This document shows positions 1 through 64,000 of a DNA stretch of 64,000 nt, one piece after another. Each line of letters opens with the position of its first letter. Positions within the stretch are counted from its first letter, which is position 1. The notes beneath the pieces were generated by a model. That model saw nothing but the letters and a program-made list of their open reading frames with translations. It did no database searches and was not told the DNA's origin. Source of the DNA: an uncultured Eubacteriales bacterium (GTDB lineage Bacteria > Bacillota > Clostridia > Oscillospirales > Oscillospiraceae); NCBI GenBank assembly GCA_949283375.1, contig CASDSM010000036.1, positions 1 to 64,000 of the forward strand, read 5' to 3'. The position numbers and the translations under genes are program-made.

Positions 1-164
1 GACCAGACCTCGGCGAGGTCGTAGGTCCAGATGCCGTTTTCATACCGGCTCGCCCAGGTGTAGTCCCCGCTCGCCGCGGGGCGGTGCGCGCCGTCGATCG
101 CCACCGCCTTGATGCGCGTGGAGCCAAATTCGATGCCGAGGGCAATGCCGTTTTGCATAGACAT
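1..164 (-). CDS. FGGY-family carbohydrate kinase, N-terminus only (AraB-like)
   Basis: Only the first 54 codons are inside the window; the gene runs off the left edge. The N-terminus has the FGGY phosphate-binding loop ([12 protein letters not shown]) and then a TW...WTYDL stretch that resembles the L-ribulokinase-like branch of the family. These kinases phosphorylate sugars or keto-sugars in the cytoplasm. Start ATG at 164 follows an AGGAGG-type site. It sits 18 nt after the last permease gene, so it is probably the catabolic member of the importer operon. The AraR-type regulator nearby favours an arabinose/ribulose substrate, but this is inference from about 10 % of the protein. Confidence 0.75.
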
Positions 165-182
165 GGTAATTTCCTCCTGCCG

Positions 183-1256
183 TTACTTATTTCTCTCCTT
201 GATCTTGGCAAAGATGCTCTGGAGCACGATGAAGAAGCAGAGCAGAATCGCGGTGAGGATGTTGGGCCAGGACGAGGCCAGCTTGCCCTGGAACTGGATG
301 ATGGAGGAGATGGTGCCGTTGATGAGCACACCGAAGAAGGAGCCGATCACATTTCCGACGCCGCCGGTGAGCAGGGTGCCGCCGATGACGGCGGAGGAGA
401 TGGCGCTCATCTCCAGACCGGTGGCCTGGGAGACGCTGCCGCTCATGGTGTTCAGGCAGAAGCAGATGCCGCCCACCGAGCAGAGGAAGGAGGAGAGGAC
501 ATAGGCCTTCAGCTTAGTCCGCTTCACATCCAGGCCCATCATGGAGGCAGACTGCTCGCTGCCGCCCACGGCGTAGAGGGAGCGGCCGAACTTGGTGTAG
601 CGCAGCATCAGGAAGATGAGGATGAGCACCACCAGCGCCACGAGCACACCCACGCGGATATAGGGGACCTGGAGCTTGCCCTTGTTGTTCACATAGCCCA
701 GAAACTCCGGCAGGAGGATCTTCGCGTTCGCCCAGTCGTAAAAGAGCTGGCTGGTCTCAGCGGTGATGGAGAGCTGGTCGGTGGAGATGACGGCGGTCAT
801 GCCGCGGCCGAAGAACATGCCGGCCATGGTGACAATAAAGGGCTGGATGTCCAGATAGCCCACGCAGAATCCCTGGACCAGGCCGAAGACCAGGCCGATC
901 AGCAGGACGAGCAGACACATAACGATGGCGTTGATCCCCTGCGCCATGCCCCAGGCGAGGAACATGCAGTCCAGCGCGATCAGCGAGCCGACGGAGATAT
1001 CAATGCCGCCGGTGAGCATGACGCAGGTCATGCCGCAGGCCACGCAGATCAGGCCGGCGTTGTTGATGAGGATGTTCAGAAAGGTCTGGAACCGGGTGAA
1101 GCCGTTGCCGATCACCCCCAGATTGGCCAGCAGGAAGCCGAGCAGGTACAGCAGCACAAACAGCACAATGGTGATAAGCAGCAGCAGGGTGTTGCCGTTG
1201 ATCTTCCGCTTCTCTTTCAGTGCGTTGGCAGGCTTTGCGGCGTTGGTCTTGCTCAT
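183..1256 (-). CDS. Sugar ABC transporter permease (YjfF/AraZ-like)
   Basis: A 357-residue inner-membrane permease of the BPD_transp_2 (RbsC) family with about ten hydrophobic segments. It has the family motif 'GGIDISVGSLIAL' near residue 65 and the EAA-like 'GGTLLTGGVGNVIGSFFG' loop near residue 290. It is the second of two different permeases. Two unequal permeases plus one fused ATPase is the layout of the E. coli galactofuranose importer (YtfQRT-YjfF) and the AraUVWZ arabinose importer. The ATG overlaps the stop of the upstream permease by 4 nt (ATGA), indicating translational coupling. Confidence 0.9.
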   Translation of the reverse strand: MSKTNAAKPANALKEKRKINGNTLLLLITIVLFVLLYLLGFLLANLGVIGNGFTRFQTFLNILINNAGLICVACGMTCVMLTGGIDISVGSLIALDCMFLAWGMAQGINAIVMCLLVLLIGLVFGLVQGFCVGYLDIQPFIVTMAGMFFGRGMTAVISTDQLSITAETSQLFYDWANAKILLPEFLGYVNNKGKLQVPYIRVGVLVALVVLILIFLMLRYTKFGRSLYAVGGSEQSASMMGLDVKRTKLKAYVLSSFLCSVGGICFCLNTMSGSVSQATGLEMSAISSAVIGGTLLTGGVGNVIGSFFGVLINGTISSIIQFQGKLASSWPNILTAILLCFFIVLQSIFAKIKERNK

Positions 1257-2320
1257 GCCTGCACCTCCTTTCCGCGGCTGCGGAGCTTACGGACGGCGTT
1301 CTGGAGGGGCCGGGACTGGATGGCCACGATGGCGATGACGATGACCGCCTTGAACACCGGGTTGACAGCGGTGGAGACGCCGAGGTTATACATCGTGGTG
1401 GTGATCGCCTGGATGGTATAGGCGCCGATGATGGACCCGGCGAGGTTGAACTTGCCGCCGCCCAGGCTGTTGCCGCCCAGGGCGACTGCCAGGATGGCGT
1501 CGAGCTCCATGTTCAGGCCGATATTGTTCGAGTCGGCGCTGGTGATGCGCGAGGCGTTCACGATGCCGGCGATCCCGGCGCACAGGCCGCAGATCAGGTA
1601 GCACAGGAAGATGATGCGGCGGGAGTTGAGGCCGGCGATCCGGCTCGAGCGTTTGTTGATGCCGACGGACTGGATATACATCCCCATCGCGGTCTTCTTG
1701 AGCACGACGGAGACCACCACGACGCAGATGGCGGCGATGATGAGCGGGGTGGGGACCGGGCCGATATAGCCGCCGTAGACAGCGAACTCCGGCACGCGGA
1801 CGTAGACGATCAGGTTGTTGCACAGCAGCAGGCCGATCGCCCGGGCGGCAGACCAGAGGATCAGGGTGGCCACCATCGGCTGGATGTCCAGATAGGCGAC
1901 CAGAGCGCCGTTGAACGCGCCGCAGATGCAGCCCATCACCAGCGCGCCGAGCAGGCCGACGATCAGCGGCATGGCAAACTCGCTCGCGTCCGCCACGGAG
2001 GAGACGCCATAGCCCGCCACCAGCATGCAGCAGAAGGAGGCGCACAGGCTCATCACCGAGCCGACGGAGATGTCGGTGCCGGCGGAGGCGGAGACCACCA
2101 GGGTCATGCCGATGGCGAGGATGGCCACCTCGCTGCCGCGGTTGAGGATGTTGACCAGGCGGCCCTGGAGCACGCCGTTGGTCAGGGAGATCTGGAAGAA
2201 GTTATAAAACGGGTTGCCCTGAGAGATATCATAGATCATGTTGACCGCCAGCACCAGCAGCACGCAGACAACGGGCAGGAAGAGCTGCTGTTTGGTGAAC
2301 TTTGCCAGCTTGTTTTTCAT
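1253..2320 (-). CDS. Sugar ABC transporter permease (YtfT/AraW-like)
   Basis: A 355-residue permease of the RbsC/YtfT family, predicted in the cytoplasmic membrane. The 'GTDISVGSVMSL' motif (near residue 85) and 'AVALGGNSLGGGKFNLAGSIIGA' region (near residue 285) are characteristic. It should pair with the permease encoded just downstream as a heterodimer. Its ATG overlaps the 3' end of the ATPase gene by 4 nt. The substrate is probably a furanose-form pentose or hexose by family, which the sequence alone cannot settle. Confidence 0.9.
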   Translation of the reverse strand: MKNKLAKFTKQQLFLPVVCVLLVLAVNMIYDISQGNPFYNFFQISLTNGVLQGRLVNILNRGSEVAILAIGMTLVVSASAGTDISVGSVMSLCASFCCMLVAGYGVSSVADASEFAMPLIVGLLGALVMGCICGAFNGALVAYLDIQPMVATLILWSAARAIGLLLCNNLIVYVRVPEFAVYGGYIGPVPTPLIIAAICVVVVSVVLKKTAMGMYIQSVGINKRSSRIAGLNSRRIIFLCYLICGLCAGIAGIVNASRITSADSNNIGLNMELDAILAVALGGNSLGGGKFNLAGSIIGAYTIQAITTTMYNLGVSTAVNPVFKAVIVIAIVAIQSRPLQNAVRKLRSRGKEVQA

Positions 2321-3834
2321 TCGGTTCCACCTCCCGCGATCGCGGCCATGACCCGCTCTTGGGTCAGCTCGCCGTCCAGTTCGCCCACCTTGGCGCCGTC
2401 CCGGAGGACCGCCATCCGGTTACAGGTACGCAGCATCTCTTCGATCTCAGAGGAGATGAACAGGATGCTCTTCCCCTCGCCCGCGAGCTGGACGATGAGC
2501 TTCTGGATCTCCGTCTTGGTGCCGACGTCGATGCCGCGCGTTGGCTCGTCCAGGATGAGGAAGTCGGGGTCGGTGGCCAGCCACCGGGCCAGGATGGCCT
2601 TCTGCTGGTTGCCGCCGGAGAGCTGCTTGATGGGGGTCTCGCGGCTGGCTGTCTTGATCTGGAGCAGGTCGATGTACCGGTCGGCGATCTCCTCCTGCTT
2701 GGCGCGCGACAGGCGCTTGAACATGCCCCGCTTGGCCTGGAGGGCGAGGATGATATTCTCGCGCACCGAGAGGTCGCCGATGATGCCCTCCGCTTTGCGG
2801 TCGTCCGGGAGCATGCCCATGCCGAGCTGCATCGCCTCGATGGGCTGATTGATTTTGGCCTCCTTGCCGGCCACCTTAAGCGTGCCGGTCTGGGCGCGGT
2901 CCGCGCCGTAGATCGCACGGGCCAGCTCGCTGCGGCCGGAGCCGAGCAGGCCGGTCAGGCCGACCACCTCGCCCTTGTGGATGTCGAGGTCAAACGGCTT
3001 GATGGTGCCCTTGTGGCTCAGGCCGCGGGCCTCGATCTCCAGCTCTGCGTTTGCGTCGTAGGCGAAACCCTCCGGCTTGATGTCTGCCAGGTCATCGAAG
3101 TCCTTGCCCATCATCGCCGCCACCAGCTTGACACGGGGGAGCTGGGCCACGGGGTATTCGCCCACCAGGGTGCCGTTGCGCAGGACGGTGATCCGGTCGC
3201 AGACGGCGTAGACCTGCTCGAGGAAGTGGGTGACAAAGATGATGCCGACCCCCGCCTCCTTGAGCTGGAGCATCATCTTGAAGAGCTTGGCCACCTCGCC
3301 GTCATCGAGGGAGGAGGTCGGCTCGTCGAGGATGAGCACCTTGCAGTCCATGTCCACCGCGCGGGCGATGGCGATCATCTGCTGGATGGCGAGGGAGTAG
3401 TTCTCCAGGTTCTGGGTGACGTCCACCTGGATATCCAGCGTCCGCACGACGTCATTGGCGCGTTTGATCATCTCTTTCCGGTCGATCGTGTGGAAGCGGG
3501 TCATCGGCTCGCGGCCGATATAGAGGTTCTCCGCCACGCTCAGGTTGGGGCAGAGGTTGACCTCCTGATACACGGTGGAGATGCCCACGCGCTGGGCATC
3601 CTGGGTGGAGCGGTTCTTCACCGGACCGTCGATGCCTGCCACATGGATCTCGCCCGCCTCAAAATCGTTGATGCCGGTCAGGCACTTGATGAGGGTGGAC
3701 TTGCCCGCGCCGTTCTCACCCATCAGGGCATGGATCTCGCCCTCGCGCAGGGTGAAGTCCACGTTGTCCAGGGCCTTCACGCCGGGGAAGGTCATCGAGA
3801 TGCCGCGCATGGTCAGCACTACATTAGGTTCCAT
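2317..3834 (-). CDS. Sugar ABC transporter ATP-binding protein, two-domain (YtfR/AraV-like)
   Basis: 505 residues, the usual length for RbsA/YtfR proteins, with two fused nucleotide-binding domains. Domain 1 has Walker A GENGAGKST (near residue 40) and Walker B LILDEPTS. Domain 2 has a degenerate P-loop (GLLGSGRSEL), an intact signature (LSGGNQQKA) and LILDEPTRG. One strong and one weak ATP site is normal for this family. It powers the importer with the two downstream permeases. A stem-loop separates it from the binding-protein gene upstream. Confidence 0.93.
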   Translation of the reverse strand: MEPNVVLTMRGISMTFPGVKALDNVDFTLREGEIHALMGENGAGKSTLIKCLTGINDFEAGEIHVAGIDGPVKNRSTQDAQRVGISTVYQEVNLCPNLSVAENLYIGREPMTRFHTIDRKEMIKRANDVVRTLDIQVDVTQNLENYSLAIQQMIAIARAVDMDCKVLILDEPTSSLDDGEVAKLFKMMLQLKEAGVGIIFVTHFLEQVYAVCDRITVLRNGTLVGEYPVAQLPRVKLVAAMMGKDFDDLADIKPEGFAYDANAELEIEARGLSHKGTIKPFDLDIHKGEVVGLTGLLGSGRSELARAIYGADRAQTGTLKVAGKEAKINQPIEAMQLGMGMLPDDRKAEGIIGDLSVRENIILALQAKRGMFKRLSRAKQEEIADRYIDLLQIKTASRETPIKQLSGGNQQKAILARWLATDPDFLILDEPTRGIDVGTKTEIQKLIVQLAGEGKSILFISSEIEEMLRTCNRMAVLRDGAKVGELDGELTQERVMAAIAGGGTE

Positions 3835-3858
3835 TCACATTCACCTCAACTCGTCAGA

Positions 3859-3888
3859 GAGGGAGGACCCTGTACCGGGCCCTCCCTC
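3859..3888 (-). promoter_or_regulatory. Intercistronic stem-loop between binding protein and ATPase genes
   Basis: GAGGGAGG (3859-3866) pairs with CCTCCCTC (3881-3888), and CCC pairs with GGG after one A/C mismatch; the loop is about 6 nt. It lacks a U-tract on the minus strand. The likely role is to protect the upstream binding-protein message or attenuate into the membrane genes, which is common in ABC importer operons. Confidence 0.6.
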
Positions 3889-3928
3889 AGGGATTCTACG
3901 GATAGAACTGATTCAGATTGCCTGGAGA

Positions 3929-5038
3929 TCAGTACGGACGGTTGTCCACGACCTCCTGGGTGACCACGATGCACTCCTGCTCCTCGCCGTTGACGGTGAT
4001 GGAGGTGACATCGTCCTCCGCGACGAACCAGGACTCGGTGACGTAGACTTCCTTCTCAGGAGTCTCGCCGGCCTCGAGCTGCTGGATGATCTCAGACACG
4101 GTGGGGGCGGCCATCGGGTTGCACTCGAAGTTGGCGTTCAGCTTGCCATCGAGGACCATCTGGACATAGGGACGGTTCGCGTCGAAGGAGACGAGGATGA
4201 CGTCGCCGCCCACGCCGTAGGTGACACCAGCGGTGTCCATGGCGGTCATAGCGCCGGCCGCCTCGTTATCGTTCTGGCAGATGACCACATTGAACTGGCC
4301 CTCATAGCTCTGGCAGTAGGACTCCATGACCTCCTGGCCGCCAGCCTCGGTGAAGTCACCGGACTGAGAGTCGAGAATGGTCCAGCCTTCGCGGTCCGCG
4401 ATCTCCTTGAAGCCGTCGGTACGGCCGATGGTGGCGGAGGCGCCGACGGAGCCCTCGATGACCAGGATATTGAGCTCCTCAATGCCCTTGGCGGCAGCAT
4501 AGGCCTTCAGCCACTCGCCGCAGGCCTGGCCCTCGACCAGGAAGTCAGAGCCGACCCAGGAGACATACTTGTCAGAGTCGTCGATGGTGCGGTCGATCAC
4601 GATGACGGGGATGCCCGCGTCCTCACACTCGGTCAGCACGGTGTCCCAGCCGGTGGAGACGATGGGGTCGATGATGATGTAGTCCACTTCCTCCTGCACG
4701 AAGGTACGCACAGCCTCGAGCTGGGTGGCGGAGTCGTTGTCGCAGTCAACGAACTTCAGCTCATAGCCGTTGGCCTCGCTGAACACGTCCTGCGCGCTCT
4801 TGGTGGAGGCGGTGCGCCAGTCGGACTCGTGACCCACCTGCGCAAAGCCGACAGTGATCAGGTCGCCGGAGGCAGCGTCGCCGGCATCATCAGCGGTGTC
4901 GCCGGCATCGGCGGCATCACCAGCGGAGGTGTCGTCCGCCGCGTCGCCGGCGTCACCGGAGTCGGCAGCAGTGCCGCCGCAGGCGGCCAGGCAGAGGACC
5001 ATGACAAGAGAGAGGAGCAGTGCGAGCAGCTTCTTCAT
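3929..5038 (-). CDS. Sugar-binding lipoprotein of ABC importer (YtfQ/AraU-like)
   Basis: A 369-residue periplasmic-binding-protein-like I (Peripla_BP_4) lipoprotein. The signal peptide ends in lipobox LAAC at residue 20. An Asp/Ala/Gly-rich flexible tether follows to about residue 57, then the domain 'VGFAQVGHESDWR', typical of YtfQ-type furanose-binding proteins. The phrase STGWDTVL and IPVIVIDRTI fit the ligand cleft region. It is the first gene of the importer operon. A second, shorter paralogue at 7137-8126 sits beside the sensor kinase. Ligand inferred: arabinose or galactofuranose type. Confidence 0.93.
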   Translation of the reverse strand: MKKLLALLLSLVMVLCLAACGGTAADSGDAGDAADDTSAGDAADAGDTADDAGDAASGDLITVGFAQVGHESDWRTASTKSAQDVFSEANGYELKFVDCDNDSATQLEAVRTFVQEEVDYIIIDPIVSTGWDTVLTECEDAGIPVIVIDRTIDDSDKYVSWVGSDFLVEGQACGEWLKAYAAAKGIEELNILVIEGSVGASATIGRTDGFKEIADREGWTILDSQSGDFTEAGGQEVMESYCQSYEGQFNVVICQNDNEAAGAMTAMDTAGVTYGVGGDVILVSFDANRPYVQMVLDGKLNANFECNPMAAPTVSEIIQQLEAGETPEKEVYVTESWFVAEDDVTSITVNGEEQECIVVTQEVVDNRPY

Positions 5039-5096
5039 GTTTCATCCTTCTTTCCTGATATTTGAGAGCGTATGGTCCGCTCTCTGAACTGGTTTT

Positions 5097-5126
5097 ACTA
5101 TACCGGTTTTTTCCCATTTCCGTCAA
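5097..5126 (-). promoter_or_regulatory. Sigma-A promoter of the sugar importer operon
   Basis: On the minus strand: -35 TTGACG (complement of 5121-5126), 18-nt spacer, -10 TATAGT (complement of 5097-5102). Expected start of transcription is near 5090, giving a leader of about 50 nt before the binding-protein ATG. Confidence 0.75.
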
Positions 5127-5163
5127 TGACAGGCTTTGGCGGAACATGTATTTTGTATCTTTT

Positions 5164-5208
5164 ATACATACCTCTTTTTATATTTTCAGATAAATACATA
5201 CCACTTTT
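5164..5208 (-). promoter_or_regulatory. Direct-repeat activator site upstream of importer promoter
   Basis: ATACATACC-T-CTTTT (5164-5178) and ATACATACC-A-CTTTT (5194-5208) are 14/15 identical and exactly 30 bp apart, that is three helical turns on one DNA face. They end about 38 bp upstream of the -35 box. Tandem direct repeats upstream of -35 are the usual target of AraC/YesN-type activators. The first copy overlaps a 5-bp inverted repeat TGTAT-N5-ATACA (5154-5168). The rest of the 520-bp gap (5039-5558) holds AT-rich DNA with no gene. Confidence 0.55.
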
Positions 5209-5558
5209 CCCATAAAGTTTGTTTTCTTTTGATGATTGGTCAAATTAGTTTGTTATTTTATGATTCCAGCTCCTCCGGGCCGGGAAAAGTCCGCAAAATA
5301 CCTGCAAAAACCGGGCGGTCGAAGGCGGACAGAAATTAAATATCTTTTGGAAATATAGTTATTTTTTGTTCCGGCCGCCGCGGTTTTCTGCGCGCCGGTT
5401 CGTTCTCTTCGGCGCAGATGTCAATTTCTTGCGGGACGGGAGGGAGAATTTTTGCAACAAACCATCTCTTTTCCTGCCGCAGCACTTGTGATACAATACA
5501 GGGAATAGCGGTTCCCCCTTCCCGGAGGACCGCCTCTGTGATGAGGAGGGGGATGCAG

Positions 5559-6647
5559 ATGCGCCCCAAATATGAGCAGTTGGCCGCCGAGCTGCGGCGG
5601 GAGATCCAGATGGGACAGTATACGGCCGCCGGCCGTCTGCCTGCGGAGGCAGTTCTGTCCAAACAGCGCCAGGTCTGCCGCCAGACCGTGCGCAGGGCGC
5701 TCGAGCTGCTGGCCGCAGAGGGGCTGATCGACCGGCGGCACGGCAACGGCTCCTATTTAAAGCAGAGTCCCCAGCGCCAGCGGCGTGTGGCGGTGGTGCT
5801 CTCCTATCCCAGCGACTACATCTTCCCCCGCGTGCTCGACGACATCCAGAATGTGCTCTATGCCAACTCCTTCACTCCCATGCTCTTCTCCACCGGCAAC
5901 CGGACCGGGCGGGAGCGCGCGGTGCTCGAGCGGCTGCTGCAGGAGGACCTCAGCGGCCTGCTGATGGAGGGGGTGCGCACCGCCCTGCCCAATCCCAACC
6001 TCGATCTGTACCGCCAGCTCCGCCAGCGGGGGGTGCCCTCCGTCTTCCTCTACGCCCCGCCCAACGGGCTGGAGGGGGCGGTCTGCATCTCGGATGACGA
6101 CCGGGGCGGCAGCTATCTGCTCACCCGCTACCTGATCGGCCTGGGCCACGACCGGATCGGCGGCATCTTCAAGGCGGATGACCGGCAGGGGACGGAGCGC
6201 TACCTCGGCTATGCCGAGGCGCTGCGCGATGCCGGCATCACCTTGGACGAGAGCTGCCTGCGCTGGTTCAACAGCGAGGACCGGCTGGACCTGCTTAACA
6301 CCGGTAACCCCTGGTTCCTGCACCGCTATCTGGAGCGCTATCTGGGCGGGTGCAGCGCAGTGCTGTGCTACAACGACGAGATCGCCTATCAGCTCATCCG
6401 CCTCCTGCTCTCTGCCGGGCAGCGGGTGCCGGAGGATGTGTCCGTTGTCAGCTTTGACCACAGCTATTACAGCGACAACAGCCCCATTCCCATCACCTCG
6501 CTCCCCCACAGCGCCCAGCAGCCCGGACGGCTGGCCACGGAGGAGCTGGTCTCCATGATGAGCGGCCGCCCCGGCCAGAGCAGGACCCTCTCCTGGACGC
6601 TGGTCAAGCGGGACAGCTCCGGTCCCCGCCCTGGCCGCCGGTTCTGA
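5559..6647 (+). CDS. araR: AraR-type transcriptional repressor (GntR DNA-binding domain, LacI-type sensor domain)
   Basis: 362 residues. Residues 1-68 are a GntR winged helix (PKYEQLAAELRREI, then a QVCRQTVRRALELLAAEGL recognition region). Residues about 75-362 are a LacI-family ligand domain, including 'IGGIFKADDRQG', which is very like AraR of Bacillus. AraR represses arabinose genes and releases DNA on binding L-arabinose. ATG 5559 is preferred over ATG 5553 because AGGAGG at 5544-5549 then has a 9-nt spacing. It is divergent from the importer operon, which it probably controls. The promoter is unclear; a TACAAT hexamer lies at 5493-5498. Confidence 0.82.
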   Translation: MRPKYEQLAAELRREIQMGQYTAAGRLPAEAVLSKQRQVCRQTVRRALELLAAEGLIDRRHGNGSYLKQSPQRQRRVAVVLSYPSDYIFPRVLDDIQNVLYANSFTPMLFSTGNRTGRERAVLERLLQEDLSGLLMEGVRTALPNPNLDLYRQLRQRGVPSVFLYAPPNGLEGAVCISDDDRGGSYLLTRYLIGLGHDRIGGIFKADDRQGTERYLGYAEALRDAGITLDESCLRWFNSEDRLDLLNTGNPWFLHRYLERYLGGCSAVLCYNDEIAYQLIRLLLSAGQRVPEDVSVVSFDHSYYSDNSPIPITSLPHSAQQPGRLATEELVSMMSGRPGQSRTLSWTLVKRDSSGPRPGRRF

Positions 6648-6696
6648 GCCGCCGGCCAGAGCCGGAAAAACAGCAAAAATTTTTGAATGCCACGGG

Positions 6697-6725
6697 TTGA
6701 CTTTTTAGTCCGCCCGTGGTATTCT
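6697..6725 (+). promoter_or_regulatory. Sigma-A promoter of the 72-residue ORF, inside an inverted repeat
   Basis: TTGACT (6697-6702), 17-nt spacer, TATTCT (6720-6725). The -35 box and spacer lie between inverted arms CCACGGG (6690-6696) and CCCGTGG (6713-6719). The arms could be an operator or the terminator hairpin of the upstream repressor gene. Confidence 0.6.
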
Positions 6726-6777
6726 GTATGCGATAACTTTAAAACACATTTGTAATTGCTTGTCAGGAAATGAAAGA

Positions 6778-6854
6778 TGAACGCACAGTAAGTCTAACCA
6801 TTTCCGGACAGGTTTTTTTGTCTCCTGAGTGCGTTCAGACCTGTCTAACCATTT
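6778..6854 (+). promoter_or_regulatory. Structured leader with duplicated 12-nt motif
   Basis: TGAACGCAC (6778-6786) pairs with GTGCGTTCA (6829-6837), a perfect 9-bp stem enclosing 42 nt that include a T7 run. The 12-mer GTCTAACCATTT occurs inside the stem (6792-6803) and again directly against the Shine-Dalgarno AGGAGG (6843-6854). A repeated motif, one copy shielded and one at the ribosome site, suggests RNA-level or protein-mediated control of the next small gene. It matches no riboswitch class I know. Confidence 0.4.
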
Positions 6855-6867
6855 AGGAGGTATTTTT

Positions 6868-7086
6868 ATGAGCTACCATTCCGACCCCACCGCCAACGCC
6901 GCCATCGGCGCAGTTGACCGCGAGATTGAACGGATGATCCGGCGCGCAGAGCGGATCAAGCGCCGCCGCCAGAACGGCAAGCTGACGCCGGAGGAGCTGG
7001 CCGCAGCCCGCAGGCAGTTCACCGGCATCTACAGCCGCCTTCTCCGGGCTGCCCTGACGGACAGCCCCGATCCTCCGAAACGCTGA
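6868..7086 (+). CDS. Small basic protein of unknown function
   Basis: 72 residues, start ATG 6868 with AGGAGG at 6855-6860 (7-nt spacing). It is soluble, strongly basic in the middle (RRAERIKRRRQNGK, residues about 25-38) and mostly helical, with no membrane segment, Cys or recognised domain. It has its own promoter, a structured leader and a downstream terminator, so it is a genuine single-gene unit between two sugar-regulation genes. A nucleic-acid-binding or modulatory role is possible from the charge, but I do not recognise the family. Confidence 0.75.
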   Translation: MSYHSDPTANAAIGAVDREIERMIRRAERIKRRRQNGKLTPEELAAARRQFTGIYSRLLRAALTDSPDPPKR

Positions 7087-7092
7087 CAGCCA

Positions 7093-7118
7093 GAGGCGGC
7101 CGCAAATGCGGCCGCCTC
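7093..7118. terminator. Bidirectional terminator between convergent genes
   Basis: A 12-bp perfect stem, GAGGCGGCCGCA (7093-7104) with TGCGGCCGCCTC (7107-7118) and a 2-nt centre, between the plus-strand small gene and the minus-strand binding lipoprotein. The U-tracts are weak. Confidence 0.7.
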
Positions 7119-7136
7119 AAATGCTTTTGGGGAAGG

Positions 7137-8126
7137 TCAATAAGCGCGTGCGTCGATTATTTCCCGGGTGATGGTGGAAAAGGTGAAGGTCTGCTCTTCC
7201 ACATGGGACTGCTTCTCCGGGGTCCCGCCCGTCTCCAGGGTATGGATGATCTCCTCCACATAGGGCGCCTGGAGGGGGTTGCACTCGGCGTCAAAGGCGA
7301 TCTTTCCCTCCAGACAGGCCTCCAGCCCGGCGCGGGTGGCGTCGAAGGAGAGGATGAGGACCTCCCCCTCCTCCGTGCCGGCGGGGATGCCCGCCGCCTC
7401 CAGTGCGGCGATGGCGCCGGTGGCCATATTGTCGTTCTGGCAGACCAGCACGTCAAATGCCGTCCCGCCGTTCACCAGCGCCTCAACCAGCTCCTGCGCC
7501 TTGGCGGCGGTGAACTCGCCGTCCATCTGGGCCACGATCTCCCAGCGCTCCTGCCCGTCCAGCACAGAGGCAAAGCCCTCCGTGCGGCCGAGTTGCGCCG
7601 TGCTGCCCGCAGTGCCCTGGAGCTCCACGATGCGCAGGGTCTCCCCCGCCCAGCCAGACTCCTCCAGATGGGACGCCAGCCATCGCCCGGCAGCCTCCCC
7701 CTCGGCGAAGAAGTCCGAGCCGACGTAGGCGGTGTAGAGCGACTCGTCCTCCACCTGGATCATGCGGTCCATAATGATGACGGGGATGCCCTCCTTCTTC
7801 GCCTCGGTCAGCACGTCCTCCCAGCCGGTCTCGAGGATGGGGCAGAGCACGATGTAGTCCACCTGCTGCTGGATGAAGTTGTAGAGGGCGCTGATCTGGT
7901 TCTCCTGCTTCTGCTTGGCGTCGCTGAAGATGAGCTCATAGCCGTTTTCCCGGGTAAAGAGGCTGCGCATGGACTCACTGTTGGCCACGCGCCAGTCCGA
8001 CTCCGACCCGGTCTGGGAAAAGCCGATGACGATCCGCTCCTCCTCCACCTCCGTGCGCACCTGCTCCCCTCCGGCACAGGAGACCAGCAGGAGCAGACAC
8101 AGGATTGCTGCGATCCAACGCTTCAT
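7137..8126 (-). CDS. Sugar-binding lipoprotein of a sensory three-component system (AraP-like)
   Basis: 329 residues with signal peptide and lipobox LVSC (Cys16). It is a YtfQ-type periplasmic-binding domain ('IVIGFSQTGSESDWR', 'ETGWEDVLTEAKKEGIPVIIMDRMI'), clearly a paralogue of the importer binding protein at 3929-5038 but without the long acidic tether. It is last in a minus-strand operon with a response regulator and sensor kinase, overlapping the kinase by 4 nt. This is the layout of Geobacillus AraPST, where AraP binds arabinose and signals through the kinase AraS. The reading frame is intact, unlike its two partners. Confidence 0.85.
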   Translation of the reverse strand: MKRWIAAILCLLLLVSCAGGEQVRTEVEEERIVIGFSQTGSESDWRVANSESMRSLFTRENGYELIFSDAKQKQENQISALYNFIQQQVDYIVLCPILETGWEDVLTEAKKEGIPVIIMDRMIQVEDESLYTAYVGSDFFAEGEAAGRWLASHLEESGWAGETLRIVELQGTAGSTAQLGRTEGFASVLDGQERWEIVAQMDGEFTAAKAQELVEALVNGGTAFDVLVCQNDNMATGAIAALEAAGIPAGTEEGEVLILSFDATRAGLEACLEGKIAFDAECNPLQAPYVEEIIHTLETGGTPEKQSHVEEQTFTFSTITREIIDARAY

Positions 8127-9583
8127 GATACCACCTCCTGCTGTTCCAGCGGGTCGGAGACCGTCTCGCTCTGGGGGATGCGCACCGTCACCGTAGTCCC
8201 CTCCGCCCCGCTCTCGACGGACAGGCCGTAGCCCCTGCCAAAGAGCAATCCGATCCGCTCATGGACAGTGGCGAGGCCAAAGCCGGTCCGGTCGGTGCCT
8301 TCGAGGGAGGCGCGCACCTGGCGCAGCTTCTCCGGCGTCATGCCCACACCGTTGTCCGCGACGGTGAGCACGATGTCCTCCCCCTCCGCGCGGCCGGTCA
8401 CGCGGATACAGCCCTGGCCGCGCTTGAGCTTGATGCCGTGGTAGAGGGAGTTCTCCACCAGCGGCTGGAGCGTGAGCTTGGGGATGCGGCAGCGGGAGAG
8501 CGCGCTGTCGATCTGGATGGAATAGGTCAGAATGTCGCGGTAGCGCGTCTGCTGGATCTCCATATAGCTGCGCACATGCTTCTCCTCCTCCGCGAGGGTG
8601 ATGATGTCCCGCCCGCTGCTCAGCGAGGTGCGGAAGAAGGCGGAGAGGCTGGTCACCATCTGCTCGGCCTCGCCGGTCTGCCCCATCTCGATGAGCCAGA
8701 TGATGGTGTCGAGCGTGTTATAGAGAAAATGCGGGTTGATCTGCGCCTGCAGCAGGGCGAGTTCCGCCTTGCGCAGGCTGACCTGCTCGAGCTGATTCTG
8801 CCGGATGAGGGCGTTGAGCTGTGAGACCATCTGCTCCACGCCGCCGTTGAGGGCCTGGATCTCGCTCACCTCGCTGGAGACCGGCTGTCCGGGCGTCAGG
8901 TCGCCCATCCCGATGGCCTCCACGCGGCGGCAGAGGGTGTCCATCCGCGCAGAGAGCTGGCTGGTCATCCGGCGGGCGTGGTGGAGCAGGAGGGCGAGCA
9001 GCGCGGCGGCGGCGAGGCCCAGAAAGAGGAGCTGGCTGCGGATCTGCACCAGCAGGTCGTTTTGCAGGGCGTTGAGATGGCTCGCCTCGTAGTACAGATA
9101 GGTGTACATGTACTCCTGGATCAGATCGGTGAGGATATAGATGTTGTACTCGAGCTGATTCTGCCGCTCGTCATAGCTCTCCGTCTCGGCGATGAGGTAG
9201 ATCTTCTCCTCCAGGTTCTCGCTCAGATTGAGCACGCTCTCGATGGCCTGGAGGGAATTCTCGTCCGTGGTGGTCGCGATCAGCTCGGCGGCGATCTGCT
9301 GGGCCTGCTGGACCTACTCCACCGGCAGGCCGGTGGAGTACTGGCTTCCCACCACATAGTAGTACATCACCAGATCGATGTTGGCCTTGAAGCTCTGGTT
9401 GAACTCGGAGGCCACCGTGACGTTGTGCGTCAGGGCGCGGTAGCTCTGTGTGTAGTGCAGCAGCTCGCCGAGCAGGATGGCGGCGATGAGCAGCATGGGA
9501 ACGATGCAGGCGTAGACCAGGCGGCTGAGCCACCGCTGCAGGGTGATCTGCCGGGGACGGCGCTGCCGCCACGGCGCGCTCAC
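8123..9583 (-). pseudogene. LytS/YesM-type sensor histidine kinase (AraS-like), interrupted by an in-frame amber codon
   Basis: The 487-codon frame has one TAG at 9314-9316 (codon 90); the frame is open on both sides and unshifted. Before it are a membrane anchor (residues about 20-42) and the start of the extracellular sensor. After it come the rest of the sensor, the second membrane helix (LLFLGLAAAALLALLL), HAMP, His-kinase box INPHFLYNTLD, and ATPase motifs (ENSLYHGIK, DNGVGM, GFGLATVHERI). One base change would restore it (TAG from GAG or CAG). GTG 9235 could restart translation but would lose the first anchor and half the sensor. It may be a true nonsense mutation or a sequence error. 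Confidence 0.75.
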
Positions 9584-11203
9584 CGCCGGCCTCCCTGCCC
9601 GCCGGCGCGGTAGTCGCGCGGGGTACAGCCCTGCGTCTTCTTGAACAGAAAGCTGAAATAGTGCGCGTCCTTATAGCCCACGGCAAAGGCGATCTCGCTC
9701 GAGCGCATCCGGGTGGTGCGCAGAAGGGTGCAGGCCCGCTCCATCCGCCGCTCGGTGACGTACTCGGTGAAGGTCTTGCCCATCTCCTGGCTGAAGAGGG
9801 CGGAGAAATAGCTCGCAGAGAGGTTGACCGCCCGGGCCACCTGGTTGAGGGAGAGTGAGTCGTCGGTATAGTGCTGCTCGATATAGTCCCGCGTCTGGGC
9901 CATGAGGTCGTGGTAGCGCCCGGCGCTGCTCTCCTCGCGCAGCCCGATCGCGCAGGTGAGCAGGGCGCGCATATACGTCTCCATCTGCTCGCGGGTGCGG
10001 ATCTGCGCCACTGGGCTCTGCGCGCCGATGCAGGTGAGCAGGCGGTCCCGGCTCAGCCCCTCCTGCTCCACATAGGCGGTGGCGGCAAATCGGGTGTTGA
10101 GCAGGATATACTGGCAGAAGAGGACGGAGCCGACCGCCTCCTCTCCGATGCTGTCGAGGTATTCCGTCACGAAGTCCTCCACCTCGCTGGGAAGGCCGGT
10201 GCGCAGGAAGTGCTGAATGCGCGCGGGGTCGATGGCGGAGGTGTTGAGCTTCTGGAGCTTGCGCTCCTCCTCCCCCGGGTCGAGGGAGGGGGCCTGCCGC
10301 CCGCTGAGCACATGCTCGTCCGAATAGAGGAAGCGGTAGGAGAGCGTCCGGCTCACGGCGGAAAAACAGCCCGGCAGCTGGGAGAGGCGTGCGACCGGCG
10401 TCCCGGCTGCGACATACCAGTCGATCCCCTCCTGCGCGCCGCGGCACCGGCGCTCGATCGCCTCCACACAGCGGCGGGTGAGGTCCTCAATGTCCCAGTC
10501 CCGCCCCTTGATGAGCACGGCATAGGTGGTCAGATTCCAGCGGAAGAGGAGCATCGCCGGGCTGCAGGAGAGCATCTGCGTCAGCTCCTCCTGCAAGCGG
10601 GCGAGAGGCTCGGAGTACTGGTCGGAGTTCCCCTGCTGTAAGAGGAACTGGACGATGTTGTACTGCGCGGCGGAGATGTCCAGCCCCAGCGGGGCAGCCT
10701 GCTCAATAGATCTCCGTCACGGTGAGTTGGCCGGAGACCAGGCGCTCAAAGAAGCGGCGGCGGGAGAACTGCTCGTACTCCTGCGCCTCCAGGCGGAACT
10801 TCTCGTAGTAGACCGCCTGCTCCTGCTCGGCGTCCATCTTCTCGCGCAGCTCGGAGAGCACCTTGATGAGGGCGGCCTTGGTGATCGGCTTGAGCAGGTA
10901 CTGCTCCACCCCCACCTCGATCGCCTTGCGCGCGTACTCAAAGTCGTCATAGCCGGAGACGATGATGATGCGGAGATTGGGCATCTCCGCGCGGACGATG
11001 CGCGCGAGCGAGAGCCCGTCCAGAAACGGCATCCGGATATCGGTGATCAGGATGTCCGGCTGGGTCTGGCGGATCTGTGGGAGGGCCGCCTCCCCGTCCG
11101 GGGCGTCTCCCACCAGCACAAAGCCATACTGCTGCCAGGGCACAATGGTCTTCAGTCCGTCCCGGACCACAATCTCGTCTTCTACCAGAAATACCTTGTA
11201 CAT
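9580..11203 (-). pseudogene. YesN-type response regulator (AraT-like), split by a frameshift
   Basis: Codons 1-166 (11203-10703) hold a complete receiver domain (acidic E8-D9, phospho-Asp55 in ITDIRMP, Lys in LLKPI) and the start of the linker, then TGA at 10703-10705. Dropping one T at 10705 joins the linker to a frame starting GAG CAG GCT (10704), continuing without stop to 9580. That frame carries the rest of the linker and an AraC-type double HTH (LNQVARAVNLSASYFSALF ... SSEIAFAVGYKDAHYFSFLFKK). A single-base insertion therefore splits a roughly 540-residue activator. The ATG of the kinase overlaps its end by 4 nt. Confidence 0.78.
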
Positions 11204-11242
11204 GGGCGCTCCCTGCCTCTCTGCGGCGTCTCTTTTGATGGT

Positions 11243-11248
11243 ATTATA
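11243..11248 (-). promoter_or_regulatory. -10 box of the three-component operon promoter
   Basis: TATAAT on the minus strand (complement of 11243-11248), about 40 nt upstream of the response-regulator ATG at 11203. No good -35 is seen at 17 nt, which is typical of activator-dependent promoters. Confidence 0.5.
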
Positions 11249-11316
11249 TCATTTATCAAAGAGTCGAAAGTTTGTTTTCGTTGGATTTTACGCTGTTATT
11301 TTACGCCGCCGTCCAA

Positions 11317-11361
11317 AAGCGCCCCGCGCGCCGTGCAAAACGCGCGGCGCGCGGGGCGCTT
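11317..11361 (-). terminator. Terminator of the MATE gene
   Basis: A 17-bp perfect stem (11317-11333 with 11345-11361), 11-nt loop, followed on the minus strand by a TTTT run. Confidence 0.85.
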
Positions 11362-11373
11362 AGGCGGACAGAC

Positions 11374-12756
11374 TCAGGCCGTCTGGCCAGTCCTCTTTTC
11401 ACCGCGCGGCAGACGGCGCAGGAAGCGCAAGAGCATCCATCCGGCCACTGCCGCCATCACGCACTCGGCGACCGCCTGGGCATAGGGCAGGCCGTAGAGC
11501 GGGAAGAGGGCGTTGAGCAGGTAGAGCAGCGGGATCTCCAGGGCGACCTTGCGCAGAATGGCGAGGGTGAGGGACTCCTTTCCCATCCCCACCGCCTGGA
11601 AAACGCCGACGCAGAGGAAGTCAAAGGCGAGGAAGGGCTGGGCAAGGCAGAAGCCCTGGAGGAAGCGCGCCCCGTAGGCGACCGTCTCGCTCTCGTTGAT
11701 GAACAGCCCCACCAGCGGCCCGGCGGCAAAGAACATCGCCGCGGAGGAGAGCAGCATCAGGGTCTCGGTGATCCGCGCGGAGAAGAACAGGCCCTCGCGC
11801 AGCCGCCTGCTGTTGCCGGAGGAGTAGTTGTAGCTGATGAGGGGCATCACGCCCTGGGAGAACCCCATGCCGATGTACATGGGGACCATATTGATCTTCA
11901 CGCAGATCCCCATCGCCGCCAGGGCGGTGGTGGCATAGCCGGCGGCGAGGTTGTTGAGCACGGTGCTGCCCACCACGTTGAGCAGGTTCTGGATGGAGGC
12001 GGGCACACCGACGGCGCAGACGCCGAGGACGATCTGCCGCCGGAAGGTGAGGTAGCGCGGCGAGATGCGCACGCAGGTGCTCCTGCGCTTGACGGCGAGG
12101 TAGATCAGGAAGTAGACCAGGGCGAACAGGTTGGACAGGCAGGTGGCGAGGCCCGCACCCGCCGCCCCCATGCCAAAGCCCCAGGGGAGGATGAAGATGG
12201 GGTCGAGGACCACGTTGAGCAGGCAGCCGCTCATCGTGCCGATGCTCGCGTGCAGGGCGGCCCCCTCCGAGCGGATGAGGTAGGCCATCACCACATTCAG
12301 GATGGACGGGATCGCCCCGATGGTGACCGTCCAGAGGAGATAGGCGTCCGTCCCCGGACCGGTCACCGCGTCCGCCCCCAGGAGGGTGAGCAGCGGCGCG
12401 CGCAGCACCGTGCAGAGGAGGGAGAAGAGCCCCCCGCTGATGAGCGCCCCGTAAAAGCCGAAGGCGGAGCAGCGATAGACCGTCTCCATCTCCCGGCGGC
12501 CCATCGCCCGGCTCATCATGCTCGAACTGCCGACGCCGAAGAGATTGTTCACCGCGTTGAAGGCCAGCAGCACCGGGGCGGCCAGCGTCACCGCGGCGGT
12601 CTCCACCGGGTCGTTGAGCAGGCCGACAAAATAGGTGTCCGCCATATTGTAGAGCACCATGACCAGCGAGCTGAGAATGGTGGGCACACAGAGGGAGGCC
12701 ACCGCGCTCGGGATGGGCCGGGACTCAAAGAGCTGTTCCCGTTCGATCTCTGCCAT
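11374..12756 (-). CDS. MATE-family multidrug/metabolite efflux transporter
   Basis: 460 residues with twelve predicted membrane helices, the usual MATE length. N-terminal 'VASLCVPTILSSLVMVLYNMADTYFVG' and the central 'LNVVLDPIFI' repeat are typical of the DinF/NorM-like branch common in Firmicutes. It exports organic cations or drugs using an H+ or Na+ gradient; the substrate is unknown. It lies 95 nt downstream of a DtxR-family repressor in the same orientation, separated by a strong hairpin, so partial read-through or separate transcription are both possible. Confidence 0.9.
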   Translation of the reverse strand: MAEIEREQLFESRPIPSAVASLCVPTILSSLVMVLYNMADTYFVGLLNDPVETAAVTLAAPVLLAFNAVNNLFGVGSSSMMSRAMGRREMETVYRCSAFGFYGALISGGLFSLLCTVLRAPLLTLLGADAVTGPGTDAYLLWTVTIGAIPSILNVVMAYLIRSEGAALHASIGTMSGCLLNVVLDPIFILPWGFGMGAAGAGLATCLSNLFALVYFLIYLAVKRRSTCVRISPRYLTFRRQIVLGVCAVGVPASIQNLLNVVGSTVLNNLAAGYATTALAAMGICVKINMVPMYIGMGFSQGVMPLISYNYSSGNSRRLREGLFFSARITETLMLLSSAAMFFAAGPLVGLFINESETVAYGARFLQGFCLAQPFLAFDFLCVGVFQAVGMGKESLTLAILRKVALEIPLLYLLNALFPLYGLPYAQAVAECVMAAVAGWMLLRFLRRLPRGEKRTGQTA

Positions 12757-12812
12757 CAGATTCCACGTTCCTTTCCTGGCAATCCATGTGATTTCTCTAT
12801 TGCAAACAGCAA

Positions 12813-12841
12813 CCCGGCCGGCCCCGTCGGGGCCGGCCGGG
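12813..12841 (-). terminator. GC-rich hairpin after the DtxR-family gene
   Basis: A 13-bp perfect stem (12813-12825 with 12829-12841) with a 3-nt loop, just past the regulator stop. On the minus strand it is followed by a moderately T-rich stretch (TTGCTGTTTGC), so termination may be partial. Confidence 0.65.
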
Positions 12842-12851
12842 GAGATGCGTT

Positions 12852-13253
12852 TTATTCTTCCGGGAAGGGGGAGAGGCCCCGTTCCTGCAAAAAGCGGAGG
12901 ATCCGCTCCGTCGAGGTACTGCTGATGACGTGCTCCATCGCGCAGGCGTCCTCGCTGGCCTGGGCCTCCTCCACCCCCATCACCTCCTGCAGCAGCGTTT
13001 GCAGGATGGCGTGCTTCTGGGAGGTGAGCTTTGCGATGCGCCGGCCCTCCTCCGTCAGGTAGATCTCGCGGTAGCGCTCGTTTTCCACCAGTCCCTTCTG
13101 GTGCAGGACGTTCATCGCGTTGTTCACGCTCGCCTTGGACACGTTCAGCCGCGCGGCGATGTCGCTGACCCGGGCGCTGCCGGTCTGGGCGGAGAGCTCA
13201 TAGACCGCCTCGAGGTAGTTCTCCATGGAAAATGTGAGCTTGGAACGCGCCAC
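12852..13253 (-). CDS. DtxR/MntR-family metal-dependent transcriptional repressor
   Basis: 133 residues from GTG 13253, chosen because AAGGAGG lies 6 nt upstream and the protein then begins just before the conserved helix (SMENYLEAVYELS). It has a winged HTH (VSDIAARLNVSKASVNNAMNVLHQKGLV) and a dimerisation/metal domain with H, E and C ligands (EDACAMEHVIS). There is no SH3-like third domain, as in MntR. It senses Mn2+ or Fe2+ and represses target genes. Its adjacency to the MATE gene suggests, but does not prove, that it regulates that exporter. Confidence 0.85.
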   Translation of the reverse strand: MARSKLTFSMENYLEAVYELSAQTGSARVSDIAARLNVSKASVNNAMNVLHQKGLVENERYREIYLTEEGRRIAKLTSQKHAILQTLLQEVMGVEEAQASEDACAMEHVISSTSTERILRFLQERGLSPFPEE

Positions 13254-13352
13254 GCTATCCCTCCTTCGCACCGGTCCGGCGGCGTCTGCGGGACGAATTG
13301 TGTCCCTCTTGCGCTGCGGCGATATGATATTCTGCCGCATGCGTTCTATTTT

Positions 13353-13380
13353 ATTATACACCCCGGCGGGCAGTTAGCAA
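13353..13380 (-). promoter_or_regulatory. Promoter of the DtxR-family gene
   Basis: Minus-strand TTGCTA (complement of 13375-13380), 16-nt spacer, TATAAT (complement of 13353-13358). The leader to GTG 13253 is about 90 nt. Confidence 0.65.
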
Positions 13381-13413
13381 AGAGAAACGCCCGCCGGCCT
13401 CTGGGGTATGCCA

Positions 13414-13452
13414 AGAGGAGAGGAGACCGTGCAATACGTTCTCCTCTCCTCT
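13414..13452 (-). terminator. Hairpin at the end of the hydrogenase operon
   Basis: A 13-bp perfect purine/pyrimidine stem: AGAGGAGAGGAGA (13414-13426) with its complement at 13440-13452, 13-nt loop. It lies 39 nt after the last hydrogenase gene. Confidence 0.6.
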
Positions 13453-13490
13453 CTTGTCTGTCTTCTCTGACTGCGCGGCCTCCGCGCCGC

Positions 13491-13880
13491 TCACTGCCCC
13501 TCTTCCTGGTTGCGCTCCCGCAGGACGTTCACCGGGGTGACAATGATCTGCCCCTGTCCGTCGAGCAGGTTGTCCGGCAAAAAGAGGCGCTCGCTGGTGT
13601 CCAGGCCCTCAAAGGTGAGGTCCATCAGCTCGCACAGCTCCCGCTCGGCCCACTCGGCGGCGGCGTCATAGATGGGGACGATGGAGGGCAGCACCTTCTC
13701 CCCGCGCACCTCATAGCAGCGCGCCTCCGCGCCGCAGTCGTAGTCATAGGTGACCACCGTCTCCCCCTGCTTGTCCACATGGGCGTGGATGCAGATGAGC
13801 AGGTGGCCTCCCTCGCGCATCTCGCGCGCGGTGGAGAGGATCTCGTCCCGGGTGATCTCGATCTTTCGATTCGTTTGCAT
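13491..13880 (-). CDS. Hydrogenase/complex I 30-kDa-like subunit (NuoC/MbhK-like)
   Basis: 129 residues, soluble. The C-terminal half has the NuoC-family signature: AEWAERELCELMDLTFEG, then RLFLPD. In group 4 [NiFe] hydrogenases this subunit (MbhK, EchD) sits on the peripheral arm beside the large subunit. It is the last gene of the operon, 15 nt after hypE and 12 kb from the large-subunit gene that it normally neighbours. It is a little short for the family, as expected for a hydrogenase-type rather than a complex I protein. Confidence 0.8.
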   Translation of the reverse strand: MQTNRKIEITRDEILSTAREMREGGHLLICIHAHVDKQGETVVTYDYDCGAEARCYEVRGEKVLPSIVPIYDAAAEWAERELCELMDLTFEGLDTSERLFLPDNLLDGQGQIIVTPVNVLRERNQEEGQ

Positions 13881-13895
13881 CTTCCAAACACCGCC

Positions 13896-14897
13896 TTAAC
13901 AGATTCTCGGGAGCTGTGCCCCGGTGAGGACGCCGAGCACCCGCCCGACGCCCAGGAAATTGTGCAGCACCACCCGGCCGGGATACCGCTCGGTCACCCG
14001 GCCGATCTCCGCCGCCTCCTCCCCGCCGGGGAGGGCGCGCAGGGCAGCCAGCACCGCCTCCGCCCGCTCCGGGGCGCAGACGGCGAGGAGCTTGCCCTCA
14101 TTCGCACAGTAGAGCGGGTCCAGCCCGAGCAGATCGCAGGCCGCGCGAACCGGCGGATGGATGGGGAGGGCATCCTCCTCCAGCTCGATGGAGAAGGTCC
14201 GGCCCTCGGTGAACTCGTTGAGCGTGGTCGCCACGCCGCCGCGGGTGGGGTCGCGCAGGACGCGCACACCCCCCGCCTCCCACGCCGCACGGGCCAGGCG
14301 GTGGAGGGGCCGGCAGTCCGAGCGCAGGGCGTCTCCCCCGGCAAAGCCGTTGCGGGCCATCATCACCGCCGCGCCGTGATCCCCCAGCGCGCCGGAGATC
14401 AGCACCCGGTCCCCCGGGCGGATGGCGTCCGGCGTCAGGCCGGGGCAGGCCAGCGTGCCGATGCCCGAGGTGTTGAGGTACACGCCGTCCCCTCGTCCCC
14501 GCTCGACCACCTTGGTGTCGCCGGTGACGATCTGCACCCCCGCCTCCCGGGCCGTCCGGGCAATGGAGGCAATAATCCGCTCCAGGTCTGAGAGGGGGAA
14601 CCCCTCCTCCAGAATCACGCCGAGGCTGAGGCAGCGCGGGATGCCGCCGCACATGGCCAGGTCGTTCACTGTCCCGCAGACCGCCAGCTTGCCGATGTCC
14701 CCGCCGGGGAAGAAGAGCGGTTGGACCACAAAGCTGTCGGTGGAGAACACCAGCGGCCCCGCGAGGTCGAGCGCCGCCCCGTCCCCCAGAGCGCTCAGCG
14801 CCGGGTTGTCAAAGGCGGGCAGCATCAGCTCCCGGATCAGCTCCGCCGTCTTGCGTCCGCCGCTGCCGTGGTCCAGCGTGACGACAGGTTCGTTCAT
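13896..14897 (-). CDS. hypE: Hydrogenase maturation factor HypE (carbamoyl dehydratase)
   Basis: 333 residues, the usual length. HypE dehydrates a carbamoyl group on its C-terminal Cys to give the cyanide ligand of the NiFe site. The C-terminus is PRIC, with the required terminal cysteine, and the PurM-like ATP-binding fold is recognisable (DHGSGGRKTAELI, GDTKVVERG). ATG 14897 overlaps the hypD stop by 4 nt. It works with HypF, whose gene is in the same operon. Confidence 0.95.
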   Translation of the reverse strand: MNEPVVTLDHGSGGRKTAELIRELMLPAFDNPALSALGDGAALDLAGPLVFSTDSFVVQPLFFPGGDIGKLAVCGTVNDLAMCGGIPRCLSLGVILEEGFPLSDLERIIASIARTAREAGVQIVTGDTKVVERGRGDGVYLNTSGIGTLACPGLTPDAIRPGDRVLISGALGDHGAAVMMARNGFAGGDALRSDCRPLHRLARAAWEAGGVRVLRDPTRGGVATTLNEFTEGRTFSIELEEDALPIHPPVRAACDLLGLDPLYCANEGKLLAVCAPERAEAVLAALRALPGGEEAAEIGRVTERYPGRVVLHNFLGVGRVLGVLTGAQLPRIC

Positions 14898-16012
14898 CTC
14901 TCCGCCTCCTCTCCATCCGTCAGGCCGCGGTAGCGGTATGCCGCGGCGCAGGCCCCCTCGCCGGAGACCATGCACGGTCCCACCGGCGTCTCCGGCGTGC
15001 AGGCGCGCGCGAAGAGGGGGCAGTCCTCCGGACCGCACTCGCCGCAGATCACCTCGCCGCAGCGGCAGCGGGCCGGTTCTGCGCCCTCCTCCGCCGGGCC
15101 GAGGGCAAAGCGCTCCCCGGCGTCAAAGGCCCGCCACGCATCGCGCAGGCGCAGGCCGCTGGCGGGAATCTCCCCCAGGCCGCGCCAGCGGGCATCCACC
15201 GGCTCGAGCACCCGCTCCATCAGGGCGCGGGCGGCGGGATTGCCCTCCTGGGCGACGGCGCGGAGGTACTCGTTTTCCAGCTTGGGCGCGCCGTCTCTCA
15301 CCTGCCGCAGCAGGGCGCAGAGGGCAGCGAGCAGGTCGCCCGGCTCAAAGCCCGCCACCACCGCCGGGAGCCCATATTCCTCTGGCAGGAAGCGGAAGGC
15401 CTCGGCGCCGATCACCGTCGCCACATGGCCGGGGCAGAGAAAGCCGTCCACCCGCGCCCCCGGCCGGGCGAGTAGGGCCCGCAGGGCGGGCGGCGTCAGC
15501 TTCAGGAGGGAGAGCAGGGAGAAGTTTTTCAGCCCCCGGCGCTCCGCCTCCAGCACGGTGAGGGCGGTGCCAGGCGCGGTGGTCTCAAACCCCACGCCGA
15601 GGAAGACCACCTCCCGCTCCGGACAGTCCCGCGCGATCTCCAGCGCGTCCATCGGGGAGTAGACCCACCGCACGTCCGCCCCCTCCGCCCGGCAGCGCGC
15701 GAGCGTCCGGTCCGGACGGCTGCCGGGCACGCGCAGCAGGTCGCCGTAGGTGACGACCGTCACCCCCGGCTCCCGGGCAAGGCGCAGGATGCGGTCCACC
15801 TCCCCCGCCGGGGTGACGCAGACCGGGCAGCCCGGCCCGGAGAGCAGCGTCACATTGGCCGGGAGCAGGCGCTTTAGCCCGGCGCGGGCGATCGCCATCG
15901 TGTGCGTCCCGCAGACCTCCATCAGCCGGGTCTCCGGGACCTCCATCCCGGCGAGGGCGGCGACCAGGCGCTCCGTCCCCTCCGGGCGGCGGAAGGCAGA
16001 CTCACTCGGCAT
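14894..16012 (-). CDS. hypD: Hydrogenase maturation factor HypD
   Basis: 372 residues. HypD is the Fe-S scaffold on which, with HypC, the Fe(CN)2CO group is built. Conserved Cys motifs are all present: EVCGTHTMAIA, GPGCPVCVTP, CPGHVATVIG, and the C-terminal [4Fe-4S] ligands in VICGECGPEDCPLFARAC. ATG 16012 overlaps the end of hypC by 11 nt; the downstream overlap with hypE is 4 nt. Confidence 0.95.
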   Translation of the reverse strand: MPSESAFRRPEGTERLVAALAGMEVPETRLMEVCGTHTMAIARAGLKRLLPANVTLLSGPGCPVCVTPAGEVDRILRLAREPGVTVVTYGDLLRVPGSRPDRTLARCRAEGADVRWVYSPMDALEIARDCPEREVVFLGVGFETTAPGTALTVLEAERRGLKNFSLLSLLKLTPPALRALLARPGARVDGFLCPGHVATVIGAEAFRFLPEEYGLPAVVAGFEPGDLLAALCALLRQVRDGAPKLENEYLRAVAQEGNPAARALMERVLEPVDARWRGLGEIPASGLRLRDAWRAFDAGERFALGPAEEGAEPARCRCGEVICGECGPEDCPLFARACTPETPVGPCMVSGEGACAAAYRYRGLTDGEEAER

Positions 16013-16220
16013 CTGCCACCTCCCGGATGGCGGCGAGGTTCTCCAGCGCCTGCTCGCGGCGCAGCTTTTCGATCGCAAAGCCGGCGTGGGCGATCACATA
16101 GTCGCCCACCTTGGGCTCACGGATAAAGTCCACCCGGATGGCACGGCGTACGCCGCCGCGCTCGCCGACGGCGTTGTTGCCGTCGATCTCGGTCAGTTTC
16201 AGGGGTATGGCCAGGCACAT
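16002..16220 (-). CDS. hypC: Hydrogenase maturation chaperone HypC
   Basis: 72 residues. It begins MCLAIPLKL with the essential Cys2, which binds the Fe(CN)2CO unit and hands it to the large subunit. The rest has the OB-like 'VGDYVIAHAGFAIEKL' pattern. It overlaps hypF by 22 nt and hypD by 11 nt, so translation is coupled. Confidence 0.95.
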   Translation of the reverse strand: MCLAIPLKLTEIDGNNAVGERGGVRRAIRVDFIREPKVGDYVIAHAGFAIEKLRREQALENLAAIREVADAE

Positions 16221-18469
16221 GGGATGCCGCCTCCTTTTGCGGCGATCATCGTCTGCCCGAGGGCGAGGCCCTCATCGTTCGCGGCGACGCGGCTGTGGCA
16301 GTGGGGCACAAAGCCCGCCCCCTCCAGCGCGTCCATCACGCGGGGCAGCAGATAGCGGTTTTGAAACACCCCGCCCGAGAGGACCACCCGCCGCAGCCCG
16401 GTCTGCTCCCGGGCCGCGCGGCATTGGACCACCGCGGCGAGGACGAAGGTGTTGAGAAAGCGGGCGGCGAGCGTCTCAGTCGGGACGCCCTTGTCCAAGT
16501 CTCCGAGCAGTGCGGCCAGGATGGGCCGGGTGTCCAGCCGGGCCAGTCCGCGCTCCTCATAGCAGGAGACGGGGAAGGCCCTCTCGTCCCGCCCGGCCTT
16601 CGCCTCGAGCAGGACGGCCCCCTGCCCCTCATAGCTCACCGCCTGACGCCCGGAGAGCAGGGCATAGACCCCGTCGAGCAGGCGGCCCATCCCGCTCGAG
16701 GGCGGGCAATTCAGCCCGGCCCCCAACATCTGCGTGAGCTGCGCCCCGTTCGGGCAATCGCTCCGCTCGGGGCATCCGAGGTCCCAGAGCAGGCTGTGGG
16801 CCACCCGGCCGATCTCCTGCATGCAGCGGTCGCCGCCCGGCAGGGCGATGGGGCGCATGCTCGCGCGGCGGACCGCGCCTTCGCAGTCCCCCGTCAGACA
16901 CTCCGCGCCCCAGGTGCTCCCGTCGCTGCCGTAGCCCGTGCCGTCCCAGACGAGGCCGATGCAGGGGCCGGTGAGCCGGTTGTCCGCCATGCAGGCGGCC
17001 ATGTGGGCGTGATGGTGCTGGACCATGACCAGCGGCAGGCCCTCCGCCCGGCTGCGCGCGCGGGCATAGTCGGTGGAGAGGTAATCCGGGTGGAGGTCGC
17101 AGGCCAGGCGGGCGGCGGCGATGCCAAAGCGGTCCTGAAAGCGCGCGATCTGCGCGCGGTAGTGCTCCAGCACGGCGAGGTTTTTCAGGTCGCCGATGTG
17201 CGCACTCAGGAAGGCCTCCCTGCCCCGGGTGAGGCAAAAGCTCGCCTTCTGCTCCGCCCCGCAGGCGAGCACGCCGTCCGCCGCCTCGGGCAGCTCCACC
17301 GGCTGGGGGGCGTAGCCCCGGCTGCGGCGGAAGAAGTAGTCTCTCCCACGAAAGACGCGCAGCAGCGAGTCGTCGCAGCGGTTCACGATCTCGCGCGGAT
17401 GGGTCAAAATCCCCTCCACCGGGAGGGAGCGGCGAAATGCCTCCAGCGCCTGCCGGTCGTCGCAGAGCACCGGGTCGTCGCTCAGATTGGCGCTGGTCAT
17501 CACCAGCGCGTCAAAGTGGTCCATCAGCAGGTGATGGACCGGGGTATAGGGCAGGAGAATACCGAGCTCCCCCGTCTCGCTCAGCCCCTCCGGCGCGCCG
17601 GGGCGCCGCTCCAGCAGGACGATGGGCGCGCGCGGCGAGGTGAGGCGGGCCGCCTCCTCTTCCGAGACATGGCACCAGCGCCGGGCGGCGGCCACATCGC
17701 GGCACAGGAGGGCGAGCGGCCGCTCGTCCCGCCGCTTTCTCCGCCGCAGTTCCGCGACGACCTCCGACCGGTCGGGCAGACAGGCGAGGTGATACCCTCC
17801 CAGCCCCTTGACGGCGACAATGCCGCCCGCGGCGATCCGCTCCGCCGCGCGCGCGACCGGGTCCCCCTCTACCGGGCGGCCCGCCCCGTCCAAAAAGGAG
17901 AGGCGAGGCCCGCAGACGGGGCAGCAGTCCGGCTGGGCGTGATAGCGGCGGTCGGTGAGGTCCCCGTACTCCCGCCGGCAGTCGTGGCACATCGTCCAGG
18001 GGGCCATGGAGGTGTTCTCCCGGTCATAGGGCAGGCGGCGCAGGATGGTAAAGCGGGGGCCGCAGTTCGTGCAGTTGAGGAAGGGGTAGCGGTAGCGCCG
18101 GTCTTTCCGGTCGCGCAGCTCGCGCAGGCAGTCGGGGCAAGTGGCGATGTCCGGGCTGACGAGGGCGGCGCGGCCGGGGACGCGCTCGCTCTCCAAAATA
18201 CGAAAGGCCCGCTCGCCCAGCGGCGACGGGCAGGGCGTCTCGCGCACCCGCTCGATCACCGCCAGCGGCGGGGCCTCCCTTCTGAGGGCGGCGCGGAACG
18301 CCGCGAGGTCCTCCGCGTCCCCCTCCAGCTCCAGCGTCACCCCGGCGGTGGTATTGCGGCACCAGCCGCCGAGGTGCAGCCGGGCCGCCAGACGGTGCAG
18401 GAAGGGGCGAAAGCCCACCCCCTGCACGATGCCCTCAATCTCCAGGCGGACCCGTCTCCGGTCAGCCAT
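16199..18469 (-). CDS. hypF: Carbamoyltransferase HypF
   Basis: 756 residues, the normal size. Domains in order: acylphosphatase (GIVQGVGFRPFLHRLA, residues 1-90), two zinc fingers (CPDCLREL ... CTNCGPRF; CHDCRREY ... CCPVCGP), YrdC-like domain (residues about 200-380), and Kae1-like domain with HHHAHMAA (near residue 485) and WDGTGYG. It makes carbamoyl-adenylate from carbamoyl phosphate and transfers it to HypE. ATG overlaps the ferredoxin-subunit gene by 8 nt. Confidence 0.95.
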   Translation of the reverse strand: MADRRRVRLEIEGIVQGVGFRPFLHRLAARLHLGGWCRNTTAGVTLELEGDAEDLAAFRAALRREAPPLAVIERVRETPCPSPLGERAFRILESERVPGRAALVSPDIATCPDCLRELRDRKDRRYRYPFLNCTNCGPRFTILRRLPYDRENTSMAPWTMCHDCRREYGDLTDRRYHAQPDCCPVCGPRLSFLDGAGRPVEGDPVARAAERIAAGGIVAVKGLGGYHLACLPDRSEVVAELRRRKRRDERPLALLCRDVAAARRWCHVSEEEAARLTSPRAPIVLLERRPGAPEGLSETGELGILLPYTPVHHLLMDHFDALVMTSANLSDDPVLCDDRQALEAFRRSLPVEGILTHPREIVNRCDDSLLRVFRGRDYFFRRSRGYAPQPVELPEAADGVLACGAEQKASFCLTRGREAFLSAHIGDLKNLAVLEHYRAQIARFQDRFGIAAARLACDLHPDYLSTDYARARSRAEGLPLVMVQHHHAHMAACMADNRLTGPCIGLVWDGTGYGSDGSTWGAECLTGDCEGAVRRASMRPIALPGGDRCMQEIGRVAHSLLWDLGCPERSDCPNGAQLTQMLGAGLNCPPSSGMGRLLDGVYALLSGRQAVSYEGQGAVLLEAKAGRDERAFPVSCYEERGLARLDTRPILAALLGDLDKGVPTETLAARFLNTFVLAAVVQCRAAREQTGLRRVVLSGGVFQNRYLLPRVMDALEGAGFVPHCHSRVAANDEGLALGQTMIAAKGGGIPCAWPYP

Positions 18470-18956
18470 CCGCCTTCGCGCCCTCCGCGGCGGCTTTGGC
18501 GGCCGCCTCCTTCGCGCGCTTGGCCGCCTCCACCTTCGCCTTCTGCGCGGCGATCTGCTCCGGCGTCAGCTTGGGGCGCGGGGGCGGGGCCTTTTTAATA
18601 AAGGTGCCGGTCACCAGGAAGTCCTCCGGCTGGGTGCCGACGATCATATAGTCCTCCGAGAGGGTGATGGAGTGCTGCGTGCAGAAGTCGGCGCACATCC
18701 CGCAGAAGGTGCAGCTGGTCATATCAAAGGTAAACGTCACGCGCTGGTCGCCGTTTTCCAGCTTTTCCACCGTGCGCTCCATGCACTGCGGCGCGCAGAC
18801 GCGCAGGCAGAGCCCGCAGTTGACGCACCGGTCCGGGTGGTAGACCAGCCGGCCGCGGTAGCCGGGAGCGGCGGCGGGCGGCTCCCCCTTGGGGAAGGCC
18901 TCCGTGCTGGGCGCGCGGAAGAGGTTGCCCAGCGCCTGCTTGAGATAGGGCAGCAT
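18462..18956 (-). CDS. Hydrogenase ferredoxin-type subunit (NuoI/MbhN-like)
   Basis: 164 residues with two [4Fe-4S] motifs, CVNCGLCLRVC (near residue 44) and CTFCGMCADFC (near residue 83). They form the wire from external ferredoxin to the small subunit. The C-terminal 35 residues are a Lys/Ala/Glu-rich tail (KAKVEAAKRAKEAAAK), unusual for the family and possibly a docking or linker element. ATG overlaps the small-subunit stop (TGATG). Confidence 0.92.
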   Translation of the reverse strand: MLPYLKQALGNLFRAPSTEAFPKGEPPAAAPGYRGRLVYHPDRCVNCGLCLRVCAPQCMERTVEKLENGDQRVTFTFDMTSCTFCGMCADFCTQHSITLSEDYMIVGTQPEDFLVTGTFIKKAPPPRPKLTPEQIAAQKAKVEAAKRAKEAAAKAAAEGAKADG

Positions 18957-19402
18957 CAGCGGCGCATCTCCTTTCTCTTTTCCGCCAGCAGCTCGGCGGC
19001 CTTGGCCAGGGCGGCGACGATGGCCTCCGGCTTGGGGGTGCAGCCGCCCACCGACACGTCCACATGGGTCCACTTCTCCAGCGGGCCGTCGATGGCGTAG
19101 CTCCCCTTGAAGACGTTGCCCGAGCGCGGGCAGGAGCCGAGGCTGACGACGACATAGGGCTCCGGCACCTGCGCGAGGGTGCGCACCAGCCGGTCGCGGG
19201 TCTGCCGGGTAATCGGCCCGCTGACCACGACGATGTCCGCCTGGCGCGGGGTGCCGGTCAGGCGGAAGCCCAGCCGCTCGGCGTCATAGCGCGGGGTGAG
19301 GACGCTCACCAGCTCGATGTCGCAGCCGTTGCACGACCCGGCGTTGATGTGGAAGATCCACGGGCTCTTGGACATGCTGCTGTCCATCCATTTTTCAAAC
19401 AC
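18956..19402 (-). CDS. [NiFe]-hydrogenase small subunit (NuoB/MbhJ-like)
   Basis: 148 residues. It holds the proximal [4Fe-4S] cluster: CNGCD near residue 25, GSCPRSG and GGCTPKP. It is the short group 4 type without the extra clusters of uptake hydrogenases. It lies 14 nt after the membrane anchor gene and passes electrons from the ferredoxin-type subunit to the NiFe site. Confidence 0.93.
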   Translation of the reverse strand: MFEKWMDSSMSKSPWIFHINAGSCNGCDIELVSVLTPRYDAERLGFRLTGTPRQADIVVVSGPITRQTRDRLVRTLAQVPEPYVVVSLGSCPRSGNVFKGSYAIDGPLEKWTHVDVSVGGCTPKPEAIVAALAKAAELLAEKRKEMRR

Positions 19403-19415
19403 AGCGCCGCCTCCT

Positions 19416-20384
19416 TTACAGGCCCAGCCAGACGAGAATCAGGCTGAGGGCAGCCAGGGCGGCCACCACGGTCCAGTAGAATTTGAACACCTGCTCCACC
19501 TTGAAGCGCGCGCAGGCCGCGTGCGGCAGGCTCATGGTCACAAAGGTGAGCACAGCACACAGCGCGACGAGGATGACCGCATCCAGCGCCGGGACCCCGG
19601 TAGTCAGCCCGCCGAGGAAGAGCGCGCAGAAGAGCGCGGTCATGGTATACATCTTCACCGCGTGTGTCAGGCGGAAGAGGGCCAGCGGCGGGCCGCTGTA
19701 CTCCGCCAGCGTCCCCTCACAGATCTCAGTCTCCGCCTCGGCGACGTCAAAGGGGTGCATCCCGATCTCACAGGGAATGACGAAGAGCATCGCCAGCGCC
19801 GCGGGAATCAGGCTCCAGTGGGTGATGAGCGGTCCGTTGGCCGCCTGGTACTCCCCGATCACCGCCAGGGAGAAGGTGACCCCTCCCGCGCTCTCCCCCG
19901 CCGCGCGGCCGACGGCGAGGATGACGAGGACGAGCGGCAGCTCATAGGAGAGGATGGAGACCATCTCCCGGCTCAGGCCCACCCCGGCAAAGGGGGAGCC
20001 GGAGGCCGCCGCGCCCACGATCATCGCCGCGCTGGTGAGGGTGAGCAGATAGAGGATGACGACGAGGTCGGCCACGGTGGAGAAGGCGGTAAATCCCATC
20101 ACTGGAAGGAAAAGGGACACCGTCAGCAGCGCCACAAAGCCCACCACCGGCGCGGCGAGATAGACCGCGCGCTTGGCATGGCGGGGGATAATGGTCTCCT
20201 TTCCGCAGCACTTGAGAAAGTCATACCACGGCTGGAGGAGGGGCGGGCCGACCCGGCGCTGCATCCGGGCCACCAGCTTCCGGTCCAGGCCGGCGAGCAG
20301 GAGGCCCACCGCGACGGAGAACAGGAGGCCGGGGAAGACGAGCAGGTAAAACAGATTCCAGAGCAGAGTGGTCATCGCATTCAT
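19416..20384 (-). CDS. Hydrogenase membrane anchor subunit (NuoH/MbhM-like)
   Basis: About 322 residues with eight predicted helices. It contains the NuoH signatures RRVGPPLLQPWYDFLK, PFDVAEAETEICEGTLAEYSGP and the acidic residues used in proton/sodium translocation at the quinone-site equivalent. It joins the peripheral hydrogenase arm to the antiporter module. ATG 20384 or ATG 20375 are both plausible; the latter has an AAGGA 8 nt upstream. Confidence 0.92.
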   Translation of the reverse strand: MNAMTTLLWNLFYLLVFPGLLFSVAVGLLLAGLDRKLVARMQRRVGPPLLQPWYDFLKCCGKETIIPRHAKRAVYLAAPVVGFVALLTVSLFLPVMGFTAFSTVADLVVILYLLTLTSAAMIVGAAASGSPFAGVGLSREMVSILSYELPLVLVILAVGRAAGESAGGVTFSLAVIGEYQAANGPLITHWSLIPAALAMLFVIPCEIGMHPFDVAEAETEICEGTLAEYSGPPLALFRLTHAVKMYTMTALFCALFLGGLTTGVPALDAVILVALCAVLTFVTMSLPHAACARFKVEQVFKFYWTVVAALAALSLILVWLGL

Positions 20385-20398
20385 CCTTCCCGCCCCCT

Positions 20399-22339
20399 TT
20401 ACAGCAGGATGACGCACGCGGCGAGGACAGCGGCCATCGCCACAGCGGCATAGAGCGTGTAGTCGTTGACGACGCCGCTGTGCCAGTCGTGCATCAGGCG
20501 GAAATACCGCCGCCAGTTGTGCTTGAAGCCCCAGAAGAGGTCGCTGCCGCCCACCTGGGAGTAGACGCTCTCCTCACCGGAGAAGAACGGCTCATATTTG
20601 GCGTCCAGCGCCTCCCCATCCTCCCGGGCGGAGGAGACGGGGACGCGGCTCAGATCGTTCGGGGCGGCCAGCAGCGCCACAATAGCGATGGCACAGGTGA
20701 AGCAAAACAGCAGCACCAGCCAGCTCACCGGGTCCCAGCAGCCGATCTCGGCCAGCTCCGGCAGGGCGGTCTCCACGATGCCGTGCGCGGCGGCGTATCC
20801 GGCGCCCATCGCCTGGTCGATGTAGTTGGCCACGCCGAAGACGGCGTTCACCGCCGGCGTGAGCAGGTACCTCTGTACCAGCTCGGGCAGCAACCCGGCG
20901 GCGACGCAGAGGGCGGCAAGAATCCACATCGGCAGGCGCATCGCCAGCGGCACCTCGCGCACCTGGCCGAACTTCTCGTTGTACTGGCCGAAGAAGACGC
21001 TCTGCGCCACCTTGATAAAGGAGGCGAGGGTGAGCACACTGGTGATGAGGGCGATGAGGCAGACGGCGACATAGAAGAAGTTCCCCGTCTCCGCCCCCTT
21101 TTCAAACGCGGCCTGATAGATCATCCACTTGGAGGCAAAGCCGTTAAACGGCGGCAGCCCGCTGATGGAGGCCGCGCCGATGAGAAACAGCAGGCAGGTC
21201 TGCGGCATCTTCTTGCCCAGGCCCCCCAGCTCGTCCAGGTTGAGGCTGCCCGTCTGGTGCTGCACCGCGCCGGCGGTGAGGAAGAGCAGGCCCTTGAAGA
21301 TGGTGTGGTTCATCGCGTGATACAGCCCGGAGGTGAGGCCGAGGGCGGTGCCCAGGCCCACCGCGGCGAGCACATAGCCCACCTGCGAGATGGAGTGGAA
21401 GGCGAGCAGGCGCTTGAAATTGTGCTGGTTGAAGGCCATCGTGACGCAGACAAACATACTCACCGTGCCAAGACCGGTGACCAGATACTGCACAAAGGGC
21501 AGGTCGATATTCTGGTAGAGCACATAGCACAGCCGGATAATACCGTAGACGCCGCACTTGGTGAGCACGCCGGAGATCATCAGCGAGATGGAGGCGGGCG
21601 CCACCGCGTGCGCATCCGCCGCCAGCGGGTGGAAGGGGAAGAGGAACGCCTTGCTCCCAAAGCCCACCAGCAGGAAGGCAAAGGCGGCCAACAGGACGGG
21701 GTTCTCCGCCTGCTCCGGCAGCAGGGCGGCGATCTGCGCGAGGTTGAGGGTGTGGAGCTGGGAGTAGATCATCGCCACACCCAGCAGCACGCAGGTCGAG
21801 CCGAGCGAGCCGACGGCGAGGTACTTGAACGCGCCCTCCAGCGCCCCCTCCTGCCGGTTGCGAAAGGCGGTGAGCGCGACGGAGGTGAACGTCATGATCT
21901 CAATCATGACGAAGATATTGAACAGGTCGCCGCTGAGCACCAGCCCGAGCACCGAGCCGGAGAGCATGAGAAAGAGGGTGTAGTAGTTCACCAGACTGTC
22001 GTCGTGGTTCATATAGGTGAACGAGTAGAGCGCCGAGACAAAGACGGCCACCGTCACAATGAGCGCGAAGAAGAGGCTGAGCGCGTCCACCTCCAGGCTG
22101 ATGCCGATGGCCCAGCCGGCCTCGGGCGCCCAGTTGCCCATCCAATAGGTGATGACCTCGCCGTCGATCAGTACCGGCTTGACCAGCGCGAGCATCATCG
22201 CCAGCGGCAGCGTGACGGAGAGCACCACCAGCACATTGCGCGCCGGGGCAAACCGCCGTCCCACCAGGGAGGTCAGAAACGCGCCCAGGAACAGGGTCAT
22301 GATCGCCAGAATCGGAAAGTTGTTCAGGAAGGTAGTCAT
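20399..22339 (-). CDS. Antiporter-like subunit, MbhH with a C-terminal MbhI-like extension (MnhD/NuoL family)
   Basis: 646 residues, about 130 longer than a typical MbhH/MrpD. Residues 1 to about 500 are the 14-helix Proton_antipo_M core (Lys/Glu-bearing helices; AFNQHNFKRLLAFHSISQVG near residue 305). The rest has further hydrophobic helices, a soluble acidic segment (GEALDAKYEPFFSGEES) and a last helix after HDWHSGVVNDYTLY. In Pyrococcus Mbh that part is a separate protein, MbhI, which carries the lateral helix. No separate mbhI gene is seen here, so I infer a fusion. Confidence 0.88.
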   Translation of the reverse strand: MTTFLNNFPILAIMTLFLGAFLTSLVGRRFAPARNVLVVLSVTLPLAMMLALVKPVLIDGEVITYWMGNWAPEAGWAIGISLEVDALSLFFALIVTVAVFVSALYSFTYMNHDDSLVNYYTLFLMLSGSVLGLVLSGDLFNIFVMIEIMTFTSVALTAFRNRQEGALEGAFKYLAVGSLGSTCVLLGVAMIYSQLHTLNLAQIAALLPEQAENPVLLAAFAFLLVGFGSKAFLFPFHPLAADAHAVAPASISLMISGVLTKCGVYGIIRLCYVLYQNIDLPFVQYLVTGLGTVSMFVCVTMAFNQHNFKRLLAFHSISQVGYVLAAVGLGTALGLTSGLYHAMNHTIFKGLLFLTAGAVQHQTGSLNLDELGGLGKKMPQTCLLFLIGAASISGLPPFNGFASKWMIYQAAFEKGAETGNFFYVAVCLIALITSVLTLASFIKVAQSVFFGQYNEKFGQVREVPLAMRLPMWILAALCVAAGLLPELVQRYLLTPAVNAVFGVANYIDQAMGAGYAAAHGIVETALPELAEIGCWDPVSWLVLLFCFTCAIAIVALLAAPNDLSRVPVSSAREDGEALDAKYEPFFSGEESVYSQVGGSDLFWGFKHNWRRYFRLMHDWHSGVVNDYTLYAAVAMAAVLAACVILL

Positions 22340-22340
22340 A

Positions 22341-22691
22341 TCAGCCGTTTAACCTCCTGATCCTGCGGGTATCCAGCGTGCCGTACTGCTCCCGCATCCG
22401 GATGACGAGCGAGAGGCTCATCGCGGTGGTACACGCGCCGATGACGATGGAGGTGAGCGTGAGCGCCTGCGGCACCGGGTCGACAAAGAAACTGGACGGG
22501 TCCAGCTCTGCGATGCTAAAGATGGGCGCCGTGCCGCCAGCGTTGAAGCCGATGGAGACAATGAGAAGGTTCGCCCCGTAGTCCACCAGGCCCATGCCGA
22601 TGATGGTCTTGATCATATTGTGCTTGACCACCATGCAGTAGATGCCGAGTACCACCAGGGCAAAGGAACCGATATAGTTCACCAGCATCAT
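22341..22691 (-). CDS. Antiporter subunit MnhC/MbhG-like (NuoK family)
   Basis: 116 residues, three membrane helices. It has NuoK/MrpC features: a Glu in the second helix region and 'VPQALTLTSIVIGACTTAMSLSLVIRM'. It forms part of the ion channel of the Mrp-like module. ATG overlaps the upstream MnhB-like gene by 4 nt. Confidence 0.92.
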   Translation of the reverse strand: MMLVNYIGSFALVVLGIYCMVVKHNMIKTIIGMGLVDYGANLLIVSIGFNAGGTAPIFSIAELDPSSFFVDPVPQALTLTSIVIGACTTAMSLSLVIRMREQYGTLDTRRIRRLNG

Positions 22692-23179
22692 GGCGCGTCC
22701 CCCTCCTTTCCTGTCGGGCCGTCCTGCCCCTCTCCGTCATCCGGCTCGAGCACGCCGAGCATCATGATGAGCAGGCAGGTGATGCCGGCCATGACGTGGT
22801 AGCCCACCGCGTCGTTCATCAGGACGCTGGTCTCCACCTCCTGGCCGATAAAGACAAAGTTGACGCAGAAGTTCAGCCCGGTGAAAATGCCCACCAGGGC
22901 GATGACCACATAGAGAATCTCGGCAATTGTCTCGCTGCTGTGCAGCAGGCCGGAGCGGAAGGCGTGGCGCGCCTCGTCCCGGCCGCGGCCGAGGTAGACG
23001 AGCAGGATGGCGCTGGCGACCAGTACGCCGCCCTGAAAGCCGCCGCCCGGGCTGCTGTTGCCGTGGAGCACCACGTAGCAGCCAAAGACGCACGCGAGCG
23101 GCAGGAAGAGGTCCGCCGTGCTGCGGACCACCACGTCCTTGCGGCGGAAGACGGGCTTCTTATTCTCCGGCTTCATCAC
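22688..23179 (-). CDS. Antiporter subunit MnhB/MbhF-like
   Basis: 163 residues, four helices, MnhB (DUF4040-linked) family: 'GNSSPGGGFQGGVLVASAILLVYLGRG' is the diagnostic loop. The N-terminus is preceded by a charged leader (MMKPENKKPVFRRKDV) that would be cytoplasmic. It overlaps both neighbours by 4 nt in the Mrp-like block. Confidence 0.93.
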   Translation of the reverse strand: MMKPENKKPVFRRKDVVVRSTADLFLPLACVFGCYVVLHGNSSPGGGFQGGVLVASAILLVYLGRGRDEARHAFRSGLLHSSETIAEILYVVIALVGIFTGLNFCVNFVFIGQEVETSVLMNDAVGYHVMAGITCLLIMMLGVLEPDDGEGQDGPTGKEGDAP

Positions 23180-23547
23180 GGGGCCTCCTTTTTATCCGTC
23201 TCAGGCGGCTTTTTCGGCCGGCTCTTACGCAGGATGACCAGCGAGCCGGCAATGGCGGCGATCAGGATAAAGCTCTCGCCCAGGGTGTCATAGCCGCGGA
23301 AGTTGAAGACCACGCTGAAGACGACGTTTTCCGACACCGTCTTGGCCAGGTTCTCGTTGACAATGACGGCCGCGACGCCGTCGGCGTCCGAGTTGTCATA
23401 CTCCTCCGGGTGCTCGTAGAGCCCGACCACGTCGGTGTGCGACCCGTCATAAGTGGGCGCGCTCTGGCTCATCCGGACGGAGACATAGATTCCGCACACC
23501 AGCAGCACCGCCAGCGCGGCCAGGAGCACGATTCGTTTCGTCCTCAT
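23176..23547 (-). CDS. Hydrogenase/antiporter subunit MbhE-like
   Basis: 123 residues with two helices and an extracytoplasmic loop of about 50 residues (DGSHTDVVGLYEHPEEY...). The segment ENVVFSVVFNFRGYDTLGESFILIAA matches the MbhE / MrpA C-terminal pattern (VxxFRGxDTLGE). It is probably part of the bridge between MbhD and MbhF. The C-terminal tail is basic and Pro-rich. Confidence 0.85.
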   Translation of the reverse strand: MRTKRIVLLAALAVLLVCGIYVSVRMSQSAPTYDGSHTDVVGLYEHPEEYDNSDADGVAAVIVNENLAKTVSENVVFSVVFNFRGYDTLGESFILIAAIAGSLVILRKSRPKKPPETDKKEAP

Positions 23548-23813
23548 CTCCGATCCTCCTTATCCATCTTCACCTTGCGCAGGGCGATAATGTACAGGAT
23601 GGTGGACAGCACCGCGCCCACGCTGGCCTCGGCAATGGCCACATCGGGCGCCTGGAGCAGAATGAACTCCATGGAGATGAACGAGCCGACCGCCGCCAGC
23701 GCGATCACCGAGTCGATCAGCCGCCGCGCCCGCACGGCGACCACCGCAGAGGCCACCGCTCCGCCCACCGCGACCACGTTGAGCACAAATGTCAGGATGC
23801 CGCCGAAGTTCAT
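23544..23813 (-). CDS. Hydrogenase/antiporter subunit MbhD-like (DUF4040)
   Basis: 89 residues, three helices, with the conserved 'LQAPDVAIAEASVGAVLSTILYIIAL' motif that corresponds to a fragment of MrpA. It overlaps MnhG- and MbhE-like genes by 4 nt on each side. Confidence 0.9.
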   Translation of the reverse strand: MNFGGILTFVLNVVAVGGAVASAVVAVRARRLIDSVIALAAVGSFISMEFILLQAPDVAIAEASVGAVLSTILYIIALRKVKMDKEDRR

Positions 23814-24154
23814 TGCAGATCATCCTCCTTGTAATCGTCCACGACCAGCTCCTTCTTCGGCCGGAGCCCCATCTTGTAGGCCGCCTTGCACAGGGCGTGG
23901 TTGGAGGCGGGGTTGGTCAGCAGCACCAGCAGCAGGATGAGGCCCAGCTTGACATAGGCCACGCTCTCTCCGCCGCTCGCTGCGGTGTGGATCACCGCGG
24001 CCAGCATGGCGCAGATGGTACCCAGGGTGGCGATACAGGTGGAGGCCTGCAGGCGGCCGAACACGTCCGGCATCCGGTTGACGCCGATCACGCCGACGGC
24101 GGTGAAGAACACGCCGAGGGCGAGCAGAATATCAATGACAATCCGTACCACCAT
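23810..24154 (-). CDS. Antiporter subunit MnhG/MbhC-like
   Basis: 114 residues, three helices, MnhG/PhaG family ('GVIGVNRMPDVFGRLQASTCIATLGTICAML'). ATG 24154 overlaps the MnhF stop (TGATG). The cytoplasmic C-terminal tail (KKELVVDDYKEDDLQ) is acidic. Confidence 0.93.
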   Translation of the reverse strand: MVVRIVIDILLALGVFFTAVGVIGVNRMPDVFGRLQASTCIATLGTICAMLAAVIHTAASGGESVAYVKLGLILLLVLLTNPASNHALCKAAYKMGLRPKKELVVDDYKEDDLQ

Positions 24155-24408
24155 CACAGTCTTCCCTCCAGATAGCGCGCGACAAACACCGTGCTCACAA
24201 AGCCCAGCAGGGCGACCACTACCGAGATGTCCAGGTAGATGCTTCGCCCGGAATAGACGGAGTAGAGCGCCAGCGCCACGGCGGTGACGAGGTCCAGGCT
24301 GTCGGCGGCGCACATCCGGTCGGCCGCCGTCGGCCCGCGAAAGACCCGGTAGAGCAGTCCGACCGCCAGAACCAGGTAGAGTATTGCCGCGATGAGAAAT
24401 TCAATCAT
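24154..24408 (-). CDS. Antiporter subunit MnhF/MbhB-like
   Basis: 84 residues from ATG 24408, which overlaps the MnhE stop (ATGA). Three helices, MnhF family ('YRVFRGPTAADRMCAADSLDLVTAVALALYS'). It is one of the small Mrp subunits needed for assembly of the ion-pumping module. Confidence 0.93.
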   Translation of the reverse strand: MIEFLIAAILYLVLAVGLLYRVFRGPTAADRMCAADSLDLVTAVALALYSVYSGRSIYLDISVVVALLGFVSTVFVARYLEGRL

Positions 24409-24941
24409 TGCCAAATCCTCCCAATCCAACGCTCCATCCGGCCCTTGATCGCCTCACCGGCCTTCTCCCGGTCGGTCTCAGCCACGTCAATCCAGTGGAT
24501 GTAATACCAGATATCTCCCGCCTCGTCCTCCGCCACGTCCATCGTGATGGTGCCGGGGGTGAGGGTGATGCTGTTGCTCACCATCGCCAGGCCATAGGTG
24601 CTCCGAATCTCCTTTGCGCCGGGAACGCGAAGGATGCCCGCCTTGTAGTCCCCCAGCCGGGGGGGCAGGACGAGCTTTGCCATGGCGACGTTCGCCTTGA
24701 TCAGCTCCCAGGGGAAGACGGCCAGGCAGTAGGCCAGCAGGGCCGCCAGCCGCCCGGGATGCCAGAGCCAGAAGGGGCGCGCGTGGATGAAAAAGCGGGC
24801 GGTGAACGCGGAGACCACCGCGCTGATGACGACGCCCCAGAAAATTTCCCGCAGCTCCACCGACCAGGTCAGCAGCAGCCAGAACAGGAAGCAGAAGATA
24901 AATACAGACAGCCAACGGGCAAAACGCGCCGGTCTTCCCAC
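24405..24941 (-). CDS. Antiporter subunit MnhE/MbhA-like
   Basis: 178 residues: two N-terminal helices, then a cytoplasmic domain with the MnhE signature 'SNSITLTPGTITMDV'. It is first gene of the antiporter block, 15 nt after hypB. The presence of E, F, G, D, E(Mbh), B, C and D types together gives a full Mrp-like module, as in archaeal Mbh. Confidence 0.93.
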   Translation of the reverse strand: MGRPARFARWLSVFIFCFLFWLLLTWSVELREIFWGVVISAVVSAFTARFFIHARPFWLWHPGRLAALLAYCLAVFPWELIKANVAMAKLVLPPRLGDYKAGILRVPGAKEIRSTYGLAMVSNSITLTPGTITMDVAEDEAGDIWYYIHWIDVAETDREKAGEAIKGRMERWIGRIWQ

Positions 24942-24956
24942 CGGTCTCCCCTCCTC

Positions 24957-25619
24957 TCAGTTGCGGTGCAGGACGTCCTCGGCGCGGCGGGCCACCCAAT
25001 CGGCCAGCGCGTCCAGCCCCTCGCCGCTGCGGACAGAGGTGCGAAAGAGCGCGACCTTCGGATTGACCCCCCGCGCGCTGCGCTCCACCCGCGCATCGTC
25101 AAAGTCAAAATAGTCGTGCAGGTCATACTTGTTGATCGCCAGCGCGTCGGTGGTGGCAAACATGAGCGGATACTTCTCCACCTTGTCATCCCCCTCCGGC
25201 ACGCTCAGCAGCGCCAGGCGGAAGTGTTCGCCGATCTTGAACTCGGCGGGACAGACGAGGTTGCCGATGTTCTCCACAAAGATCAGGTCCAGTCCGTCCA
25301 GGTCAAACTCCGGCAGGATGCGCTGGATGCTCATCGCCTCGATGTGGCAGGCCCCGTCGGTGTCCAGCTGGACCACCGGGATGCCGAGGCGCTGGATATG
25401 CTCCGCGTCCAGCTGGCCGGCGATATCCCCCTCGATCACCGCGATGCGGTAGCGCGCGCGCAGCCGCTCGATCAGGGCGGTGAGGACGCTGGTCTTCCCC
25501 GCGCCGGGCGAGCCCATCACGTTGCACAGGCAGACCTGATGGGCGGCCAGGGTATCGAGCACAGCGCCGCTCACGTCCTCGTTCCACTCCAGTACCTGGT
25601 GCATCACCTTAATTTCCAT
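24957..25619 (-). CDS. hypB: Hydrogenase nickel-insertion GTPase HypB
   Basis: 220 residues. G domain with P-loop GSPGAGKTS (near residue 36), the metal-binding GACHIEA (Cys and His at the dimer interface) and NKYD. It lacks the His-rich nickel-storage N-terminus found in some HypB. It works with HypA to load Ni into the large subunit. ATG overlaps hypA by 11 nt. Confidence 0.95.
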   Translation of the reverse strand: MEIKVMHQVLEWNEDVSGAVLDTLAAHQVCLCNVMGSPGAGKTSVLTALIERLRARYRIAVIEGDIAGQLDAEHIQRLGIPVVQLDTDGACHIEAMSIQRILPEFDLDGLDLIFVENIGNLVCPAEFKIGEHFRLALLSVPEGDDKVEKYPLMFATTDALAINKYDLHDYFDFDDARVERSARGVNPKVALFRTSVRSGEGLDALADWVARRAEDVLHRN

Positions 25620-25986
25620 CGCGTTCCGTTTCCTTTCCGGGCGGGTCCTCCGCCTCCAGGCTCTCGACGTAAAATTCCCGGCCCTGGAGCAGGGCGAGGT
25701 CGGTCCCGCCGCAGGCGGCGCACTGGATGCGCCGCTTGTCCACCTCGCCCTCCCAGCCGCAGCCGCGGCAGCGCATCCGGATGGGCAGGCGGATAAAGTT
25801 CAGCTTCGCCCCCGCCGCGGCGGTGTCGCGGGAGAGCACATCAAAATAGTACTGCACGCACTGGGGCACGACGCCGCAGTAATCTCCCATCCGGAGGCGT
25901 ATCTCCCGGATGCGCTCCGCCCCGTGCGCCCCGGCCGCCTCGAGGGCGATGTGCAGGATGCTCTGGGTGATCGCCAGCTCGTGCAT
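25609..25986 (-). CDS. hypA: Hydrogenase nickel chaperone HypA
   Basis: 125 residues. The N-terminal MHE motif binds nickel (His2, Glu3), and a zinc site has CRGC and CAAC pairs (near residues 73 and 90). It begins one nucleotide after the large-subunit stop, so it is translated right behind its target protein. Confidence 0.95.
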   Translation of the reverse strand: MHELAITQSILHIALEAAGAHGAERIREIRLRMGDYCGVVPQCVQYYFDVLSRDTAAAGAKLNFIRLPIRMRCRGCGWEGEVDKRRIQCAACGGTDLALLQGREFYVESLEAEDPPGKETERDGN

Positions 25987-25987
25987 C

Positions 25988-27070
25988 TCAGCGGTCCAGG
26001 CAGGAGAAGCACGGGTCGATGGACGCGACGATCAGCCCCGCATCCGCCACCGTGTTCCCCCGCAGCATGACGGGCACCGTCGGCGCGTTCTTGAAGGTCG
26101 GCACGTGGATGCTCACGCGGCGGTTGGTCTGGCCGCCGTCTGTGACCACCTTATAGACCAGGTGTCCGCGCGGGGCCTCGTGCCGGGCCAGGAACTCCCC
26201 GGCCGGGACGCGCGGCAGCTTGTTGCCCAGGTTGATCGGGCCCTCCGGGAGGTTGTCCGCCGCCTGGCGGATGATCTTGATGCTCTCCAGAATCTCCTTC
26301 ACGCGGATGACCACGCGGGCAAAGACGTCACAGGAGTGCTCCACCGGGACGTCAAAGGTGAACTCGTCATAGCAGCAGTAGGGCGCGTCCCGCCGGACGT
26401 CCATATCCACTCCGGAGGCGCGGGCGTGCGGCCCCACCGCGCCGAGGCGGACGGCGTCCTCCGTGGTGAGCACCCCCACCCCCTTTGTACGCATGGCGAG
26501 CGTCTTATCCTCCGTCAAAAAGCGCGCGAGCGGGCCCATCCGGGCTTCCAGGTCGTCCATCGCCGCCAGGAGGATGCGCCGCTTCTCGTCGTCCAGGTCG
26601 CGCCGGGCCCCGCCGATCGTGTTCATCGCGTAGTTCACGCGGTTGCCGGTGATCGCCTCGAGGGTGTCCATCGTGCGCTCACGGTCGTTCCAGCACTGCA
26701 TAAAGACGCTGTCGTGCCCCACGATGTGGCAGGCAATGCCCAGCCAGAGCAGATGGGAGTGGATCCGCTCGAGCTCCTCGATAATGACGCGGATATATTG
26801 CCCCCGCCGCGGCACCTCCGCGCCCATGATGTGCTCGATGCACAGCGCGTAGGTCAGCGCATGGGAGTGGGAGCAGATGCCGCACACCCGCTCGACCAGC
26901 ACGATCGTCTGGATGAAATTGCGCTCCTGCGCCAGCTTCTCAATGCCGCGGTGGTTGTAGCCGACAAAGACGCGCGCATCGGTGATGCGCTCCCCGTCCA
27001 CCGTGAGGCGGGCGTGGATCGGCTCCTCCAGCGCGGGATGATAGGGGCCGATCGGTATCGTATAGCTCAT
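25988..27070 (-). CDS. [NiFe]-hydrogenase large subunit, group 4 (MbhL/EchE-like)
   Basis: 360 residues from ATG 27070 (strong GGAGGAGG site). All four nickel-binding cysteines are present: C63/C66 in RVCGICSHSHA and C354/C357 in DPCFSCLDR. It is therefore a real hydrogenase, not an Mbx/Nuo-type subunit that has lost them. NuoD-like throughout. It ends three residues after the last cysteine, so there is no cleavable C-terminal peptide and no endopeptidase gene is present in the operon. It is first gene of the 19-gene operon. Confidence 0.95.
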   Translation of the reverse strand: MSYTIPIGPYHPALEEPIHARLTVDGERITDARVFVGYNHRGIEKLAQERNFIQTIVLVERVCGICSHSHALTYALCIEHIMGAEVPRRGQYIRVIIEELERIHSHLLWLGIACHIVGHDSVFMQCWNDRERTMDTLEAITGNRVNYAMNTIGGARRDLDDEKRRILLAAMDDLEARMGPLARFLTEDKTLAMRTKGVGVLTTEDAVRLGAVGPHARASGVDMDVRRDAPYCCYDEFTFDVPVEHSCDVFARVVIRVKEILESIKIIRQAADNLPEGPINLGNKLPRVPAGEFLARHEAPRGHLVYKVVTDGGQTNRRVSIHVPTFKNAPTVPVMLRGNTVADAGLIVASIDPCFSCLDR

Positions 27071-27130
27071 GGTTCCTCCTCCCGCCGGGCGGCCCGGCAG
27101 TTTGCCCAAATCAGGCTCGAATACAGCGTC

Positions 27131-27159
27131 ATTATAGTGAAAAAAATAACAGGTGTCAA
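27131..27159 (-). promoter_or_regulatory. Consensus sigma-A promoter of the hydrogenase operon
   Basis: TTGACA (complement of 27154-27159), exactly 17 nt, TATAAT (complement of 27131-27136): a perfect consensus promoter. The leader to ATG 27070 is about 54 nt. No other promoter is obvious in the next 13.6 kb. Confidence 0.9.
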
Positions 27160-27308
27160 TAGGCCATATCTCTCGCCGGCAGCGGAAAATTTGCTCATTC
27201 CTCCCGAAATCTTTTTGTTTTCCGAAAAAGAGCGGTATTTTCTCCCCATATCATTTCCGGCAAGTGTTTTTCGGGAACTCCCCTGCCAAACCTTCTCTCC
27301 CCGCCCCC

Positions 27309-27337
27309 TTGCCAAGCGGCGGACCGTCTGCTAAAAT
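27309..27337 (+). promoter_or_regulatory. Promoter of the MFS gene
   Basis: TTGCCA (27309-27314), 17 nt, TAAAAT (27332-27337), about 55 nt upstream of ATG 27392. It is divergent from the hydrogenase promoter across a 321-bp gap that otherwise holds no gene. Confidence 0.75.
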
Positions 27338-27391
27338 ACTGCCGTCTGCTGCCCGGACGGGCGGAAATCCAGAGAAAAGGGAACGTTTGCC

Positions 27392-28582
27392 ATGACTGCC
27401 TCCGCCGCCCCCAACTACCGCCGGACGCTCTGGTCCTGCTATGCCGGCTACATCACGCAGGCCATCGTCAACAGCTTTGTGCCGCTGCTCTTTCTCACCT
27501 TCCAGTCGGAGTTCGGCATCTCGCTGGACAGGATCACCCTGCTCGTCACCGTCAACTTCCTCCTCCAGCTCCTGGTGGACCTCCTGTCCGTCCGCTTTGT
27601 GGACAAGATCGGCTACCGGGTGAGCATCGTGCTCGCCCACGCCTGCGCCGCCCTCGGTCTGGCCGCCCTCGGCGTGCTGCCCTATTGCCTGAGCGACCCC
27701 TACTGGGGCCTGCTGGCCTCCATCGCCCTCTATGCCATCGGCGGGGGTCTGCTGGAGGTGCTCGTCAGCCCCATCGTGGAGGCCTGCCCTTTTGAGAACA
27801 AGGCGGGGGTGATGAGCACCCTCCACTCCTTCTACTGCTGGGGGGTGGTCTTCGTCGTGCTGGCCTCGACCGCCTTCTTCTCCCTCTTCGGGACGGGGCA
27901 CTGGCGCTATCTCGCCTTCCTGTGGGCGCTCGTGCCGCTGGTCAACGGCATCCGCTTCCTCCATGTGCCCATCGCCCCCCTCGTGCCGGAGGGGGAGAGC
28001 ATGTCTCTCGGCGAACTGCTGCGCAGCCGGGTGGTCTGGCTGTTCTTCCTGCTGATGATCTGCGCCGGCGCATCAGAGCAGGCGATGAGCCAGTGGGCCT
28101 CCGCCTTTGCCGAGTCCGGCCTGCAGGTCTCCAAGACGGTGGGCGACCTCGCCGGCCCCTGCCTGTTCTCCGTGCTGATGGGCACCGCCCGGGCCATCTA
28201 TGGCAAGTACAGCGAGAGGTGGCCGCTCGAGCCCTTCCTCCTCGGGAGCGGGGCGCTGTGCATCGCCAGCTACCTCCTCGCCGTCTTTGCCCCCCACCCG
28301 GCGCTCGCGCTGGTGGGCTGCGGGCTGTGCGGCCTCTCGGTGGGCATCCTCTGGCCGGGCACCTTCTCCCTCGGCTCGGCCCGCTGCCCCCGGGGCGGCA
28401 CGGCGATGTTCGCCCTCTTCGCCCTGTGCGGCGACCTCGGCTGCTCCTCCGGGCCGACCCTGGTGGGCTTTGTCTCCAACGCCGCCGGGGCGCTGCAGTC
28501 AGGTCTGCTGGCCGCCATCGTCTTCCCCATCGCCCTCATCCTCGCCGTGCTCGCCCTGCGCCGGACGGAGCCCGCGGGATAA
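27392..28582 (+). CDS. Major facilitator superfamily transporter
   Basis: 396 residues, twelve predicted helices. The pattern resembles FucP/sugar-type or YfkF-type MFS carriers ('LVDLLSVRFVDKIGYRVSIV' loop 2-3; 'GLSVGILWPGTFSLGSARCP' near residue 310). The substrate cannot be told. It is a single gene with its own promoter and terminator, and one of the few plus-strand genes here. Confidence 0.88.
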   Translation: MTASAAPNYRRTLWSCYAGYITQAIVNSFVPLLFLTFQSEFGISLDRITLLVTVNFLLQLLVDLLSVRFVDKIGYRVSIVLAHACAALGLAALGVLPYCLSDPYWGLLASIALYAIGGGLLEVLVSPIVEACPFENKAGVMSTLHSFYCWGVVFVVLASTAFFSLFGTGHWRYLAFLWALVPLVNGIRFLHVPIAPLVPEGESMSLGELLRSRVVWLFFLLMICAGASEQAMSQWASAFAESGLQVSKTVGDLAGPCLFSVLMGTARAIYGKYSERWPLEPFLLGSGALCIASYLLAVFAPHPALALVGCGLCGLSVGILWPGTFSLGSARCPRGGTAMFALFALCGDLGCSSGPTLVGFVSNAAGALQSGLLAAIVFPIALILAVLALRRTEPAG

Positions 28583-28590
28583 CGCAGAAA

Positions 28591-28634
28591 AAAAGAGCAT
28601 CCGCTCCCCTTTCCCGGGGTCCGGATGCTCTTTT
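28591..28634. terminator. Bidirectional terminator
   Basis: A 13-bp stem AAAAGAGCATCCG (28591-28603) with CGGATGCTCTTTT (28622-28634), 18-nt loop, with A/T runs on both sides. It serves the MFS gene and the convergent minus-strand operon. Confidence 0.88.
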
Positions 28635-28672
28635 GCATGCCTTTGGTCTGGTTTTTGTCCTCGGCAGAGGAC

Positions 28673-29185
28673 TCAGTCCTCTTCCTTGGCCGCGTCGTAG
28701 GCCATATTGCGCGGCGCGCTGCTGGCGACCGCCATGCCCGCCACCGCGCGGAACTTGGCGCGGGACTGACGGATCTCGTTCAGGGCGACGTTGACCGCCT
28801 CCTCCGTGCGGCGCAGGGCGTCCTCACAGTAGTCGTTGGCGGCGCGCTTGAGGTCCTCGGCGCGCTTCTCCGCCTTGGCGGTGACGCTGGCGGCCTCCGC
28901 GCGGGCCTGGCGGACGATCTCATGCTCATCCACCATCTGGCGGGCCTTGTCCATCGCCTGCTGGCGGATGTGCTCGGCGTCCGTCTTCGCCCCGTCGAGG
29001 TACTCGTTGCGGGTGTTCACCAGCTTCTTGGCCTCGCTGAGCTCTGCAGGGAACTTGTTGCGGATCTCATCGAGGATATCGAGCGCGTCGTCTCGATTGA
29101 TGCGGCAGGTGCCGCCCAGGCCGCCCTTGGCATCGTCGATCATGCGGTACAGGACGTCCAGCAGTTCTGTCACTCCATTAGCCAT
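28673..29185 (-). CDS. Predicted coiled-coil protein (ATPase subunit B/H-like, DivIVA-like)
   Basis: 170 residues, almost entirely helical, rich in Ala, Arg, Glu and Asp. A long coiled coil spans residues about 45-150 ('AEKRAEDLKRAANDYCEDALRRTEEAVNVAL'), with no membrane anchor. Similar proteins in Clostridia are found next to coaD and are annotated loosely as ATPase or DivIVA-like, but no function is established. It is last of the uvrC-rsmD-coaD group, 47 nt after coaD. Confidence 0.8.
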   Translation of the reverse strand: MANGVTELLDVLYRMIDDAKGGLGGTCRINRDDALDILDEIRNKFPAELSEAKKLVNTRNEYLDGAKTDAEHIRQQAMDKARQMVDEHEIVRQARAEAASVTAKAEKRAEDLKRAANDYCEDALRRTEEAVNVALNEIRQSRAKFRAVAGMAVASSAPRNMAYDAAKEED

Positions 29186-29232
29186 ATCGGTCTACCATCC
29201 TTTTCTATCGGTTTCGCGCCGGCCTGCCCCGA

Positions 29233-29727
29233 TCAGTGGGCCTTCAGCCGCCGGAGCTTCTCCTCCACCTCGGGGATGATCTCCCGCGGGATGAAGTCCT
29301 CCATCGGCACCTGGTAGCTGGCCAGCTCTTTGACAATGCTTGAGCTGAGATAGGTATAGTTCTGCCGGGCAGAGAGGAAGACCGTCTCCAGGCCCGGATT
29401 GAGCTTGCGGTTGATCATGGCCATCTGGAACTCCTTCTCGAAGTCGGACATGGCCCGCAGTCCCTTGACCACGCAGGTCGCCCCGCGCTCGCGCGCGTAC
29501 TCGGCAAGCAGGGCGGGGGATTTGTCCACCTCCACGTTGGGGATGGAGGCGACGGCGCGGCGGATCATGTCCACCCGCTCGGCGGGGGTAAACAGGCCGC
29601 CGGACTTCTCCGCGTTGACCATGACGCAGACGATCACCCGGTCAAACTGGAGGGCCGCCCGCTTGATGATGTCCAGATGGCCCAGGGTCACCGGGTCAAA
29701 GCTGCCGGGATAGATGGCGATGCTCAC
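29233..29727 (-). CDS. coaD: Pantetheine-phosphate adenylyltransferase (phosphopantetheine adenylyltransferase)
   Basis: 164 residues, the normal length. It transfers AMP from ATP to 4'-phosphopantetheine in CoA synthesis. The nucleotidyltransferase motif GSFDPVTLGHLDI and the ISSxxVKELA C-terminal motif (here SSSIVKELASYQ) are present. ATG overlaps the rsmD stop by 4 nt. Confidence 0.97.
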   Translation of the reverse strand: MSIAIYPGSFDPVTLGHLDIIKRAALQFDRVIVCVMVNAEKSGGLFTPAERVDMIRRAVASIPNVEVDKSPALLAEYARERGATCVVKGLRAMSDFEKEFQMAMINRKLNPGLETVFLSARQNYTYLSSSIVKELASYQVPMEDFIPREIIPEVEEKLRRLKAH

Positions 29728-30281
29728 AGGGCGGACACGTCCTTTCGGTAGAGGGTGACCTGAATCTTGCCATAGCGGTAGTCCCGGCCGCGCCGGTAGG
29801 GCGCCGGAAGCTCGGGCAGGGGGTGATTCAGGGGACTTTCACAGATGATTATACCATTTTCAGCAAGGATGTCAATTGCGGCCACCGTTTTTAATGCATT
29901 TTCCAATAAATTTGTCTGATACGGTGGGTCGAGGAAGATGAGATGGAACCGCTCGCCCGCCATGGCGCGCAGACAGGCAGGGGCCTCCGCCTGGAGCACC
30001 TTCGCCCGGTCTGCAAGACCGGTGAGGCGGAGGTTCTCGCCGACGAGATGGATCGCATCCCGCCGCCGGTCCACAAAGGTGCAGTGCGCCGCCCCCCGGC
30101 TGAGGCACTCAATGCCCATCTGACCGGTGCCGGCGAAGAGGTCGAGCACGCGCCGCCCCTCGATGTCAAACTGGATGATGTTGAAGATGCCCTCCTTCAC
30201 CCGGTCAGTGGTGGGCCTGGTCTCCGTTCCGTTCAGTTGGCCCAGCCGCTTGCCGCGGGCGGTGCCGGTGATCACTCGCAT
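29724..30281 (-). CDS. rsmD: 16S rRNA (guanine(966)-N(2))-methyltransferase
   Basis: 185 residues. SAM-binding LDLFAGTGQMGIE (near residue 46) and catalytic DPPY (in LIFLDPPYQ) identify RsmD, which methylates G966 of 16S rRNA. It overlaps uvrC by 10 nt and coaD by 4 nt; the rsmD-coaD pair is widespread in bacteria. Confidence 0.96.
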   Translation of the reverse strand: MRVITGTARGKRLGQLNGTETRPTTDRVKEGIFNIIQFDIEGRRVLDLFAGTGQMGIECLSRGAAHCTFVDRRRDAIHLVGENLRLTGLADRAKVLQAEAPACLRAMAGERFHLIFLDPPYQTNLLENALKTVAAIDILAENGIIICESPLNHPLPELPAPYRRGRDYRYGKIQVTLYRKDVSAL

Positions 30282-32113
30282 GGCGTTTCCTCCTGTTCCT
30301 TCGGGTGCAGCTTCTGCCAGAGCGCCCCGGCCGCGGCAGCGGGGACCACGGCGGCCAGCTCCTCCTCTGAGGCGGCGCGCAGGGCCTTCATCGTCTTGAA
30401 GCGGTCGAGCAGGGCGCGGCGGCGGGCGGGCCCGATGCCGGGGACCTCCTCCAGGGCGGAGGCCACCGTCTGGCGCGCGTGGCTCTCGCGGTGGAAGGTG
30501 ATGGCGAAGCGGTGCGTCTCCTCCTGGATGCGCCCGACAAGGGCGAAGAGGGCCTGCTGCCCGGCGATGCCGATCTCCCGCCCGTCCGGGGCGACGAGGG
30601 CGCGGGTGCGGTGGCGGCCGTCCTTCACCATGCCGAAGACCGGCACCTCCAGCCCGAGCGACGTGAGCACCGCGACGGCGACCTTCACCTGTCCCTGTCC
30701 GCCGTCCATCAGGATGAGGTCGGGCAGGGCGGAGAACTTCTCATCCCCGTCCAGATAGCGGCGAAAGCGTCGGGTGAGCACCTGCTCCATCGAGGCGTAG
30801 TCGTCCGGGTGGTCCATGTCGCGCAGCTTAAAGCGGCGGTAGTCCCGGCGCAGCGGCTTTCCCTCCACAAAGACGGTCATGGAGGCGACGATATTGCTCG
30901 CGCCGGTGTTGGAGATGTCGTAGGCCTCGATCCGTTCCGGAGGCCGCGCCAGGCCGAGGGTGCGGCCGAGCAGCTCCATCAGGCGGCTCTGCCGCTCCTC
31001 GGCGGTGGTGGCCCGCTCCGCCTCGTCCAGGGCGGTGCGCTCGGCCAGCTGGACCAGGTTAAGCCGGTCCCCCCGCTTCGGGACGGTGAGGGTCACCTTC
31101 CGCCCGGCGTTCTCGCTGAGCAGCGCGGCCAGCTCCTCCAGATCGTCAAAGGCGCGGGGGAGAAGGATCTCCCACGGCAGCGTGCTGCGGCCGAGATAGT
31201 ACTGCTTGGCGAGGGCAGAGACGATCTCCGCCGTCTCCTCCTCCATCGGCGTGGGGAGCACCTCGGTGTCCCGCCCGGCGAGGGCGCCGCCGAGGTAGTG
31301 CTGGACGACAAAGCAGCTCCGGGCGGTCCCGCGGTAGAAGCCGACCACGTCGGTGTCCGCCCGGGAGGAGGCCACCGCCTGCTGGCGGGTGCCGAGCAGC
31401 TCGATCGCCCGGAGCCGGTCGCGCAGCTCGGCCGCCTCCTCAAAGCGCAGCGCCGCGGCTGCCTCCTCCATCGCCGCGCGCAGCTCCCCCTCCACCTGGG
31501 AGAACTTCCCCTCGAGCAGGCGGACGGCCTGATAGATGCGCGCCTGATAGTCTGCCTGGGTGAGGCGGCCCCGGCACCAGCCGTCGCAGATACCGAGGTG
31601 GTGGTTCAGGCAGGGGCGCTCCTTTCCGATGTCACGCGGGAACTGCCGCCGGCAGGTGGGCAGACGCAGGGCGTTGCAGATGGCCTTGATGCTCTCCGCC
31701 GTGGCGCTGCGCCCGCCGTAGGGGCCGAAGTAGCGCGCTCCGTCCCTGGCAGGCCTGGAGACCATGGAGAAGCGGGGGTAGTCCTCCGCAGACAGGCGGA
31801 CGTAGGGATAGCCCTTGTCGTCCTTGAGCAGGATATTGTAGCGCGGCTTGTGGCGCTTGATGAGGGAGTTCTCCAGCACCAGCGCCTCAAACTCGCTCGA
31901 GGCGAGGAGGTAGTCAAAGTGGTCGATCTGGGCGACCATCGCCCGCGTCTTGGCGTTGTGGCTGGCGAGGTCGGCAAAGTACTGGCTCACCCGGTTCTTC
32001 AGCGCGCGGCTCTTGCCGACGTAGATCACTTTGCCGGAGGCGTCCATCATGATATAGACCCCCGGCCCGAGCGGGAGGGAGTGCGCCTTCTCCTTCAGTT
32101 CCTCCCGGGTCAT
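30272..32113 (-). CDS. uvrC: Excinuclease ABC subunit C
   Basis: 613 residues from ATG 32113 (AGGAGG upstream). Domains: GIY-YIG nuclease (GPGVYIMMDASGKVIYVGKS), Cys cluster near residues 165-180 (CLNHHLGICDGWC), UVR motif (RFEEAAELRDRL), RNase H-like nuclease, and C-terminal helix-hairpin-helix (VPGIGPARRRALLDRF). It makes both cuts in nucleotide excision repair. Confidence 0.97.
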   Translation of the reverse strand: MTREELKEKAHSLPLGPGVYIMMDASGKVIYVGKSRALKNRVSQYFADLASHNAKTRAMVAQIDHFDYLLASSEFEALVLENSLIKRHKPRYNILLKDDKGYPYVRLSAEDYPRFSMVSRPARDGARYFGPYGGRSATAESIKAICNALRLPTCRRQFPRDIGKERPCLNHHLGICDGWCRGRLTQADYQARIYQAVRLLEGKFSQVEGELRAAMEEAAAALRFEEAAELRDRLRAIELLGTRQQAVASSRADTDVVGFYRGTARSCFVVQHYLGGALAGRDTEVLPTPMEEETAEIVSALAKQYYLGRSTLPWEILLPRAFDDLEELAALLSENAGRKVTLTVPKRGDRLNLVQLAERTALDEAERATTAEERQSRLMELLGRTLGLARPPERIEAYDISNTGASNIVASMTVFVEGKPLRRDYRRFKLRDMDHPDDYASMEQVLTRRFRRYLDGDEKFSALPDLILMDGGQGQVKVAVAVLTSLGLEVPVFGMVKDGRHRTRALVAPDGREIGIAGQQALFALVGRIQEETHRFAITFHRESHARQTVASALEEVPGIGPARRRALLDRFKTMKALRAASEEELAAVVPAAAAGALWQKLHPKEQEETPCE

Positions 32114-32198
32114 CTGCGCGCCTCCTCTCCCCGGATATGCCGAGAGCACCGCGCCGTGCGGTGCCCTCTCTCTTTCCCTTTTCCTTGTTCCGTCCGGC

Positions 32199-32459
32199 TC
32201 AGCCCAGGCCCTCGGCCAGCAGCTTCACCAGGCTGTCGATCGCCTCTGCCTCGTCCACGCCGTCAGCGATCAGCGTGACAGAGGTGCCCTGCACCACGCC
32301 GAGGGAGAGCACGCCGAGCAGGCTCTTGGCGTTCACGCGGCGCTCTTCCTTCTCGATCCAGATGGAGCTCTTGAACTCATTGGCCTTCTGGATGAAGAAG
32401 GTGGCCGGCCGGGCATAGAGGCCCACCCGGTTGTTGACGACTGCTTCTTTCACGGTCAT
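32199..32459 (-). CDS. HPr-family protein with Tyr in place of phospho-His15 (Crh-like)
   Basis: 86 residues. The HPr active-site loop reads GLYARPA: residue 15, the histidine phosphorylated by enzyme I, is Tyr (codon TAT). The regulatory Ser46 is kept in AKSLLGVLSL, the site used by HPr kinase. It therefore cannot carry PTS phosphate in the usual way but could be a Crh-like cofactor for CcpA. ATG 32459 gives exact HPr numbering and has GGAGGG 8 nt upstream. It has its own promoter and operator-like palindrome. Confidence 0.9.
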   Translation of the reverse strand: MTVKEAVVNNRVGLYARPATFFIQKANEFKSSIWIEKEERRVNAKSLLGVLSLGVVQGTSVTLIADGVDEAEAIDSLVKLLAEGLG

Positions 32460-32481
32460 AAACGATCCCTCCAAAGCATTG

Positions 32482-32527
32482 TCTGATATGATACTCTATC
32501 ATATCAGATTTTTCCCTGCGGCGTCAA
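32482..32527 (-). promoter_or_regulatory. Promoter and 27-bp palindromic operator of the HPr-like gene
   Basis: Minus-strand TTGACG (complement of 32522-32527), 18 nt, TATGAT (complement of 32498-32503). A perfect palindrome, TCTGATATGATA-CTC-TATCATATCAGA (32482-32508), covers the -10 box and the start point, the classical position of a repressor site. It could also form a hairpin at the 5' end of the message. Confidence 0.65.
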
Positions 32528-32638
32528 CGGCATTTTCAACAAACTTCCCCGCCCTTTGCGCGCGCCATCGGCCCCCGCACACACAAAATAGCCATAAATT
32601 CCGCACGTTTGCCTCCGCCGGGCGCGGAGTGGAGCCGC

Positions 32639-35020
32639 TCAGCGCAGCTCCACCACCGTCACGCCCATCTCCCCCTCGCCGAAGCGGCCGGGGCGGAAGC
32701 TCCTGACGTATTTACAGGTGCGCAGGTGCTGCTGCACCGCCTGGCGCAGCGCGCCGGTCCCCTTGCCGTGGATGATGGTCACCGTCTGGAGCCGGGCCAT
32801 CACCGCGTCATCCAGGAAGCGGTCGATCAGCGCGCCGCACTCGTCCGTCATCATCCCCCGGATATCCAGCTCGGACGGGGCGGAGGCCGCGCGCAGCGGC
32901 CGGTCCACCCGCCCGGCGGAGGGGGCGCTCTTTCCGCGTCCCTTCGCCGGCTGGCCCCCCTCGACCACGCGGACCTCGTCCTGTCCCGCCGTGATGGTCA
33001 GCACCCCGGCCTGGAGGCGAAGGGTCCCGTCCTTATTGACGGCGGCGACCTGCGCCCTGGTCCCGGTGCGCAGCAGCTCGACGGTGTCTCCCATCTCCGC
33101 CGGCCGTCCGGCGGGGACATCCACCGCCGCGCGGGCGGGACTCATGCGCTCCTCTGCCTCGTTCAGGCTGCGGCGCAGGCGGCTGCGGCGCTCGTTGACC
33201 TCCCGGGCGGAGGCCTCCCGGCGGGCCTGCTTCTTCATCTCGTCCAGCTCGCGGAAGACGCGGTCGGAGAGGACGCGGGCCTCGCGCACGATCTCCTCCG
33301 CCTCCCGGCGGGCCTCCTGGGCAGCCTGGAGGCGGACGCCCTCCAGACGGCGGCGCTCGGCTGAGGCGGCGGCGGCATCCGCCGTCATCTGCGCGCGCAG
33401 GCGCTCGGCCTCCTCCCTGGAGCGCTCCATCTCCTGGCGCTGCTGCTCCAGCCGGGCGAGCACGTCCTCAAACTGGACGTTCTGCCGGTCGATGCGCCCG
33501 GCGGCGTTCGTGATGATGTGCTCCGGCAGGCCGAGCCGCCGCGAGATGGCGAAGGCGTTGGACTTGCCCGGCACGCCGATGAGCAGGCGGTAGGTGGGCT
33601 GGAGGGTCTCCACGTCAAACTCGCAGGAGGCGTTCTCCACCCCCGGCTCGGTCATGGCGTAGGTCTTGAGCTCGGCATAGTGGGTGGTGGCGGCCACCTT
33701 CGCCCCGAGGGAGCGGGCCTCCTCGATGATGGCGACCGCGAGGGCCGCGCCCTCGATGGGGTCGGTGCCCGCGCCCAGCTCGTCAAAGAGGATCAGGCTG
33801 CCCTCCCCCGCCTCGGAGAGGATGCCGGCGATGTTGGTGATGTGCGCCGAGAAGGTGGAGAGGGACTGCTCGATGGACTGCTCATCGCCGATGTCGGCCA
33901 GGATCTCCCGGTAGACCGGACAGCGGCTCCCATCCGCGACCGGCAGGTGGAGGCCGCACTGGGCCATCAGGCAGAGCAGGCCCGCCGTTTTGAGGGTGAC
34001 CGTCTTGCCGCCGGTGTTCGGGCCGGTGATCACCAGGGTGTCAAAGGTGATGCCGAGGTTGAGGTCGATGGGCACCGCCTTCTTCCGGTCAAGCAGCGGG
34101 TGGCGCGCGGCGAGAAAGCGCAGCGAGCCGTCCGCCGTGAGCTGCGGCTCCACCGCCTCCATCTGCGCGGAGAGACGGGCGCGGGCAAAGATGAGGTCGA
34201 GGGTGATGAGCAGGTCGCAGTCGAGCAGGATGTCCTCCCGGAAGCCCGCCGCCTCGGCGGAGAGGGCGGCGAGGATGCGCTCGATCTCCTTCTCCTCCCG
34301 CGCCTGGAGTTCGCGCAGCTCGTTGTTCGCCTTCACCGCCGCCATCGGCTCGACGAAGAAGGTGGAGCCGGAGGCGGAGACATCGTGCACCAGTCCGGGC
34401 ACGCTTCCGCGGCACTCCGCCTTCACCGGCACGACGAAGCGGCCGGAGCGGATGGTGACGATGGGCTCCTGCAGATACTTCGCCGACGAGGAGGAGATGA
34501 GCCGCTGGAGCACCTCCCGTGCCTTTCCGGAGGCGGCGCGGATCTTGCGGCGCAGGCCGGCGAGCTCGGGGCTGGCCTGATCGGCAATTTCCTCTTCCGA
34601 GAGGATGGCCCCGGCGATCTTGTTTTCCAGATAGGGGTTGGGGACGAGGGAGCGGAAGAGGCCGTCCAGACAGGTGGGCTCCTCCGCCCCGGACTGGCCG
34701 CTCCTGGCCTGCCGGGCGCAGCGGAGCACCCCGGCGATGTCCAGCAGCTCGCGCGGGTTGAGCGCCCCGCCGAGGGCGGCCCGCTGCAGAGCGGCCTCCA
34801 CCGGCCGCAGCCCGGCAAAATTGGGCGCGCGGCCCACGTCGAGCAGGGCGCGGGCCGCGCTCGTCTCCGCCTGGAGGCGGCGGACCTCCTCCAGATCGGT
34901 CTCCGGGCGGAGGGCGCGCGCCCTCTCCTGCGCGGCCATGCTCGCCGCCTGGGCGGCCAGCAGCTCGAGCACCTGGGGCAGCTCGAGGGTGGCGATGGAT
35001 TTTTCAAATCGTTCGGTCAT
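32639..35020 (-). CDS. mutS2: Endonuclease MutS2
   Basis: 793 residues, the normal length. The MutS core ATPase has Walker A TGPNTGGKTVTLK (near residue 333) and LFDELGAGTDP. A long charged coiled coil follows (residues about 510-640). The C-terminal Smr nuclease domain has LDIRG and HGKGTGALR. It is involved in suppression of recombination or ribosome rescue. It is last gene of the yqfC-mutS2 cluster, 14 nt after recO. Confidence 0.96.
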   Translation of the reverse strand: MTERFEKSIATLELPQVLELLAAQAASMAAQERARALRPETDLEEVRRLQAETSAARALLDVGRAPNFAGLRPVEAALQRAALGGALNPRELLDIAGVLRCARQARSGQSGAEEPTCLDGLFRSLVPNPYLENKIAGAILSEEEIADQASPELAGLRRKIRAASGKAREVLQRLISSSSAKYLQEPIVTIRSGRFVVPVKAECRGSVPGLVHDVSASGSTFFVEPMAAVKANNELRELQAREEKEIERILAALSAEAAGFREDILLDCDLLITLDLIFARARLSAQMEAVEPQLTADGSLRFLAARHPLLDRKKAVPIDLNLGITFDTLVITGPNTGGKTVTLKTAGLLCLMAQCGLHLPVADGSRCPVYREILADIGDEQSIEQSLSTFSAHITNIAGILSEAGEGSLILFDELGAGTDPIEGAALAVAIIEEARSLGAKVAATTHYAELKTYAMTEPGVENASCEFDVETLQPTYRLLIGVPGKSNAFAISRRLGLPEHIITNAAGRIDRQNVQFEDVLARLEQQRQEMERSREEAERLRAQMTADAAAASAERRRLEGVRLQAAQEARREAEEIVREARVLSDRVFRELDEMKKQARREASAREVNERRSRLRRSLNEAEERMSPARAAVDVPAGRPAEMGDTVELLRTGTRAQVAAVNKDGTLRLQAGVLTITAGQDEVRVVEGGQPAKGRGKSAPSAGRVDRPLRAASAPSELDIRGMMTDECGALIDRFLDDAVMARLQTVTIIHGKGTGALRQAVQQHLRTCKYVRSFRPGRFGEGEMGVTVVELR

Positions 35021-35034
35021 GTCAGTTCCTCATA

Positions 35035-35808
35035 TCATGCATCCGCCCGGCCCTGCGGCAGCAGGCAGATCTGTTTGTAAAAGTCCAGCGTGCGAAAGCC
35101 CCGCTCGAGCTGGGCGAGCAGGAAGGCCTCGCACACGCCGCCCAGCTCCCGCCGGGCCTCCCCCTCCAGCCGGAAGGAGAGCAGGCGGCGGCCGGGGCAG
35201 CCGGTGATGTGGCGCATCGCCGCAAGGGCCGCCGGGGAGACGGGCAGGGAGATGCCGCGCCCCCGCTCGCCGCCGCAGCCGCGGCAGCGGAGCACCCCCT
35301 CGCTCAGATCGAGCTCGGCCTCCTCCGGGTCCGTCCGTCCGCAGACGGCGCAGCCGTCCAGCAGCGGCTCAAAGCCCGCAAGGCTCATCGCGCGCAGCTC
35401 AAAGGCGGCCTTGACCAGCGCGGGGGCGGCGTCCAGCCGGTCGAGCGCGTAGAGGCAGTTGAGCAGGAGGGGGAGCAGCTCGTCCGGGGGGCTCCCCTCG
35501 GGCGCCAGGCTGTCCGTCACCTCGGCAAAGTAGCTCCCGAGGGCCAGCCGCTCCAGATCGCTGCGCAGGGTGCGAAACTCCAGCTCGATCGCCGCCTCGG
35601 TCACGCTCCAGCGCCCGCGAAACTCCGAGAGCGTCATCTCCGACCAGACCAGCATCTGGCAGGCCGCGGAGAGGCCGTTGCCCTTCTTCCGGCAGCCGCG
35701 GGCCTGGACGGTGAGCTTCCCGAGGTCGGGGGTGAGCAGGGTGAGTATTTTGTCCGACTCCTTGTAGGCCGCCTCCCGCAGGACGATGGCCCGGGTGGTC
35801 ACATGCAT
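35035..35808 (-). CDS. recO: DNA repair protein RecO
   Basis: 257 residues from ATG 35808. The N-terminal OB fold (TRAIVLREAAYKESDKILTLLTPDLGK) and a zinc finger (CAVCGRTD ... CRGC, near residues 155-185) are clear. It loads RecA with RecF/RecR. A 'GGGGG' site lies 7 nt before the chosen ATG; an alternative upstream start would add eight residues. Confidence 0.95.
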   Translation of the reverse strand: MHVTTRAIVLREAAYKESDKILTLLTPDLGKLTVQARGCRKKGNGLSAACQMLVWSEMTLSEFRGRWSVTEAAIELEFRTLRSDLERLALGSYFAEVTDSLAPEGSPPDELLPLLLNCLYALDRLDAAPALVKAAFELRAMSLAGFEPLLDGCAVCGRTDPEEAELDLSEGVLRCRGCGGERGRGISLPVSPAALAAMRHITGCPGRRLLSFRLEGEARRELGGVCEAFLLAQLERGFRTLDFYKQICLLPQGRADA

Positions 35809-35883
35809 ATGTACGCCCCCTGACAGTTCCATGCCCGGACCGGGCCGCCGGGTCCCCCTCCGGCAGCCCGCCGTCCGGGCCGG

Positions 35884-36021
35884 TCATGATGCGCCCGTCC
35901 GTCCGGGCGGGCCGTCTCGCTTCGTGTGCCGCTCCGCCCGGCGCTCCCGCTCCTTGCAGTAGGTGTACGCCTGCGGCAGTCCGGTGGCGAAAAACAGCCG
36001 CCAGTAGTCCCGTCGCTCCAT
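35884..36021 (-). CDS. yqzL: YqzL-like small protein
   Basis: 45 residues: an N-terminal 'DYWRLFFATGLPQAYTYCKE' followed by a basic tail. This fits the YqzL pattern (W-x2-F-x2-TG-x-P-x2-Y-x2-K). In Bacillus yqzL lies between era and recO, and the same position is kept here. ATG 36021 has GGAGG 7-8 nt upstream. The function of YqzL is not known. Confidence 0.7.
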   Translation of the reverse strand: MERRDYWRLFFATGLPQAYTYCKERERRAERHTKRDGPPGRTGAS

Positions 36022-36079
36022 CGCCCCGCCTCCTCTGCGCTTAGTATGGCGGAATTGCGTCGGAAGATGTCTGGAAAAA

Positions 36080-36850
36080 TCAGAGCATCCACCCCAGCAG
36101 GGCGACCAAGGCGAGCAGATGGAGGGGATAGAAGAGATAGAACCCCCACTTGCCGCCCCGCCCGCGCGCGCCGCTGTAGAGCAGCGTCAGAACAAGGCCA
36201 AAGAGGGCGGCGCACTCGATCCAGTTGTCCTCGAGGACGCAGTAGCCAAGGACGGTGAGCGCGCCCACGGCGGCGGGGAGCAGGGCATGCGCGATTCCGT
36301 CCCGCGGCGCGGTCAGCGCCCGGCAGACGCCGAGGTTGAAGATGAGCGCGACGCCGAACGCGCCGTAATCCGTCTCCAGTCCCTCCGCCGCGAGGCCGCA
36401 GAGGGCCGCCGCCGCGAGGCCCAGCGCCCAGGCCGGGGCGGGCGGCAGGCGGCGCGAGAGCCCGTCCCACGCCCAGAGGGCCAGCAGGCCGAGCAGGAGG
36501 GTGAAAAAGACGTTCTGATAGTCCGCCGCCCAGAGCGTCCCGCGAAAGGCGAGGTCAAACGGGACCTCCGAGACCAGGGCGAACAGCCCGAGCCGCAGGG
36601 CGTAGCGCCCCCGGCTGCGGGTGTGGAAAAAGCCCTCGGTCAGCAGAAAGCAGAAGATGGGAAAGGCAAGCCGCCCCGCAAGGCGCAGCAGGACATAGAG
36701 CGCATACCACCCCTCCGCCGCGCCGGTCCCCAGGGCGGCGAGATAGGCCTGCCACACCAGCACATAGCCGGTGTGGTCGAGCAGCATGCTCCCGATGGCG
36801 GTCCGCTTGAGCGCGCTGCCGGAGAGCAGGCCGGTCCGCGTCCCCTCCAC
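36080..36850 (-). CDS. TraX-family integral membrane protein
   Basis: 256 residues, about eight or nine helices. 'IGSMLLDHTGYVL' at residues about 19-31 and 'GRLAFPIFCFLLTEGFFHTRSRGRYALRLGLFALVSEVPFDL' are diagnostic of TraX, named for pilin acetylation in F plasmids. Chromosomal Firmicute homologues are common and are of unknown role, possibly acyltransferases. It starts 3 nt after era and interrupts the usual era-yqzL-recO order. Confidence 0.85.
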   Translation of the reverse strand: MEGTRTGLLSGSALKRTAIGSMLLDHTGYVLVWQAYLAALGTGAAEGWYALYVLLRLAGRLAFPIFCFLLTEGFFHTRSRGRYALRLGLFALVSEVPFDLAFRGTLWAADYQNVFFTLLLGLLALWAWDGLSRRLPPAPAWALGLAAAALCGLAAEGLETDYGAFGVALIFNLGVCRALTAPRDGIAHALLPAAVGALTVLGYCVLEDNWIECAALFGLVLTLLYSGARGRGGKWGFYLFYPLHLLALVALLGWML

Positions 36851-36853
36851 CGC

Positions 36854-37750
36854 TCAGTCCTCGGTGAAGCCGAAGCTGCGGATCAGCCCCGGATTGTCGC
36901 GCCAGTTCTCCTTCACCTTCACCCAGGTCTGGAGATTCACATGCGCGTCCAGGAAGGTCTCCATCTCCGCGCGGGCGAGGGAGGAGATCTTTTTCAGCAT
37001 CGCGCCCTTCTTGCCGATGATGATGCCCTTGTGGCTCTCCTTCTCGCAGTAGATCACCGCCTCGATGTCGAGCAGGCCCTCCCGGCGCTCGCGGAAGCGC
37101 TCGATAGAGACGGCAGTGCCGTGGGGGATCTCCTTGTCCAGGCAGAGCAGGAGCTGCTCGCGGAGGATCTCCCCCACGATCTGCCGCTCAGGCTGGTCGG
37201 TGAAGGCGTCCGCCGGGAAGTACCACGGCGAGGGCTGGAGATAGCGGGCCAGAATCCCGAAGAGGTCCTCCACCCCGTCCCCCGTCTTGGCCGAGAGGGG
37301 GAGGACCGCGTCAAAGTCGTGCTCGGCCTGATAGGCGGCGATGACGGCGAGGAGCCTGTCCTTCTGCGCCACCCGGTCCACCTTGTTGATCACCAGCACG
37401 GAGGGGACGCCGAGCTGGGCCATCCGGCCCATCAGCTCCCGCTCCGCGTCCCCCGGCGCGGGGACCGGCTCGACGACGAGCACCGCCGCGTCCACGTCCG
37501 CCACGCTCGCGCGGGAGACCCCGTCCATATACTCCCCCAGGCGGGTCCTGGCCCGGTGCAGGCCGGGGGTGTCGAGAAATACATACTGCGCCTCTCCCCG
37601 CGTCACCACGCCGGTGATGCGGTTGCGGGTGGTCTGGGGCTTGTCGGTGACGATGGCCACGTTCTCCCCCACCAGGGCGTTGAGCAGGGTGGACTTGCCC
37701 ACGTTGGGGCGGCCCACCAGGGCGATCATGCCGCAGGTCGTCTGTTTCAT
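36854..37750 (-). CDS. era: GTPase Era
   Basis: 298 residues. G1 GRPNVGKST, G3 DTPGLH, G4 NKVD, then a C-terminal KH domain (GIIIGKKGAMLKKI) that binds the 3' end of 16S rRNA. It is required for 30S assembly. It lies 22 nt after ybeY. Confidence 0.97.
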   Translation of the reverse strand: MKQTTCGMIALVGRPNVGKSTLLNALVGENVAIVTDKPQTTRNRITGVVTRGEAQYVFLDTPGLHRARTRLGEYMDGVSRASVADVDAAVLVVEPVPAPGDAERELMGRMAQLGVPSVLVINKVDRVAQKDRLLAVIAAYQAEHDFDAVLPLSAKTGDGVEDLFGILARYLQPSPWYFPADAFTDQPERQIVGEILREQLLLCLDKEIPHGTAVSIERFRERREGLLDIEAVIYCEKESHKGIIIGKKGAMLKKISSLARAEMETFLDAHVNLQTWVKVKENWRDNPGLIRSFGFTED

Positions 37751-37772
37751 CGCAAAATCCTACCTTTATCTG

Positions 37773-38264
37773 TTATCGCGCGAGGCCCAGCCGGTCCATC
37801 ACGGCCTCCTCGTGCGCGCGCATCCGCCGCTTCTCCTCCCCCTCGTCCAGGTGGTCGTAGCCCAGCAGGTGGAGGACGGAGTGGACGGCGAGATAGGCCA
37901 GCTCCCGTGAGAGGGGGTGGCCGTACTCCTCCGCCTGCGCTCGGGCGCGGGGGAGGGAGATCGCCATGTCCCCAAGGGGAAAGAGGCCGGTCTCCGGGTC
38001 GGTCTCGGCGCTCTCCTCCGCGGGCGGCTCGCCCGGGACGAGGTCAAACATCGGGAAGGAGAGGACGTCCGTCGGCTGGTCCACCCCCCGCTGGTCGCGG
38101 TTGATGGCCTGGATGCCCGCCTCGTCGGTGAGCAGGACGCTGATCTCACAGGGGACGGCGACCCCCTCCTCCTCCAGCGCGGCGGCGATGGCGCGCCGCA
38201 GCAGCTCCTCACAGGCGGCGAGGTCCTCCTCCCGCTCCGCCTCGATCCAGATGGTGTGTTCCAT
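37773..38264 (-). CDS. ybeY: Endoribonuclease YbeY
   Basis: 163 residues. The zinc-binding motif H-x3-H-x5-H is present as VHSVLHLLGYDH (near residue 125). It takes part in 16S rRNA 3'-end processing and ribosome quality control. It lies between phoH and era as in most Firmicutes. Confidence 0.96.
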   Translation of the reverse strand: MEHTIWIEAEREEDLAACEELLRRAIAAALEEEGVAVPCEISVLLTDEAGIQAINRDQRGVDQPTDVLSFPMFDLVPGEPPAEESAETDPETGLFPLGDMAISLPRARAQAEEYGHPLSRELAYLAVHSVLHLLGYDHLDEGEEKRRMRAHEEAVMDRLGLAR

Positions 38265-38288
38265 ATGCTGTGCCTCCCCTCTCGCGGT

Positions 38289-39260
<972 letters not shown>

Positions 39261-39297
39261 AGGTGTTCACTCTTTCTGTCAATGTCTTTTGTCCGCC

Positions 39298-40491
39298 CTA
39301 CTCCGTCTGGACGACGGTGCGGCCGATCTGCTCCAGGCACTGGGCGGTGAGGGTGACGGTGACAGCCTCCTCCGTGCGCGTCACGTCCCAGGTGCGCGAG
39401 AGCGCCTCGCCCCCGTCGAGGATGGCCTCGAGCCGCCCCTCCAGCAGGGCGCGGAGGGCTTCCTCCGCCTCGGCCCCGTCCACCGCCGCCGGGGCGTAGG
39501 CCCGCCCCTCCGTCCGCCACAGGCCGATGGGCAGCTCTGTGCCGCCGGGGAGGGTGAGCGGGTACAGCACCGTTATTTTATCACATTCCGTGCCCGGTTT
39601 GCTACCATCTCCGTAAAAATTGAGGCGCCGTCCGAGAAAATTCAGCCCCCAGCCGCGCCAATCCGCCGTCTCCCCCGCCGCGCGCAGGGCGGTGAGAGGG
39701 GTGGCCGCCGAGAGGACGCGCCGGGTGAGCGCCCAGACCTCCCCCTGCGCGCGCACCTGCCAGCGCCCGGCCACCTCCCCCGTCCCGTCGGGCGAGAGGC
39801 GCTCGAGCACGCTGGAGATCAGCGTCTCCCCCGCGAGCACCGCGTCCCCCGGCCCCACCAGCTCCCGGCCGCGCACGGCGTCCACATCCACGATCACCCC
39901 GTCGCGCGCGGCGACCACCTCGGTGATGGTCTCCTCGTCCACCACCTCGGGAGCGGGCCTCGCCTCGCGCACGATCACCTCGGCGCGCACGCCGCGCAGG
40001 TTGATGGTCAGAAAGCTCAGCTCCTCCAGCTCCATGAGCACCCGGTTGGAGATCGCGCGCACGTCCACCCCCGGTCCGTAGCTCCCCACGCCGAAGTCCT
40101 CCGCCTGGAGGGCGGCGAGGATGCGCCCGGTGGGGACGGTCTCGTTCCCCGTCACCTCCACCACCAGCACGAAGCGGCCAAGCACCCCCACGAGCGCCAG
40201 CAGGACCGCCAGCCCGGCAAAGAGCCCGTAGCGCCGCCGCAGCCGCCAGAGCAGGGCGGGCAGGCCGTGCTCCTCCACCGTGCGCAGGGAGCACATCGCC
40301 CGTCCGGCCAGGGCGGCGGCCCGGCGGCGGTCCCAGCGGGCGACGGTGAAGCGCACCCGATGGGCGTCCACCTGCCGGACCGCCCAGAAGCCCACCCCCT
40401 CCGCCGCGCAGATGTTCAGGCACCGCTCCGGAAACGGCCCCTCCGCCTCCAGCACGACCGCCCCGCGCAGGAGGTTCACCAGCGCCTGCAT
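39298..40491 (-). CDS. yqfD: Sporulation protein YqfD
   Basis: 397 residues with one membrane helix (LFAGLAVLLALVGVLGRFVL near residue 90) and a large extracytoplasmic part ('VTGNETVPTGRILAALQAEDFGVGSYGPGVD', POTRA-like; then 'GRELVGPGDAVLAGETLISSV'). In Bacillus it is a sigma-E gene for forespore engulfment. ATG 40491 overlaps the yqfC stop (TGATG). It is placed next to phoH as expected. Confidence 0.92.
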   Translation of the reverse strand: MQALVNLLRGAVVLEAEGPFPERCLNICAAEGVGFWAVRQVDAHRVRFTVARWDRRRAAALAGRAMCSLRTVEEHGLPALLWRLRRRYGLFAGLAVLLALVGVLGRFVLVVEVTGNETVPTGRILAALQAEDFGVGSYGPGVDVRAISNRVLMELEELSFLTINLRGVRAEVIVREARPAPEVVDEETITEVVAARDGVIVDVDAVRGRELVGPGDAVLAGETLISSVLERLSPDGTGEVAGRWQVRAQGEVWALTRRVLSAATPLTALRAAGETADWRGWGLNFLGRRLNFYGDGSKPGTECDKITVLYPLTLPGGTELPIGLWRTEGRAYAPAAVDGAEAEEALRALLEGRLEAILDGGEALSRTWDVTRTEEAVTVTLTAQCLEQIGRTVVQTE

Positions 40492-40772
40492 CACAGCAGC
40501 TCCACCGCGCGGATCTCGCCGGTGATGCAGAGGGTGTTGGCGTTCATCGAGCGCAGCTCCAGCCCCGCCCCCCGCACACAGACGCTCATCCGCCCGCCGC
40601 CGATGTGGATCTCCTCCTCCCCATAGCTCAGGATGCCGCGGTGCCCCTCCATCCAGAATTCGCCGCTGCCCACCAGCTCCACCCGGGGCAGCCCCGCTGC
40701 CACATCCCCCGGCAGGTCGAGCGACCGGGCCGCGCGCTCCATCAGGCCCTGCCAGGAAGGTCTCTCCGCCAT
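40491..40772 (-). CDS. yqfC: Sporulation protein YqfC
   Basis: 93 residues, YqfC/YabP-like fold: 'LPRVELVGSGEFWMEGHRGILSYGEEEIHI' and 'LRSMNANTLCITGEI'. It is first gene of the yqfC-yqfD-phoH-ybeY-era cluster. A sigma-E-like promoter is found upstream, which fits its mother-cell expression in Bacillus. Confidence 0.9.
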   Translation of the reverse strand: MAERPSWQGLMERAARSLDLPGDVAAGLPRVELVGSGEFWMEGHRGILSYGEEEIHIGGGRMSVCVRGAGLELRSMNANTLCITGEIRAVELL

Positions 40773-40796
40773 CCGTCCTCACGCTCCCTTCAAGGC

Positions 40797-40825
40797 AGGG
40801 TATGCCCCAGGCCCGGAAATATGTC
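40797..40825 (-). promoter_or_regulatory. Sigma-E-like promoter of yqfC
   Basis: On the minus strand GACATATT (complement of 40818-40825), 13 nt, CATACCCT (complement of 40797-40804). The Bacillus sigma-E consensus is roughly kmATATT, N13-15, CATACAnT; six of eight -10 positions match. It lies 25 nt upstream of the yqfC ATG. Confidence 0.6.
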
Positions 40826-40984
40826 TCTCTCCCCTCCTGACCCCAAGATATGGTGGCGGCCCCCGCTCCGTGAGGTGAGTCCCTTATCTCTCCCTGACCG
40901 CGCTCTTTCCCGGCAGAGGGTTTCCGGTTTTCTGCGCGGGAGCGGTTTCCCGGTCCTTTTCCCCTGTATTTCGCACATGGCAAT

Positions 40985-41042
40985 ATTCTATATTTTGTGT
41001 TTGTTTATGTTAATCTTTCCGTTTGGACACAATATCTTGTGG
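40985..41042 (+). promoter_or_regulatory. Two NrdR boxes upstream of nrdD
   Basis: Box 1 is 40985-41000 (attCtAtATtTtGtgt) and box 2 is 41027-41042 (acaCaAtATcTtGtgg). Both fit the 16-bp NrdR consensus acaCwAtATaTwGtgt and are 42 bp apart, four helical turns. They lie just upstream of the -35 box. NrdR represses ribonucleotide reductase genes when dATP is high. Confidence 0.82.
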
Positions 41043-41060
41043 CATTTTCCCGTTTTGCTC

Positions 41061-41089
41061 TTGCAAACCGCCCCGAAATCTGCTATAGT
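41061..41089 (+). promoter_or_regulatory. Promoter of nrdD
   Basis: TTGCAA (41061-41066), 17 nt, TATAGT (41084-41089). The leader to ATG 41166 is about 70 nt. The rest of the 393-bp gap 40773-41165 holds the NrdR boxes and yqfC promoter and no further gene. Confidence 0.8.
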
Positions 41090-41165
41090 GTGTCTCGCAT
41101 GCAGTCAACGGCGCTCTGCCGCCCGGGCGGGCGCGGAGCTTTTGCTTTACGAAAGGAGACCTCCC

Positions 41166-43292
41166 ATGAAGGTGATCAAGCGAGACGGCGCGACGGTGGA
41201 TTTCGACCGGACCAAGATCGTTGTCGCCGTACAGAAGGCGAATCAGGCGGTCGATCCGGAGATGCGCATTACCCAGACGCAGATCGACGGCATCGCCGAC
41301 TATGTGATGAAGAAGGACCGTCCCCGCCTGCTGGTGGAGGATATCCAGGACATGGTGGAGCAGCAGATCATGTCCCTCGGCAAGTACGACCTCGCCAAGG
41401 CGTATATCATCTACCGCTATATCCGCTCCCTCGCCCGGCGGCAGAACACGACGGATGACGACATCCTCGACCTGCTGCGCAACGCGAACAAGGAGATGGC
41501 GGAGGAGAACTCCAACAAGGACACCGCCGTGGCCTCCACCCAGCGCGACTATATCGCCGGCATCGTCAGCCGTGACCTCACGCGGCGCATCCTCCTGCCG
41601 GAGAAGATCTCCAAGGCGCACGACGAGGGCGTGCTCCACTTCCACGACGCGGACTACTTCGTGCAGCCCATCTTCAACTGCTGCCTGATCAACATCGGCG
41701 ACATGCTCGACAACGGCACCATGATGAACGGCAAGCTGATCGAGACGCCCAAGAGCTTCCAGGTCGCCTGCACCGTCACCACGCAGATCATCTCCTGCGT
41801 CGCCTCCAACCAGTACGGCGGCCAGAGCGTGGACATGAGCCATCTGGGCAAGTACCTGCGCCGGAGCCGGGAGAAGTTCGCCCACAAGATCCTCGAGGCC
41901 GCCGGGGGCCAGATGGATCCCGCCCTGCTCGACCGTCTGGTGAGCGAGCGGCTCAGCACCGAGCTGAAGAACGGCGTGCAGACCATCCAGTATCAGATCA
42001 ACACCCTGATGACCACCAACGGCCAGTCCCCCTTCGTCACCCTCTTCCTCTATCCGCGTGAGGACGACCCCTACGCCGAGGAGAACGCGATGATCATCGA
42101 GGAGATCCTGCGCCAGCGTCTGGAGGGCATCAAGAACGAGCAGGGCGTCTACGTCACCCCCGCCTTCCCCAAGCTGGTGTATGTGCTCGACGAGAACAAC
42201 TGCCTGCGCGGCGGCAAGTATGACTACCTGACCCGTCTGGCCGTCCGCTGCTCTGCCAAGCGGATGTATCCCGACTATATCTCCGCCAAGAAGATGCGCG
42301 AGAATTACGAGGGCAACGTCTTCTCCCCGATGGGCTGCCGCTCCTTCCTCGCCCCGTGGAAGGATGAGAACGGCAACTACCAGTTCGAAGGGCGCTTCAA
42401 CCAAGGCGTCGTGTCCATCAACCTGCCGCAGGTGGGCCTGGAGGTCCGCGGCGATATGGGCAAGTTCTGGGCGGAGTTTGACCGGCGCCTGGAGCTGTGC
42501 AAAGAGGCGCTCATGTGCCGGCACAACGCGCTCAAGGGCGTGCTCTCCGACGTGTCCCCCATTCACTGGCAGTACGGCGCCATCGCCCGCCTGCAGAAGG
42601 GGGAGACGATCGACAAGTACCTCTACGGCGGCTACTCCACCATCTCGCTGGGCTATATCGGCCTGTATGAGCTGACCTACCTGATGACCGGCCAGAGTCA
42701 CACCCAGCCGGAGGGCCTGCGCTTCGCCACCGAGGTGATGCAGCACATGAAGGACACCGTCGCCCGCTGGAAGCAGGAGACCAACATCGGCTTCGCCCTC
42801 TACGGCACCCCGGCGGAGAGCCTGTGCTACCGCTTCGCGCGGGTGGACAAGGAGCGCTATGGCACGGTGGAGAACGTGACCGACAAGGGCTACTACACCA
42901 ACTCCTACCATGTGGACGTGCGCGAGGACATCGACGCGTTCACCAAGTTCCAGTTCGAGAGCCAGTTCCAGAAGCTGTCCACCGGCGGATGCATCTCCTA
43001 TGTGGAGATCCCCAACATGCGCCACAACCTGCCCGCCCTGGAGAGTCTGGTCCAGTTCATCTACGACAACATCCAGTACGCCGAGTTCAACACCAAGAGC
43101 GACTACTGCCAGGTCTGCGGCTATGACGGGGAGATCACCATCAACGACGACCTGGAGTGGGAGTGCCCCTGCTGCGGCAACAAGGACCACCGGCTGATGA
43201 ACGTGGTCCGCCGGACCTGCGGCTATCTGGGCGAGAACTTCTGGAACGTCGGCAAGACGAAGGAGATCCGCTCCCGCGTGCTCCACCTGTAA
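41166..43292 (+). CDS. nrdD: Anaerobic ribonucleoside-triphosphate reductase (class III, catalytic subunit)
   Basis: 708 residues. The N-terminal ATP-cone (MKVIKRDGATVDFDRTKI, residues 1-95) senses ATP/dATP. The C-terminus has a zinc site (CQVCGYDGE ... CPCCGNK) and the glycyl-radical loop RTCGYLG. It reduces ribonucleotides to deoxyribonucleotides without oxygen. ATG 41166 is preceded by GAAAGGAG. It is followed 45 nt later by the activase gene. Confidence 0.97.
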   Translation: MKVIKRDGATVDFDRTKIVVAVQKANQAVDPEMRITQTQIDGIADYVMKKDRPRLLVEDIQDMVEQQIMSLGKYDLAKAYIIYRYIRSLARRQNTTDDDILDLLRNANKEMAEENSNKDTAVASTQRDYIAGIVSRDLTRRILLPEKISKAHDEGVLHFHDADYFVQPIFNCCLINIGDMLDNGTMMNGKLIETPKSFQVACTVTTQIISCVASNQYGGQSVDMSHLGKYLRRSREKFAHKILEAAGGQMDPALLDRLVSERLSTELKNGVQTIQYQINTLMTTNGQSPFVTLFLYPREDDPYAEENAMIIEEILRQRLEGIKNEQGVYVTPAFPKLVYVLDENNCLRGGKYDYLTRLAVRCSAKRMYPDYISAKKMRENYEGNVFSPMGCRSFLAPWKDENGNYQFEGRFNQGVVSINLPQVGLEVRGDMGKFWAEFDRRLELCKEALMCRHNALKGVLSDVSPIHWQYGAIARLQKGETIDKYLYGGYSTISLGYIGLYELTYLMTGQSHTQPEGLRFATEVMQHMKDTVARWKQETNIGFALYGTPAESLCYRFARVDKERYGTVENVTDKGYYTNSYHVDVREDIDAFTKFQFESQFQKLSTGGCISYVEIPNMRHNLPALESLVQFIYDNIQYAEFNTKSDYCQVCGYDGEITINDDLEWECPCCGNKDHRLMNVVRRTCGYLGENFWNVGKTKEIRSRVLHL

Positions 43293-43337
43293 GAGACCCG
43301 AGACACCGCCCCGCAGCGGGCCGGAGGAGAAGACGCC

Positions 43338-43868
43338 ATGAATTACGCGACCATCAAAAAGCGCGATATCGCCAACGGGCCGGGGGTGCGCGTCTCCCTC
43401 TTTGTCTCCGGCTGCACCCATCACTGCAAGGGCTGCTTTAACCAGGAGGCGTGGGACTTCGCCTACGGCGCGCCCTACACCCGGGAGACGGAGGACGAGG
43501 TGATCGAGGCCCTGCGCCCCTGGTATATCACCGGGCTCACCCTGCTCGGCGGGGAGCCGTTTGAGCCGTCCAACCAGGCAGCCCTGCTGCCCCTGCTGCG
43601 CCGGGTGCGCCGGGAGCTGCCGGAGAAGACCATCTGGGCCTTCACCGGCTACACGCTGGAGACCGACCTGCTCACCGGCAAGCTGGGCGACTGGGCCATC
43701 ACCCGCGAGATACTGCACTCCCTCGATGTGCTGGTGGATGGAGAGTTCATCCTGGAGCAGAAGGACATCTCCCTGCGCTTTCGCGGCTCGGCCAACCAGC
43801 GGCTGATCGACCTGCCGAAGACACTGGAGCGGGATGAGGTCGTCCTGTGGGATGACGGAACGATGTGA
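43338..43868 (+). CDS. nrdG: Anaerobic ribonucleotide reductase activating protein
   Basis: 176 residues, radical SAM protein with the CxxxCxxC motif CTHHCKGC (near residue 26) and LGGEPFEP. It generates the glycyl radical on NrdD using SAM and reduced ferredoxin or flavodoxin. A strong terminator follows. Confidence 0.96.
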   Translation: MNYATIKKRDIANGPGVRVSLFVSGCTHHCKGCFNQEAWDFAYGAPYTRETEDEVIEALRPWYITGLTLLGGEPFEPSNQAALLPLLRRVRRELPEKTIWAFTGYTLETDLLTGKLGDWAITREILHSLDVLVDGEFILEQKDISLRFRGSANQRLIDLPKTLERDEVVLWDDGTM

Positions 43869-43890
43869 CAACAGATTGCGACAGACAGGG

Positions 43891-43937
43891 AAAGTCCCTG
43901 CGTTCCCGATGGACGCAGGGACTTTACTTTTTTATTT
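43891..43937 (+). terminator. Terminator of nrdDG
   Basis: A 13-bp stem AAAGTCCCTGCGT (43891-43903) with its complement at 43913-43925, then a T-rich tail (43926-43937). It also works for the convergent minus-strand gene. Confidence 0.92.
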
Positions 43938-44793
43938 ACCGCCGTCTGTTCACCTCTAAATAGGTCGCGGCGTTAAAGAAAGCGCTCGATTTGGCATAGC
44001 TGGCCGCCAGGCGGCTATGCATCTCGCTATTCAGAGCGCTGCTTTCAATGCTTCCCATCGACAGCAACATCTGCTGGTTCTGTTCTATTACCTTTTGATT
44101 TCCCGCCTCCAGCCGACGCATACTGAGAATCATTTGCTCATTTTGGGCGACAACCTGATCCAGTTTTTCCAGAATGCGCTGAATGCCGCTTTCCATGTGT
44201 TCATGGAGCAGTGTCTCTGACAACGACGCCTGTGACGTTGTCATATAGTCATAGATATAATAGACAGACGCCAAATTGCGGTAAGGAGTGGCTAATAAGT
44301 TCACACCATAGGCTTCTTGTAAGAGACCTTTTACTTTTTCCAGCTCCCGATTAAAAAACGACGCCCTTGGTCTATACTGATCGAGCTGAAGCGTTAAATT
44401 TTGAATGAGCTCTTGCTCCGTTTGATTATGCTTTCGGACTTCATTATTCCTCCACTTTCGATTGTGATTTTCACCAGCTGTAGTAACCAAACTACTTAAT
44501 CCGCAAGCAAGGCATCCTATACCTAGGATCGAGAAAATAACTACTAAAACAAGCGACTCGGCTGCAGAAGAAAACATTGCCGCTAGTAAACACATAAAGG
44601 CAATAATAAAGCATAAAACAGCCACGTTATAGGATTTTGTCGCCTCTTCCATCTGAAAATCCTTCTGACGCATGCGATTTTCCAGTGCTGCGATATTTCC
44701 TTGCACATTCAATAAAGCTTTTTCTAATTTTCGTTTTGTCATTTCCAGCGCCAGCAAGTTCCTCAGGTAGACAATCATTCCCTCTCGCTCCAT
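43936..44793 (-). CDS. Membrane coiled-coil protein of unknown function
   Basis: 285 residues from ATG 44793 (AAAGGAG 8 nt upstream). Residues 5-45 are an amphipathic coiled coil, and two adjacent helices span about residues 52-95. A soluble part follows ('QNLTLQLDQYRPRASFFNRELEKVKGLLQEAYG'), ending in a second coiled coil with repeats of QNxQMxLSMxxxE (residues about 215-255). Base use is clearly poorer in G+C than its neighbours. The family is not recognised; the layout could suit a membrane-associated sensor or filament-forming protein. Confidence 0.75.
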   Translation of the reverse strand: MEREGMIVYLRNLLALEMTKRKLEKALLNVQGNIAALENRMRQKDFQMEEATKSYNVAVLCFIIAFMCLLAAMFSSAAESLVLVVIFSILGIGCLACGLSSLVTTAGENHNRKWRNNEVRKHNQTEQELIQNLTLQLDQYRPRASFFNRELEKVKGLLQEAYGVNLLATPYRNLASVYYIYDYMTTSQASLSETLLHEHMESGIQRILEKLDQVVAQNEQMILSMRRLEAGNQKVIEQNQQMLLSMGSIESSALNSEMHSRLAASYAKSSAFFNAATYLEVNRRR

Positions 44794-44957
44794 ACATTTT
44801 TCTCCTTTTTTTAGACAATTTTTATCTAGCTCATTGCCACAAAGCATTTCTTAATTATCTTTTCCCACAGTATAGATAAATTCTATCTAAAAGTCAATAG
44901 ACAAATGATAACCCGGTATACTTTTATTATCCTGTCTTTACAAGGTAGTGAAATGGC

Positions 44958-45170
44958 ATGCGCAACCGGATCAAAAATCTGCGGGAAGACCATGATTACA
45001 CGCAGCAAAATATCGCCGATGCCATTGGGATCACGCAGCGGAAGTACAGCTATATCGAGACCGGCACGCAACCGCTGACCGACGAGATTTTGGTCCGCCT
45101 GTCACAGTTCTACCAAGTCAGCATCGACTATCTGCTCTATCAGACCGACCGGCCGCAGCGATATCCATGA
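44958..45170 (+). CDS. Small Xre-family transcriptional regulator
   Basis: 70 residues, one HTH_3 (Cro/C1) domain: 'IKNLREDHDYTQQNIADAIGITQRKYSYIETGTQPLTDEILVRLSQFYQVSIDYLL'. It covers the domain only, with a short tail and no sensor part. It is divergent from the low-GC membrane protein, which it may regulate. The Shine-Dalgarno is weak (AAGG at 44942-44945). Confidence 0.85.
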   Translation: MRNRIKNLREDHDYTQQNIADAIGITQRKYSYIETGTQPLTDEILVRLSQFYQVSIDYLLYQTDRPQRYP

Positions 45171-45182
45171 CGCGTCAGGCAT

Positions 45183-45217
45183 AAAAAGGGGGCCAGCGAC
45201 AAATCGCTGGCCCTTTT
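45183..45217. terminator. Terminator between Xre gene and tRNA-Ser
   Basis: A stem GGGCCAGCGA with TCGCTGGCCC and a 4-nt loop, flanked by A and T runs on both sides, so it serves both converging transcripts. Confidence 0.9.
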
Positions 45218-45305
45218 TGGCGCAGCGGGTGGGATTCGAACCCACGGTACCAGAGGTACACCTGATTTCGAGTCAGGCTCGTTATGACCACTTCGATACC
45301 GCTGC
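45218..45305 (-). tRNA. tRNA-Ser(CGA)
   Basis: Long variable arm class II tRNA. Acceptor GCAGCGG (5' end at 45305) pairs with CCGCTGC, then discriminator G and an encoded CCA (45218-45220). Anticodon loop CTCGAAA gives anticodon CGA, reading UCG. T-loop GGTTCGAATCC is intact. Transcribed on the minus strand. Confidence 0.96.
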
Positions 45306-45343
45306 GCATGCAGTTGGCCGGGCAGAGCGCCCGGAACGCCACT

Positions 45344-45372
45344 ATTATGCCACAGGCCGCGGAAAAAAGCAA
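45344..45372 (-). promoter_or_regulatory. Promoter of tRNA-Ser
   Basis: Minus-strand TTGCTT (complement of 45367-45372), 17 nt, CATAAT (complement of 45344-45349), about 38 nt upstream of the tRNA 5' end. Confidence 0.6.
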
Positions 45373-45438
45373 CACCCAATCTCGCCCGCGGCGCAGCTCA
45401 GGACAGAAAAAGACCTGTTCAGACGCAGACGGATGTGG

Positions 45439-45469
45439 TATACTGGCAGGGAGCCGGGGCTCCGGCTCC
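45439..45469 (+). promoter_or_regulatory. metY -10 box and 5' stem-loop
   Basis: TATACT at 45439-45444. The predicted message begins with a GC hairpin, GGAGCCGG (45450-45457) with CCGGCTCC (45462-45469), which may protect the 5' end. No S-box or T-box structure is seen. Confidence 0.5.
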
Positions 45470-45499
45470 TCGATCCGACTAGAGAAGGAGACCATCACC

Positions 45500-46789
45500 A
45501 TGAGCGATCAGAATTGGAACATTGAGACCAAGTGCATTCAGGCCGGCTATGCGCCGAAGAACGGCGAGCCGCGGATGATGCCCATCATCCAGAGCACCAC
45601 TTTCAAATATGACTCCTCTGAGGAGATGGGCAAGCTCTTTGACCTGGAGAAGAGCGGCTACTTCTACACCCGCCTGCAAAATCCCACCAACGACTATGTC
45701 GCGGCCAAGATCGCCGCGCTCGAGGGCGGCACCGCTGCGATGCTCACCTCCTCCGGCCAGGCGGCGAGCTTTTTCTCCATCTTCAACATCTGCACGGCGG
45801 GCGACCACGTCGTCTCCTCCGCCACCATCTACGGCGGCACCTTCAATCTCTTCCATGTGACGATGAAAAAGATGGGCATCGACTTCACCTTCGTCGACCC
45901 CGGCTGCTCGGATGAGGAGCTGGAGGCGGCCTTCCGCCCGAACACGAAGGCGGTCTTCGGCGAGACCATCGCCAATCCCGCCCTCGTCGTGCTCGACATC
46001 GAGCGCTTTGCCAGGGCGGCCCACGCGCACGGCGTGCCCCTCATCATCGACAACACCTTTGCCACCCCCATCAACTGCCGCCCCTTCGAGTGGGGCGCAG
46101 ACATCGTCATCCACTCCACCACCAAGTACATGGACGGCCACGACTGCGGTGTGGGCGGCTGCATCGTGGACTCCGGCCGGTTTGACTGGATGGCCCACGC
46201 GGACAAGTTCCCCGGCCTCTGCACCCCGGACGAGAGCTATCACGGCATCACCTACGCCGAGCGCTTCGGCAAGGAGGGGGCCTATATCACCAAGGCGACC
46301 GCCCAGCTCATGCGCGACCTCGGCTCCATCCCCGCGCCGATGAACGCCTTCCTGCTCAACCTCGGTCTGGAGAGCCTGCATGTGCGCATGCCGCGCCATT
46401 GCGAGAACGCGATGAAGGTCGCCCGCTTCCTGCAGGGACATGAGAAGGTCGCCTGGATCAACTACCCCGGCCTGGAGAACAGCCCCTACCACGCCCTGGC
46501 ACAGAAGTATATGCCGAACGGCACCTGCGGTGTCATCGCCTTCGGCGTCAAGGGAGGCCGCGCCGCAGCGGAGACCTTCATGAGCCACCTGAAGCTGGCC
46601 ATGATCGCCACCCATGTGGCAGACGCGCACACCTGTGTGCTCCATCCTGCCTCCTCCACTCACCGTCAGCTCACCGACGAGGAGCTGGTCGCCGCCGGCG
46701 TCAGCCCCGACCTCATCCGCCTGTCCGTCGGCATCGAGAACGGCGACGACATCGTCGCCGATGTCGCCCAGGCCCTCGCGGCGATCTGA
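45500..46789 (+). CDS. metY: O-acetylhomoserine sulfhydrylase (PLP-dependent Cys/Met metabolism enzyme)
   Basis: 429 residues, MetY length; cystathionine gamma-synthase relatives are about 380. The PLP lysine is in HSTTKYMDGH (near residue 210), with YTRLQNPT and a D-N-T-F-A-T motif. It makes homocysteine from O-acetylhomoserine and sulfide. ATG 45500 has AAGGAG 9 nt upstream. A methionine gamma-lyase function is less likely given length and sequence. Confidence 0.88.
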   Translation: MSDQNWNIETKCIQAGYAPKNGEPRMMPIIQSTTFKYDSSEEMGKLFDLEKSGYFYTRLQNPTNDYVAAKIAALEGGTAAMLTSSGQAASFFSIFNICTAGDHVVSSATIYGGTFNLFHVTMKKMGIDFTFVDPGCSDEELEAAFRPNTKAVFGETIANPALVVLDIERFARAAHAHGVPLIIDNTFATPINCRPFEWGADIVIHSTTKYMDGHDCGVGGCIVDSGRFDWMAHADKFPGLCTPDESYHGITYAERFGKEGAYITKATAQLMRDLGSIPAPMNAFLLNLGLESLHVRMPRHCENAMKVARFLQGHEKVAWINYPGLENSPYHALAQKYMPNGTCGVIAFGVKGGRAAAETFMSHLKLAMIATHVADAHTCVLHPASSTHRQLTDEELVAAGVSPDLIRLSVGIENGDDIVADVAQALAAI

Positions 46790-46812
46790 GCATAAGCCGC
46801 CTCTCCATCGGA

Positions 46813-46847
46813 AAAGGGCGTGCTGCCATTTTCGCAGCACGCCCTTT
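46813..46847. terminator. Terminator after metY
   Basis: A 14-bp stem AAAGGGCGTGCTGC (46813-46826) with GCAGCACGCCCTTT (46834-46847), 7-nt loop. A and T runs on either side serve metY and the convergent RiPP operon. Confidence 0.9.
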
Positions 46848-46905
46848 GTTGTGTCTGAAGGCTGGTACACTGAGCCGCCACCCGCTCCGGAATGGCGGCT
46901 TTTTC

Positions 46906-47172
46906 TTACGGCTCGAGGATGTGATGATGCTCGAGGCGGCGGACGAACTCCTCTGTGTCGGCGCGGGCAGTGGCTTCGTCCACCTCAAACTCCCCCACCA
47001 CCGCCTCCACCAGCTCATCCAGGGTCTTGGGGGTGCGCAGCTGCTCCCAGATGAAGTAGCCCACCTCGTTCGTGGAGACCAGACTGCCAAAGTCCAGCGC
47101 CGCCATGCCGGTCGGGACCAGCACATACTCCCCCGCGATCTCGCGGAGCATGAAGTCACTCTTGATGACCAT
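46906..47172 (-). CDS. PqqD-family RiPP recognition protein
   Basis: 88 residues, winged-helix PqqD/RRE fold: 'LREIAGEYVLVPTG' and 'LVSTNEVGYFIWEQLRTPKTLDELVEAVVGEFEVDEATARADTEEFVRRLEHHHIL'. Such proteins bind the leader of the precursor peptide and deliver it to the radical SAM enzyme. It is last in the operon, 12 nt after the membrane-anchored protein. Confidence 0.9.
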   Translation of the reverse strand: MVIKSDFMLREIAGEYVLVPTGMAALDFGSLVSTNEVGYFIWEQLRTPKTLDELVEAVVGEFEVDEATARADTEEFVRRLEHHHILEP

Positions 47173-47184
47173 CGCGTCCTCCCC

Positions 47185-47787
47185 TCAGTGCTCGTAGACC
47201 ATGACGCGGGTGGACTGGGTGATCAGCTCGTTGATCTCCGCGATCTCCACCGCGGAGAACTCCGCCGGGATCTCCGCCGGGTCCACCTCCTCAAAGGTGG
47301 CAAAGCCGATCACCTCGGAGTAGACGTCCTTCGTCCCGGCGTCGCCGCGCTCGCCCTCCAGCGGCGCGGCGTGGATGCACATCTCCTCCCCCTCCAGCGT
47401 GAAGGTGAGGTAGACGCCCGCGCTGTCCATCGCGTCCTCCAGGGCGGTCTCCCCCGCCGTGTAGAACGCGCCCGGCTCAAAGGCGGGGTACTGGATCGAG
47501 ATGCCGGTCAGCACCGCCGCCGAGAGCCAGTGCTCATAGGGGGCCTCCATCCGGTCCTCCAGCTCCAGGTCCGCCGGGGGAAGTGTCTCCTCCTGTCCGT
47601 CCGTCTGTTCCGTCTGGCCGTCCGAGACGCTCTCTCCGTCCTGCGGGCCGCTCTCCGCGCCGCCCAGGCGGGACCAGAGCGCCGCCGCGAGCAGGGCCAG
47701 CACGACCACCACCGCCGCGATGCCGATCAGCAGGTACGGCTTGCGCCCCGCTTTTTGCCGTATACGGCTGCCACTTCTCTTACTCAT
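47185..47787 (-). CDS. Membrane-anchored protein of unknown function in RiPP locus
   Basis: 200 residues: a basic cytoplasmic start (SKRSGSRIRQKAGRK), one helix (residues about 19-43), an acidic Gln/Glu/Asp-rich linker, then an extracytoplasmic domain of about 130 residues with no known motif. ATG 47787 overlaps the radical SAM gene by 8 nt, so it belongs to the pathway. It might be a protease, immunity or export helper, but nothing in it shows which. Confidence 0.8.
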   Translation of the reverse strand: MSKRSGSRIRQKAGRKPYLLIGIAAVVVVLALLAAALWSRLGGAESGPQDGESVSDGQTEQTDGQEETLPPADLELEDRMEAPYEHWLSAAVLTGISIQYPAFEPGAFYTAGETALEDAMDSAGVYLTFTLEGEEMCIHAAPLEGERGDAGTKDVYSEVIGFATFEEVDPAEIPAEFSAVEIAEINELITQSTRVMVYEH

Positions 47788-48910
47788 CGTCCGTTTCCTC
47801 CATTGATGCAAGCTGTCTGCGCCACTCCTGCTCGGAGACCTCCGTCATCCGGCAGAGATAGGGCGCCTTTTCGTTCACCGAGCCGGTCTCCGCCAGCAGG
47901 ATGGCCGCGCAGGGGTGACAGATCTCCTTCTTCGTGCAGCCCGCGCAGCCGCGCAGGACCTGCTGCCGCCGGACCTCCGTCGTGATGCGCTCCCAGCAGG
48001 GGGCGAAGCCCTCCCGGAAGGGCTCGGTCACCACCGGGAACTCCATCATCCCGCAGGCGGTCATCTTGCCCTCCCAGTTGATCCAGACGCTGCTGCGGCC
48101 CGCGCGGCACTGCATCTCGCCGCTGCCGTCCGAGCCCCAGGTCTCGTCCTCCGCCTGCTGCTCCGCCGCCTCGATCTTGTCGAGCATCCAGCGCGCCGCC
48201 TCGCGGAAGCGCTCCTCGCCCAGCCGGTAGCGCTGCTTGAGCACGTTCAGCCGCCCGGACTCCTCCGCCGTCAGCCGGGAGTCGGTCGCCTCCCGCGTCC
48301 GGCGGACCGGCGGGAACATATAAGTCGCAATGTTCGCCTGGCAGCCGTGGCCGTGGGCAAAGGCGATGATCTCGCGCAGGTCGTCCTGATTCTCCGGGAT
48401 GATGCTGCCGTTGACCACCACATGGATGCCCGCCTCACGCAGCAGGGCGATCCCCCGCTCCGCCCGCTCAAAGCCGTCCGGATTCTGACAGAGCCGCCCG
48501 TAGGTCTCCCGGCTCGCCCCGTAGAGGGTGATGTTGATCCGGGTGGGGGCCCGCTGCTTGAGCCATTCCACCGTCTCCCGGTCGATCAGCGTCCCGTTGG
48601 AGTTGATGACCAGCAGAAAGCCCATGTCGTGCAGCGTCTCGTAGAGCCGCCGGAACTCGGGATAGAGGAACGGCTCCCCGCCGGTGAGCAGGAGATAGAG
48701 CATCCCCGCCTCCCGGCACTCCTTCGCCAGCGCGATCCACTCGTCCGCCGTGATCTCCCGCTTGCCCAGGCGCGCCAGCTCCGCCTTCGTCTTGCGGACA
48801 TAGCACATCCGGCAGGCAAAGTTGCACACCGGCGAGAGCTCAAACGTCCCGCCCAGCGGGATGCGCAGCCGCGCCGCCTTGCTGTAGAGATAGTCCTTAT
48901 ACGTCCTCAT
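47780..48910 (-). CDS. Radical SAM/SPASM peptide-modifying enzyme
   Basis: 376 residues. Radical SAM motif CNFACRMC (near residue 29) and TGGEPFLYPEF. The C-terminal SPASM region has Cys residues for extra [4Fe-4S] clusters (MQCRAG, MTACGMM, CAGCTKKEICHPC). Such enzymes make thioether, C-C or epimerised residues in RiPPs. It starts by overlapping the HprK-like gene by 14 nt. The modification is not predictable from sequence. Confidence 0.9.
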   Translation of the reverse strand: MRTYKDYLYSKAARLRIPLGGTFELSPVCNFACRMCYVRKTKAELARLGKREITADEWIALAKECREAGMLYLLLTGGEPFLYPEFRRLYETLHDMGFLLVINSNGTLIDRETVEWLKQRAPTRINITLYGASRETYGRLCQNPDGFERAERGIALLREAGIHVVVNGSIIPENQDDLREIIAFAHGHGCQANIATYMFPPVRRTREATDSRLTAEESGRLNVLKQRYRLGEERFREAARWMLDKIEAAEQQAEDETWGSDGSGEMQCRAGRSSVWINWEGKMTACGMMEFPVVTEPFREGFAPCWERITTEVRRQQVLRGCAGCTKKEICHPCAAILLAETGSVNEKAPYLCRMTEVSEQEWRRQLASMEETDDE

Positions 48911-49760
48911 GCAAACCTCCCATTGCCCGCTCCAGCGCCTCCACAGCGCCCAGGTCCGCCCGGTTGCGCAGGCGGAGCACCGGTACCGCCCCGATGAGGT
49001 CCATCGCGAGATGGCCCGCCAGCGCCGTCTCCGCCTTGCTCCAGCGGTGAAACGCCAGCCCGGCCAGCACCGCCCGGTAGCGCGCCGCCGCCGTCATGGG
49101 CAAGATCACATTCTCCGGCCCCTGCTCGAGCAGGACGATGGCCGCCAGCGGCGCCGTCTCGTTGCGGCAGATCTTGGACGAGCCGCAGACGGACACCCCG
49201 CCGGCACACCACCCCGCCGCGCGGGGGAAGACCAGCGCCCGGTCGCCGTTGATCACCTCCGCGCCCCGCTCCCGCCGCCACAGCTCCGCCTGGGTGGACT
49301 TGCCCGCCCCGCTGAACCCGGCAAAGAGGATCGCCCGGCCCCGGTGGCGGATGTAGGAGCAGTGCAGGGTCCCGCAGCGGCGGTGCAGCAGGCCGCTGTG
49401 AAAGCCGGAGAGGGAGAGGAGCCAGTTGACTGAAAAAACCGGGTCCTCATACAGCTCCGGATGGACCGTGGCCGTGATTTCCGCCCCGCTCCAGTCCTCC
49501 GGCGCAATGCGAATGGCGGGGTCTGGCGTTCGGAACCAGTTGTAGAGATAACATCTCCCCCCGCGCTCCTCATAGCGCATGAGGCCGGAGCGCCGGGCGT
49601 CCTCCGGCAGTATGATGGTCTCCGTTCTTGCGTACAGGGTCACGTCCGGCACAGCCTCGCCCGTCCGGAATGGCTCCAGATACGGGCCGTCCGGCAGGTG
49701 CGCAGGGCAGCCCTTCACCGCGAGGGAGATATCCGCAAATTGATAGTATCTTGTGTTCAT
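48897..49760 (-). CDS. HPr kinase-like protein in RiPP locus
   Basis: 287 residues. P-loop GFSGAGKST (near residue 148) in a HprK-type C-terminal fold, and 'HCSYIRHRGRAILFAG' before it. Similar short HprK-like kinases occur in RiPP clusters (for example lasso-peptide and PqqD-linked loci) and may phosphorylate or otherwise handle the peptide. It is not a canonical HprK, because the N-terminal domain differs. It follows the precursor gene after a strong hairpin. Confidence 0.8.
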   Translation of the reverse strand: MNTRYYQFADISLAVKGCPAHLPDGPYLEPFRTGEAVPDVTLYARTETIILPEDARRSGLMRYEERGGRCYLYNWFRTPDPAIRIAPEDWSGAEITATVHPELYEDPVFSVNWLLSLSGFHSGLLHRRCGTLHCSYIRHRGRAILFAGFSGAGKSTQAELWRRERGAEVINGDRALVFPRAAGWCAGGVSVCGSSKICRNETAPLAAIVLLEQGPENVILPMTAAARYRAVLAGLAFHRWSKAETALAGHLAMDLIGAVPVLRLRNRADLGAVEALERAMGGLHEDV

Positions 49761-49779
49761 CGTACCACATCATAGAAGA

Positions 49780-49809
49780 GGGGGCATACCTCGCATGAGG
49801 TATGCCCCC
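49780..49809 (-). terminator. Attenuator hairpin between precursor and modification genes
   Basis: A 13-bp perfect stem, GGGGGCATACCTC (49780-49792) with GAGGTATGCCCCC (49797-49809), 4-nt loop, followed on the minus strand by a short pyrimidine run. It would give more precursor message than enzyme message. Confidence 0.75.
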
Positions 49810-49820
49810 AAGAGGACGGG

Positions 49821-50075
49821 TCAGGAATTCATAAAGGTGGTGGTGCCCAGCGGTCCGTTATAGCAGACCTTGGTGCCGGGTTCGACCTCTACGGATGAAA
49901 GACAAGCTAGTCCGAAATACTGCGGATGCGCATTCGGCCCCTTATCGTCACACAGCGTGCAGGTCTCATAGCTGTATCCCAGCGCGATCCCATTTTCGCC
50001 GGAGCAGCTCGCCACGGCGGTGTCCAGCTGGAAGGGCTCCACGATCAGGTAGGGCTTGGCATAGGTTCTCTTCAT
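49821..50075 (-). CDS. Candidate Cys-rich RiPP precursor peptide
   Basis: 84 residues from ATG 50075 (AAGGAGGG 7 nt upstream). The N-terminal MKRTYAKPYLIVEPFQLD is like leaders of many clostridial peptides (Y-x-KP-x4-E). Cysteines are at 24, 39, 42, 58 and 71, with Gly, Ser and Asn-rich segments between. It is followed by kinase-like, radical SAM and PqqD genes, which is why I read it as the substrate. It starts 19 nt after the stop of the giant GH20-like gene. Confidence 0.75.
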   Translation of the reverse strand: MKRTYAKPYLIVEPFQLDTAVASCSGENGIALGYSYETCTLCDDKGPNAHPQYFGLACLSSVEVEPGTKVCYNGPLGTTTFMNS

Positions 50076-50094
50076 GCGCAATTCCCTCCTTCCT

Positions 50095-53000
50095 TTAGAG
50101 CAGGGTGACCCGGACGGCAACCGTCTGGGTGCTGACGACGGTTCCACCATCGGCCCCCGTCAGGGAGACCACGAAATTGGTGTTGCCGATCAGCCTGTAG
50201 GTGTACGGCTTGAGCTGGAGGGTGTAGGTGAACGTGCCATCACTGTTCGCCTTGCCCTCGCTGACGGTCAGCGCGTTGAGGGCGCCGCCGCCCACCGTGT
50301 AGGTACGGCTGCCCGCCTTGACGGTGAAGGTCTGGCCAGTGGCAAGCTGCTTACTGGTGGTGACCTCCATGGTCATGGTCCGGCCATAGCGGACGCGGTT
50401 GGTGGTCACGGTCACGCCGTTCTCCTGAATGGTGGCCTCAGTCGTTGCCGGCTCAGACGGAGTAGCTCCCTCGGCGACCGCCTTGGTGTACTTAAACTCG
50501 GCGGTGGAGGGGGTGGCGAAGGTGGCCTTCACGTCGGTGATGGAGAGGATGCCGTCGCCGCTGGCCTTGGAGATGTAGACGGTGTACTGATACCTGCCGC
50601 CATCATTCCCCGCCACACCGAGGTTCTCCAGCTTGTAGTTCATGGCGGTGGCGGTGGCGATGCTGGCCGTATTCGATTCTCCGTTCACGCTGACGCTCAT
50701 GGTGACAGACTTGCCGTCCGCGCTCTTGGCGCCGATCTGGAGCGTGGCAACCTTAGAGCTGGTTTCCAGAATGAAGCCGATCACGGAGCCCGTGCTGTTC
50801 AGATAGGCCTCGTTGTTGGGGCCGACCAGGGTGTAGTCGATGACGCCGCCATTGTCCTCCACGGAGCCCGCATTGATGTAGAGGACGCCGTTGCCGCTAT
50901 CGCTTACGCTGTTGTAGGTCTCAGCGTCAATGATGGCGTTGCGGAGCTTCAGGCGAACCGCGTTGGCCTCGTTGTCCGTCTGGTACTGGGTGCCCTCGGC
51001 GGTCAGCGGGTTGTAAATCTGCACCGCATCAATGACGTGGTAGCCGCCCTGGCTCAGAGCCGGATAAGCCGTATTCGTATACTCCGCAAAGGCGGTGACT
51101 GTGACCGTATAGGTGTCATAGGCCAGGTCCTTCACGGTGTAGACCGGAATCTGATACAGCGTCTCATTGCCCGTGTTCAGGACGGAGGTGTTCTTCACCA
51201 TCGTGCCGGAATCGTTCACGACCTTGATGGACAGCAGGCCATTGGTCTTACCCGTCTGGCTGTAGAGGTCAAAGCCGGTGCCGGTGAAGGTGAAGGTGGC
51301 CGTCTGGCTGTCCCCCTTCTCAGCAATGTTGACCGTATGCGCCGAGCCGTTGGAGTAGTTGCTAAAGCTTGAGTAAGCGCTGTCGTAGCCGTACGGCGTG
51401 GTGTTGTAGGTCTGGGTGCTGTCGGCAGTGTTGCCCGTGGTAGTCCAGCCGTCAGAGTAGGTAATCAGGCCGCAGTCGTCCTCGTAGTAGACGGTGGTGG
51501 CGGGGATTACACGGAGATATGTCGTGGTGGTTGACCCCGCATCGGTGTCACTGAATGTTGCGGTCAGCTCCACGTCATCCATTCTGGGGCTCATGGTGTT
51601 GGGCGTGTAGGTGACCGATTTATCAGCGTTGACCGTCACCGTGCCGTAGCGAGCCGTGCCAGCGGTAACTGTGGTGGCATTTTGCAGGGCAAGCTCACTA
51701 GCCGGTACCGTGATGGGCAGGCCATAGTCATAGACCACCGTATGAGTGTCCTCAAACTCATAGTACAGATAGACATCCTTGCCGTCTTCACTACGCGTCA
51801 CCCCTACGCAGGTATAGTCACGGTCGGCATAGGCGTAGGAGAGCTCGGTCAAGGTCGAAAGGTCAGAGGAGACGGTCTGCTCACGGTTATTGCTGTTGAT
51901 CACAGTGCCGTTGAGCAGATCGCCCTTCCAGGGGTCAGACAGAGCGATATTCTCATTAAAGACTGTGCCGGAATTTACAGCAATGTTGTAATTATAGAAC
52001 TCATAGTTCTCAGTTCTGTCAATATAGTGGACCGTCAGAGAGTCCTCCGTGACCTTGGCCCGGAGATAATAGGTGACGCGCATGCCCTGAAGATTGTAGA
52101 TCTCAATGGCCTGAAGATCCGGGCTCCCGCCAATGACGCAGGAATAAGTGCCGGAAATACTGGTCCATGCCTCCATGCCGCTGTTGTCCAGGTCCTCCTG
52201 CGTGGCCGCCCAGGCGACTGTCTCCGTGCCGTCGTAGCTATAGCGCTGAGTGCTCGCGGTATCACTTCCAAAGTCGGCCCTGTCATCGTCGCTGGTGGGC
52301 GTCAGCGTGATGAGGTAAATCTCATACTCCGCCGTCTCCAGAGCACGAATCGGCTTGAGGGTACGGTATGGTCCCACACCGTCGCAGTGATAGAGCAGTG
52401 TCTTTTCCGTGCTAAAGCTATCGGGCACGCGCTCGCCGCTGGGATAACGCACCGCGAAGTCAAGACGGACGTACTTGCCATCCAGCCAAGAGGCGCCGCT
52501 CCACTCATCTCGCTCTACGCCGTAGTCCACGAAGACGGTGGTCACCTCATCGGTAACTTCAGACACCTGCATGTAGTAGGCCACAATCTGATCGTCGCTT
52601 CGCACTCGCGTCCATTCTTCGCCATCCGCAGAGTACCACCAGGCTCCCTGCCAATAACGGATATGGGTGATATCGGTGCCGTGCTCGTCGGTGCACATAT
52701 CGACACCATCATCGCCCGCAGTGTACTGGTGGTATCCATCTGGAAGTCTTCTGGCCTTCCAGTAGACCGTCTCATAGCCATCGCCAGCCTTAACGGCATC
52801 CTCCGGAACCAACGCGCTGATGACGACGCCGTCCTCACCATACGCTGTCTGAGCGCTAATCGCAGTGCGCTGGTTGCCATTGGCATCATTGACATGAGCG
52901 TTGGTAATCCAATACTCAATGGTCAGCGGATCAACCTGGCTCAGGTCCTCTGCCACCACATTGACCGTAAACACCTGATCGCCCAGGGTGACGGTGGTAA

Positions 53001-55314
53001 TCTTGCCGGCGGCATCCGCGGCCGCGGTGAAGGTCACCGTGGTGGAGGCGGGGACAGGTTCGGTAGTGCCGGAAATCTGATAAACATCAATGCTGGGGGA
53101 GCGCCAATCCGGCCAGCTGGTTTCATCAGAGCCGCATTCCACCACATTAGTGATAGAATCAGTCGTAGAATAACCCCAGCTATAGTAGTATGTTCTCCAT
53201 GAACGGCTTCTCTGCGCATAGAGCGGATAATAGTTGCCGTCACTTGTCCGGTAATAATAGCCAGTCGCTCGCCAGCTACCGTTGCTATCGCTGCGAATTA
53301 GATCATCGTAGGAGACATCGACCTCTGCATAGGTCGTGCCGCCCTCCACCGCGTCGTTGCCGGTCACCGTGACGTTAGTGACAATGCTCGTGTCCTCAAT
53401 CACGGCGGTTTCGCCGCTGTAATTCACGTTCTCGATGGTCTCAGTGGCCGTGCCGCCCGCGGTAACCGTAATGGTGATGGGGTCGCTCAGCAGCACAATG
53501 CCGGCCTCGGAGAAGTGCGGGCAGGTAAAGGTGAAGGTGCTGTTGTCCTCACTCAGCGTGCCGTTGATCAGCGTATAGGTGCCGTCTTCTTCCTGCACAA
53601 ATCCCTTAACCGTCTTGTCCGTCAAATCCCACTCCTCAGGGACAGGGATGGCGACGGTGGCAGAGCCGGTGTAGCTGCCATCGGCAGTGGTGGGAGTGAT
53701 GCTGTAGGCGACAACCTCAGCCGCGCCCGCGATCGTGGGAACATTCTCCGTAATCTGAACAGCCGTCACGCCAGTCAGGCCGGGGGCGGTCACGCGGACG
53801 TTGGTAGTCGTATCCGTCACGGTGGCCGGTTCCGTCTCGGTCTCGCCGCCGCCGGTGGTGCCAGCGATGGCCTTGCCAAAGGCGGTGATGGTGGCGGCGG
53901 TGTCGGCTACCACACTGTCAGCGGTGTCAGCGCCGGGCACGTCGCACCAGATGCAGAACATCGCGCCGGCGGGGTTGGAGATGGTGTCGCCCATGAAGGC
54001 AGTGGCCTTAAAGCCGGAGGCCTTCTCGGCCGAGCACTGGGCGTCAGTCTTCCCCAGCACCCAATAGTAGTCGCCATGGGTGTTGATCATCTGGAAGCCC
54101 TGCTCTGCCAGGAAGGAGGCGGAGGCCACCTCGTAGCCGATCCAGCCGGAGGACCAGTAGGCGATCAGGATATCCTTGCCGATGGGGTAGGTGGTATCAC
54201 TATTATAGTAGATACCGTCGTTGAAAGCCATGGGGGTCATCCCAGCGTCCTTCACCATCGCGGCCAGCTCGTTGACATAGGTTACAAATGCGCCATATTC
54301 ACCATCCTGTTGCAGCTGGCCAAAGCCCATGCCGCCGTGCGAGTACGACAGATCGTTGGCGTACTCGTCCGCGCCGATGTTGAAGATGGTGCAGCCTTTC
54401 TCGGCAAAGTAATCGATGTACTTCTTCACCAGCGCCTGGGTGAAGGCCACAGCCGTCTCGTTGGTGACGTCAATCGTTCTATCCGAATAGTCGCCCGCAT
54501 ACTGGTAAGCGAGATTTTCCCCAGTGAGCGCTTCCGCAGCGTCGAGGATCGCGTCCATATGGCCCGGGGTGTTGAGCAGCGGGATAATCTCCATGTCGTT
54601 TTCCTTGGCATAGGCGATGATCTCGTCCATCTCGTCCTGGGTCAGCTCGTTCTTGTCACCGGCGTCATAATAAGCCTCGTTGGCAGCCTGGATGGCGGCG
54701 GTCACCTTTTCACTAGTGTAGGTGACCGACTGAGTGGTGGTAACAGGCTCAGCGGCCGGGGTGCTTCTGCTGGAAGCGGTGGGCACGGCAGAGGTCTCCT
54801 CCGCGGGCTCCTCTTCCGCGGGAATCTCCTCTTCGGCAGGCTCCCCGGCGGGCGTCTCCTCCTCAGAGGGTTCTTCCTCGGCAGGCTCCTCAGCGGCGGT
54901 CTCCTCCTCAGAGGGCTCCTCAGCCGGGACCTCCGCCTCGGGCTCTTCCACGGGTGTCTCCTCCGCGGGCTCCTCGCTCTCGGTCACGGGCTCGTCAGCG
55001 GCCTGCTCATCGACGTCATAGGTGGTGACCGTCTGCTCCACCTCAATGGACATGTCGTTGAGCAGGAAACGCAGGCCGTCGTTGCCGAACGCCAGCTCCA
55101 GATAGTTAAAGCCGGCATCCGAGGCGGTGTCAATGATGCTCTTGATGTTGTCCACGCTGAAGTACTTGCGGCCGCTGTCCAGGTGGACGATGCGGTAGTC
55201 AAGCTCAGACGAGGTGCTGTTCCCCGTGGCCATGGCGGACATGGGCAGGAGGGTCAGCGTCATCACCAGTGCGAGCACGAGTGACAGCAGTCTGTGTTTG
55301 AATCTCCTCTCCAT
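50095..55314 (-). CDS. Large secreted protein with GH20-like glycosidase domain
   Basis: 1,739 residues. Signal peptide to about residue 30 (ALVMTLTLLPMSAMA). A GH20 beta-N-acetylhexosaminidase/lacto-N-biosidase-like domain starts at residue 39 (YRIVHLDSGRKYFS), is broken by an acidic Pro/Glu/Ala insert (about 95-195), and continues to about 470. The catalytic Asp-Glu pair is D316-E317 in FNIGADEY, with GHMD at 251-254. The remaining 1,250 residues are beta-rich, Thr/Ser/Tyr-rich modules resembling Ig-like or carbohydrate-binding repeats. No LPXTG or S-layer anchor is seen. The role inferred is host or dietary glycan cleavage at the cell surface. Confidence 0.85.
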   Translation of the reverse strand: MERRFKHRLLSLVLALVMTLTLLPMSAMATGNSTSSELDYRIVHLDSGRKYFSVDNIKSIIDTASDAGFNYLELAFGNDGLRFLLNDMSIEVEQTVTTYDVDEQAADEPVTESEEPAEETPVEEPEAEVPAEEPSEEETAAEEPAEEEPSEEETPAGEPAEEEIPAEEEPAEETSAVPTASSRSTPAAEPVTTTQSVTYTSEKVTAAIQAANEAYYDAGDKNELTQDEMDEIIAYAKENDMEIIPLLNTPGHMDAILDAAEALTGENLAYQYAGDYSDRTIDVTNETAVAFTQALVKKYIDYFAEKGCTIFNIGADEYANDLSYSHGGMGFGQLQQDGEYGAFVTYVNELAAMVKDAGMTPMAFNDGIYYNSDTTYPIGKDILIAYWSSGWIGYEVASASFLAEQGFQMINTHGDYYWVLGKTDAQCSAEKASGFKATAFMGDTISNPAGAMFCIWCDVPGADTADSVVADTAATITAFGKAIAGTTGGGETETEPATVTDTTTNVRVTAPGLTGVTAVQITENVPTIAGAAEVVAYSITPTTADGSYTGSATVAIPVPEEWDLTDKTVKGFVQEEDGTYTLINGTLSEDNSTFTFTCPHFSEAGIVLLSDPITITVTAGGTATETIENVNYSGETAVIEDTSIVTNVTVTGNDAVEGGTTYAEVDVSYDDLIRSDSNGSWRATGYYYRTSDGNYYPLYAQRSRSWRTYYYSWGYSTTDSITNVVECGSDETSWPDWRSPSIDVYQISGTTEPVPASTTVTFTAAADAAGKITTVTLGDQVFTVNVVAEDLSQVDPLTIEYWITNAHVNDANGNQRTAISAQTAYGEDGVVISALVPEDAVKAGDGYETVYWKARRLPDGYHQYTAGDDGVDMCTDEHGTDITHIRYWQGAWWYSADGEEWTRVRSDDQIVAYYMQVSEVTDEVTTVFVDYGVERDEWSGASWLDGKYVRLDFAVRYPSGERVPDSFSTEKTLLYHCDGVGPYRTLKPIRALETAEYEIYLITLTPTSDDDRADFGSDTASTQRYSYDGTETVAWAATQEDLDNSGMEAWTSISGTYSCVIGGSPDLQAIEIYNLQGMRVTYYLRAKVTEDSLTVHYIDRTENYEFYNYNIAVNSGTVFNENIALSDPWKGDLLNGTVINSNNREQTVSSDLSTLTELSYAYADRDYTCVGVTRSEDGKDVYLYYEFEDTHTVVYDYGLPITVPASELALQNATTVTAGTARYGTVTVNADKSVTYTPNTMSPRMDDVELTATFSDTDAGSTTTTYLRVIPATTVYYEDDCGLITYSDGWTTTGNTADSTQTYNTTPYGYDSAYSSFSNYSNGSAHTVNIAEKGDSQTATFTFTGTGFDLYSQTGKTNGLLSIKVVNDSGTMVKNTSVLNTGNETLYQIPVYTVKDLAYDTYTVTVTAFAEYTNTAYPALSQGGYHVIDAVQIYNPLTAEGTQYQTDNEANAVRLKLRNAIIDAETYNSVSDSGNGVLYINAGSVEDNGGVIDYTLVGPNNEAYLNSTGSVIGFILETSSKVATLQIGAKSADGKSVTMSVSVNGESNTASIATATAMNYKLENLGVAGNDGGRYQYTVYISKASGDGILSITDVKATFATPSTAEFKYTKAVAEGATPSEPATTEATIQENGVTVTTNRVRYGRTMTMEVTTSKQLATGQTFTVKAGSRTYTVGGGALNALTVSEGKANSDGTFTYTLQLKPYTYRLIGNTNFVVSLTGADGGTVVSTQTVAVRVTLL
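54790..54996 (-). repeat. Low-complexity acidic repeat within the GH20 domain
   Basis: Encodes residues about 107-175, built from imperfect EEPAEE / EEETPA units (Glu, Pro, Ala). It sits between the first and second parts of the GH20 barrel, where family members normally have a short loop. Confidence 0.85.
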
Positions 55315-55396
55315 ACACTTCTACTCCTCTCAGGAAAGAATGGATTTATAAGTAACAGACTGTAACGGCCTGCTTACCTATCGTGGTCAGGGTTAT

Positions 55397-55447
55397 TTTC
55401 CTGTCAAAGGTACTTTGACAGGAAAGCGCAAATGTGCACATTTGCGC
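55397..55447 (-). promoter_or_regulatory. Two adjacent perfect palindromes in the leader of the giant gene
   Basis: TTTCCTGTCAAAG-GTA-CTTTGACAGGAAA (55397-55425) is directly followed by the 22-bp palindrome GCGCAAATGTG/CACATTTGCGC (55426-55447). Both lie in the predicted 177-nt leader downstream of the promoter. They can form two back-to-back stems, or could be operator sites. No U-tract follows, so they are not ordinary terminators. Confidence 0.7.
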
Positions 55448-55497
55448 GGCGCCGGGGGTGGCGCAATTTTGCCCATACTCTGCCCCAAGTTAGGCTT

Positions 55498-55526
55498 ATT
55501 ATAGCCCCCGGAATTTGTGATGTCAA
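55498..55526 (-). promoter_or_regulatory. Consensus sigma-A promoter of the giant GH20-like gene
   Basis: Minus-strand TTGACA (complement of 55521-55526), 17 nt, TATAAT (complement of 55498-55503): a perfect consensus, like the hydrogenase promoter. It may also drive the downstream RiPP genes. Confidence 0.85.
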
Positions 55527-56139
55527 GAATTTCCAGAGATTATCTCCCGATTTTCTCGCCGTCCGGCGGGGCGGTCCGGGCGGGCGGGCTGCCGCCAAAC
55601 CGCCCTCAAAACAAACGATCGTCCGGTTTCGGGCGGCAATTCTGCGGCAAGGGAAGGAAATCAGGCGGCAAATCGCATGAAAAAGCCTGTGAATCGCCGT
55701 TTTTGGCGATGGAATGGCCCGGTTTCCGGCGCCCGTGCTTCGCAGTGCTTTCCGGAGCCGCTTTCTATGGACCATGTCAGGCGTTTCTGTCGTAATATGG
55801 AATAAAGCAATACTTTATGTAGACTTATGTGTTCCGGATTTATGCCGGACTGCCGCACCACCGGATGAGGGTGGCATATCTATCGCCTTTTCGCCGTTCC
55901 GGGAGAAATGCGCGCAGACCGCCAACGGCGCTTCCGCTCCGTTTTCATACAGAACGCAACGAGAAGGCTCCGAACAACGCCAGACGGCCCCGGCAGGAAT
56001 CACCCGCCGGGGCCGTCTGGTTGAGAGAGAAAAGAGAGAAGAGAGAGAATGTCAATGCTTGCTGTCCCTGACAGTGAGCAGTATAGCACAGTCTCTCTCC
56101 GAATGCGTGACCATTCTGCGTCCATTTCGCAAACAAAGT
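55527..56139. other. Intergenic region without a supportable gene
   Basis: About 610 bp. It holds a 15-bp GC-rich hairpin (CCAGACGGCCCCGGC at 55981-55995 with its complement around 56007-56021), a purine tract (about 56023-56049), and a minus-strand TATACT near 56083. These could delimit a small RNA, but there is no evidence beyond the hairpin. No ORF here has a ribosome site and a plausible protein. Confidence 0.5.
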
Positions 56140-56152
56140 GTGAACAAACACA

Positions 56153-56181
56153 AAGCCGCAGACTGCGTCAGTCTGCGGCTT
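56153..56181 (-). terminator. Terminator of tRNA-Ala
   Basis: A 13-bp stem (56153-56165 with 56169-56181) with a 3-nt loop, then a T-rich stretch (TGTGTTTGTTC) on the minus strand. Confidence 0.88.
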
Positions 56182-56189
56182 CTGCCAGA

Positions 56190-56263
56190 TGGACCCGAAG
56201 GGGATCGAACCCTCGAACCTCACGGATGCGAACCGTGCGCTCTCCCAGCTGAGCTACGGGCCC
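56190..56263 (-). tRNA. tRNA-Ala(CGC)
   Basis: Acceptor GGGCCCG (5' end 56263) pairs with CGGGTCC with one G-U; discriminator A. Anticodon stem CACGG/CCGTG around loop TTCGCAT gives anticodon CGC, reading GCG. D arm AGCTCAGCTGGGAGAGC and T loop GGTTCGATCC are intact. CCA is not encoded. Confidence 0.96.
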
Positions 56264-56294
56264 GTATACGCTGCCGGAAATCGGCAACGGTATT

Positions 56295-56322
56295 ATTATA
56301 GCAGACTTTCGGGGAATGTAAA
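56295..56322 (-). promoter_or_regulatory. Promoter of tRNA-Ala
   Basis: Minus-strand TTTACA (complement of 56317-56322), 16 nt, TATAAT (complement of 56295-56300), about 32 nt before the tRNA 5' end. Confidence 0.7.
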
Positions 56323-56385
56323 GAGTTTTTTTGAGAAAATTTCTGTCCGGGCCAGGAGACCGGCCCGGACAGGGGGGATCGCCCG

Positions 56386-58218
56386 TCACTCCACGGTGAC
56401 GCTCTTGGCGAGGTTGCGCGGCTTGTCGATGTCGCAGCCGCGCATCAGCGCGACATAGTAGGCAAAGAGCTGCAGCGGCACGATGGCCAGCGAGGGGAGA
56501 AACATGAGGTCGGTGTCCGGGATGACGATGAGGGAGTCGGCGTGCTTTGCCATCTCCTCCGCTCTGGAGCGGGTGGTGAGGCCGAGCACCCGCGCGCCGC
56601 GGGACTTGACCTCGACGACGTTGCTCACGTCCTTGTCAAAGAGCGGCGCGTAGCTCGCCAGGGCGACCACCAGCGTCCCATCCTCGATCAGGGAGATGGT
56701 GCCGTGCTTGAGCTCGCCGGCGGCGTAGGCCTCGGAGTGGATGTAGGAGATCTCCTTGAGCTTGAGCGAGCCCTCCAGCCCCATCGCATAGTCCAGATTG
56801 CGGCCCATGAAGAAGATGGACTCGTGGTTGAAATAGAGGGAGGCGTAGTACTGGATCTCCTCCGTATGGCGCAGGATCTCGGCGATTTTGTCCGGGATGC
56901 GCAGCATCTCGCCGAGCAGCTCCGCCTCCCGCTCCGGCGTGAGGCGGCCGAGCAGGCGGGCCGTCCAGATGCCGAAGAGCATCAGCACCGCCAGCTGGGT
57001 GGAGTAGGCCTTGGTAGTCGCCACGGCGATCTCCGGCCCCGCCCAGGTATAGAGGACGTAGTCCGCCTCCTTGGCGATCGAGCTGCCCACCACGTTCACG
57101 ATGGCGAGCGTCTTCGCCCCCAGCCGCCTGGCCTCGCGGAGGGCGGCCATCGTGTCCAGCGTCTCGCCGGACTGGCTGATGACGATGACCAGGGAGTTCT
57201 CGTCCACCAGGGGGTTGGAGTAGCGGAACTCAGAGGCGAGGACCACCTCCACCGGCTTGCGCAGCAGCTGCTCGAGCTGGTACTTGCCCACCACACCGAC
57301 ATGGTAGGACGAGCCGCAGGCGACGATGTAGAGCCGGGAGAGGCTCTGCAGGAAGTCCGCATCCAGGCCGAGGCCGTCGAGCACCACCTGTCCGTTCTGG
57401 ATATGGGGGGCGATCGCCTTGCGCACCGCCTCCGGCTGCTCCATGATCTCCTTGAACATGAAGTGCTCATAGCCGCCCTTCTCCGCGTCCGCGATATCCC
57501 AGTCCACCGTGCTGCGCTCCTTCTCCACCGGCTGGAGGAGGGCGTCATAGACCTGGATGCCGTCGCGGGTGAGGATGGCGAGTTCACCGTCCTCCATATA
57601 GCTCACCGTCTTGGTGTACTTGATGAGGGCGGTCACGTCGCTGGCGAGGAAGTTGCAGCCCTCGCCGTAGCCGAGGACGAGGGGGCTGTCCTTGCGCGCG
57701 GCGATAAGCTGGCCGGGATGGTCCGAGCAGAGGATACCGAGGGCATAGGAGCCCTCGATCCGGTGCAGGACCTTGAAGGTGGCCTCCACCAGGTCGCCCT
57801 GGTAGTAGTAGTCCAGCAGCTGGGCGACCACCTCGGTGTCCGTGTCCGAGTGGAAGACCACGCCCTGACTTTGCAGGTACTCCTTGATCTCCATATAGTT
57901 CTCAATGATGCCGTTGTGCACCACCGCGATGCGGCCGGAATTGCTCAGATGGGGGTGAGAGTTGGCATCCGAGGGTTCGCCGTGCGTCGCCCAGCGGGTG
58001 TGGCCGACGCCCACCGTCCCCTCCAGCTTCGCCCCGCCGTCCACCAGGTCGGAGAGCACGGCAAGGCGCCCCTTTGCCTTGACCAGCTGAAGGCCCTGCT
58101 GCTCCCCGAAGACCGCCAGACCGGCGGAGTCATAGCCGCGGTATTCCAGGCGGCGTAAGCCGTCGAGCAGGACGGGCGCGGCCTGCTCACCGCCGATAAA
58201 ACCGACAATTCCACACAT
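56386..58218 (-). CDS. glmS: Glutamine--fructose-6-phosphate aminotransferase (isomerizing)
   Basis: 610 residues. The N-terminal glutaminase domain starts MCGIVGFIGG with nucleophile Cys2. Two SIS isomerase domains follow (SQSGETLDT near residue 350; C-terminal AKSVTVE). It makes glucosamine-6-phosphate for cell-wall synthesis. Only 95 nt separate it from the upp stop, so there is no room for a glmS ribozyme upstream. Confidence 0.97.
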   Translation of the reverse strand: MCGIVGFIGGEQAAPVLLDGLRRLEYRGYDSAGLAVFGEQQGLQLVKAKGRLAVLSDLVDGGAKLEGTVGVGHTRWATHGEPSDANSHPHLSNSGRIAVVHNGIIENYMEIKEYLQSQGVVFHSDTDTEVVAQLLDYYYQGDLVEATFKVLHRIEGSYALGILCSDHPGQLIAARKDSPLVLGYGEGCNFLASDVTALIKYTKTVSYMEDGELAILTRDGIQVYDALLQPVEKERSTVDWDIADAEKGGYEHFMFKEIMEQPEAVRKAIAPHIQNGQVVLDGLGLDADFLQSLSRLYIVACGSSYHVGVVGKYQLEQLLRKPVEVVLASEFRYSNPLVDENSLVIVISQSGETLDTMAALREARRLGAKTLAIVNVVGSSIAKEADYVLYTWAGPEIAVATTKAYSTQLAVLMLFGIWTARLLGRLTPEREAELLGEMLRIPDKIAEILRHTEEIQYYASLYFNHESIFFMGRNLDYAMGLEGSLKLKEISYIHSEAYAAGELKHGTISLIEDGTLVVALASYAPLFDKDVSNVVEVKSRGARVLGLTTRSRAEEMAKHADSLIVIPDTDLMFLPSLAIVPLQLFAYYVALMRGCDIDKPRNLAKSVTVE

Positions 58219-58252
58219 AGGTATTCCTCCCAGCTTGTGGTACTGACCGGAA

Positions 58253-58290
58253 AAGAGCAGGGTGGCAGCGCTTTGCCGTTCCCTGCTCTT
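58253..58290 (-). terminator. Terminator after upp
   Basis: AAGAGCAGGG (58253-58262) pairs with CCCTGCTCTT (58281-58290), with an inner GGCA/TGCC stem, followed by TT on the minus strand. It separates upp from glmS. Confidence 0.75.
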
Positions 58291-58313
58291 CTCCCTTGAA
58301 TATCAGGTACGCA

Positions 58314-58946
58314 TTACTTGGTGCCGAAGATCCGGTCTCCGGCGTCGCCCAGACCAGGGACGATGTAGCCGTGGTCGTTCAGGCACTCGTCCACCGCAGC
58401 GACGTAGATATCCACGTCGGGATGCTCGCGGCGCATCCGCTCGATGCCCTCCGGGGCGGCGAGGATGTTCATCATCTTGATGTGGCGGCAGCCGTAGCCC
58501 TTAAGGAACTGGGCCGCGGCGCTGGCCGAGCCGCCGGTGGCGAGCATGGGATCGACAATGATCGCCTCACGCTCGGAGATATCGGGCGGCATCTTGCAGT
58601 AGTACTCCACCGGGGCGAAGGTGTCCGGGTCGCGGTAGAGGCCGATGTGGCCCACCTTGGCCGAGGGGAGGATGGAGAGCATCCCGTCCACCATGCCGAG
58701 CCCGGCGCGGAGAATGGGGACGATCGCCACCTTCTTGCCCGCCAGCGTCTTGCACTGGGCGACGCCCACCGGAGTCTTCACCTCGATGTCGCGCGTGGGC
58801 ATGTCGCGCGTGGCCTCATAGCACATCAGCGCGGCGATCTCGCCGGTGACGGCGCGGAACTCCCGCGTGCCCGTCCGCTCGTCGCGGAGGATCGCCAGCT
58901 TATGGTGGATCAGCGGATGGTCGAAAATATGAACGTGATCGGTCAT
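58314..58946 (-). CDS. upp: Uracil phosphoribosyltransferase
   Basis: 210 residues from ATG 58946 (AAAGGGGAG upstream). The PRPP loop [11 protein letters not shown] and the family ends '[15 protein letters not shown]' are diagnostic. It salvages uracil to UMP. It lies 14 nt after tsaB in the same orientation, so likely co-transcribed. Confidence 0.97.
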
Positions 58947-58960
58947 GTCGGACTCCCCTT

Positions 58961-59665
58961 TCAAACTGGACGGCCCTGACGGGCCAGGCGCTCCCGCTCA
59001 GCCTGGGAGAGGCGGATGTACTGCGCGCGCAGCCCCGCCGCATCGGTGCAGCGGCCGGCACGGGCCATCTCCAGCGCAGCGCGGGCCACGCCCCAGGCGG
59101 TTTGGAAGCGCAGGTGCGGCGGCGCCAGCTCCTGGCGGGCCCCGCGTCTTCTCCCGTCATTATAACACAGCTCCGCGCCGTCTCCAACCAAAACTTGCTC
59201 CGTTTTTTCCCCCAGCTCGGAAAAAAGCTCCTCCAGGGAGATTGCCCGGTCGGGACACAGGCGCTCCAGGTGCTCGCCGTCGGAGAAAAAGCGGGCATTG
59301 TAGACCTGTCCCCGCCGCGCGTCCATCGCGCAGAGGATCTCTCCGCGCCGGTGGGCCATCTGCCAGGCCATCGCCTCGAGGGTGGAGACGCCGCAGCACG
59401 GCTTCTCCGTCGCCCAGCCGAGTCCCTTGGCGGCGGCGAGGCCGATGCGCAGACCGGTAAACGAGCCCGGCCCGGCGGCGCAGGCGATCAGGTCCACCTC
59501 CCGGAGCGGCACGCCGCAGCGGTCGAGCAGGTCATGGCAGAGCGGCATCAGCGTCTGGCTGTGGGTCAGGCCGCTGTTCTGATAGCTCTGCGCCACCAGA
59601 AACTCGTCCCGGCAGAGGCAGACGGAGACCGACTTTGCACTCGTGTCCAGCGCCAGAATATTCAC
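58961..59665 (-). CDS. tsaB: tRNA threonylcarbamoyladenosine synthesis protein TsaB
   Basis: 234 residues. ASKHA-type N-terminus [14 protein letters not shown] and [19 protein letters not shown]. It pairs with TsaD and TsaE to place t6A on tRNAs. The C-terminal [12 protein letters not shown] is typical of TsaB. Its ATG overlaps tsaE by 4 nt. Confidence 0.95.
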
Positions 59666-60093
59666 AGTCCTTCCACCCCCGAAATGGTAATCACCCGCTC
59701 GTCCTCCCCCGCGCCGCGGCGCAGGTCAACGCGGATGGTCTCCCCGTCCTGAAAGAGGTCCTCCGCCACCTCGCTCCACTCCACGGCGCAGACGCCGCCG
59801 CGGGCGAGGTAGTCCTCCCAGCCGATGTCATAGAGCTCATCCGGGCCGGAGAGGCGGTAGAGGTCAAAGTGAAACAGCGGCAGGCGGCCGCCAGTGTGCT
59901 CGTCCACAATGGTAAAGGTGGGAGAGGTCACCCGGCCGGGAATGTCCAGCCCCCGCGCCAGGCCGCGGGTAAAGGCGGTCTTCCCCGCGCCGAGGTCGCC
60001 GGTGTAGGCGATCACCGCGCCGGGGACCGCCAGACGGCCCAGCCGCTCGCCCAGCGCCTCCGTCTGGGCGGGGGAATGGGTGTAATAAATCAT
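59662..60093 (-). CDS. tsaE: tRNA threonylcarbamoyladenosine ATPase TsaE
   Basis: 143 residues from ATG 60093. P-loop GDLGAGKTAFTRGLARGL (near residue 34), SPTF and 'FHFDLYRL' motifs. It is an ATPase that resets the TsaBD complex. First gene of tsaE-tsaB-upp. Confidence 0.95.
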   Translation of the reverse strand: MIYYTHSPAQTEALGERLGRLAVPGAVIAYTGDLGAGKTAFTRGLARGLDIPGRVTSPTFTIVDEHTGGRLPLFHFDLYRLSGPDELYDIGWEDYLARGGVCAVEWSEVAEDLFQDGETIRVDLRRGAGEDERVITISGVEGL

Positions 60094-60181
60094 GCCTCGG
60101 CCCCTTTTCTCCGTCAAATTCGTTCAGAACAGGGAGAGTATAGCACACTCTCCGCCGCCATGCAAGCAAAAATACAGATGA

Positions 60182-60214
60182 TAAAAACCGGGGACGGCCC
60201 GACGGGCCGTCCCC
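60182..60214 (-). terminator. Terminator of the ABC permease gene
   Basis: An 11-bp stem GGGGACGGCCC (60190-60200) with its complement at 60204-60214 and a 3-nt loop, followed on the minus strand by CCGGTTTTTAT. It is 7 nt past the permease stop. Confidence 0.9.
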
Positions 60215-60221
60215 AGAGCGC

Positions 60222-63200
60222 TTATTCCACCGTCTTGAGCGATTCCACCATGTCGATCTTCCGGAGCCGGCGGCTGCCGACCAGGTTGACGATGAAGGCA
60301 AAGGCGAGCGTCATGGCCACCGAGATGAGATAGCTGGACAGATGGGCCGAGCGGCCGAACATGACCAGGTCCACCTCCACGGTGGTGATGAGATAGCTGT
60401 GGAACCACTTGCCCACCAGCACGCCAAGGGCCATGCCGATAAAGGTGAGCACCAGATTCTCCCGGAACACGTAGTCGCGCAGCTCCTTCTCCCGGAAGCC
60501 GAGCACCTTGAGGGTGGCCAGCTCGCGCAGGCGTTCGGTGATATTGATGCTCGAGAGGTTGAGCAGCACCACAAAGGCGAGCGCGCCGGCGGCGCTGATG
60601 ATGATGACCACCGCTGGATAGACGCCGTTGAGCTGGCTGCGCACCATCTCCTCCATCTCCTCCATGTAGTACACGCCGCTCACCGCCTCCAGGCCGAGCA
60701 GGCGGCTGCCGATGCCGGCCCAGTCGGCGCTGTCCTGATAGCGGAGGAGGATCTGCTCCTCCTCCGGCGCGTGGCCGAAGGCGGCCTCATAGCAGACGTC
60801 CGTCATATAGAGGTAGTGCTGGATATAGTTCTCCACGATGCCGGTGATTTTGATCTCCGCGCGCTCATCGCCGGAGATCACCGTCACCGTGTCCCCGACG
60901 CCCACCTCCAGCAGCTCGGAGGTCTTCTCCGAGATCAGAGCGCCGTCTGCCTGCATCTCCACCGGGTCGAGGGTGAGCCGGTCGTGGAAGTCGAGCAGGC
61001 CGTCCAGGTCCTCCGGCTGATGGACGGACATCAGGTTGCCGTCCAGCGAGTAGGCCGGGCTCTCCAGGGTAACGGTGGTGAGGTAGACCGGGGCGTAGCC
61101 GTCCAGGGCGGTCTCCGCCGCGAGGGCCTCGTCCAGAGCGGCGCGCTCCTCCGGCTCCGCGCCGCTGTCGGTGTAGACGATGGCGGAGTAGAGGGTGATG
61201 CGGTCAAACTGGATGTCGAGCACGTCCATGATGGAGTCGTGCAGGCCGAAGCCGGAGATGATGAGACCGGTACAGCCGGCGATGCCGATCACCGTCATCC
61301 AGAACCGCTTCTGATAGCGAAAGAGATTGCGCGCCGTGACCTTGTGGCTGAAGGACATCCGCCTCCAGAGGAAGGGGATGCGCTCCAGCCAGACCCGCTT
61401 GCCAGGGTCTGGGGCCTTCGGGCGCATGAGGGCGGCCGGGGTGGCGCGCAGGGCGGTCAGCGCCGCGGCGAGCACCGCGACGGTGCAGCAGCCCACCGCC
61501 ATGAGGACGCAGATGGCCGCCATCGTCCAGTCCACCGTCAGCACGACGCCGGGATAGTCGTACATCACCTTCCAGCAGGAGACGATCACCCACGGGATGA
61601 AGGTCCCGCCGAGCAGCAGGCCGATCACGCTCCCGGTGAGGGAGGCGGCCAGCCCGTAGCCGACGTACTTGCGCGCGATATCCAGGCGGGAATAGCCCAG
61701 CGCCTTGAGACCGCCGATCTGGACGCGCTGCTCCTCCACCATGCGGGTCATCGTGGTCAGGCAGACCAGGGCTGCCACCAGGAAGAAGACGGTGGGGAAG
61801 ACGGTGGCCAGCTTGTCCATCCGCTCGGCGTCCTGCTGGTAGCTGGCAAAGCCGGTGTTGCTCGTCCGGTCGAGGACGTACCACTCGCCCGGCTCGATCT
61901 CGTCCACCTCGCGCTGTCCGTCCTCGATCTCGGCACGGGCATCGGCGAGCTCCTGCGCCGCCTCCGCCTCACCGTCGTAATATTCGGCGAGTCCGTCCTC
62001 ATACTCCGCCTGACCGTCCGTCAGCTCGAGGAAGGCGTCCGCCAGCTCGGCCTCCCCGTCCGACAGCTGGGTGCGGGCGTCCTCCAGCGAGGCCAGCCCG
62101 TCATAGTATTCTGCCCAGCCGTCGTCCAGCTCTGCACGGCCGGAGACCAGCTCCGCCCAGGCGCCGGCAAGCTGGGCAGCGGTGTCGTCCAGCACGCCCT
62201 TCGCCCCGTCCAGCTCCGCCTGCGCCGCCTCCAGCTGGCTGCGCCCGGAGGCGAGCTCCGCCGCGCTGGCCTCCAGCATCGTCTTTGTCGCGTCCAGCTC
62301 CGCACGGCCGGCCTCCAGCCCCGTCTTCGCCATGTCCAGCTCGGTCCGTGTCGCCGCGAGGGTCGCCGCGCTCGTATCCAGCTCCGTCCGCGTCGCCGCG
62401 AGGGTCGCCGCGCTCGTATCCAGCTCCATCCGCGTCGCCGCGAGGGTCGCCGCGCTCGTATCCAGCTCCGTCCGCGTCGCCGCAAGAGTCGCCGCGCTCG
62501 TATCCAGCTCCGTCCGCGTTGCCGCGAGGGTCGCCGCATTTTCCTCCAGCTCCGTCCGGGCCGCCTCCAGTTCCGCCCACTGCGGCTCGAGGACCTCTCC
62601 CTGGGCGGCCAGCGTGGCCCTCTCCTGCTCCAGCGCCGCCTCACGGGCCTCCAGCTCTGTCCGGCTGGCCTCCAGCTCCCCGGCGAGGGCGCTCAGGCGG
62701 AGCTCCTCCTCGCCCAGCTCGGCGGCGATCTCCTCCTCGGTCCAGCCCTCCGCCTCCAGCGCGGCGCGGCGCTCCTCGAGCGCCTGACGGCCGGCCTCGC
62801 AGGCGTCCCAGTCCGTCTGCCAGCTCTCCCAGCTGGCCTGCAAATCGGCCTCACTCTGCGCGCAGGCGGACAGGGCGTTCTGATACGGCTCCCAGACCGG
62901 CTGGAAGGCGGCATAGTTCTCCTGATAGGCGGCCTCGCCCGCCTCATACTGCGCGAGTCCCTCGGCCCAGGCGGCCTCCCCCGCCTCGTACCGGGCGAGG
63001 CCCTCGGCGTAGGCGGTCTCCCCCGCCTCGTACTGGGCATAGCCCGCGGCGTAGGCCGCCTCCCCCGCCTCATACTGCGCATAGCCCTCGGCCCAGGCCG
63101 TCTCGCCCGCCTCGTACTGGGCAAGGCCCTCGGCGTAGGCGGTCTCCCCCGCCTCATACTGGGCGTAGCTCCCGGCATAGGCGGTCTCCCCCGCCTCATA

Positions 63201-64000
63201 CTGCGCATAGCCCGCGTCATAGGCGTCCTGTCCCTCCTGGAACACCGCCCACTGTCCGCTCAGCTCGGCCGCGCCGCTCTCATACTGGGCCAGGCCGTTC
63301 TCATACTGCGCATAGCCGTCCTCATACTGGGCGAGGCCGTCGGAATAGTCGCTCTCCCCGCTCTCCAGCTCCGCCAGGCCGCTGGCCAGCTCCGCCTCGC
63401 CGTCGGCGATCTCCGTGCGCGCATCCTCCAGCTCCGCCGTGCCGTCATAGTACTCCGACCAGCCGTCGGTCAGCTCGGTGAGGGCGTCGGAGAGCTCCTG
63501 CCAGGCATCGGCCAGCTCCTGCTCTGCCTCCGCCTCGCCGTCATAGTACTCCAGCCACGCGTCGTCGATCTCCGCCTGCGCCTCGCCCACCACCTCCTCG
63601 GTGCGCGCCTGCTCCCGGAGCGCGCGCAGCGGCTCCAGTCCGTCGGTATAGCGGTCGATCAGGTCGGTATAGGCATCCTCATAGGCGTTGCAGGCCATCG
63701 CGCCCGCCACAGTGAGGTAGATGTCGGTATAGTAGTCCAGTGCGTACGCCTCCGGGTGCAGGGTGACGATGGCGGAGACGCTGCCGTTGCCCAGGGTGGA
63801 GGTGCCGCGGGTCATGGAGATGTAGAGCGGGCTCTCCCCCACGCCGACGATGGTAAAGGTCTCCACCGCGAGGCTGTCCTCATAGGCTCCGCTGCCGGTG
63901 TCCAGGGTGATGGTGTCCCCCAGCGACAGGCCGAGGGTCTCCATCATGCCCGGCTCCACCAGGCACTCCTCCGCCGTCTCCGGCAGGCGGCCCTCCGTCA
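60222..64000 (-). CDS. FtsX/MacB-type ABC transporter permease with long coiled-coil insert (5' end outside window)
   Basis: At least 1,259 codons; the start lies beyond the right edge. Order: part of an extracytoplasmic MacB-type domain (ETLGLSLGDTITLDTGSG), then about 550 residues of coiled-coil repeats, a first FtsX core (ATVFPTVFFLVAALVCLTTMTRMVEEQRVQIGGLKALGYSR), a second extracytoplasmic domain, and a last FtsX core (NITERLRELATLKVLGFREKELRDYVF). Two FtsX domains in one chain fits the COG0577 type. It probably exports or extracts a lipid or peptide with a separate ATPase, which is not in the window. Confidence 0.88.
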   Translation of the reverse strand, partial: TEGRLPETAEECLVEPGMMETLGLSLGDTITLDTGSGAYEDSLAVETFTIVGVGESPLYISMTRGTSTLGNGSVSAIVTLHPEAYALDYYTDIYLTVAGAMACNAYEDAYTDLIDRYTDGLEPLRALREQARTEEVVGEAQAEIDDAWLEYYDGEAEAEQELADAWQELSDALTELTDGWSEYYDGTAELEDARTEIADGEAELASGLAELESGESDYSDGLAQYEDGYAQYENGLAQYESGAAELSGQWAVFQEGQDAYDAGYAQYEAGETAYAGSYAQYEAGETAYAEGLAQYEAGETAWAEGYAQYEAGEAAYAAGYAQYEAGETAYAEGLARYEAGEAAWAEGLAQYEAGEAAYQENYAAFQPVWEPYQNALSACAQSEADLQASWESWQTDWDACEAGRQALEERRAALEAEGWTEEEIAAELGEEELRLSALAGELEASRTELEAREAALEQERATLAAQGEVLEPQWAELEAARTELEENAATLAATRTELDTSAATLAATRTELDTSAATLAATRMELDTSAATLAATRTELDTSAATLAATRTELDMAKTGLEAGRAELDATKTMLEASAAELASGRSQLEAAQAELDGAKGVLDDTAAQLAGAWAELVSGRAELDDGWAEYYDGLASLEDARTQLSDGEAELADAFLELTDGQAEYEDGLAEYYDGEAEAAQELADARAEIEDGQREVDEIEPGEWYVLDRTSNTGFASYQQDAERMDKLATVFPTVFFLVAALVCLTTMTRMVEEQRVQIGGLKALGYSRLDIARKYVGYGLAASLTGSVIGLLLGGTFIPWVIVSCWKVMYDYPGVVLTVDWTMAAICVLMAVGCCTVAVLAAALTALRATPAALMRPKAPDPGKRVWLERIPFLWRRMSFSHKVTARNLFRYQKRFWMTVIGIAGCTGLIISGFGLHDSIMDVLDIQFDRITLYSAIVYTDSGAEPEERAALDEALAAETALDGYAPVYLTTVTLESPAYSLDGNLMSVHQPEDLDGLLDFHDRLTLDPVEMQADGALISEKTSELLEVGVGDTVTVISGDERAEIKITGIVENYIQHYLYMTDVCYEAAFGHAPEEEQILLRYQDSADWAGIGSRLLGLEAVSGVYYMEEMEEMVRSQLNGVYPAVVIIISAAGALAFVVLLNLSSINITERLRELATLKVLGFREKELRDYVFRENLVLTFIGMALGVLVGKWFHSYLITTVEVDLVMFGRSAHLSSYLISVAMTLAFAFIVNLVGSRRLRKIDMVESLKTVE
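62338..62547 (-). repeat. 42-bp tandem repeat array 1 in the ABC permease
   Basis: Five near-identical copies of a 42-bp unit encoding 14 residues of the type TELDTSAATLAATR, two heptads per copy. Coordinates are approximate at the ends. Confidence 0.85.
62926..63219 (-). repeat. 42-bp tandem repeat array 2 in the ABC permease
   Basis: About seven copies of a 42-bp unit encoding 14 residues of the type YAQYEAGETAYAEG, more diverged than array 1. The period is again two heptads, but the sequence is unrelated to array 1. Confidence 0.8.

What the first reader, a model, noticed from the sequence alone, without database searches (positions are those of the whole stretch)
46906..50075. Candidate undescribed RiPP pathway: five-Cys precursor, HprK-like kinase, radical SAM/SPASM, PqqD
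Seen: an 84-residue precursor with five Cys, a strong hairpin, and then four tightly linked genes including a leader-binding PqqD and a SPASM enzyme. An HprK-like protein is uncommon in radical-SAM peptide loci. A membrane-anchored protein is also present, but no ABC exporter or protease, so export and leader removal must come from elsewhere or differ from known pathways.
Basis: partly seen in the sequence, partly recalled or inferred. Interest (0 to 1): 0.8.

Follow-up and report, generated by a model that had tools for sequence, protein, structure and literature searches.

The report
Modified peptide paired with giant secreted protein
A group of Clostridia carries a gene set that appears to modify a small cysteine-containing peptide, and that peptide is usually encoded beside a giant secreted protein, a pairing whose chemistry and purpose can now be tested.

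Summary
In detail: an 84-residue precursor with five Cys, a 13-bp hairpin, then HprK-like, radical SAM/SPASM, membrane and PqqD/RRE genes. Related giants share a 420-residue module that reaches no Pfam cut-off. In apparently the same 400 family genomes the module occurs in 32, the precursor in 35, both in 31. Some genomes hold two or three giant-peptide pairs, with one kinase/radical-SAM locus elsewhere. The precursors have a YxxP RRE-binding motif, usually four Cys, and a C-terminal Ser in 58 of 62. This resembles phosphorylated lasso and LPP peptides, with a radical SAM enzyme in place of the lasso cyclase. Best reading: a new RiPP variant with RRE-guided radical-SAM modification, probable C-terminal Ser phosphorylation, and an extracellular product working with the giant. 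Against simple phosphorylation, one of two catalytic Asp of the kinase is replaced. Leader peptidase and exporter candidates lie on another contig of this genome.

The parts
55498..55526 (-). probable operon promoter, TTGACA-17-TATAAT
   Evidence: 12 of 12 consensus match, about 185 nt upstream of the giant gene; the scan found 3 promoter-like sites against 2.3 expected, so only the perfect score makes it notable; no expression data
50095..55314 (-). giant secreted protein (1,739 aa): signal peptide, GH20 domain, shared module at aa 1190-1612
   Evidence: GH20 E 2e-21; module found in 55 long ORFs of 53 loci, this one included; signal peptide read by eye from the N-terminus
50479..51747 (-). 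shared module of the giant (aa 1190-1612), with GPNNEVYL-type motif; its first part weakly resembles Big_9, below cut-off
   Evidence: alignment A4; Big_9 18.3 bits against 23.6; co-occurs with the precursor in 31 genomes
49821..50075 (-). precursor peptide, 84 aa: YxxP leader motif, Cys 24/39/58/71 conserved, Cys 42 not, C-terminal Ser 84
49780..49809 (-). 13-bp hairpin, probable attenuator or partial terminator between precursor and enzyme genes
   Evidence: a stem of at least 10 bp lies within 80 nt after 37 of 62 precursors against 2.1% of 3,240 random stretches, which are mostly coding
48897..49760 (-). HprK-like kinase (287 aa)
   Evidence: His133, Lys154 and Asp173 invariant in 30 sequences; HPr kinase is the nearest solved family by profile
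47780..48910 (-). radical SAM/SPASM enzyme (376 aa): CxxxCxxC plus seven SPASM Cys
47185..47787 (-). membrane-anchored protein with an outer domain (200 aa), accessory, role unknown
   Evidence: its family occurs in 6 of 74 loci, and a second membrane-anchored family, alike only in the membrane segment, in 25
46906..47172 (-). PqqD-type RiPP recognition element (88 aa)
   Evidence: Pfam PqqD E 2e-17; nearest solved relatives are lasso TbiB1, PbaB1 and LppB

Best explanation
A RiPP operon built from the leader-recognition and kinase parts of phosphorylated lasso/LPP pathways, with a radical SAM/SPASM enzyme where the lasso cyclase would be, making a peptide partner for a giant secreted protein. 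Proposed steps: (1) one promoter drives giant and precursor, and the hairpin keeps the enzyme genes at a lower level [inferred]; (2) the PqqD protein binds the leader at YxxP and hands the peptide to the enzymes [inferred from homology]; (3) the radical SAM/SPASM enzyme cross-links the core, most likely at the four conserved Cys [inferred; bond type unknown]; (4) the HprK-like enzyme phosphorylates the C-terminal Ser [inferred, the least secure chemical step]; (5) a SpI-type peptidase removes the leader and an ABC exporter exports the product, both supplied from contig C31 in this genome [inferred]; (6) outside the cell the peptide works with the giant through the shared module, which gives one constant interface to different outer domains (GH20, VWA, ricin-B, PA14) [inferred]. 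Shown here: gene linkage, co-occurrence, sequence motifs, predicted hairpin.
For: Conserved gene set in differing order: giant-precursor-kinase-rSAM-RRE, RRE-giant-precursor-kinase-rSAM and RRE-precursor-kinase-rSAM-giant. Module in 32, precursor in 35 and both in 31 of 400 family genomes, Fisher p 1e-40, not corrected for relatedness; the one module-only genome has a divergent precursor with kinase and radical SAM genes. In five genomes of one genus the only radical SAM match at E 1e-50 lies in a kinase-rSAM-membrane protein locus without precursor or giant, while 3, 2, 2, 2 and 1 giant-precursor pairs lie on other contigs. C-terminal Ser in 58 of 62 precursors and in the last two residues in 62 of 62 (48 and 52 of 52 at 60% identity) against 9.7% of 3,437 other short ORFs; in 37 of 40 that were not in the search profile and in 13 of 14 of these whose match stopped short of the C-terminus. 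[YW]xxP in 61 of 62, the exception lacking its start. RRE closest to lasso/LPP RREs. Core distances follow the giant module (rho 0.51) more than kinase (0.34) or rSAM (0.39) in 33 loci. SpI and an exporter 72% identical to that of a relative in the same genome on C31.
Against: The Asp pair of known peptide kinases is not intact: of 53 radical-SAM-linked kinases 52 were scored, 45 with NG-Asp, 6 with N-Asp and one GA-Asp in place of Asp-Asp; both Asp matter in BsfK (PMC10368454, passages read). Three of 11 divergent precursor candidates outside the 62 end in Tyr, Ala or Thr. An RRE gene lies within 7 kb of only 34 of 62 precursors, and none was found in the five trans maturation loci fetched. 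No NTP transferase of the LPP kind in this genome. Not every precursor has a giant at hand: 51 of 62. Of 14 further module loci fetched, one has a whole adjacent precursor and two have fragments at contig ends; 11 show none, four of them with the giant ending within 300 bp of a contig end. The module follows the radical SAM protein too (rho 0.58), so shared descent of the locus may explain much of the correlation. C31 leaders are WxxP, so its peptidase may not serve the YxxP leader. No product, expression or binding data.
Confidence: 0.55

Rival explanations
1. The peptide is an ordinary secreted RiPP (antimicrobial or signal) and the giant is merely a neighbour in a surface or polysaccharide region.
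For: Paeninodin and LPP clusters often lie in polysaccharide loci (PMC13381572, section 12 read). Here a Wzz-type family occurs in 12 and a surface Ig-like family in 11 of 74 loci.
Against: Giant directly upstream within 250 bp in 43 of 62 loci, with the set kept through three gene orders; pairs persist without enzymes nearby; near-complete co-occurrence.
Confidence: 0.2
2. The HprK-like protein is no longer a kinase: it binds nucleotide and acts as adaptor or ATPase, and the C-terminal Ser serves another purpose, such as peptidase recognition or linkage to another molecule.
For: First Asp of the pair replaced in all 52 scored radical-SAM-linked members; 11 of 19 kinases not near a radical SAM gene lack the pair too.
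Against: His, Walker A Lys and the second Asp are invariant in 30 sequences; the C-terminal Ser matches the site used by paeninodin-type kinases (PMC9266682, passages read).
Confidence: 0.3
3. The small protein is a disulfide-bonded subunit of the giant, and the enzymes act on something else.
For: Usually four Cys and a core of about 60 residues, longer than many RiPP cores (the comparison is recalled).
Against: [YW]xxP near the start in 61 of 62, an RRE gene within 7 kb in 34 of 62, leader more conserved than core (mean commonest-residue frequency 0.58 against 0.29).
Confidence: 0.1
4. Peptide-derived redox cofactor of the PQQ or mycofactocin kind.
For: Radical SAM, PqqD and a small peptide together; the mycofactocin radical SAM model is a distant match, 73.5 bits against a cut-off of 265. 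A glyceraldehyde-3-phosphate dehydrogenase gene lies in 6 of 74 loci.
Against: Long, highly variable core; the constant partner is a secreted surface-type protein. Oxidoreductases were not searched for systematically.
Confidence: 0.03

Closest known systems
LPP, linear polyphosphorylated peptides (Popov et al. 2026, PMC13381572; abstract, passages and sections 6, 7, 12 read)
   Same: Discrete RRE, YxxP leader, HprK-like kinase; among 74 related loci SpI peptidase occurs in 12, an ABC family in 15 (loose cluster, at least one wrong) and an NTP transferase in 8
   Different: Radical SAM/SPASM enzyme and giant partner here; C-terminal Ser conserved, whereas LppA is phosphorylated at core residue 3; full LPP leader consensus not met; the word 'radical' does not occur in that paper's main text
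Paeninodin/pseudomycoidin-type phosphorylated lasso peptides (PMC9266682, passages read)
   Same: RRE, HprK-like kinase, conserved C-terminal Ser, there the phosphorylated residue
   Different: No B2-type peptidase family in this genome and no cyclase gene recognised in the locus; long Cys-containing core; altered Asp pair in the kinase
SynChlorMet (SCM) cassette, NCBIfam ScmC/D/E/F models
   Same: HprK-like, PqqD-like and radical SAM/SPASM proteins together (that ScmC is HprK-like is recalled; it shares the matched region)
   Different: All matches far below the family cut-offs
Sactipeptides and ranthipeptides
   Same: Radical SAM/SPASM maturase and Cys-containing core
   Different: Matches to their maturase models far below cut-off; separate lasso-type RRE and a kinase; bond type unknown

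Membership tests
LPP | discrete RRE of lasso/LPP kind | tested here: met
   nearest solved structures TbiB1, PbaB1, LppB; E 5.4e-6, 0.0033, 0.029; below the NCBIfam lasso RRE cut-offs
LPP | HprK-like kinase | tested here: inconclusive
   profile match to HPr kinase, first catalytic Asp replaced
LPP | SpI peptidase, NTP transferase and exporter in the cluster | tested here: not met
   none recognised in the locus; in the genome SpI and exporter on C31, no NTP transferase
LPP | leader consensus YxxPxVLxHQxIxFETxxS | tested here: not met
   only YxxP and a hydrophobic residue two after it shared; compared by eye
phosphorylated lasso peptide | B2 leader peptidase | tested here: not met
   no PF13471 match in this genome at E 0.001 (that B2 proteins belong to PF13471 is recalled)
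phosphorylated lasso peptide | macrolactam cyclase | not tested
   none recognised among the five genes of the locus; no profile search for it was made in the genome or the relatives
phosphorylated lasso peptide | C-terminal Ser in the precursor | tested here: met
   58 of 62, and in the last two residues in 62 of 62
SynChlorMet cassette | members reach ScmC, ScmD, ScmE or ScmF cut-offs | tested here: not met
   21 of 125, 20 of 100, 71 of 400 and 62.5 of 400 bits
radical SAM/SPASM enzyme | CxxxCxxC and seven-Cys SPASM domain | tested here: met
   all invariant in 25 sequences; spacing rule recalled
sactipeptide or ranthipeptide | thioether between Cys and a carbon of another residue | not testable with these tools
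   needs mass spectrometry
RiPP | leader removed and core modified | not testable with these tools
   inferred from leader motif, RRE and enzymes only

The most novel reading that the evidence does not exclude
A two-part surface system: a radical-SAM-crosslinked, C-terminally phosphorylated peptide is the dedicated partner of giant secreted proteins that share one peptide-linked module and swap outer domains, with one maturation locus able to serve several giant-peptide pairs in a cell. The RiPP would be a structural or arming component of an extracellular machine, not a free small molecule.
Probability: 0.35. Interest if true: 0.9.

Novelty: new variant of a known kind. Interest (0 to 1): 0.75.

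Why it matters
It would join two enzyme logics, lasso/LPP-type leader recognition with phosphorylation and radical SAM peptide chemistry, in one pathway. It would also give a RiPP a dedicated giant protein partner. [quoted passage not shown] here binding and deletion experiments with a named partner become possible. The leader and C-terminal signature, the giant module and the enzyme set are clear enough to search for in other genomes.

Tried and rejected
Cofactor and plain bacteriocin readings were considered and ranked low (see rivals). ABC genes near the third radical SAM locus (L120) were first labelled exporter by a loose homology cluster and rejected after reading the ORFs, which look like an uptake system (label recalled). 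A first script for kinase motifs used too narrow a pattern and left 47 of 72 kinases unscored; it was rewritten, and one kinase (L087) still fell outside the pattern, its sequence reading NGD. No Rfam regulator was found in 46400-56400 (a tRNA, and one snoRNA match below its gathering score). The promoter and terminator scans found no more sites in all than shuffled sequence. No solved structure was found for the giant module (best E 0.028). The distance correlations are not corrected for shared descent.

Rows dropped before counts: the 22 seeds of A1 were picked by eye from the listing, whose pattern is N-terminal but which shows whole peptides; six more divergent candidates of that listing (L043, L044, L052, L068, L070, L076) were left out of the seeds, L043 coming back later by profile. 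Short duplicate loci L010-L039, L080 and L081 were left out of the scripts. Of 65 profile matches two under 25 bits were dropped (L061 and L076, both ending in Ser), and one cut by a contig end (L108) was removed, leaving 62. One of the 62 (L001, first) lacks its start. Outside the 62 I saw 11 divergent candidates: L040, L061, L064, L070, L076, L120, L160 and L182 end in Ser; L044, L052 and L068 do not. Hits in G036 and G227 were not fetched.
Full report
What is there. On the minus strand an operon-like run starts with a perfect sigma-70 type promoter at 55526-55498 and a giant gene, 50095-55314, for a 1,739-residue protein with a signal peptide (read by eye) and a GH20 domain. Nineteen bases lie between its end and the start of the 84-residue precursor (50075-49821). 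A 13-bp hairpin follows (49809-49780; the 63-nt stretch folds at -33.8 kcal/mol, z -5.9, none of 200 shuffles as stable). Then come an HprK-like gene, a radical SAM/SPASM gene, a membrane-anchored protein and a PqqD-type RRE.

The precursor is a real family. Candidates were listed by an N-terminal pattern around kinase-bearing loci, and 22 alignable ones were picked by eye for A1, in which Tyr5, Pro8, Cys24, Cys39, Cys71 and Ser84 are invariant. Six more divergent candidates were left out. A search with A1 (E 0.01) found precursors in 35 of 400 genomes of the family and in 6 of 391 of the class; four of these six lie outside the window's family, and three of the four are marginal leader-only matches. 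From the fetched loci 62 complete precursors were collected: 58 end in Ser, the other four have Ser next to last; 61 of 62 have [YW]xxP near the start, the exception lacking its start; 44 have four Cys, 8 three, 6 five and 4 six. At 60% identity 48 of 52 end in Ser. Other short ORFs of the same loci, mostly not genes, end in Ser in 9.7% (n 3,437). Because the seeds were picked by eye and the profile covers the C-terminus, the check that matters is on sequences not in the profile: 37 of 40 end in Ser, and 13 of 14 of those whose match stops short of the C-terminus. Among 11 divergent candidates outside the 62, eight end in Ser and three do not. The leader is better conserved than the core (0.58 against 0.29).

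The enzymes. The radical SAM protein has the CxxxCxxC motif and seven SPASM Cys invariant in 25 sequences. It reaches no NCBIfam cut-off among the families shown, and its nearest solved relatives include SkfB and PqqE. The RRE is nearest to lasso RREs TbiB1 and PbaB1 and to LppB; YxxP is the motif which such RREs bind (PMC13381572, passages and sections 6, 7 and 12 read). The HprK-like profile aligns with HPr kinase over the His, Walker A Lys and Asp region. In paeninodin-type lasso peptides the C-terminal Ser is the phosphorylated residue (PMC9266682, passages read), which makes the conserved C-terminal Ser here the natural target. However, of the two adjacent Asp that matter in BsfK (PMC10368454, passages read), the first is replaced here: among 53 radical-SAM-linked kinases 52 could be scored, 45 with NG-Asp, 6 with N-Asp and one with GA-Asp; among 19 kinases not near a radical SAM gene 8 have the Asp pair and 11 do not. 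Kinase activity is therefore likely but not safe.

The giant partner. Of 62 precursors, 51 have a module-bearing giant on the same strand within 4 kb, 43 of them directly upstream within 250 bp. Nine giants were scanned with Pfam: four have GH20, three VWA (one of them under the cut-off), one ricin-B lectin, PA14 and SLH domains, one of the VWA giants also Big_3, and one none over a cut-off. Yet 55 long ORFs in 53 loci share a module of about 420 residues (E 4e-30 or better) with invariant residues in a GPNNEVYL-type motif (A4). Searches of 400 family genomes, apparently the same draw since the same handles return, gave the module in 32 and the precursor in 35, both in 31; Fisher p is 1e-40 without correction for descent. 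The module-only genome, G207, has a divergent precursor ending in Ser next to kinase, radical SAM and exporter-type genes (L182). Of the four precursor-only genomes three are marginal hits (E 2e-4 to 2e-3) and the fourth, G232, has its precursor on a 4.7-kb contig. Against a strict pairing, 14 further module loci were fetched: one had a whole adjacent precursor, two had fragments at contig ends, and 11 showed none, four of these with the giant ending within 300 bp of a contig end.

Maturation in trans. In five genomes of genus g79 (79-92% complete) the single radical SAM match at E 1e-50 lies in a kinase-rSAM-membrane protein locus in which no precursor, giant or RRE was found over the 13-16 kb fetched, while 3, 2, 2, 2 and 1 giant-precursor pairs lie on other contigs. 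A sixth genome of the genus, G314, has the whole set together (L089). The unit that multiplies there is giant plus peptide. Over 33 loci core distances follow the giant module (rho 0.51) more than the kinase (0.34) or the radical SAM protein (0.39), partial value given rSAM 0.38; module and rSAM follow each other too (0.58), so common descent weighs in. The hairpin is a shared feature: a stem of at least 10 bp lies within 80 nt after 37 of 62 precursors against 2.1% of 3,240 random stretches, which are mostly coding and thus a mild control. It also follows pairs that have no enzyme genes downstream. The simplest reading is that giant and peptide are made together and in excess of the enzymes.

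Export and leader removal. No such gene was recognised in the locus. Among 74 related loci a SpI-type peptidase family occurs in 12, an ABC family in 15 (loose cluster, at least one wrong) and an NTP transferase in 8, which is the LPP core set. This genome has one SpI-like gene, on contig C31 beside a second radical SAM/kinase/RRE locus, and on the same contig, about 13 kb away, an exporter 72% identical to that of a relative. It has no NTP transferase of that family and no PF13471 peptidase. The C31 and C29 precursors have WxxP leaders, and the window's has YxxP. In Bacilli this Tyr/Trp choice keeps paeninodin and LPP pathways apart (PMC13381572), so sharing of the C31 peptidase is possible but not shown.

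Verdict. A real and conserved RiPP variant with a new partner type, for which eight searches of an open-access library listed no prior description; subscription papers are mostly missing from it. Of the hits, four were read in passages or sections (PMC13381572, PMC9266682, PMC10368454, PMC4289311), the rest seen as listings. In the passages shown of PMC4289311 an HPr kinase is mentioned only in lasso clusters. Rough confidence by step: RRE-guided radical SAM RiPP 0.9; giant is a functional partner 0.8; C-terminal Ser phosphorylation 0.6; joint action outside the cell 0.55.

Noticed in passing
L040 (G000:C31): Second radical SAM/kinase/RRE locus of the same genome, WxxP leader, 133-residue precursor ending in Ser, SpI-like peptidase beside it; exporter about 13 kb away on the same contig.
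   Followed up: partly
L120 (G000:C29): Third radical SAM locus with two WxxP small ORFs, one of them ending in Ser, and no kinase found nearby.
   Followed up: partly
L169 (G000:C41), 3090-8211: Module-bearing giant followed by a membrane protein and an RRE-like N-terminus (33 bits) that runs into a LytTR domain: perhaps a decayed or rearranged relative of the system.
   Followed up: partly
L001: Two precursor-kinase-radical SAM sets in tandem; the first precursor is 81% identical to the window's over the part present, with the variable fifth Cys replaced.
   Followed up: partly
L041 6417-7298; L090 and L091: A kinase frame split by a TGA, and radical SAM frames of two genomes with an in-frame TAG near the end.
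   Followed up: no
L074, L077, L078, L079, L057, L059: HprK-like and PqqD genes close together without a radical SAM relative in the stretch: perhaps lasso or LPP type loci in the same bacterial group.
   Followed up: no
window 45284-46789 and 56190-56263: A plus-strand Cys/Met metabolism PLP enzyme gene (Pfam E 1.7e-124) converges on the operon's end, and a tRNA lies upstream of its promoter.
   Followed up: partly
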